Notes under the pieces: model-generated
Databases searched by the model: none
Seen by the model: only the letters and a program-made list of their open reading frames with translations
What the model was told of the DNA's origin: nothing
Shown: positions 1 through 36,932 of the stretch, in pieces
How the letters are laid out: each line of letters opens with the position of its first letter
Position numbering within the stretch: the first letter of the stretch is position 1
Made by a program: the position numbers and the translations under genes
Assembly: GCA_004802725.1 (NCBI GenBank)
Contig: SGPM01000274.1
Coordinates: 1-36,932 of the forward strand
Direction: 5' to 3'
Length of the DNA stretch: 36,932 nt
Source of the DNA: Antrodiella citrinella
Taxonomy: Eukaryota > Basidiomycota > Agaricomycetes > Polyporales > Steccherinaceae

Positions 1-128
1 GGACGGGGTGCGAGCGCGTGGCGCTCGTCCCGCTGCATTCGTTGCAGAGGAACCACCCGTATAGGAGGAGCGAGGTGGATGATAGTGCGTTGAGGGCGTT
101 GGCTATGGGGCCGTTGCCTGCAAAGTGA
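1..128 (+). CDS. 3' end of an unidentified gene (partial, left edge)
   Basis: The frame starting at base 3 is open from the window edge to a TGA at 126-128 and gives 41 C-terminal residues ending in GPLPAK. The stretch is GC-rich and its composition (balanced Leu/Ala/Arg/Val with few stops in this frame) fits the end of a basidiomycete exon better than the low-complexity DNA that follows. No domain can be recognised in so short a tail, and the upstream part lies outside the window. It could also be a chance open frame in GC-rich sequence. Confidence 0.4.
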   Translation, partial: TGCERVALVPLHSLQRNHPYRRSEVDDSALRALAMGPLPAK

Positions 129-2100
129 TTGGGGTTGTGCTTTGCTTTGCTTGGATTTGGATGATCGTTTGGTTTGGTTGCGTAGGACTCTCTGTTATGG
201 AGCCTCCGCGACTCGCTGCTATCCCTGTTTTGCTATCTGGATCGTCCTCATACTCACATATACACATACATATAGGCTTCACACATATCCACACTCCACA
301 CACACACACATGGAACATATCCCCCTCATCATTTCGACTTGAAGTTATACCTCACTTGTCTTTTCGTTCGTAGCGTAACGCTCCCCCCCTTGTAAGTTTG
401 TTTATACGTGCTCGGAAGAAGAAAAAGTATACAGTAGTCGGTTCGGCTTGCAAGTGTATTTTCGTAGTTTGGATGCAATGCTCTCTCTCGGTCTCTTGTT
501 TCTGTCGCCAAGATGTTCACACTCCACTAATGCCACTGGGGTGGTCTTGTGTTCCCGTGGCGGCACACGACCCCTCGTCTCTTCGTCTCTGCATCTTGTT
601 CATCTCGTACCACGAGTCGAGGGCTTCCATTAGATCTGCTCAGCGGCCCATTGGATACTGAATACTGAATACTAAATTCTGGTGCTCTCGGCCGACGTGT
701 CTGGTGCCTGGTGTGGTGTTCGTGTGATGTTCTGGGTGGTCTGGTGTTCTGGGTGTTCTCAGCGGGGATCTGCTCGTGCCGACATCACAATTCAGAGCTC
801 AGAGCTTATAATACACCTCCATTCACTCTCGAGAGAAGGGGGGGTTGGGGCGTCCGTACCTCGTTGTGGCTTGTGCTTGGTTGCTGACGAATGCATGAAT
901 GGGTTTATCTAGGCCCTCGACGTATGTATGTATACGCAACGTCCGTCCGCTCTTCTTATTCTTATTCTTACTGCACGAGACGAGACGAGACGAGATTGTA
1001 TGTATATTCCTTTCAGGGGAATGACGCTGGGATCATTCCGAATGCCTCTCTCGGTGTACGGCGTACGGTTATGGTGACGGTTATGGTGCTGTACATATAA
1101 GCACGTGCACGTGCACTGGTACTAGTACTAGGATCGATATCGGGGGTACCGACGTCCCGCACCCGCGTGCTGTTGGTTCCGGAACCAGAAAAATCACGTT
1201 GAGGAAATCAAAGGTGCATCGGGGGAGGTGGGGGTGGGGGGGGGTACAGTACACAGTACGACCACACGAGTCACCACACGCACACCCGTTCGAAACGCTA
1301 TACAGTACAGTAGGCTCCTCGTCCCGGTGGTGGGATGCCTCTTCTCCCGTCGGTGGAGGGGAGGCCCGAGGGTCCCATGGCGAAATCTCGCCGATTTGAA
1401 AGACCTTCATCTCCGGCAGGGTGCGACAGTACGACGGCGACTTTTATCAAATCTCCAAGCATGCGGACGACACGGTAGGACAGGGAGGAGGACGCCACAG
1501 GTTTTCGTTTTTGTCGTGGGGTGCTGAAAGCGGGGAAGGCGCAGTCAGGGTATCATGCCCCCCCCCCTCCTCCTCCTCCTCGCCTCTCCCCCGGTTCTGA
1601 CAGGAAGAGGAAAGGTTGATTTCAAAGTCGACGGGCGATCTGCAGTTTCTGAGCAACAGGGAGGACGAACGCCACAGGTGTTGTTTGGTCCTCTATTTTG
1701 GCGTGCGTGAACGGGGGGGGGCGGCCTACGCGGTCTTGCTGTGAGGCGAAAACGCCCACACCTGCCATGGGTATTCCGAGGGTCCCATGGCATACGAAAG
1801 GTTGATTTCGCGGAGATCTGCAGCCTCTGTGAGATCTGGAGCTCGAGGACAGGGAGGACGCGACGCCACAGGGATCCAGTTCGAACGCGCTCACTTCTGA
1901 AGCGTGGAATAACCAGCCAGCGGGACGCCCGGAGCGGAGGGGTGCTGAGCTCCCCCCCCCCCCCCCCACCAGCCTCCGACGGACATGCCAGACAGATAGC
2001 GCTCTCCTGTGCTGTCTGGAGGACGCTCGAGCAGACGTGTGAGGGGGGACGATGCGGAGATCTGCAGAGTAGAAAGTCAGAATGACAGGATGAAAGATCT
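129..2100. other. GC-rich low-complexity region, no gene seen
   Basis: No frame with convincing coding character. It contains a CA/TA-rich run (about 259-310), four ACGAG units (about 975-994), a cluster of palindromic six-mers (1101-1156), C and G homopolymers (about 1557-1570 and 1949-1965) and a degenerate direct-repeat array (about 1368-2070). A minus-strand open frame of 224 codons at 1622-2296 crosses the repeats and homopolymers and is judged spurious. Confidence 0.5.
1368..2075. repeat. Degenerate direct repeats, period about 180-200 bp
   Basis: Several words recur in the same order. GAGGGTCCCATGG occurs at about 1369 and 1777. An ACAGGGAGGA..CGCCACAGG block occurs at about 1479, 1659 and 1850. 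AAAGGTTGATTT occurs at about 1612 and 1799, each followed by a GATCTGCAG. GCGGAGATCTGCAG is repeated at about 1811 and 2053. The spacing of the CGCCACAGG block is roughly 180-190 bp. The units are strongly diverged, so this looks like an old tandem or local duplication rather than an active satellite. Confidence 0.5.
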
Positions 2101-5100
2101 TCGAGGGGAAAAGAGCGGGGAGACCCTGCCTGTGGGTATGCTGTACGCTGTACGCTAAATGCTGTATGCGATGTCCCGTGTTCGTTCTCCCGCCGAGTAC
2201 GACATCCAAGCTGTTTGTAGAGTAGAACCTGTACTGCATACGCATGCTAAAATCAAAACAAATAGAAGAAAAAAATGCGTTCAGACGAGACGACAACGCG
2301 TTTCATAGAGGCACCACTCTCACACCCACCTCGCTGTTAATGTGGAAACAAGCATTTCCGCTGCTAACTTTCTTTGCCTTCCTGCGTCTTCTTGGTTCTT
2401 CCGCTTCTTGGATACTTGACATTGTGCGCTTGTGTCCGCGTCCGTGTCCGAGTCCTGATTATCACCGCCTCGCAAATCTCCTCGGAGTCGGAGACGCAGA
2501 AAGGAGAGGAAAGGACCCTGGTGAACGCAGAGGATACAGCGGTTCAGCCCTGCAAGACGATGGATGAACCCGACGTGTCAGCCACAACCCCGAATCGTCT
2601 TTCTTTCTTGCGAACCTGAGCCTCTGGAGACTCGGAGTCTAGACCTCCGGAGTTCTGGGTACAGCTGACGTCATCAAAGATGGGCTAGGCGACCCCAGGC
2701 GAGGCGTGGCATCGGTCGTCCAAACTTACTCCAGTGCTTCGGGCGTGCGATAGCGTCTCTTCCAGCCCGTTCCCGTTCCCGTTGTCGTGTCAGATCTTGC
2801 CATGCGTTTGTTAAACATGTCGACAGCAGTGCACAGTGAGACACTTTTTTTTTCGCTTCTTCTCGCGACAGGTGGATGCCCACTGAGCGCAAAGGTACCG
2901 TTTGCAGTGTGGAGGCGACATACATGATGAAAATATCACAGATGCTCATGTGCACGACCTACCAACGCCGTGAGCCAGACCCATCAAAACACAAATACAA
3001 ATTGACGAAACATTGGGACTTACAACACATGATGGCTGGGCGTCGCACGGGCTGGCAGGAGAAACGAAAAAGCACCCGGTACTCTGTGGCGTTGCGAACC
3101 TAGATGCCAATTCAGCCTGCTTTCTGGTGATTGGACGCCACTGGCATTCTGGGCTCGACGAGTCCCATTCAGAACAACAGAAACGACCTCATTCGTGTAC
3201 AACACAACCCCTTGAACGTTGTTGACTCGGTGGTTGCGTTCGCGTTCGTTGAAAAGCGTCCTGGAAGGCCAGAAGTTCCGCGCAGAGATCGGAGTCTCAC
3301 ACGGCGCGAGTTTCGAGGGTGGTACACCTGCGATTCGATGGCGTTTATGGGTGCAGGTGATGGGTGATGAGAGAAGGGGTCGCTGGTCAGGTGCTGAGGG
3401 GGGACTATGGACGGGTCGGAGAGAGTGGCCACTGGGAATAGAATATTCGCCGCGAGTGTATTGTGATCGTTGAGAGGGCACGTCATCTCCCCACAGAAAG
3501 AGACTTTCGTGTGAGACGTCTTCCAGTCAGCAACTGACACCGGGTGAGGGGATATAGCTCAGACACCGTGCGTCCGCACGCTGTTAGCGTGCCTCCGCGT
3601 AGCACACGGCTGGTCGTTTGACATAGCCATACGCAGCAATTCCAATTTTCAAAAGGGCTGAACTCTGACAATGACAGATGGGTGAGTATTCCAAACACTC
3701 GATGACGAAAGGTACAAAGCACAAATCTTATCGAACAGAGATCAGAGCTGGTTTTCGGAGGCAGTAAAAGCCATTCAGACACAAAGTGGGCGGGCGTTCT
3801 TTGGGATTCTCGCCGCCGAAGAGGGCAGGTGGTTGCGTGGATGCGCAATAGGTAGTGACTTCTGCCGAGAAGCGTTATGCGGGGGACGCTAGAATCCTGC
3901 TCATGTCCGAAAGATACGTGCCATGAATCAGATACTTCAAATCACTGTTCGCCAAAGGGAGTTGGAAACATACGATTTGGCCTTATACTACTAGTATGCC
4001 TGCTGGTATCCGTGTGTGCGTGGGGATTTGGTCATGTCTTGGTCTGCTGTTTGTTGTTCGTCGTATCACTATTCAGTCCGGTGGGACGAGAAGACGACGA
4101 GAGATCGTCGAGGCCGGACGAGAGCCTGTGCACGTCATTGTACGCAACACGCGACAGCACTGCATTCTGCGCTTGTTGTGTTTGGGGAGACCCATGAGAA
4201 CATACGACATGACGGCATGGGTCGCTGCGCCCCCAAGGTGCCTTCTTGAAGACCTGATCCCACGGTGTTGGGCAAAGCCACCGAGTTGCGAAAATCTCCT
4301 GTGATGAGCACGTAGCGTGGTGGTGGCAGATGACACACCCGATAACAAGGCCTTCCGTGAAATGTTGCAGATACAACGTTCATGATTGGTCATACATCTG
4401 AACCAGGAAGAATGAGCCAGGGATGTCAGATGTCCGAGGTTCCCCAGTCGTGGGTCTGACTTACTTCAATTCTTCACACCCGCGACGCTTTTAGCACGTG
4501 AGAGCGGGTTATCTTCTTTTCCCTGATTTTCATACAAGGTTTAGGAAATCCAGTTGCCCGTTATTTATCGTAGGTCCTATGCGCCGCCGGAATACTCTTG
4601 TATTCGGTCTGGCAACCAAAACATGCAACAACAAACAATGCAGTGACACCGGTTTCTGTCGAGGAAAAACATAGTAATAAGCTTGCGATGCCGAAGAAGC
4701 TTACTTGACGTCTTTCGCACGAGTCGACCACGACGAGAAGGCAAATATGTGATCACGAAAAGAGGGGAGACAATCTTGCAGTGAATGGTAAGCGAGAGAA
4801 GTGTGAAATGGTGATGCTTACACTCAGCACCGTATCTGCAGCGTAGTCCGATAGAGTCTCGCCTGCTCAGAAGGGATACCAATCATACCATGCCAATCGT
4901 GATGCCATCGCAAAGCGAAAGAACGCCTAGCCATCCTGTACTTCTCCTTGTCGTGTCACTGAATTGACCGATTGGGAAAATAAACAGAACAGGTATACCG
5001 GAGGTGTTTGTGGTCATACATGACGTGAGGGAGTCTGCCACAAGAAGATCGTATCTCGGTGTCTTTACAACGAGATGAAACGAACGTACCAAGTGGTCAA

Positions 5101-8100
5101 CATATAATGCTTGAGGGTGACAAAGATACCGTCCATCTCCAGGCCTCGTTCATCGAAAGGAACATCGGTAGCGTTCGGTGTTTTTGACGGTTGAGCAGAA
5201 CCGTGGCATTGGAAGAAACCGCTGTTATCGGGCGCACATTCGACTATATCAGGATATTGCGCATAGACGATAGACCAAAAGGAGTTGACAGGTTATCCTG
5301 CGGTTGGATGTATTACGCGTCTGACGGGACACTTGGAAGCAGGATGGAGCACATCCAGATACAATTGCAACCGGTCGCGCGGCGTTCATCATCGGGTAGA
5401 TGGATTTGAGCGGAGCGGAGGCAATTGACAACGCAAGCCAGGGGGGAACGCTTTAATCATCGACCTGTCTGGTATAAGAAGTACACACTCCTGGCCGTAG
5501 GCCTGTATATGCACCCTCTGAATGTGTGAATCATGATGAGCTCGACTTTTTCGATATTCTGTGATGCACTTAGGGGATTAGCGACTCGGAAGGGAAGCCG
5601 GCGGATTGGTTCTTGCGGATTAGACGAATCCCCGTGGGTATGAACAAAAAAGAGACGAGATGCAGGTCCCCGAAGACGTTCCGAGATATGGCATCTCTGC
5701 CATCTTGAGTATTTACTGTATACGGTGGAATACATCCGGTGCGTACGAGCGACGGGGACTGTGTTCGGTTCACGAGTGGGTCAGCAATCCGGTGGCTTAC
5801 AAGGCACTCAAAGCACAGATGGGACGATGAAGGTACTCACAACTGTTCAAATCGTCGTGACACTCATAGAGAACGTTGCAAGAAGATACCAAGAATGCGG
5901 AACGTCGCTGTACTGCGTTTTGATGATCGAATTCTGGCACGAAAAGGCTGATCAGGTATCCGCCCAATGTATCCTATTCGTTGTGGTTAGCAGATCATAA
6001 TCCAGAATAAAGAATTACAGTAACGTACTCGCACATTCTATCGGACTCCAATAACGACTCTGAGCGCACTCTCAAAGTGGACGTTCCACAAAACCATCGT
6101 AGAAGAAGGCCCTGATTGTTGTGGTCCCCCTTCGTGTATCGTCTACTATCGCGACGCGTTGCGTGATCGGGATGCGGCAAAGCTTGGTAAAACCGAACTC
6201 CAAAAATTCTGGGGCCATAGTCACTGGCGACGTGAAATGACCGGGGCTTGATACTTGCTCGATACTGCAACATTGTCGATCTTAAAATTGGCTCAGCGCC
6301 TCAGCAAACGGTTACGGTGTCACCCACCTATCACCTGAAGGCGCACGCTCTTGACCTTCGTTATCACCAACAGTCCAAGCAGTCCGTTTCCAATTGTATT
6401 CATGGAGAAAAAATATTAGCAACGTGCGTTCAACAAAGTCAGATCCCCTGAGACGTACATAAAAAGACAGTAAAGAGAACATCATGTCACTCTTTGACCA
6501 CAATTGCGTCTTCCACCAGTCCTTCGCCATTTCACGGTTGCGTGAGAAACACATTCTGTTGGAAGTAACTAGAGGGTCCGAGAGATGATGATGTTAGGCA
6601 AAGAAAAGAAATAGCGTCGATGAAAAACATAACCAAGCAAAGTTTGGGAGAGTGCCACGAAGTCATTGGCGTCCCAAACGGGCAGTAACGCTGGCGTTGC
6701 GTTATTTTTAGCACAGATCGACAGAACGCGCCGAGCGTTCTCGGAGCCGCACAATTCGAGTTGCGAACGTAGTCCAAGCCTTTCTCTGCTTTTTCTTCTA
6801 CGAAAACGTCTCAAATAACTTCAATGAAGACCCTAGCGTATTATATCTAGTCTCCAGAGACCGGTAGTCCTGGTGAGTTTTTTTCTTCGTAGTGACATCC
6901 ATCGTAAACGTTTTTTTTTGTTTGGAGCCAGGTCCGAGAGAGCACCGAGGAGATTGCGACCCTAGGGTTATCTGCTTGACATGCTTATGGTCTTTGACTG
7001 CGACAAGAAAATGGACTGGACGCGTAAGGTTTCGCCCTAGTCATGGACGCTCAAGTCCAACTCTGGATGCAAGCGGACAAATACGCCGGGACAACTAAGT
7101 CGTCATCCAGCCAGTATTCTGACAGACCTGGTTTAGAGCCAGCCGCCGGTGTATGTTTCGAAGCAATAAACACTTCACCTGCCGCGTGGAGTATCAGTAC
7201 CCCCTATTCTCTACGCATGAAGGGTTATCTGAACCGCATTGGATGAACAAGAGGTTTATACAAAAGAATCCTCCGAGGCGTCGGGCCTCGGTAAGTTCCA
7301 GGATCTATTTCATGGCAGAGACTGATCTTCTATAGTAGGGTCATTGATCCAAGCACTTGGGTGTGAATAGGCCGTGCTCTGTAGCGTCAAACGAAACGGC
7401 CAATGCAAGTCAGTCAGGCCGATGGGTATGGTCACATTGATGAAATGTGCCTCCCATCATCTCGTCATCTCGCAGGCATCGAATTCATATTGCGGCGCAA
7501 AACACGGATAGATTTGCAGCATATGGCGAACAGACAACCCTTGCTCCACGAACAACCACCCCTCGACACCTGCCACCGAGACTGAACACCATTCACTCGG
7601 CGTCACGGGGAACTTGAAGGGCTTAGCGTATCAGGGTACGTGTCACAATCTGCTCATCGTGGTTCTCGTTCTGACATATTGTGTCTAGACCTATATAGCG
7701 TGGTGCGTTTGAAGGCTTCGACTTGATCTGGAGTCAACGGAGTCCGAATGACCGCCAACAAATCAAGACGATTTTTCTCGAACATGCACGGCCCTGTTAT
7801 GATGCCAGGATGTCCCACTATTGGAACGCGGACTGTCAATCGGAAGAACCTTCAAGAAAACAAGGTGTTCCGTCGGCGATGGTGAGTCCCAGAATTTGAG
7901 GAATCTGAAGACCATGCTCAGGGCGAGCACTGACTGCATTCTGCACGACGACGAGGCAATTCGAGATAATGACTTCGTAAATGATAGCAACTGTACACGC
8001 CCTGGTACATATCATATCGTGACTATCCAACAGCCCGATTTTGCGGCGTGATTGAACATACGGCTAGCTTGTTTGCGTGTCAGGGCTTTTCGACCGATGT

Positions 8101-8279
8101 TTCATTCGCAAATGGAATGCCGCATAAAATTCGCGCCAGGCATGAGCATTGTCCCAAGTTAGTAGTTGTACAAGTGAGTAAGGTAGAAAGGAGAGGAAGA
8201 GAATCGACCCAGGCAATTAGTTATACAAAGTACGCTCCACTTCATCGTTCGATTTATCCTACATCCCAACAGTATTTCG
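2101..8279. other. Long intergenic stretch, no gene seen
   Basis: About 6.2 kb in which all six frames are broken at short intervals; the longest open frames (up to about 153 codons) have no recognisable domain, no credible intron chain and no similarity to other genes in the window. The contrast with the dense, clearly coding block that begins at 8280 is sharp. It may be decayed transposon or pseudogene sequence, but no terminal repeats, reverse transcriptase or transposase motifs could be picked out by eye. Confidence 0.4.
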
Positions 8280-10373
8280 TCAATCCAGACCGCTATCCTG
8301 ATCTTCTATGTCCTGGCCAATGTCCCGCGCGGCGAGTTCCATGGGATCCTTCTTGTGCACGTAGCTGGGATAGTCGACAGGGATGTAGATCACTTCCGTC
8401 GGTGAGCCGTCATCATTGATCTTGCTGGAGGAAGTCATCTCCGCCCCCTTCTCAGGCTTCTTGCTCGTGTCACCAGCCTCGCTGCCCTGCTCCAACTCCT
8501 TCCCTTTAACATCTTTCCCTTGAACACCCCCCTTCCCTGTCTCCTTACTCGCTTTTTCATCCTCATAGAGCCACATCACACCTTCGCCGTCTACCAGGTC
8601 CACGCCCATATATTCAAACCTCTCCGTCCACCAAATGAAGATGTCCCGCGCCAACCCGTCCGTGCTGGTATCCACCAAGAACCCTGCAGTCCGCACTGTC
8701 TCCAATGCCGGCAGATACCCTGACATGCAGGCCGAGAGAAGCGAGAGGAGGTGTGACTGGGTGTGGGTAGGTCGGTTTGGATAGAGTCGGGAGATGCCTA
8801 GACCGCGAATAGCGATGAGACGGAGAGACGGGTGAGGATGTGTAATGAGATCAGTTGCAGCAGAGGCAGAGAGCAGGTAGGCGAGATCCTTGAGCTCAGG
8901 GAAGAAGGAAGTGGGTGATGTGGTGTTTTGAGATGCTTTGGACGGTGTACCTCCTTCGGAGTCCGTGCCACCTTTCTTCCTGATACCACGAACTAAACTG
9001 AGAGGCGCGGGATAAATCATCGTACGTTCCCTGCAATCGTACACAAGCCGCTCCAAATTGGGACATACGCCGGGCTGGAGGAACAAGCCCGGGCTCACAG
9101 GATATGGACTCGGTTTGTAGCTGCTGCTGATGGGAGGTACAAGCTCTAGAGAGGATAGAGATGCTCCGTGGACGGTGAGGAAGAGAAGTAAGGAAGTGGA
9201 CAAAGTAGTAACATGGTGAGCAGCTGGGAGAGCAGGTGAGGAATCATAGGGAGCGACGTTAGAGGCATCCAGGAGGAGATCGCGAAGAGCCGGCAAGGAT
9301 ATCTTGGCCGCATATGTGAGCAATCCCGGCGTACTGGGTAGACGCAAGGTAGTAACGTGCGGTAAGACCATTATGGGCGAAGGTGCCGAAAAGCTCGTGG
9401 GCACTTGACCAACGGGCACGAATGTAGCGACATCAGGCTCCTCGTTCTCCAATCCGAAGTCACTCTGGTATTGAGTCATGATGGCGCTCTTGGGCAGCGT
9501 TCTGAGATCCAGAATGCGCAGTTGTTGGAACATGGGAAGGAAGTCGGGCGACAAGATCGCATTCGACCCACTGTTGAGAGGAGCGTCCGTTACGTCGCTA
9601 GCTTGGATGTTCTTCACTGCAGAATTGAACGCCCGATCTGTCTGCTCCCAACCCAGACCTCGCAGTGTCTGTCCGTGATAATACAGGATGATCGCTAGGA
9701 ACTCCATGGGCACCGGTATGGTCCAAGCGCCATTCAGAACGCGAAGACTCGTGGTGTAAGTGAGAATGACCGCGACCAATTTCAAGAACGGAAGCTTGCT
9801 GGTATTGCGAGTGCAACTGCGGATTTCGACGTGACGAACCCATTGGCCATGTCCTTTCGCGACGACCTGGATCTTGGAAGAGCCATGAACGGTATTTGCC
9901 CCATCCGAAGACTCGGAAGCTGCGGCTTTCGCGATGGATGCGCTATCCTGAAACGTCCTGATGATTAACTTCGCCCGATGTATGCTTGCGACCACAATGT
10001 GCTCATACAACAACTCCGTCGCAATCACCCGCCATGCCTTGCACACCTGCACGAGCGTGCATTTCGTGCGAAGCGATAACACAGGATTGTTGACGCCCCA
10101 TGCAAAGTTTGGTAAGCGTTCTGGAGCGAATGGATCCACGATTGTTAAGTCGCGTGAACGAGGAACATAGGTCGCATAGCGGAATATCTCGAGCCAGAGT
10201 TCAGTGGGTAGAATCGTGTGGTCGAACGTTGAGTTGCATCCAAGCTCGGGCACAGATGGCTGAGAGAGTGATGAGGATGAATGTGAAAGAGATTGTTCAA
10301 GGCCAATAAGTGGATCAACCACCAAAATCGTGGCTGCGATGTCCGTGACTGGTACCGGTGCGCCGTCAGACAT
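8280..10373 (-). CDS. F-box domain protein with LRR-like body
   Basis: Uninterrupted frame of 697 residues from the ATG at 10373. Near the N-terminus, after a Ser-rich leader, residues about 53-100 match the F-box pattern: LPTELWLEIFRYA, then CTLVQVCKAWRVIATELLYE. F-box proteins normally bind Skp1 and recruit substrates to SCF ubiquitin ligases. The middle holds repeated leucine-rich stretches (LRILDLRTLP, VTTLRLPSTP, LRDLLLDA, SLSSLELVPP, LKDLAYLL) as in basidiomycete F-box/LRR-like proteins. The C-terminal 80 residues are Lys/Glu/Gly-rich and probably disordered. The frame stays open upstream to 10505, so a longer N-terminus is possible; the chosen start directly follows a pyrimidine-rich CCAG-containing stretch. 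No intron is needed. The substrate cannot be inferred. Confidence 0.85.
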   Translation of the reverse strand: MSDGAPVPVTDIAATILVVDPLIGLEQSLSHSSSSLSQPSVPELGCNSTFDHTILPTELWLEIFRYATYVPRSRDLTIVDPFAPERLPNFAWGVNNPVLSLRTKCTLVQVCKAWRVIATELLYEHIVVASIHRAKLIIRTFQDSASIAKAAASESSDGANTVHGSSKIQVVAKGHGQWVRHVEIRSCTRNTSKLPFLKLVAVILTYTTSLRVLNGAWTIPVPMEFLAIILYYHGQTLRGLGWEQTDRAFNSAVKNIQASDVTDAPLNSGSNAILSPDFLPMFQQLRILDLRTLPKSAIMTQYQSDFGLENEEPDVATFVPVGQVPTSFSAPSPIMVLPHVTTLRLPSTPGLLTYAAKISLPALRDLLLDASNVAPYDSSPALPAAHHVTTLSTSLLLFLTVHGASLSSLELVPPISSSYKPSPYPVSPGLFLQPGVCPNLERLVYDCRERTMIYPAPLSLVRGIRKKGGTDSEGGTPSKASQNTTSPTSFFPELKDLAYLLSASAATDLITHPHPSLRLIAIRGLGISRLYPNRPTHTQSHLLSLLSACMSGYLPALETVRTAGFLVDTSTDGLARDIFIWWTERFEYMGVDLVDGEGVMWLYEDEKASKETGKGGVQGKDVKGKELEQGSEAGDTSKKPEKGAEMTSSSKINDDGSPTEVIYIPVDYPSYVHKKDPMELAARDIGQDIEDQDSGLD

Positions 10374-10962
10374 AGCGGACACTGGAGGATGGGTCAGTGG
10401 CAATGAAAAACAGAACGCGTCATTAAATGCGAGCAAAATAGACGGACAAAACAGTCTCAAGGAAGATAGAGATAATGGCCGCCCTCCCTTGAACCACTCG
10501 TCCACAATGCATGATTGACTCCTGAATCAATCGCGCACTCACATTGACGGACAATGACCACCCCAAAGTCGCGACGCCAACACCAAGCTCAACTGTTTCT
10601 GTGCGAGTGTTATTGTCTTCAAACGCGAAGAAAGCGGCAAAGTCCTGCGCAATCGTGCCAGCAACTCGAGAGAAGGTGGTGGATAAGGACAAGATGGTAT
10701 CCGTGCTAAGCGCCAGTACGTCGATCCCGAAGGACACGTCCGTATTTGGCAACTCTGACTAGGATCAGGATGAGTCACAGCGTGTTGTCCAGATTTTTAA
10801 AAAGAAGCAACATTATCTCGAGCATTACTATAGCAACCACGAATAGCATGAGGGGGCATATAAGGGTAGTGAGATCTAGTAGTACAACAAAGACCGAGAG
10901 TGAAGAGAAGGAATAGCAGGGGTATTCAACGTATAATCGGAATACAACAACGGCCCGGTGCC
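10374..10962. other. Intergenic / 5' region of the F-box gene
   Basis: Contains the 5' flank of the F-box gene and the 3' flank of the small coiled-coil gene. A weak minus-strand open frame (10423-10752) is listed separately. Nothing else is recognisable. Confidence 0.4.
10423..10752 (-). CDS. Possible small ORF or 5' exon upstream of the F-box gene
   Basis: A 109-codon frame beginning MPNTDVSFGIDVL, with balanced amino-acid composition over its first 70 codons and a GTGAGT donor-like site right after codon 70 (10543/10542). It lies on the same strand just upstream of the F-box gene, so it might be a 5' exon, an upstream ORF or an independent small gene. No acceptor that joins it cleanly in phase to the F-box start could be chosen with confidence. 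No family is recognised. Confidence 0.25.
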   Translation of the reverse strand: MPNTDVSFGIDVLALSTDTILSLSTTFSRVAGTIAQDFAAFFAFEDNNTRTETVELGVGVATLGWSLSVNVSARLIQESIMHCGRVVQGRAAIISIFLETVLSVYFARI

Positions 10963-11459
10963 TCAACCATGACGGCCTAGACCACGAGCACTCTTGCTGA
11001 CATTCTTGGCTTCAGCTTGTTTCATCTTGGCACGTCGCGCACTGTAAATTTTGTTAGAAACGGTGGTCATTGAGATAGGAACGATAGCACGTACTCTTCA
11101 GTTGCCTCTCTCTCAAGGATTCTGACGTGATCTCTAGCCTCACGAACAGCAGCTCTCGCTTGGGAAAGGGCACGATCCGCCTCTCTCTCGAAGTTCTCTG
11201 CGTCGGCGACTTTCTGACGAGCTGAGGATATGGTATGGTCGCCACTCAGGCCGGAGTATGTGTTTGTGTCCATCGAGTCCGAGCGACGTCTGGAGAAGAA
11301 GCCTCCATGCGATGAGGCCGCAGAAGAGGTGGATTCACGGTTTGGTGACAAGTCCGGAGACGGAGAACGGCGACGCGAGAAGATACTGCGAGAACGGCTG
11401 GCAGATTCGCTGATGGGCGGGGGTGGGGATGCTTGCTCGTTATTGGAGAAGAACGGCAT
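10963..11459 (-). CDS. Small Arg/Ser-rich coiled-coil protein, 147 aa
   Basis: Two exons, 11459-11095 and 11041-10963, joined over a 53-nt intron (donor GTACGT, acceptor ACAG) to give 148 codons including the stop. Residues 1-65 are Ser/Pro/Arg-rich with repeated SRRRS-type blocks (FSRRRSPSPD, FFSRRRSDS), a pattern typical of disordered, phosphorylatable tails. Residues about 75-130 are a highly charged Ala/Glu/Arg-rich stretch with heptad-like spacing, predicted to be one long helix. The protein ends in KSARGLGRHG, encoded by the second exon. No enzymatic domain is visible and the function is unknown. It faces the TFIIA gene across about 490 bp, so the two may share a promoter region. Confidence 0.75.
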
Positions 11460-11950
11460 TGTTATCGAGACTAGATAGAGATGAGTTATTTGAATACGGG
11501 AAGGTATTGAATTGTACTTACCGAGTTGTTGGTATGGGAATGTTATGTTGTGGTAGTTCCGCATCCTGTCGACCTTTATACCACAGTGAGATGTCTCTGA
11601 CATCATTGAGGAGCTCCCCTCTGTACTCCAAAATGCCCTGCTTTGTGTGCGTGTTTTTGGATTGCCATCATGGAGTGAGCGGTATCAAGGAACACGCTCT
11701 CGCATTCCTCCTCTCAGGTCCATCTCAGCACGATGATGTAATGCAATATGGTCCGAGCGTGGAAAAGCGCCCTGCCCGCAGTCGTTCAGCGGAGTCTATA
11801 TCGGAGTGTGAATCCTTCCTGCCTGGGCTGCAATGGCCGCAAAGTATTTATACTGCCGACCCTGTCTCCCACCACCACCCCAGAGGCCCCCCGCTCGTCG
11901 TCCAGCACGTCCCCGCCGTCGTCGTCGCTGACTGAGAGGCGTTCCAGGCT
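11460..11950. promoter_or_regulatory. Divergent intergenic region between small protein and TOA1
   Basis: About 490 bp between two head-to-head start codons. It must contain both promoters. A C-rich tract with CCACCACC (about 11870-11890) lies about 60 bp before the TOA1 ATG. No clear TATA box was identified. Open frames across it look spurious. Confidence 0.45.
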
Positions 11951-13101
11951 ATGTCAAATAAAATAGTGGTGAGCTGCTCGCCGTGAGCCATGTTTTGTAG
12001 CAGTTCCGTCCAGTAACTGAGCTTCGTGCGTTGTTTTGTGTGTTGGTCATCCAATCCTCGTTCTCTTGCGTCGCGCCGTATTGAGCCCAATATCTACCGT
12101 GCGGTCATCGACGACGTGATTGCCAACATTAAATCAGAGTTCGACGAATACGGTGTTGGCGAAGAGGTCCTTGCTGAACTACAACACGTATGTATGTCTT
12201 CTTTTCGTCGTATGACCGTTTTGCTCAGCCTTTCGTCGACTTCACTGTCTTGCTACGGCCTCAGAAATGGGAAGCCAAAGTCATTCAGTCCCATGTTGCC
12301 GAGTTTGAGGCTCCTCCGCCTCAGGCCGCGCACCCTTCTGCCCCACCACCGCCGCAGCATTCATACCCGCCTCATCCCATTCACGCGATGCATAATGCCC
12401 AATATCCCCCTGCGTCGGGCGCATACAATCCGTACGGAGCCCCGCCACCTGGTCCTCACATCAAGGCAGAACCGGTGGATGGACGATACATGCTGAGCGG
12501 GCCACCGCCGCCTAGTGCATACGCAATTCCTTCCTTGCCAGGTCCCCAGATCCATAGGCCACCATCCGGTCCTGCGCCACCTGCGCCGACAGCACGGTTA
12601 CAGTATACTTCTGCTACGAATGGTGCAGCGCCTGCCAGGATACCTCAGGTAGATGGACCTTCTTCGTCTTCTTCAGACTCGCCTTCGCCTCCACCTAGCC
12701 AGTCGTATGTGCCACCACGCGCGCTTCATCCGTCGTTGCCTCAACCTGCCGCCGCAGCTGCGAAGGAAGATGACGACGAGGAAGCTATCAACAGCGACTT
12801 GGACGATTCAGACTCAGACGGTGAACGAGATGCTGACACTACCGACGGTGCCGACACGGATATCGTTTTCTGCACATACGACAAGGTAAGGGCTTGTGAT
12901 TCACTACTGGCTCATGTTAATAACGGGTCTATTTCGCGCAGGTCGCAAGAGTTAAGAACAAATGGAAATGTGTCCTAAAGGACGGCATGATTCACGTGAA
13001 CGGCAAGGACTACCTATTCGCGAAATGCACTGGGTATGTTGGCTGCGACTCCTACTCTGTGCAGAGACACTCACATTTACTACAGAGAATTTGAGTGGTA
13101 G
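11951..13101 (+). CDS. TOA1: Transcription initiation factor TFIIA large (alpha/beta) subunit
   Basis: Five exons: 11951-11968, 12086-12187, 12265-12885, 12942-13033 and 13086-13101, giving 282 residues in one frame. TFIIA stabilises TBP on TATA DNA during RNA polymerase II initiation in the nucleus. The N-terminal four-helix-bundle segment is residues 1-58 (MSNKIVPNIYRAVIDDV..EEVLAELQ, then KWEAKVIQSHVAEFE). A Pro-rich, poorly conserved linker (about 60-205) follows, then an acidic DDSDSDGE-type block (about 207-240). The C-terminal beta-barrel part is residues 241-282 (CTYDKVARVKNKWKCVLKDG, then IHVNGKDYLFAKCTGEFEW). This order, and the typical terminal GEFEW, identify the family. The tiny 18-nt first exon ends at a GTGAGC donor, and the first intron (117 nt) is the longest of the four. 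Confidence 0.93.
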
Positions 13102-13623
13102 TTTCCAAGCACGCGTGGAGAACCACACAAGAAAACTACAAAATTCAAACCATATCGACCTCGCATCCCCGGCATTTTGTACCTTACTCAACTATTCTAA
13201 CCAACCAGCATATCTAGACGCTACACACAAAGTGAATTGAATCTTGCTTTCATCCCGTTTTCCTCTGGTTCTCGTCAGGCCATCATGTCATCGTTTTCTG
13301 TCCCTTTTCACGCACTTATTCCGGTCTGATGATGTGTCCATGCTTGTCGTCCTTTCATGCTGTTCCCCTTGCCCTCTTGCTCCGTATAATTCACTACTGT
13401 GATTATGTCTGTATAGTACAAATGGACCGTTGCATTTATCGTTGTCTCTCTCAGAGTGACGGCAGGAGTACAATCTACAGACAATAACAGCTTGTCGAGT
13501 AGCGTCTCAGCCATTTTCGCCATGTCGGCCACATGTTCAAGTTGATAAATATGGAGAAGCGCGTGTCCGAACCAGATGATTATTGGTATTACTACAGCAC
13601 GGTAGCAAGCATTCTTCATGGTA
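13102..13623. other. Convergent 3' regions of TOA1 and VMA16
   Basis: About 520 bp between two stop codons facing each other. It should hold both 3' UTRs and polyadenylation sites. Open frames seen here are extensions of the VMA16 tail or chance frames; no gene is supported. Confidence 0.5.
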
Positions 13624-14556
13624 TCAATGCACGAACGGTGATGCGACAGGCTGCAAGAAGTTGCTGGCAGCCGAGAACTCGGGTGCACGAGAGGTCATCA
13701 ACAACCCAACTAGACGTTACAAGGGTCAGTGAACAGATGCGACATACATTGTCATCGCGCCACGTACCGATCAACCCGAACAAGCCCATGATACTGCCAA
13801 ATACTTCAACGATGAGGATCTTGACGAAGAGTTGAGGGTCTGCCGCGTCAGCGAGGGCTGCTGTGGATCCTGTGATGCCGACTGCGACGCCGCACAGGAG
13901 GTTGCAGGTGCCGACGGTGAGGCCGCCCCAGAAGAGGGCGAATCCTGTGAAATAATTCTCTGGGGTGTACATCGCGGCGTCAGGGATGGCGGTCAATTTT
14001 GCAGAGTAGACGATGCCAATGATCTAGGCAACAAAACACATAGTAAGTACGACACCACACAGTAATGGATGAGGAATTAACATACGACACCGTAGATAGC
14101 CACAACTTCGCAGAAGATGATACTAGGAGCATATTAGCGGACATGAACAGCATGACGGTATACTGTATTACCTGATGAGATTCTTGGTCCTAATTCTCGG
14201 AGTTCTTACACCTCCTCCAAGGATTGACGAGCCGGTCACGAAGATACCCCTGCACGAAACAAACGGTCAGCACTTCATCACGACGGAATGATTCCAGCAC
14301 GCACCATCCCGCACCCAGCACGCTCAAACCAATGCACAACCCAATACCCGTCGACGCGAACACATATGGACTCGTCTCCTCCAGGAACCGACCGACGTTG
14401 AACGCTTCACCGGAACCTATACCACCATAAAGTCAGTCAAGTTGAGCAGATTATTAACGGGGTAATGTACGCGCCTGTGAACAGCAAATAGAGCGCAATA
14501 ACTATGACAAGGAATGTAGGAATGCCATAAGAGTAGTAGGAGGTGTAGAAACCCAT
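13624..14556 (-). CDS. VMA16: V-type proton ATPase proteolipid subunit c''
   Basis: Six exons on the minus strand: 14556-14475, 14416-14305, 14249-14172, 14122-14086, 14023-13768 and 13709-13624, giving 216 residues, close to the 213 of yeast Vma16. The subunit sits in the membrane rotor (c-ring) of the vacuolar H+-ATPase and carries protons. Hydrophobic helices are at about 11-28, 49-71, 88-110, 127-155 and 168-194. The proton-carrying acidic residue is expected to be Glu96 in FCEVVAIYG; a second Glu (177) lies in VEVFGSIMG. Other conserved blocks are RAPRI-like [13 protein letters not shown] and [14 protein letters not shown]. The first intron uses a GC donor instead of GT (see findings). 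It is head-to-head with the small GTPase gene, 171 bp between start codons. Confidence 0.93.
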
Positions 14557-14727
14557 CCTGTAGGATGAATGAAGCGACGACCTCTGAATCTGAGTCTGTT
14601 ACGGAAAGAGACGCAAGCGCTCATCGCTGCGACGATGCATTGTTTGTGTTTGCTTGGACGGTGGCAATTTCACGGAGAGCGCGTTACTACCAGTCTATCT
14701 CATCTACCACATACCTCCGTTCGCGAT
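14557..14727. promoter_or_regulatory. Short bidirectional promoter, VMA16 / ARL3-like
   Basis: Only 171 bp separate the divergent start codons of the V-ATPase subunit and the Golgi small GTPase, so both transcripts must start in this interval or overlap. No clear TATA box is visible. Both genes act in endomembrane traffic or acidification, which makes co-regulation plausible but unproven. Confidence 0.5.
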
Positions 14728-15704
14728 ATGTATCATCTTCTCAAAGGTCTTCACGAATATCTGACCAGGTAGGCTTGCTATTTTATTCTAAAACCATGTG
14801 CTGAAATATATCCAGGAAGGAAGAGTTCTCAGTGATCATCCTAGGCTTAGATGGTGCGGGAAAGACTGTCAGTATTGTACATCATATTCTGGGACGCGTC
14901 TTCTTACCCTTCAACGACTAGACGTTGCTGGAGAAGATTAAGACGCTTTATAATGACACCCCAGGTCTAACTCCGGACAAAATTGGACCCACAGTGGGTC
15001 AGAACAGTACGTCCGTTCTACTCATCAAGTGCCACACATGTCTGAAGCGGTCGTGACGCAGTGGGGAAGATCACCCTCCCTTCCACCATCCTACAATTCT
15101 GGGATCTCGGCGGTCAGAGAGGTATTCGGAATATCTGGCACCGGTACTACGACGACTGTCACGCTGTTGTGTTCGTCATTGACGCGGAAGACCGAGAACG
15201 TCTGGTAGAAGGCTGGGAAGTATTCGGTATGTCCGACCTTACATTGTTCCTGTTCAAGTCGAGATTGACCAATACTCAAGGAACCTAAAGATAGTGTCCT
15301 CTCTGCTCCTCAAATCTTGGGCGTACCATTACTGCTACTAGCAAACAAACAGGACAGTCCGGACAGTCTATCCGTGGAAGAGATTCGCACAGACTACGAG
15401 GAATGGTACCGGAACCGACAGGAGAATGCTCGGCGACGGTATGACGAAGACGAAGAAGATGGAGACCGTGGAGACAGAGTTGCGAGCTTGGACGTCATGG
15501 GTATTTCTGCTCTGGAAGGGTATGTTTCTTGATGTTTTGTCTCGTGCTTCGTCGTGCTCATTCAGAAACAGAACAGGTGTAAGAGCAGCTGTAGACTGGC
15601 TCTTTATACGCGTGCAAAATAGTAGACGCAGGTAAGCCTCTGGTTCGTCGTCGTTGCTATCTTTCTTATTTCATGACAGGGAAGAGCAGAACGGGGCTGC
15701 GTAG
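14728..15704 (+). CDS. ARL3: Arf-family small GTPase, Arl3p/ARFRP1 type
   Basis: Seven exons: 14728-14768, 14816-14867, 14922-15006, 15062-15226, 15291-15519, 15572-15631 and 15680-15704, giving 218 residues. GTP-binding motifs are in order: P-loop GLDGAGKT (24-31), switch I PTVGQN (54-59), WDLGGQ (73-78), NKQD (133-136) and the SAL motif (187-189). The N-terminus MYHLLKGL has no Gly2 for myristoylation. Yeast Arl3 and human ARFRP1 share this; Arl3 is N-acetylated by NatC and held at the Golgi by Sys1, and Met-Tyr is a NatC-type end. A charged, acidic insertion (about 153-178, RNRQENARRRYDEDEEDGDR) precedes the last GTP motif. The expected role is trans-Golgi traffic upstream of Arl1. The start was chosen because it matches the family N-terminus, although the frame is open further upstream. 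Confidence 0.9.
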
Positions 15705-15926
15705 CCCGCCCTCAGGCTTCCTCTCATCTGGCAGTAATATCGTACCTTGGGCTGTCGACGGTCGTTGTACCGATGTTATACTTTGGAACTGTCTGAATAA
15801 TTATTATAATCGCTCTCATTTGAATGCCTGCTCGGATGCTCGGATAGCGACTACTAGAACGAACAAGCAAACATGGTGTTGGATAGTGTACATTGAATGC
15901 AAGGCGAGGAAACCGACAACGAAATA

Positions 15927-16885
15927 TCAGAAGACAATAGTATGCTCCTGCTCGTCAGACTCGTCTTCCGGGTGATCTCGAACGGGCACTTCGAAGTATA
16001 TGCACTTCTTCCCGGGACGTGTGAGGCGACACGCCATTCCCTCAAACAGGAGAAACTTCGAGACACCATCGGTGGACCCCTCCAACGAACACCCCAAGGT
16101 CTCTTCAAGCGTATACAGCCGTCCAGAAGGACAGAATACCATCGGGGTCGCCCGCCTAGGTACCGTCCACAGCTCATACTCGAATGGAGAGTCCACCGCC
16201 TCTCCCGTTTCTGTGTTCACGAAATCGAGACAGTATTGACGACTTTGCTCGAGGTGCTTTCCCCATAGCCTCATAGAGTACTTGCTGTCGGGAATCGGAC
16301 GTATACGGACATCGGCTTCGCCAGGAGGAGGTTTGATCTAGCAACAACGACATGAGCATATACCATGTATGGGCGAGAAAAATACGTACACCTGCCGCCG
16401 AAGGTGGTGCCTCCATTGTCTCTCGCAAATACTCCCAGTACTTTTCAAGGACGACGCCACTCTCTCGTTCTTCAGCAGTGCGGCTGCCAGAAAAGGCGCT
16501 CAACTCCAAATCGAATTGTTTGTCCGAGAACGCATAGAAGTCGGAGTCATCCTCGTTGAATAAACCTGAGCCGAGGTAGAGGATGTCGAAGTCGTGTCGA
16601 AGAACGATGTTGGGGTAATAACGCTTGCATGAGAGCAACAGACAATCGCGGTGATTCTTGCGGTTGAGAGTGTCTTCGTAGAGAGCAGACAGTGGCATGG
16701 CAGGCGGACGTGTCGAATGCAATCCAAGCACATTCCGAGCATATCGAGAGGTGGTCTCGCGATTGTAAGGCTTGCGGCTTTGCTTCTTCGCTGACTTTCT
16801 CTGTAAAATGCGAAGTTATGCATGGTGTCTACAGTTTCATCTTTGCAGCCCTTACCTCAGTGCTGTTGCGCTTTGTGGAAGACAT
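15927..16885 (-). CDS. Conserved-looking hypothetical protein, 283 aa
   Basis: Three exons: 16885-16856, 16800-16390 and 16337-15927 (donors GTAAGG and GTACGT; introns 55 and 52 nt), giving 284 codons including the stop. The N-terminal 40 residues are strongly basic (KRNSTE, RKSAKKQSRK). The rest is a soluble-looking mix of acidic and aromatic residues, with no signal peptide, membrane segment or catalytic motif I can name. The acidic C-terminus reads DHPEDESDEQEHTIVF. The clean splice pattern and codon-like composition support a real gene. It is convergent with the GTPase gene, 222 bp between stop codons. The function is unknown. Confidence 0.7.
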
Positions 16886-18005
16886 GCTGTGAGCGGGAAC
16901 ACTGGTACGTTTCTGGATATGTTATGATCTCTACGAATGAAGGAATATGCGCCACAGAAGATGAGTAGCGAATGAGAGTGAGAGTGAAAGAGCGTGACGC
17001 GAAACCCAACCATACGCAAGAAAGGCGCCTGATCGATACGCCAGACTCGTGACTTTCATCGTGTTTAGGCCCTGTTCGGCGACGCAAGTTGAGTTGAGTT
17101 GGGTGGGGTTGGGTTGAAGTTCGGACAATTCCGCAACTCGAGCCAGTGAAGCGCGCGAGTTGAGCTCGAGTTGTCACAGTATGTCACAAATAGTAACAGT
17201 GTTATGATCATGATAACACACTCATCGTTGATATTGNGTAGTCAGTGCGCTGAACAGATCCAGTGGGTCCGATGGTGACCAAATGTGATGCGACTCGTCG
17301 TCTAGCTCAGCTTCCGCAATCTGTCCCTCTTCGAATCACGGCTCTCTGTGGTCCATTGTAGGGGTAACGACCGAGCGCAGCGCTGTTTGCTGCAATACAA
17401 GACACATGGTGAATCGCACGAACACGAAATAGTAAGCTGGGGGAAACTCACCGTCATTCAAGGAGAGCAGTGCCTAGCACGCTAAAAGCCTTGCTTGCAA
17501 TCATCCTCAGTAGCAAACATATCACGAGTTCCCGTCTTGCGACCGCCTTAGTTGTCTGAGTATCGTGTGACCGTGCTGGCCCATGGAACCGCGAGACAGC
17601 CACCTTAGAAAAGCCGACCCTCCATTCTCCGAGAAACCGTACATGTTCAGAGTTTTCGCAAGGAGTTGGACAAGGTTGGGATAAGGGGATAATTGCGTCT
17701 GTGTCACTGTCAGCGCCAGACCGTTGATCTATTTGTCGTTATTTGGCTACAGCCTCCACGCTCCCGCTAAGCCTTGCTCGCCCACTGGCAGTGAATGATC
17801 ATGAATGTTGAACTCTGTACCCAGTCCGTCTATCCAAACTATTAATATTAGGCATCACTATGTCGACACCGGACTGTATGTGGTCCCTTGGTAACCCTCA
17901 TGATGGGTCGTATCCATTTCAAATTGGCTTGAAGATGTCGCGTCCGTTGTCTTTACTTGATGAAAATGGATTGGCGTGGCCAATGATGGTCAGTCCTCGA
18001 AAACA
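16886..18005. other. Intergenic, hairpin-rich, no gene seen
   Basis: About 1.1 kb without a supportable gene, separating the housekeeping block from the BTB/nuclease locus. It holds a G/T-rich run with TTGAG and TTGGG units (17086-17121), inverted repeats (17134-17173 and 17199-17219) and one ambiguous base (17237). It may be the edge of an old mobile element. Confidence 0.4.
17134..17219. repeat. Two short inverted repeats
   Basis: CAACTCGAG at 17134-17142 is answered by its reverse complement CTCGAGTTG at 17165-17173 (22-nt loop). GTGTTAT at 17199-17205 is answered by ATAACAC at 17213-17219 (7-nt loop). Both arms match perfectly. The function is unknown. Confidence 0.5.
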
Positions 18006-19115
18006 TCAGACAATGTGACTGATGTCCAACTCGACCTGTAGCAGAAAATTTCAGCAAAGTAGACAACGCGAGGTGTGTTGAGAGCAACTCACCTCGTCCT
18101 GGACAAGCTGAATCTCTTCGTCAAAGCTCGCCACGAAATGTGTGATGTCTTTTACGGCAGCGCTACAGCATACCATACATTTGGGAGATGTTGTTTTAGC
18201 CGTGAGATACCTGTTGAAGACGTCGCTAAGGGTGACCAGGTCTGGATCATACAGTGTCGTGGTCATGCGAGCCAGAACACCTCGCATGTAGTCCGTCCAC
18301 CACGCCTGACGCCACACCTTAGTATCGGTATCTTCCAAGTAATGATGTACCGGGCAATCTTGACCTTCTCCTGCCGCATTTTTGCCGTGATGACTTCCAC
18401 AATACCAAAAGTAAGGGGGGTTACGCCAAGCATGCATCGTACGCCCAGGCCATGCCTTCACAAAGGTGAGTGTGACTTCCATGCATTCCCTGTGATAACA
18501 TAAGAGCGACCGAAGGGTCCGTCCAGAGACGTTATCAAATTCTGCTTGATCTTCCAGAAGCGATTCGTACGGTATTCAAAGAGACTGTCTCGCGGCTTCT
18601 CGCGCTACATCATGATAATGATATCGACAGGCCAACATGTATACCCACACAGGATCGCTTTCTGCAAGGGTGAGCAGAGCAGCACTGGCGAAGTCCTGAG
18701 CCCGGACGATCTCGAACTTTTGGTAGATTTCCAATGTGTCGTGGATGCGGATCAGGTGCTGGGCAGGGTCGGGGAGGTAAGAGGGAGTCCGCATAGGATA
18801 GCAGAACGTCAGCATGAGCTCTAGAGTCCTGCTGTTCTCCGCCATCATGACCTCGGGAGGTTTCTTTTCGACACCGTCATCACGATCCGAGCGATCAGAA
18901 TCGTGGATTTCGCCAGAGGGGAGTGTGAACATGCTGTGGAAGAAGAGAGAAGCCTTTGATATGATAGCCTTGAAAACTCTGAAGCACTGAGTTGTGTCTA
19001 AGCATTTCAGTACTACGTCGGCGTCTTTGTCGTCGAAGGGTAGATCGACGAAAAGTGTAGGCCGCGGAGTTTGCTTGTCTTCAACCTGGCTTTTGAGATC
19101 CGAGGTGTGTGGCAT
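18006..19115 (-). pseudogene. BTB/POZ gene A, interrupted by one in-frame TGA
   Basis: Exon 1 (19115-18093) and exon 2 (18035-18006; donor GTGAGT, acceptor TACAG) together give 350 codons in a single frame except for a TGA at 18578-18576. The N-terminal BTB fold is clear: DADVVLKC, FRVFKAIISKASLFFHSMF, then LTFCYP. After the stop the same frame continues for 31 codons and then through the family's C-terminal module (PYFWYC, a CMVCCSAAVKDITHF motif with paired cysteines, and the last exon VELDISHIV). Related copies B and C have Arg at this point (SLR), so a CGA to TGA change would explain it. It is either a recent pseudogene, a truncated 179-residue BTB-only protein, or a sequencing error. Confidence 0.8.
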
Positions 19116-19621
19116 ATTTCATCCAAGAATTGCTCTGGAGAACTACTGGAGTGAATATCTGTCAGCTTTCACCGATAGTAAGTACGGGAATCGCGCACAC
19201 TCTTCAACGAACCGCGTTGCAGGGAGAGACAAAGGAGAAAGAGACTATGATGCGTTGTCAACAACCCAAGCCTTAGTGCACGTGCACGAACCTCGCGTTG
19301 ACTCCGTGGCCGTTGGAATTCGCACGAGTAGACGCGAGTAGCACCGTCTCACTTGAAGGGATATCACATACAGTAACGCATGTCAATTCCACGAGACTGG
19401 ATACGTGCTACATACAGTGATCCAATATCAGACAGATGGAGTAGCAGAAGAAATATGAAATATCAGGCGTTGAAGATCCAAACTCAGGCTTTCAAAATTC
19501 AAAACAATTGTCGTCAAATGCCACTGGCAGATGCTTTGCATTCAACTCACAAAAACAGCTATCATACTCCGGACTCCGTGATATAAAGCGTCCCAACATC
19601 GAAAATATCCAAGAAACGACA
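19116..19621. other. Intergenic between BTB-A and BTB-B, nothing seen
   Basis: About 500 bp holding the 5' flank of BTB-A and the 3' flank of BTB-B. No open frame or repeat of note. Confidence 0.4.
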
Positions 19622-20652
19622 TCACAACATGATATCGTTCATGTCAAATGCAACCTGCACGGAAAGGTTTTGCATCAGTGAGTCGCAAAAAGTGGCAATA
19701 AAGCGATGTTATCACCTACCTGTCTATGCGCATCATCGATACTTTTGCAAAGGCTTGCAAGGAATCGAGTCACATCAAAGCGAGCACTAGCACGACAGGT
19801 ACTGCATGTCACCTTATCGCTCTCCAAAAAAGCCAACAACATCTCCTCCTTTGACTCCCACTGAACGTCGCCCCATGGCTTCTCGCGGAAGACGGTGGTC
19901 AGACCCGACATGTATCCCAGGAACCATGCATGAGCGACACCATAAGTTGTGTCGGAGTCCGAAGGCCCCCAAGGCCGACAGCGAATATTACCGTTGGGGT
20001 GATCGGTGCGCCAGAAGCAATCGTACATTGCCGCTGCCAGTGCTACTTGGCGCAACGCTAAAAGCGAAGTGTCGCGACACTGCATGTGATACACAGCAAG
20101 GCTCCTGACGGCAAGACCATTTGAGCGATCGAATGGCGTAGGCTGTACAAGGATATCTGGGAGGGAAAAGCGTAGGGAGTACTGTGCCGCTGCTAAGGCT
20201 TCATCTTCGAGCCCAAAGCTGCACGCGATGGTGTAAGCACTGGCAGGGTCTCTCTCCATAAGGTCCTTGAGGCCTTCCAAGGCATATTCAACGACAACAG
20301 AGATTTCGTACTTCTTTCCCGCCTCCAATACGTGTACCGGAATGTCGAAGTCCACAGGAGGATTGGGAATAGGGTAACAGATACGAAGAATCGTATCCAG
20401 AACTCTGTCATCCTCAGCGACGGAAACAACTGGCTTCCCAGCAACGGTTGTTTGATCAGGCTGAGGGAGGGTGAACATGGAGTGGAAGAACGGTGAGGCT
20501 TGGGATAGGATGGCTTTGATGACTGTGAAGTCGACATCGTTGGACGTACGGAGGACGATGTCGGCAACTGGGGAGGACGCGTTGAAAGGATCATCAATGA
20601 CTGGCGCTGGTTCATCAATGACCGATGCTGATGAGCAAAATGAGTCGGACAT
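19622..20652 (-). CDS. BTB/POZ domain protein B (intact)
   Basis: Two exons, 20652-19720 and 19654-19622 (donor GTAGGT, acceptor TGCAG, 65-nt intron), give 321 residues. The BTB core is residues about 30-120: VADIVLRTSNDVDFTVIKAI, LSQASPFFHSMFTLP, then LDTILRICYPIPNP. The later part contains LAVYHMQCRD, an aromatic DCFWRTD block and a paired-cysteine motif CSTCRASARFDVTRF. A 10-codon last exon (VAFDMNDIML) ends the protein. BTB domains dimerise and often bridge substrates to Cullin-3 ligases; that role is inferred from the family only. The frame is open upstream to 20817, including an ATG at 20673. The chosen ATG gives an N-terminus analogous to BTB-C. Confidence 0.85.
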
Positions 20653-21643
20653 CTTGGCAGGCTGCTTGGTCATGTCTTCAGGTAAAGCTCGTTGGAAGGA
20701 ATAGAGACCATGTACCTTGAGTTTATAACCTTCGTGTGTTCTTATTTGATGCTGTTTGGCCACCGCAGCGTCAGCGTGCTCACCAAAGTCGCTCAAAGGA
20801 TGAAGATTCTGACCCACGTCAAGAGCTTGTGAGAAACCAAAGGACAGGAGGTAACACTTAGGCTACCTTGAGATCCTGCGACTGCGGTATCCGATGCATG
20901 GGTGGAACTGGTGATCTCAGCACAGTCTGTTGTGAGAAGTTGAGTTTACCATTCAGTGCCGTGCGACTGCAAAAGGCATTGTGCTCACCATTTGTAGCGT
21001 TCATTCCGCAGACTATTCAGCTGACGACATTTAGCATTGCAGCCTGCGAATCCGCAGACATCAGAACACTATCCCCCGCAGTCCCCTCAAGTCTCGTGCC
21101 AGATCATCCATCCGCCTCCGTAGGTCATGCGTAGAATGCAATCTTCAGCGAGTCTAGAGGCTTGTCAGTCGATCAAGAGGCCCGAGTAGTGGTGCCATAC
21201 CTCATACAACGAACAACCGAGACTTGAACAAATGTAATTGTAACTCGTTGCGATGTTCTTCGTAGTATACGGGGTGACGAAGATGGCAATCGGACTCGGA
21301 GCGTCACGTCAGAATGGTCCTGCAGAAAGAAATTGTCGCGTCAACAACCAAAAGAAATAGACAGCTATGTCCGTACTGACCTCCCTGAATCGAGTTTGTC
21401 ACGTAAATCTGCAAGAAAAGTCTTCAGTGGTGACGCAGGACATATAACGCAATACTTCAGTTCCAAGCGGCGTCGTGTTGACCATCGAGTGGATGACATA
21501 ATGTGCGAGCGTAATGGCTGGGATAGAGTACAAATGAAATGGATTGACAATTGCTCAATACTCATACAAAATTTCCGCCCTCAAGAGTTCAGCGCCCCAT
21601 TAACTTGAAAGGCGACTGAGGGTTTGTGGAGCGATGATGCAGC
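20653..21643. other. Intergenic between BTB-B and BTB-C, no gene seen
   Basis: About 1 kb. A plus-strand frame of 91 codons at 21333-21608 lacks any recognised motif and is judged spurious. No BTB relic was found here by eye. Confidence 0.4.
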
Positions 21644-22641
21644 TCACGTCGACTTGAACTCAAGTGTGACCTACAATAGCACCCTAGGTCAGCGATCCAG
21701 ATAGAAAAGTGCTTTGAACATACATTGTCATGTCCTTCTTGAATGGTGCGGTGGAGGGCAGTGAAGAATCTGTTTATGTCTGTAATCGCTGACATGAGGC
21801 ACGTCATGCACGCAGCCGTAGAATCCATCAGAAACGCCGATACCATACGCTCCTTGAACTCCAGCGGTCCAGTCAACAATGGTCTCTCATGAAATCCCTG
21901 GGTCAAACCGGCTGCGTAGTCCATAAACCACTTCTGAGCGGGACCGTAAGCGCTATTTACCGGCGCTGTGCAGCCACCACGACTGATGTGCTGATAAGAC
22001 CAGAACCATGCAGGGGATGCAGGTTTCACAACTTGTTGAACAGCTGAAAGGGAGACGTCGCGGCACTTGACGTGGTACATGACGAGACTGCTCACCGCCT
22101 GACCAGTCAAGTGATCAAGATGGTGTGACTGTGCAAGGATCTCCACGATAGGAAAACGAAGGGATGATTTGGCAGCTGCAAGAGCTTGATCCTTGAACCT
22201 AAACATGCACGCAATACTGTATGCATGTACGGGCTCTTCATCCACGAGAGCCTTGAGACTATCCGATCCGTGCTGAGTGACTGCACTCATCTCGTACTTC
22301 CTCCCCGTCTCCAACGTGGCCGTCAAGATGATAGGATCAAGCTGAGGATTGGGTACGGGGTAGCAGATACGGAGGATCGTATCGATGACCTTGTCATCCT
22401 CGGTTACAGCAACCACTGGAAGCAGGGACTCGGAGTCTATGGTGTCACCCTGAGGAAGGGAGAATGTTGTCTCAAAGACGGGCGAAGCCTGGCAGAGAAT
22501 GGATTTGAGGACCATGAAGTCCACGTTGTTGGATGTACGAAGGATGATGTCGGCATATTTGGGATTGTTGAACGGAGCCTCAGCGACCGTTGGAGCGACT
22601 GCCGACTTGGATGTGTGATCTGGATCAACCGTGACCGACAT
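21644..22641 (-). CDS. BTB/POZ domain protein C (intact)
   Basis: Two exons, 22641-21724 and 21670-21644 (donor GTATGT, acceptor TGTAG, 53-nt intron), give 314 residues. The BTB domain spans about 27-115: YADIILRTSNNVDFMVLKSI, LCQASPVFETTFSLP, then IDTILRICYPVPNP. The paired-cysteine motif reads CMTCLMSAITDINRF. The last exon codes VTLEFKST. Its closest relatives in the window are B and D (shared ILRICYP and GRKYEM blocks). It stands back-to-back with the relic of a plus-strand BTB gene at 22.8 kb, the same arrangement as D and E. Confidence 0.85.
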
Positions 22642-22785
22642 ATTGCAAGATGGCAGAATGCTGGTGGTACTTGTACTTCGAGTTGATTTGTCTGCTGGAC
22701 GTTCTATTTGTTTTTCTTTGGCTGCAGCTCCTTTTTGTGTGGCGCTCGCTAGTGGCAGGGACTCTCAGACTCAGACTGGCACAGT

Positions 22786-22939
22786 CTAGTATCGAGGACG
22801 TGTTGTTGCGTCGCTCTCAGGGACATATCCCATTTCGTGACGAGCGCAGTCAATCAGAGGTGAGTACTTCCCCTCTAACATGGTGCGTTCGACTGAAAAT
22901 TCTCCTTGTTTAGATTCAGATGTCAGTCACATCGGTTGA
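22786..22939 (+). pseudogene. 3'-end relic of a plus-strand BTB gene (R1)
   Basis: The frame at 22798-22857 reads TCCCVALRDISHFVTSAVNQ, which matches the family's paired-cysteine/DISHF module (compare CYSAAFDDISHFVAEL in BTB-E). It runs into a GTGAGT donor at 22860. After a 54-nt intron-like gap ending TTTAG, bases 22914-22939 match the BTB-E last exon (GATGTCAGTCA followed by CATCGGTTGA) with about a 4-nt deletion. The BTB domain itself is missing upstream. This is the remnant of a gene that once stood divergent to BTB-C, as BTB-E stands to BTB-D. Confidence 0.7.
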
Positions 22940-23471
22940 CTCGTCAGACCCTCAGATTTCAAAAATCCGTTCTTCATTAATCTTTTGTGCTCGACTCTAG
23001 GCATGTGCTCCATCCCCCTTCCGCGGATCATTCCCCTCTATTTCGGCGTGGTGTCGGGTCTCCTTTGATGATAGCATATCACTCTGGGACTGCTCTTGCG
23101 GTTTCAGGATGCATATGTGCGTTTCTTTCTGTAGCGGAAGAGAATATTTTCGTACCAGCTCATGGTCTCCGAGCTCTCACCCTTCAATTCGACAATATTC
23201 TGTGTACGAAACAGAATAACGATTTGTATTAATGTAATGTAAAGAGTGGGATGGAAGTGCAATACACTTTGTACCGATTTGGCTTTCCATGATACTGTGT
23301 AAGTGGAGGTTGACTACAAAAACATGCCATATCTCATTCTGCACGGCCACTCGAGTAATATACATTCGACTACTCGGCACTTCCAACGTTTCCAACGATT
23401 CGAGAAGATGTTCCGTTTATACAAATAAAATCGATACCCGAAAGACCCCCTTGAAGACCTGCAACACAACT
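22940..23471. other. Duplicated non-coding flank
   Basis: No gene. Bases about 22,880-23,270 resemble about 27,830-28,300 (for example CGTTTGACAC/GGTTGACTCG, AGCTCATGG and ACGAAACAGAATAACGAT against ACGAAATGAAATGACAAT). From about 23,280 the sequence instead resembles about 30,985 onward, the 3' flank of Nuc2 (shared CTTTCCATGATACTGT). Confidence 0.5.
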
Positions 23472-26400
23472 CTAGTTCGGTATCCAGGTAAACAAAGCAG
23501 GACTCAAACTCTCGAGAATCCCCTGCCCCTGAAGACAGCTATAAATGTTTCCGAGGTTATTCCCGCAGACGGTATCAAAAACGCCAGTCCCAATGGAATA
23601 CGTATAGCAGCTCTGCTTGACCCCATTCCAATACGTCCCGAGCTCCATCGTGCTGCAATCGACCTGCCAGAACGGACCGGGGCTGTCCCCAGTCCACACG
23701 TACACGCCGGGGCAGATCGTCGCCAAAGAACGCGGTGTGGGGATCTCGAGTCCGAAGAAGGCGTCACTGCCTTCGTTGACGAGCGTGGCGGCGGCATTCG
23801 CGTTTCCGTCGGTGACGAAGTTGTCGCCGATCTTGAGGAAGCCTTGGGAGCCGGCGGGGAAGCAAGCCGCCGCGGGGAAGCTTCCTCCGGTGGGGTTATT
23901 CACGTTGTTCACGTTAGGGTCGAGAGCGGGGTCGACGTAGGGAGGTACGGGAGCCTCGGCGGGAGGCTTGACGTTCCACTTATCAGTGATGGTATTTGCA
24001 GTAGAAGAGATCGAGTTGGAGAGCTGAAAAAGCCAATTGTCAGGTATGAAATACTGGACATAATAATAGAGAACTCACTACCGTACCGAGATTGTTCACC
24101 GCACTGGAAAAGAACTGGGGTCGTTGAAATGGAAAATAGACGTGAACGATGCTAAGGTAGATTGAGCATTGTCAAGAGCAGAGGTCGCAGAATCAAGCGC
24201 ATTGGCGATATCGGTAGCCGTGGTGGCTGCAGCCTTGATGATAAGTATCGGTCAAATGGTTGCATTCTTTCAGTTGTCGGTCAGTACTCACAAGAGCTGC
24301 TGCTGCTGATGCCACATCGGCAGCGGCGGCTTGTGCAGCCGTTTTCTCCGCGGCAGTCAAGGAACTAGTTGCAGCGAGGGCTGTCCAATTGTCGTCAGTA
24401 AGGGACAAGACAGAGAAGGTCAAAACAGCATACCTGTGGCTGCGGCAGAAGCAGTGGCTGTAGCACTGCTAGCTTGAGTCTCCGAATCCGCTTGTGCCGA
24501 ANTGGTCTGCGTCGGACGTGCCGTCACAGTTGTAATTGAACANAAGGGAGTCCTCTGTTGACGCTTGGCGATCGGAGGCACCGTCACGGTAGGAGGGAGA
24601 GTGTTGTTGAATTGGGCGATGTATAGACGACGCAGCAAAGCGTCATCGCTGCCTGACTCGTCGTCTGAGCAAGGACTGCAGTCGAATGGCTTGTAGCTCN
24701 GAGACGGTTGTAGAGCGGTGTCCGTGTCGAGATAATCGGTGTCTTCGTGCAAGCGGATCAGGAGGAGGGACGGCACGGCTGTTAGTGATTTCTTGAAGGA
24801 AGTTCTGCTTCTTGTTGAAGAGCCAAGCCCCGCCAGTGTTCAGAGTACCGACAGCATGGAGATCAGCCGTTGCAGGCCGTGTATCGGTGAGCTGCAAGAG
24901 GTATTTGTGGCACATCCCGGGGTACTGGCTATTGAGATTTCCAGGTTTTTTCCACTGGCTGCGAGCTTCGTTCTCGAGGCGAAGCAGCGAACTAATAGAG
25001 GTTTGAAGCGTCGACTGGAAACTTTGCTCGATTTCGGGGACACNGGCGATCACCGCGCCATTATCAATACCACCCTCGAGTGCAGAGTTGAAGGGGAACT
25101 CGTCGCAAGATACCTTTGAGGTGATGACGTCAGTATATGGATGTCGGAGCTGAAGANGCAAGCCGTACCTTCCAATAAGAAGGATCATGCTGACGGGGGT
25201 CACACTTTCCCGCCGCCTGCAGAGCAGCCTTCTGAGCAGGTGTGCATACGCCTCTGCGGCGTTAACCAGTATTGAATGGATCGTACGTCAGGATGACCTG
25301 ATCGTTCGTGAGGAAGCCGGAGTCACNGATATTCGCGCAAATATTGGGGAAGTAATCGCAGTAGTACGTCAACGTGGGGAGCGGGCTCGGAGTGTCNATA
25401 CTTCCTTTGCACGTGTCGGAGCTGACAGTAGCGAGCACGCTGAACGGATCCAAGTCAAGCAAGGTGGCGGACCCTGCAACGGCATGCAAGGCAGACGATG
25501 TCCGAGACTGAGGTGCACTGCCATTCTGCACCGTGACGGTGGGACTGCCGAACGGCAAGCTGAGCGGAACGGGCGTAGTACCATTATTGATAAACACTGG
25601 AGGATGAATGTTGGGAGGTTGCCATGGTGCCTTTCCGAACGGGAAGGGGTTGGATAAGTTGACATGCGAGAAAGAGAACGAGGACGAGGTGACGTTGACG
25701 TGCATGGNGCCTGAGTCAGCGTTGATCTTCCGAGCAGCAGAGACCTGAACCACAGCGCTCGTAGTATTGTCAGGAGGCTCCTGAGGTGAGTTGTCGTCCA
25801 TGCATAGAGTCGGATCAGTGAGGGGGCAAGNGGAGTTGTAGTGAGGATCCCAATCATCCGTGTTCTCATCGCGGTCGCTGCTTGGGGGGTCACGGATTGC
25901 AGAATCTCCAGGTTGATCAATAATGGTAGGCCACGAGTAGTGCAGCCAGTCGTCCAGGTTCTTGTATGGAATCTGACCATCAACACAGAGAGTGNTGGAA
26001 CAGAACTAGACTCCGCGTGAGAATTTGTCGTTTATAGGCAAAAAGAAATGACATACACCAGCCCAGGTAGCAATTTCTGACCACCATGCTAGAACGTCGT
26101 CACCAGACCTGTTCCATGGTCAATTCAGTTCGCGATCACATCGAACAAGAAGACATACATAGGCCAACTATTGCTACCGGTACCTTGAATGGTACCGTAG
26201 AAGTAGTTGACAAAATCAGCTGCGAAGGTAGCTCATCAGTGTGAGCAGAACTTTGAGGTCTCTCTACGTACTCCATGTAACGGCACAAGCACTGGCATTG
26301 GATGAGGAAGTGCACGAGCTAATCATAGGACTATAGACATAGTAACCGCATACATAAATCTAGTTGTCGACTGTCGAGAGAACGATGAAGGACTTACATT

Positions 26401-26860
26401 GTCGATATCCAGATTTGTCGTCTTTTAAGCACTCCGCACGATCCCGTACAATATAATGTGTCCATAAGAGGTGCCGACTATCGTACTTGTGGGTCAGGAT
26501 TCACTGCTAGAATACGGTGTGCAGAACTCACCCCAGCGCAGGTCGCCGCAGAGAAACATACCGGCGACGACCATACCTCCATTGTTGTGATCTGATTTAT
26601 TAGTGAGTCAGTTACTTCGCTGAAGAAGACGATTGACTAGAGTGCTTACCTGAGTGCTTGAGACTGCACTAATGCAGAGACCAACGAGCGAAGCGCAAGC
26701 AGCCTGCGGAGCTGATATGCACGTTCCAGTAGTCCTGGTTTGACGGGGGGACATGTTCGACCACAGAGCGTTTCACTGAGAGCGGCAATGTCCCAGCTAA
26801 AGCTTTGGGGATACTGTAGCCCAAAGGCAAGACCTGTAGAAGAACTGAGAAGAAATGCAT
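23472..26860 (-). pseudogene. Nuc1: broken copy of secreted NucA/NucB-type nuclease gene
   Basis: Roughly colinear with Nuc2 across exons and introns. It starts at a matching ATG (26860, secretion-signal-like N-terminus) and ends at a matching stop. It keeps the DNase-like motif SCDEFPF..EGG and the C-terminal domain. Three breaks are visible against Nuc2: a run of six G at 26745-26750 is one base longer and shifts exon 1; an extra G at 24749 shifts the frame in the nuclease exon; and a net 7-nt deletion near 24104-24115 shifts the exon before the C-terminal domain. Ten single ambiguous bases fall between 24502 and 25995. It is probably a pseudogene, though homopolymer and ambiguity errors could account for part of this. 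Confidence 0.75.
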
Positions 26861-26905
26861 GCTTGGAGTTGCCGCGCTGAGGTTCCTTCATGCTTTATGG
26901 AGGCA

Positions 26906-26912
26906 TTTTATA
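26906..26912 (-). promoter_or_regulatory. TATA box of Nuc1
   Basis: Reads TATAAAA on the minus strand, 46 nt before the start codon. The same box at the same distance precedes Nuc2, while the surrounding sequence has diverged. Confidence 0.55.
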
Positions 26913-26998
26913 CGGTCGTGACCGTTAAGACACATGACCATGTGGGTCGACCCTCAGAACGAATATGATCCACGAATCTTGGTCTTCGTATTGGACCA

Positions 26999-27262
26999 AT
27001 GGGATCACGACAAGACATCTCGACAGGGCGTGCACCGGACGCGTATGAGCATATTCTGGACATCGTCCCATGGTCAGACCAACGCTCTTCCGTCGACGTC
27101 GAGACTGGAAGACACACCGTAAAACGCACGCAGGTTCTTCATGCGGTCCAGGAACCTCAGGGAGGTTTACTAGGCTGGATGCATTTTAGAGAACCTGGGG
27201 TCCGATGTAGTCTAGAAAATGCAATGTTGAGCCTTCGCAGGATGCGGGCCATCAGGCTCTGA
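26999..27262 (+). CDS. Small divergent ORF upstream of Nuc1, 87 aa
   Basis: Starts 138 bp from the Nuc1 ATG, on the opposite strand. The translation keeps stretches that are also found upstream of Nuc2 in the corresponding frame: GRAPDAYEHILDIVPWSD here against GRAQDAHEYMLNIIPWSD there, and both copies end in AIRL followed by TGA. Differences between the copies fall mostly at first and third codon positions and least at second positions, as expected for a protein-coding past. The Nuc2-side copy is broken by a frameshift and lacks the ATG. No domain is recognised and no signal peptide is evident. It may be a small gene, the 3' exon of a lost gene, or non-coding conserved flank. Confidence 0.35.
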   Translation: MGSRQDISTGRAPDAYEHILDIVPWSDQRSSVDVETGRHTVKRTQVLHAVQEPQGGLLGWMHFREPGVRCSLENAMLSLRRMRAIRL

Positions 27263-27734
27263 GGAAAAACTCATCAGCACTCTGTAGATAGAATACCTCC
27301 AAAGAGCAAAGCAGCGAGAGTGAATCCGAAGAACAACCTGGGCACCTGACGCGCACCGACGCTTGCAGATGTTCCGTTACACCGACGTTGTGTTGTTGAT
27401 CTGGCCACTGGAATCGGGATTACCCAAAATTTGTATAGGTGAGTGGACTTCAAGAGGCTTCATATCTGCCGAAGTTTGACCCCAGGTTTGAGCGAAATGG
27501 GTCCCTGGAGGAATTCGGAGTAAGCCAAGCGTGGTTCGCGAGCACAATATTAAGTTCAGCGGTGTTTGCAAGGAAACATCGTACGGACTCCGGAGTTTGA
27601 AGTGATGGCAGAGCCGAGTGGTGCCGAGACGATGGGCCGAGGATGCCGTAGATGCAGCGGAGCGCGATTCAAACTCCGTAGGATCACCTACGCTCTATAG
27701 AACGAATGTTGTCTGTACTAGAGGTTAACTGTGT
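27263..27734. other. Intergenic, no gene seen
   Basis: Up to about 27,380 the sequence still resembles the region upstream of Nuc2 (to about 35,200). Beyond this is a perfect 10-bp inverted repeat (GGAGTTTGAA at 27592-27601 and its complement at 27668-27677). Nothing else was recognised. Confidence 0.4.
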
Positions 27735-27894
27735 GAGCCTACGCATTTCGTGGCGAAGCTACTTAATGACATTCAGATCAATCATGTGTGCGGTGAGGCG
27801 GTACTTGCCGTCCACGGTGACCGGGCTACCGTGGCGCATTCGACTGAAATGCTCCCTTCTTTAGATTTAGTTAGATGCCAATAACATCGTTTGA
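27735..27894 (+). pseudogene. 3'-end relic of a plus-strand BTB gene (R2)
   Basis: Bases 27744-27791 read HFVAKLLNDIQINHVC, matching HFVAELERKIQLGHAE at the end of BTB-E exon 1, and run into a GTGAGG donor at 27793. After a 72-nt intron-like gap ending TTTAG, 27865-27894 reads I-stop-LDANNIV-stop against IKLDVSHIV in BTB-E, so one Lys codon (AAG) has become TAG. Everything upstream, including the BTB domain, is gone or unrecognisable. Confidence 0.7.
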
Positions 27895-28361
27895 CACAGT
27901 AGACCTTCAGACCTCATGGATTACATTCTTCCTCAACATTTATGATATCATCATGATAATGCTACGTCCTCCCCTTCTACCCCCTTCTTCTTCGGAGTCG
28001 TCCGGCGGGGTCACCAATATTCACTGCCAGTGTCTGGTCTCCTTTCAACATGATCAGACACTTACGACAGTAGCTGTTTCCGTATCACCGCGGGATGACT
28101 CTTGCGACCTCAGAATTTGCGATAATCTATTTCTGTCTGGAGAGAGATCATTCCTGTGCTAGCTCATGGCGGCAACACTCAGCCTTGAGTTCGATACTGT
28201 GCTATAGCTATCTGCACGAAATGAAATGACAATCTGCTCCGGAGAAATGCACCTTTGGATTACGATCTGTATCAATCCTGTGAAGGGTGGGAGGGATGTA
28301 CGACGCATTTCTTGAACATGACGGTACAAATACATGAAACAATGCTTGTGTGAACGGCATA
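27895..28361. other. Duplicated non-coding flank (pairs with 22.9-23.3 kb)
   Basis: No open frame of note. It resembles the sequence following relic R1, showing that relic plus flank was duplicated as a unit. Confidence 0.45.
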
Positions 28362-29498
28362 CTAGGTATTACTTTCCGCCGTTGAAACACCGGGCATGTC
28401 AAGCTGAACCTGAAGCAAGACCGGCCGCGGGATTAGAGGAGGAATTTACGCAAGAAACGAAATAGCTACGTACCTTGCAATGTGCACTTTCTATCCGAGT
28501 CCGAAGCTCTCCGAGAAATTTCGCGATATCCCATATGGAAGAGTCCCGACATCGACTGCATGCGGCAGTAGAGTTTGCCACGAAAGCCGACTTCATGCGC
28601 TCGCTGAGTGTGACCCACCCGGCCCAAACGGCGTCTCCGCAAAGGTGTTTGTCAACGTGGACATGAAGTTCAAGAACCACTGGTGGTGTATGCCATAGAT
28701 TGCACCGGATACGACAGGAGAGCAGCCCATTTCTATAAAATAAGTTTTCGCGCGATCATAGCCTGCATTGTGATGAAGGTCCCAGAAGTACCTCTCGTGC
28801 ATCAGGCTGCGAGCAGCCTGGATGAGAACAAGAAGTGAGGCGTCGCGACATTGAGCGTGATACATAACAAGACTCCGGACTGCGAGACCGTTCGAGTGGT
28901 CAAAGTGTTCCGGCGGCGTGAGAAGCGTTGTGAGAGAGAAACGCAAAGAGAATTTAGCGGCTGCCATAGCTTCGTCCTTACGCCCCGTTATATAGGCAAT
29001 GCAGAATGCCTGGGCAGGGTATTTCTCCACGAGATCATCTATCCTTCCAATGGTATACTCCTTGACTGCCTCCATCTCATACTTCCTTCCGGCCTCTGAT
29101 AAAGCCACCCGGAGTCCGGAGTCAACTCGAGGACTAGGAATAGGATAACAGATACGGAGGATCGTATCCATGATCTTGTCGTCCTCGGAGACGGACCACT
29201 GGCAGCGAAGAGCTTCCGGCCCTGCCGGTAGTCGCAGCCTGAGGCCCCCGAGGAAGGGTGAAAAGACAGGCGACGCCTGGCGCAAGATGAGTTTGAAGAC
29301 TCGAAAGTCGACATTGTTGGATGTGCGGATGATGAGATCGGCGTCGGGATAATGGGTCGCTGGCGATCGTGGGGGATTAATCCGTAAGATGAACGGGATC
29401 GTTCGACGACGACGCGACTTTCGACAAGTAGAATGGCCGTAGCAGATGATTGGGCTTGAAGGTCGCTGACAAAGGTCGCTAGATCTTGCGTTGGCCAC
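28362..29498 (-). pseudogene. BTB/POZ gene D, frameshifted
   Basis: The BTB core is present (DADLIIRTSNNVDFRVFKLI, LRQASPVF, MDTILRICYPIPSP), followed by the family's middle part (LVMYHAQCRD, YFWDLHH). Between about 28,606 and 28,625 the frame shifts; the C-terminal module continues in another frame (LSERMKSAFV, CSRCRDSSIWDIAKF) to a GTACGT donor (exon end 28474) and a last exon at 28409-28362 starting VQLDM. The first 45 residues of the open frame do not resemble other copies, so the true start is uncertain. It may be a pseudogene, a protein truncated before the paired-cysteine motif, or a sequencing error in the GGGCCGGGTGGG tract. Confidence 0.75.
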
Positions 29499-29733
29499 TG
29501 ACCGTGACTGCTGTGAGCATGATCTCGATGATAAGGCGGAAAAAGGTCTTGTTTAGCTATGTTTGCATCAGTCTGCCTGGCTTTGGTTACGCGTCGACGT
29601 CAATGGTGGTGTACACACTCATATTAACAGTGACCCGTTGCTTTGGTCAAGGTACGGAATCTAATAAACCTAGCTATGTCGTTCTCAGTTGACCTTGAAT
29701 ATTAGAACTACAACCGCCGTCTGAAGTTTCGTC
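29499..29733. promoter_or_regulatory. Divergent intergenic region, BTB-D / BTB-E
   Basis: 235 bp between head-to-head start codons. It must hold both promoters if both genes are expressed. No clear TATA box was seen. Confidence 0.35.
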
Positions 29734-30869
29734 ATGTCCTTCAGTATCGCTGTTCCGAGCCTACACAAGGCTGCAAACAATGGCTTGTCGAGCGACTCAA
29801 ATCCAACTCCCACCACTGCAGACCCTCCCTTTGACGATGTCGCTGCCGACGTGATCCTCAGATCCTCAGATCACGTCGACTTTCGCGTCTACAAAACCAT
29901 CCTGTCCCTGGTCTCCCCAATCTTCAGGACCATGTTCATGCTCCCTCAGGAGCAGACACGAGATTCAGAAGGAGAGATCAGATCCGCTAGAGATATCCCC
30001 GTGGTAGAGATGCCGGAACGTAGCGAGAGACTACACCTGATGCTCACGCTGTGTTATCCGCGGTTGCCCGCCATTCGATCGCGGCCCACCTCCGAATCCT
30101 TGGACACACAGCACAGCTTGGTTCGCATTCACGACGCCGTAGAGATCTATAGTAAATTCGACATAGATGAAGCCAAGGAACTTGCCGTCACGACTATGCG
30201 CTCGTTGGCAGAAACCAAACCTGTCTTGATCTACATGCTGGCCTGTCGGTACGGATATCCCCACATTGCTCAAGAAGCAGCGATGTGTTCTCTTCATCGG
30301 CCGATCTCTTCTATCATTTCAGAGGAGATTGACCTGGAAGGAATATCTGCGATCGCTTATAGAGCACTCTTAACATATCACCAAAGGTGTTTTGAGGCGA
30401 CTCTCGCGTGTGTAAACCGATGGCCGTCAGCATGTAACTGGCGCGATGCAGGCTACTTTTGGTTCCATGGGAGCACCCATCGGTTCAAAAGCCAATGCCC
30501 CGTCCAATATTATGTGGATCATGCTGATGATGAAGGGGTGACGCGCAGAGTGCAGACATGGCTCAAAGTCTTCATGGGAGACATCGTCGGGAAGATAACC
30601 AAGCCACGTGGTATTAGAGACGTCCTCACAGTGAGAACTATGCTCCGGCACTACCTCATGTTACCTCCGACAGGGCAGCGGTGCGATTTATGTTACAGTG
30701 CGGCATTCGATGATATATCCCACTTCGTTGCCGAGCTCGAGCGGAAAATCCAACTCGGGCATGCTGAGGTGAGTTGTATCAGGCTTTCAATGCTAGCGCT
30801 CCACCCGTGTCGGTTACTGAAGGTTCGACGCAGATCAAGCTGGATGTCAGTCATATTGTCATGGCATGA
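29734..30869 (+). CDS. BTB/POZ domain protein E (intact)
   Basis: Two exons, 29734-30768 and 30834-30869 (donor GTGAGT, acceptor CGCAG, 65-nt intron), give 356 residues. The BTB domain spans about 30-130: AADVILRSSDHVDFRVYKTI, LSLVSPIFRTMFMLP, then HLMLTLCYPRLP. The rest carries LIYMLACRYGYPHIAQEA, AGYFWFHGS, and the paired-cysteine motif CDLCYSAAFDDISHF. The last exon codes IKLDVSHIVMA. It is closest in the window to BTB-A (shared YMLACRY and VHHY/VQYY blocks), though on the opposite strand. It is convergent with the intact nuclease Nuc2, 320 bp between stop codons. Confidence 0.88.
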
Positions 30870-31189
30870 TTCATTCTCATGGTAGTTTCGACTCGACCAC
30901 CCTGTACTTATAGTACCCAGAACATGTATCACCCCCATGTTGCTTTGCGCCTCGTTCGTATATCATCTATCTGTAACAGTTTAGCTTTCCATGATACTGT
31001 CGAAGTGGAGGTTAGTTAACGAAAACAGGCCATGTCTCACTCTGCACAACCACCCCTGGACATTTTCATTCAATTACATGATACTTTCAACGTTTCCAAA
31101 GATCCGAGAAAACGCTGCGTACAACAAATTCATCACATATAAAAAACCGATAACCGAAAGAACCTTCTGAAGATGTACCTGCAACATAT
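30870..31189. other. Convergent 3' flanks of BTB-E and Nuc2
   Basis: No gene. From about 30,985 it matches the 3' flank of Nuc1 (CTTTCCATGATACTGT, GTGGAGGTTA), which marks one end of the nuclease duplication. Confidence 0.5.
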
Positions 31190-34100
31190 CTAATTCGGTA
31201 CCCAAGTAATGAAAGCAGGATTCAAAGTGTTGAACATCCCCTGCGCCTGAAGACAGCTGTAGATGTTTCCGAGGGTGTTACCGCAGAAGACTCCAAACGT
31301 ATTGGTCCCCGTGTTGGAATACGTATAGCAGCTCTGCTTGACCCCGTTCCAGTATGTCCCAAACTCCATCGTGTTGCAGTCGACCTGCCAGAACGGGCCG
31401 GGGCCGTCCCCGGTCCATTGGTACACGCCAGAGCAAATGGACGCCACAGAACGCGGCGTGGGGATCTCGAGTCCGAAGAAGGCGTCGCTGCCTTCGTTGA
31501 CGAGCGTGGCGGGGGCGTTCCCGTTAGCGTTGGTGAAGAAGACGTCGCCGATCTTAAGGAAGCCTTGAGAGCCAGCGGTGAAGCAGGTGGCCGCAGGGAA
31601 GCCTCCACCGCCGGGACTGTTTACGTTGTTCACGTTGGGGTCGAGAGAAGGGTCAACGTAAGGAGGTACGGGAGCCTCAGTGGGAGGTTTGACGTTCCAC
31701 TTGTCAGTGACGGTATTTGATGTTGAAGAAATGGAGTTGGAGAGCTGAAAACACCAGTTGTTCAGCGTGGAGACCGCGAATCATGTCAGAGAACACACCG
31801 AAGCACCGAGCATGTTCACCGCGCTAGAAGGTGGAGGAGAGCTGGGATCGTTGAAATGGAAAATGGATGTGAACGACGAAAAGATAGATTGGGCATCGTC
31901 AAGAGCGGAGGTAGCGGAATCGAGTGCATTGGCGATATCAGCAGGAGCAGTAGCCGCAGCCTTGACAAAAATCTTCATTAGATAGTTGTGTTTAAGGTTG
32001 ACGGTCAATACTTACAAGGGCTGCTGCTGCTGCCGCGACGTCGGCAGCTGCTGCAGCAGCGGCTTCTGCAGCAGCGGCTTCTGCGGCGGTCAATGCACTA
32101 GTTGCAGCGAGGGCTACCAAGCACTCGTTAATGAGGAACATGACAGAGGATGTCAAATAGCATACCTGCGGCTGCGGCGGCAGCAGCAGCAGCAGCATTA
32201 CTGGCTTGAGTCTCCGAGTCTGCTTGTGCCGCACTGGTCTCCGTCGGACGAGCCGTCACCGTAGTCGTGATCGAGCAAGAGGGACCGCTGCCCTGACGCT
32301 TGACTACAGGGGGTAACGTCACCGTAGGAGGAAGAGCGTTTCTCAAGGTGGTGTTGTTCAGAGATAGACTGCGCAGCAAATCCTCATCGCTGCCTGACTC
32401 ATCGTCTGAGCAAGGGCTGCAGTCGAATGTCTTGTAGCTACGAGACGGTTGGAGAGCGGTGTCCGTGTCGAGATAGTCGGTGTCTTCGTCAAGCGGATCA
32501 GGAGGAGGCACGGCACGGCTGTTGGTGAGTTCTTGGAGGAAGTTCTGCTGCTGGCCTGAGAGCCATGCAGCTCCTGTGTCAAGCGTACCAACGGCGTGGA
32601 GGTCAGCAGTAGGAGGACGCGTGTCGGTGAGTTGCAGAAGGTACTTGTGGCACATCCCGGGGAACTGGCTCCCAAGACTTCCAGCTTTTTTCCACTGGCT
32701 GCGAGCTTCATTCTCTTCGCGAAGTAGTGTACTGATAGAGGTTTGAAGTGTAGACTGGAAACTTTGCTCGATCTCGGGGACACCGGCGATCACCGCGCCG
32801 TTGGCAAGACCGCCCTCGAGTGCAGAGTTGAAGGGGAACTCGTCGCAAGATACCTTCGAGATGATGATGTCAGTAGATACATATTGAGAGTCAAGACAGA
32901 GGTTGTACCTTCCAATAAGAGGGGTCGTGCTGGCGAGGGTCACACTTTCCCGCCGCCTGCAGTATAGCTTTCTGAGCAGGCGTGCACACTCCTCTACGAC
33001 GCGTACCGGTGTTGAACGGGTCGTATGTCAAGATGACCTGATCGTTCGTGAGGAAACCAGAACCTCGTATATTTGCGCAAATATTGGGCAAGTAGTCGCA
33101 ATAGTACGTCAACGTGGGGAGCGGGTTTGGAGTGTCAATACTGCCTTTGCAATTGTCGGAGCGGACGGCAGGAAGAACCCTGAACGGATCCGCGTCGAGC
33201 AAGGTGGCGGACCCTGCAACGGCATGCGAGGCAGATGAAGTCCGAGACTGAGGCGCACCGTTCTGCACCGTGACCGTAGGACTGCCGAAGGTGAGGTTGA
33301 GCGGAACGGGCGTAGTGCCATTATTGATGAACACTGGAGGAGGGATATTGGGGGGTTGCCACGACGCCTTCCCGAATGGGAAAGGGTTGGACAAATTGAC
33401 ATGCGAGAAAGAGAATACAGACGAGTTGACATTGATGTGCACAGCGCCTGAGTCAGCGTTGATCTTCCGAGCAGCAGAGACCTGAACCACGGCGCTCGTG
33501 GTATTGTCAGGAGGCTCCTGAGGCGAGTTGTCGTCCACGCATAGAGTCGGATCGGTGAATGGGCAAGCGGAGTTATAGTGAGGATCCCAATCATCCGTGT
33601 TCTCGTCACGGTCGCTGCTCGGGGGGTCACGGATTGCAGGGTCTCCAGGTTGACTGACAATGGTGGACCACGAAAAGTGCAGCCAGTCGTTCAGGTTCGT
33701 GTACGGAATTTGACCATCAACACAGAGATTCCCGGAACAAAACTTTACTTCGTGTGAGAGATTGTCGCTCGTGAGCAGCAAGAAAAGGAATGACATACAC
33801 CAGTCCAGGTAGCGATTGACGACCACCATGCCAGAACGTCGTCACCAGACCTATTCATAATCAATTCGATTCGCGATGATTTAAGACGAGACCTACAAAG
33901 GGAAGCTGTTTGTACCGGTACCTTGAATAGTGTTGTAGAAGTAGTTGACAAAATCGGCTGTACATGTGAAGAAAGTTCATCAGCTTGAGCGGAGTTCCAA
34001 AGCATGCAGGACATACTCCATGTGACGGGACAACCATTGGGCTGGAATGCGCACGATCCGACCATAGGAGCGTAGACCTTGTGAAATTATTGGTGAAACA

Positions 34101-34600
34101 GCCCAACTGTCGACTCATTCATCCTAGTACTCACATTGTCGTAGTCCAAACTAGTCAAGGAGTCAAGCGCATTGCACGATCCCGCGCAACAGACTGCGTC
34201 CACCAGAGGTGCCGACTAACGGTGATGTGTAGAGTCAGGTCTCGCTATTTGACAGCTACGGTGTACAGCACTCACCCCAGCGCATGTCGCTGCAGCAAAA
34301 CAAACGGGCGACGACCATAAGTCAATCGCTGTGATCTAGGTTCTCGGTGAGTCGGTCACTTCGTCGAAGGAGATGACTTAGATAACTTACCTGTCCGCTT
34401 CCGACCGCACTGATACAGAGGCCGACGAGCGAGGCGCAAGCAGCCTGTGGGGCTGAGATGCACGTTCCAGTAGTCGTGGATTGACGAGGGACATGTTCAA
34501 CCACAGACCGTTCCACTGAAAGCGGCAATGTCCCAGCTAGAGCTTTAGGGATACCGTAGCCCAAAGGCAAGGCATGTAGGAGAACTGTAGAGAAACGCAT
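31190..34600 (-). CDS. Nuc2: secreted protein with NucA/NucB-type DNase domain (intact)
   Basis: Eleven exons: 34600-34391, 34335-34276, 34215-34135, 34077-34017, 33957-33897, 33850-33799, 33742-32909, 32853-32166, 32113-32016, 31960-31799 and 31744-31190, giving 953 residues with every junction in phase. Residues 1-22 look like a secretion signal (MRFSTVLLHALPLGYGIPKALA). A Cys-rich part with about a dozen Cys follows (45-175), then a Pro/Asn/Ser-rich part. The nuclease-like core (about 395-560) has LTYYCDY, TGTRRRGVC, then SCDEFPFNSALEGG (455-468) and NGAVIAGVPEIEQSFQ, the pattern of the NucA/NucB deoxyribonuclease family. Then come a disordered acidic region, an Ala-rich helix (about 665-740) and a novel 185-residue C-terminal domain (FGLEIPTPRS, GPFWQVDC, TYWNGVKQSCYTYS). 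The expected role is an extracellular DNase; activity is inferred from the family only. Confidence 0.8.
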
Positions 34601-34645
34601 GCTTGGAGTTGCTGCGCTGACTATCCTTCGTGCTTTCTGAAGACA

Positions 34646-34652
34646 TTTTATA
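34646..34652 (-). promoter_or_regulatory. TATA box of Nuc2
   Basis: Reads TATAAAA on the minus strand, 46 nt before the start codon, identical in spacing to the Nuc1 box. Confidence 0.55.
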
Positions 34653-34738
34653 CGTTTGGGCTCGTTGAGACGTAGGAGCATCTGGGTAGATCCACGGAAC
34701 GCGTATGATCAACGTACCTTGGTCTTCTTGTTCGGCGG

Positions 34739-35009
34739 TCGGGATTACGACAAAGTATCTCAGCAGGACGCGCACAGGACGCACATGAGTATATGCTGAA
34801 CATCATCCCATGGTCAGACAAAACCTCTTCTGTACTAGAAGACACACCGTATAGCGAACGACTCGTGCGCTCACTCAGTACTGAATGATGCATTCCAGGA
34901 ACCTCGGGAGTGCCACTGGACTGGGCGCATTCCGGGAGAACTTGGGGTCCGATGCTGCCTTGAAAGCGGGATGCTGAACCTTTCGCGGGGTGCAGCCATC
35001 AGGCTTTGA
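34739..35009 (+). pseudogene. Broken counterpart of the small divergent ORF upstream of Nuc2
   Basis: The frame from 34739 reads RQSISAGRAQDAHEYMLN and then IIPWSDKTSSV, parallel to the 87-aa ORF upstream of Nuc1. It is closed by a TGA near 34886. The 3' half continues in another frame (FQEPREC.., ELGVRCCLES, ending AIRL and TGA at 35007-35009), matching the Nuc1-side copy. It lacks the ATG. This is evidence that the unit was duplicated together with the nuclease. Confidence 0.4.
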
Positions 35010-36207
35010 GGAAGAACTCGTCGCCATCCAGCGAGTAGAAATCATTTCTGAATGAGCATTTCGATGTGGACGAAACAATCACCCAGGTGTGAGTACTATC
35101 CGCTGGTACGCACAATGCCCGTAGAATCCGGTGAGCAAAACAGCGAGAGTGAACATCTTGGGCGCCCGATGTCCAGTGCAGGCGTTCCGTTACTACTTCC
35201 GTAGGACTCGGAGAGTGGGCGCGCCATGACAGATCTTCAGAAGCAAGTTGCCCGTGGCGGAGAACACAAGAGAACACATGGCTACCAGTCGTTCCAAAAA
35301 TAACTTTCCAGAGTGATGACGGTCCCGCAACTTTTGAATGTCCTTGTGGGCGACAAAGGCTCGTTCCTCGGCCATGCCAAATCCAGAGGGTCAAGCGCAC
35401 TATGTCGATAGAAAACAATAGGCACTGAGCGTTTGTGAGCCGCGTTCTCTGATGGATGTGTTCTTGGCAAGAGTCAAAGTTCTCAAAGCGAAAGTAAGTC
35501 GCCCACTTTAGTCTACGATGCTACCAGCGGATACTTAGGTCAGCTTGACGTCACATTCCTTAGAATGTACGGGCTTATGGCCGAACCTCGGAGGGATACG
35601 GGAGGAAAACAGGTCTGTGACCGCGACGGAGCAACCTGACGGGAAGGAGGTGAACAATAAGAATCTGTACTCCACAGATCACTCATCAGCTCACCTGCGG
35701 CGACCTCTTCCTAGCGAATACGAATACCGATGCAGCGACTCTGTGGAATTCCTTCGGTACCTGGGTAAAACTCCTTGACTTCCATATCCTAATACGCAGA
35801 CCTCTTCAACACTGCGGCCTGCGCAAGAGAGTTCGCAAAGCGGTGTGGACTGCCGGTCTTCGCGGATGAGCGAAAACCAGTGGTGTGCCGCAGAAGAAGC
35901 ATCGGAGAGGGACCTGCTGTGGCTGCGATAAGTAGTCTGGGGCAAAGAAAACCTCGTGAAGAAGCACGGTACTCAGTATTGTTCAACCTTTAACGTCGAA
36001 TCGTACTCAGTATCCCTCAGACCAGATGAGGCACATTGAAATGATATAAAAACAACCTCGTAAGACGAGACAGAGCATTTGCCATCCACTAACATCTTCA
36101 GAGATCTTCAGTGACTCTCTATACCTTCAAATATCGGATACAGGTGAGCATGATGCATAAATTCGTCGTAATGAACACGAAATAAGTAAGGACTCACGCT
36201 CGTACAC
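35010..36207. other. Intergenic, no gene seen
   Basis: Similarity to the Nuc1 upstream flank fades by about 35,200. Short open frames only. A plus-strand ATATAAAAA (about 36043-36051) looks like a TATA box, but no supportable coding sequence follows it; a short transcript starting near 36,080 with a GTGAGC donor at about 36,146 is possible. Confidence 0.35.
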
Positions 36208-36624
36208 CTATAGTGATGATGATGAGAAGGATGAGTGCAGTATCCAAGTGCTGTACGATTGCACGTATACACTGACGAGGTTGTTTGGCAGTGAGGTCAC
36301 AACGTCGACTGTGTTCAACTTCAACGCGGCAGAGAGCCTCAGGCACATTCCGCCACCGTGGACGTCATGGCGATGGTCAAAATTGAAGAGATGATCGATG
36401 AGTGGCGGCGAATTCGCTGCTCGCGCCGATAGCCTTGGCAATGGTTTATAGGTTTGCGAATGCTGTACATGACAAATTGAAAGAGACTCACCACATGCTT
36501 TTGCTGCAAGATGCAGAATCTCGTCCGGAATGCATTCTCCGAGACTGACCCTCGCAGAGTCCTGCAGTACTACTACGCGAGGGCGTGTATCATTTCTTCT
36601 TCGAATCGGGGCCAATTGGCCCAT
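36208..36624 (-). CDS. Weak hypothetical ORF near the right edge
   Basis: Open frame from MGQLAPIRRRND. It contains SLGECIPDEILHLAAKAC, which faintly recalls the start of a fungal F-box (PDEIL). A GTGAGT donor follows immediately (36492-36487) and a CCAAG acceptor-like site lies about 65 nt on, so the real gene may be spliced here with a different tail. The frame stays open without splicing to 36208. No family can be assigned with confidence; it may be a decayed or chance frame. Confidence 0.3.
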   Translation of the reverse strand: MGQLAPIRRRNDTRPRVVVLQDSARVSLGECIPDEILHLAAKACGESLSICHVQHSQTYKPLPRLSARAANSPPLIDHLFNFDHRHDVHGGGMCLRLSAALKLNTVDVVTSLPNNLVSVYVQSYSTWILHSSFSSSSL

Positions 36625-36932
36625 TGGAGCTGTGATCCGGGCATGCATGAGTACAAGATAGTACGACAACCTCATGTAGTAGCTTTTGAAGGCAGCCAGG
36701 AAGAATCTGCACTTAGCCGCAGTGCAATGCATTTGCTAGTCTCGTTCCCCATCAGGAAAAACCTACTTCTCTAAATCACACCGACATCAGACAAAATTAC
36801 AAGGGACCCATGTAATGTCGATAATTTTGTTGAATCTCTCTGACACTTGTAATATCGCATGCATTTATCATGGTTCAGTGTAATCATAGTATAGCTTCAA
36901 GTTCCATTGATTGTTTTGTATAATCATAGTGC
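36625..36932. other. Right edge, AT-rich, no gene seen
   Basis: About 300 bp of AT-rich sequence. A short direct repeat (TAATCATAGT) occurs at about 36881 and 36921. Nothing else. Confidence 0.4.

What the first reader, a model, noticed from the sequence alone, without database searches (positions are those of the whole stretch)
18006..35009. Interleaved BTB / secreted-nuclease duplication locus
Five BTB genes, two BTB relics, two NucA/NucB-like genes and two small divergent ORFs share one 17-kb block with a recurring order: BTB(-), BTB(+), nuclease(-), small ORF(+). The nuclease segment about 23,280-27,380 is colinear with about 30,985-35,200, flanks included. Intact and broken copies coexist, the mark of rapid birth-and-death evolution typical of recognition, competition or defence loci. 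Whether BTB proteins and the nuclease work together is pure inference; repeated co-duplication is the only hint.
Basis: partly seen in the sequence, partly recalled or inferred. Interest (0 to 1): 0.75.

Follow-up and report, generated by a model that had tools for sequence, protein, structure and literature searches.

The report
Duplicated nuclease inside BTB gene array
A wood-rotting fungus carries two neighbouring copies of a gene for a probably secreted DNA-cutting enzyme, one of them broken, inside a cluster of unrelated and partly broken BTB genes; the mixing looks like ordinary local gene duplication and decay rather than a joint system.

Summary
The duplication is real; a joint system is not supported. 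The contig is from Antrodiella citrinella (Polyporales). A 4.0-kb segment with one NucA/NucB-family gene occurs twice (23270-27275, 30972-35022; 78%). The right copy reads as an intact 11-exon gene; the left has one in-frame stop, four frame-shifting gaps and one lost splice acceptor. Five BTB loci (three open, two broken) and two short BTB(+) 3' remnants surround them. The order BTB(-), BTB(+), nuclease(-) does occur twice, but on the left the BTB(+) is only a remnant; the "small ORF" is not conserved.

The duplicated unit held the nuclease plus that remnant and its downstream sequence (75% alike at 22831-23226 and 27744-28236). In copy 2 about 2.7 kb with a BTB pair separates the two, by insertion there or deletion from copy 1. 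The pair is not a co-duplicate of any other BTB here: nuclease dS is 0.49, all ten BTB pairs 1.48 to saturated. Genome-wide, 2 of 2 NucA/NucB matches lie here; 45 of 49 BTB matches lie on 24 other contigs. Ordinary birth-and-death cluster.

The parts
18051..19115 (-). BTB locus B1 (type II), broken by an in-frame stop
   Evidence: whole-genome search reports 1 TGA inside the match; Pfam BTB 29.6 bits on 18576-19115
19675..20673 (-). BTB gene B2 (type I), open frame of 332 codons
   Evidence: Pfam BTB 31.9 bits, cut-off 20.5
21589..22641 (-). BTB gene B3 (type I), open frame; annotated publicly as EUX98_g7021 of Antrodiella citrinella (314 aa)
   Evidence: Pfam BTB 34.7 bits; P0021, 100% over 88% of the frame, on a contig of 36,932 bases
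22801..22845 (+). remnant of the 3' end of a type II BTB gene
   Evidence: tblastn E 0.008, 26.6 bits, above 40 of 40 shuffles
22831..23269 (.). R, end of that remnant and its downstream sequence, next to the left nuclease copy
   Evidence: 75.4% to R' over 386 aligned columns; strict alignment ends at 23226
23270..27275 (.). duplicated segment, copy 1
23472..26860 (-). left NucA/NucB-family copy, pseudogene (one in-frame stop, four frame-shifting gaps, one lost splice acceptor); holds 10 of the window's 11 ambiguous bases
   Evidence: PF14040 match 34.5 bits in the remnant
27744..28310 (.). R', second copy of the BTB 3' remnant (about 27741-27788, by eye) with its downstream sequence
   Evidence: strict alignment ends at 28236
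28311..30971 (.). block with the divergent BTB pair B4/B5 that lies between R' and the right nuclease copy; absent between R and the left copy (left edge uncertain, 28237-28311)
28399..29492 (-). BTB locus B4 (type I), broken
   Evidence: Pfam BTB 13.6 bits on 28593-29492, under the cut-off
29734..30885 (+). BTB gene B5 (type II), open frame of 383 codons
   Evidence: Pfam BTB 25.0 bits
30972..35022 (.). duplicated segment, copy 2
31190..34600 (-). right NucA/NucB-family gene: 11 exons, 10 GT-AG introns of 46-60 bases, 953 codons, hydrophobic N terminus (model made here)
   Evidence: PF14040 34.7 bits, cut-off 23.8; relatives in other Agaricomycetes, e.g. 49% over 96% in Artomyces

Best explanation
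A local cluster formed by ordinary tandem duplication and decay. An old array of BTB genes (two subfamilies, with many relatives elsewhere in the genome) lies next to a gene for a probably secreted NucA/NucB-type DNase. One segment of about 4.4 kb, holding the DNase gene, its flanks and the already truncated 3' end of a BTB(+) gene, was duplicated once in tandem (likeness of R/R' and of the nuclease flanks, 74-77%, shown; that it was one event is inferred). A block of about 2.7 kb with a divergent BTB pair was inserted between R' and the nuclease of copy 2, or deleted from copy 1 (junction shown to within about 75 bases, direction not). One DNase copy then decayed; the pair's dN/dS of 0.21 says that selection kept the protein for most of its history. 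Function, inferred: the DNase acts outside the cell on free DNA (nutrient scavenging or competition); the BTB proteins act inside as substrate adaptors of Cul3-type ubiquitin ligases. They share an address, not a pathway.
For: Duplicated segment of 78%; R/R' 75.4%, score 151 against a maximum of 43 in 50 shuffles; nuclease dS 0.49 against BTB dS 1.48 to saturated in 10 of 10 pairs, 1.48 being B2/B3, both open; 2 of 2 PF14040 matches in this contig, and all 9 exon matches of the Artomyces homologue; 45 of 49 BTB matches on 24 other contigs; the type II gene B5 has a relative on contig C462 (40%, 225.3 bits) as close as B1 (41%, 225.8 bits); lesions of the left copy; the nuclease family recurs in Artomyces, Mycena and polypores in an unrooted tree compatible with vertical descent.
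Against: A BTB piece was duplicated with the nuclease (R/R'), so linkage is older than the duplication. BTB dS values are near saturation, seven of the ten pairs hold at least one broken locus (B1 or B4), and a high local rate cannot be excluded. If the ancestral unit held the B4/B5 pair, that pair was once co-duplicated and then lost from copy 1. Two of the six lesions of the left copy (the stop and one frame-shifting gap) lie in the stretch with ambiguous bases and might be assembly error; four lie outside it.
Confidence: 0.88

Rival explanations
1. BTB genes and secreted nuclease form a recognition, competition or defence module whose parts are duplicated together.
For: BTB(-), BTB(+) and nuclease(-) stand in the same order twice, and a BTB 3' remnant was duplicated with the nuclease.
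Against: The BTB genes in matching places are not recent copies, the remnant and B5 are not alike at the DNA level; no nuclease match at any other BTB match of the genome. In the one species present in both homologue lists, Trametes meyenii, the two proteins lie on contigs of different length (824,384 and 964,075). Different cell compartments are expected (inference).
Confidence: 0.04
2. The ancestral unit held the BTB pair between the BTB remnant and the nuclease and was duplicated whole; copy 1 later lost the pair. Still hitch-hiking, no joint function.
For: Copy 2 shows R', BTB pair and nuclease in one run; a deletion in copy 1 is as simple as an insertion in copy 2.
Against: No trace of the pair was found between R and the left nuclease copy; the best DNA match of the block elsewhere in the genome is the coding part of B3 at 65%.
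Confidence: 0.3
3. The lesions of the left nuclease copy are an assembly artefact from mixed reads of a further copy or allele.
For: 10 of the 11 ambiguous bases of the window fall between 24502 and 25995 (chance about 1e-13, but the stretch was defined after the fact).
Against: Three frame-shifting gaps and the changed splice acceptor lie outside that stretch; introns and flanks of the copies differ by 23-33%, so the copy itself is real.
Confidence: 0.1

Closest known systems
NucA/NucB deoxyribonucleases (Pfam PF14040; Bacillus NucB, PMC5758888, passages seen)
   Same: Pfam match over the cut-off; a conserved Asp-Glu pair in SCDEFP, taken here as the counterpart of the DRDE motif
   Different: 953 codons instead of about 110 residues in the mature bacterial enzyme, with further N-terminal, alanine-rich helical and C-terminal parts; no DNRG motif by letters; an invariant Glu (position 470 of P0001) stands near the place expected for its Asn
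Agaricomycete NucA/NucB-domain proteins of about 900 aa (e.g. P0001 Artomyces pyxidatus, P0010 Dichomitus squalens)
   Same: 38-53% identity in the best local alignments to the 20 listed, covering 50-99% of the query
   Different: nothing essential seen; a member of that family, here duplicated
BTB/POZ proteins of mushroom-forming fungi
   Same: BTB domain and a helical C-terminal half; scattered and partly clustered in the genome
   Different: for the type I gene B3 the protein search, limited to relatives sharing short words, listed one relative besides itself (34%); the own genome holds more distant ones (51 matches in all, the window's own included)

Membership tests
Pfam PF14040 DNase_NucA_NucB | profile score over the curated cut-off | tested here: met
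   34.7 bits, cut-off 23.8; the core segments of 9 of the 20 homologues and of the right gene, 10 of 10 given, match at E 1 or better
Pfam PF14040 DNase_NucA_NucB | Asp-Glu of motif 1 (DRDE in PMC5758888) | tested here: met
   SCDEFP invariant in 20 of 20 homologues and present in the right gene; the correspondence to DRDE is by motif, not by structure
Pfam PF14040 DNase_NucA_NucB | metal-site Asn of motif 2 (DNRG in PMC5758888) | tested here: inconclusive
   DNRG not seen in the core segment of the 20 homologues; no solved NucB chain was matched and the structure model was poor (mean pLDDT 52.9), so the equivalent residue is not fixed
Pfam PF14040 DNase_NucA_NucB | metal-dependent DNase activity | not testable with these tools
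   needs an enzyme assay
BTB/POZ (PF00651) | profile score over the cut-off | tested here: met
   4 of 5 loci over 20.5 bits; B4, broken, at 13.6
Cul3 ubiquitin ligase adaptor | fold and Cul3-binding surface | tested here: inconclusive
   model of B3 (P0021, mean pLDDT 69.9) ranks SPOP and KBTBD2 first, but the best E is 2.6e-3 with TM 0.26, and no match reaches E 0.001
BTB-nuclease system | co-duplication of whole BTB genes with the nuclease | tested here: not met
   dS 0.49 against 1.48 to saturated; only a BTB 3' remnant was duplicated with it
BTB-nuclease system | repeated linkage at other loci of the same genome | tested here: not met
   2 of 2 nuclease matches here; 45 of 49 BTB matches on 24 contigs without one
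BTB-nuclease system | linkage conserved in other Agaricomycetes | not testable with these tools
   no fungal genome collection with gene order is held here

The most novel reading that the evidence does not exclude
The BTB(-)/BTB(+) pair belongs to the nuclease as a regulated unit (for example controlling its release or protecting the producer): both nuclease copies had such a pair on the same side, and the left pair decayed to B3 and a BTB(+) remnant when the left nuclease decayed.
Probability: 0.04. Interest if true: 0.7.

Novelty: new member of a known kind. Interest (0 to 1): 0.15.

Why it matters
As a system it does not hold. What remains useful is a worked example of how two unrelated gene families come to look interleaved, and a pointer to a probably secreted NucA/NucB-domain family of about 900 aa, shared by many Agaricomycetes and mostly listed under 'hypothetical' or domain names, whose metal site may differ from bacterial NucB.

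Tried and rejected
Whole-genome DNA search with the R' region (27700-28330) returned only itself, not even R, so it cannot show that R is rare. Flank 27276-27743 against 35023-36932: 116.0 against a shuffled maximum of 115.0 (30 shuffles); with other scoring and wider stretches 56 against 43 (20 shuffles): weak likeness at best. In one search the pair 'dnB2/upB1' scored high only because I gave overlapping stretches; dropped. The nuclease-family model (P0001 with 19 relatives) was too poor to search with. Searches of solved structures found no NucB chain. A scan of bacterial and archaeal contigs with one core pattern gave 10 pattern matches, 0 confirmed. NCBIfam: 0 families for 3 proteins. Rfam and tRNA: 0. 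Ten paper searches: 34, 35, 36, 40, 41, 44, 45, 47, 65, 68. None for a BTB-NucA link in fungi in the held library (btb, nuca, tandem, fungi: 0; nuca nucb, fungal: 0); for BTB families searches gave 0, one search gave 2, one search gave 8, one search gave 1. I saw passages only of PMC5758888, PMC7550596 (one passage, not used) and PMC8893723 (one passage); all others as listings.

Full report
Source. The window is stretch 1-36932 of contig C195 of a 30.0-Mb, 602-contig genome. The BTB frame at 21589-22641 matches EUX98_g7021 of Antrodiella citrinella, 100% over 88% of the frame, on a contig of 36,932 bases. The species is a polypore of the Steccherinaceae, order Polyporales.

The nuclease duplication. 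BLASTN of the window on itself lists four off-diagonal matches at E 1e-5 or better: 23270-27275 with 30972-35022 (78.1% over 4,101 columns), two between BTB coding parts (B3/B4 and B2/B4, 65-67%), and 22875-22956 with 27826-27911 (75%). A whole-genome DNA search with the left nuclease segment finds these two places only. The right copy reads as a gene of 11 exons and 10 GT-AG introns of 46-60 bases, 953 codons, with one Pfam match, PF14040, 34.7 bits against a cut-off of 23.8. It begins with a hydrophobic stretch; secretion is inference, no signal-peptide program was run. The left copy has the same start and stop, 10 of 10 donors and 9 of 10 acceptors, but one in-frame stop and four frame-shifting gaps; it is a pseudogene. 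Ten of the window's 11 ambiguous bases lie at 24502-25995; two of its six lesions lie there and four outside. Over 930 codon pairs dS is 0.49 and dN 0.10 (Nei-Gojobori).

The BTB loci. Translated comparison finds five. Type I: 19675-20673(-), 21589-22641(-), 28399-29492(-, broken). Type II: 18051-19115(-, in-frame stop), 29734-30885(+). All ten pairs have pS of 0.65-0.75 and dS from 1.48 to saturated; seven of the ten pairs hold a broken locus, but the three pairs of open genes (B2/B3 1.48, B2/B5 2.38, B3/B5 2.15) agree. So the BTB genes parted long before the nuclease copies did, and none of the five lies in the homologous nuclease segment. Caveat: dS near saturation is imprecise.

The BTB remnants. 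At 22801-22845(+) 15 residues match the conserved end of the type II protein B1 (60%, E 0.008; 26.6 bits, best of 40 shuffles 24.6). In the other repeat copy a like reading lies at about 27741-27788(+), seen by eye; by itself the stretch 27276-28398 gives no translated match above shuffles (23.9 bits against 25.8). Both regions also align weakly but above shuffles with the 3' region of B1 (50 against 39, 44 against 33; 50 shuffles), and neither aligns with the 3' region of B5 (31 against 40, 28 against 42).

How the interleaving arose. From the remnants on, 22831-23226 aligns with 27744-28236 (75.4% of 386 aligned columns; score 151, maximum of 50 shuffles 43), much like the nuclease flanks (74-77%), so one duplication of about 4.4 kb explains both. 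With cheaper gaps the match runs on to 23269/28310, the end of the stretch that I gave on the left. In copy 1 the nuclease segment follows at 23270. In copy 2 it starts only at 30972; the 2.66-2.74 kb between hold the pair B4(-)/B5(+). One insertion into copy 2 or one deletion from copy 1 accounts for this; the data do not tell which.

Distribution. PF14040 has 2 matches in the genome, both here; the Artomyces homologue as query gives 9 exon matches, all here. BTB has 49 exon matches, a lower bound, on 25 contigs; 4 are in the window, 45 on 24 other contigs. Other contigs carry BTB clusters without a nuclease match (C16 8, C161 7 matches). In public proteins the nuclease has 20 listed relatives, 38-53% identical in the best local alignments (only the 7,994 candidates sharing most words were scored, so the list is not complete). 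The unrooted tree of 21 rows separates the polypores listed from Mycena plus Artomyces, with the Antrodiella gene between, which fits vertical descent. Only Trametes meyenii is in both this list and the list of 31 relatives of B5, on contigs of different length.

Function. Motif 1 of NucB (Asp-Glu) appears kept, SCDEFP in 20 of 20 homologues; motif 2 (DNRG in PMC5758888, passages seen) is not seen. The structure model of the nuclease family was too poor to settle it. The model of B3 ranks SPOP and KBTBD2 first, but weakly. BTB/POZ and F-box proteins are named among the ubiquitination genes of complex-multicellularity orthogroups in PMC8893723 (one passage seen). The likeliest reading is a DNase outside the cell and ubiquitin-ligase adaptors inside it, with no shared pathway; both roles are inferred.

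Verdict. This is an ordinary gene cluster in flux.

Noticed in passing
window 24502-25995: Ten of the 11 ambiguous bases of the window fall in the left nuclease copy; perhaps reads of a further copy or allele collapsed here.
   Followed up: partly
window 31190-34600: NucA/NucB-domain family of about 900 aa in Agaricomycetes with further conserved parts; an invariant Glu (position 470 of P0001) near the place expected for the metal-site Asn of bacterial NucB.
   Followed up: partly
P0003, P0016 and P0018 (Mycena amicta), P0014 and P0020 (Trametes gibbosa): Several members of the nuclease family in one species (three and two); P0003 and P0018 lie on contigs of the same length (469,484), perhaps another neighbouring duplicate.
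   Followed up: no
G000 C161:2048-3244 and C357:17358-18554: BTB matches with identical scores and lengths on two contigs: a recent segmental duplication or redundant assembly.
   Followed up: no
window 8280-10373 (-), 12190-12978 (+), 13616-13972 (-): Neighbouring frames with Pfam matches to F-box-like, TFIIA alpha/beta and ATP synthase subunit C.
   Followed up: partly
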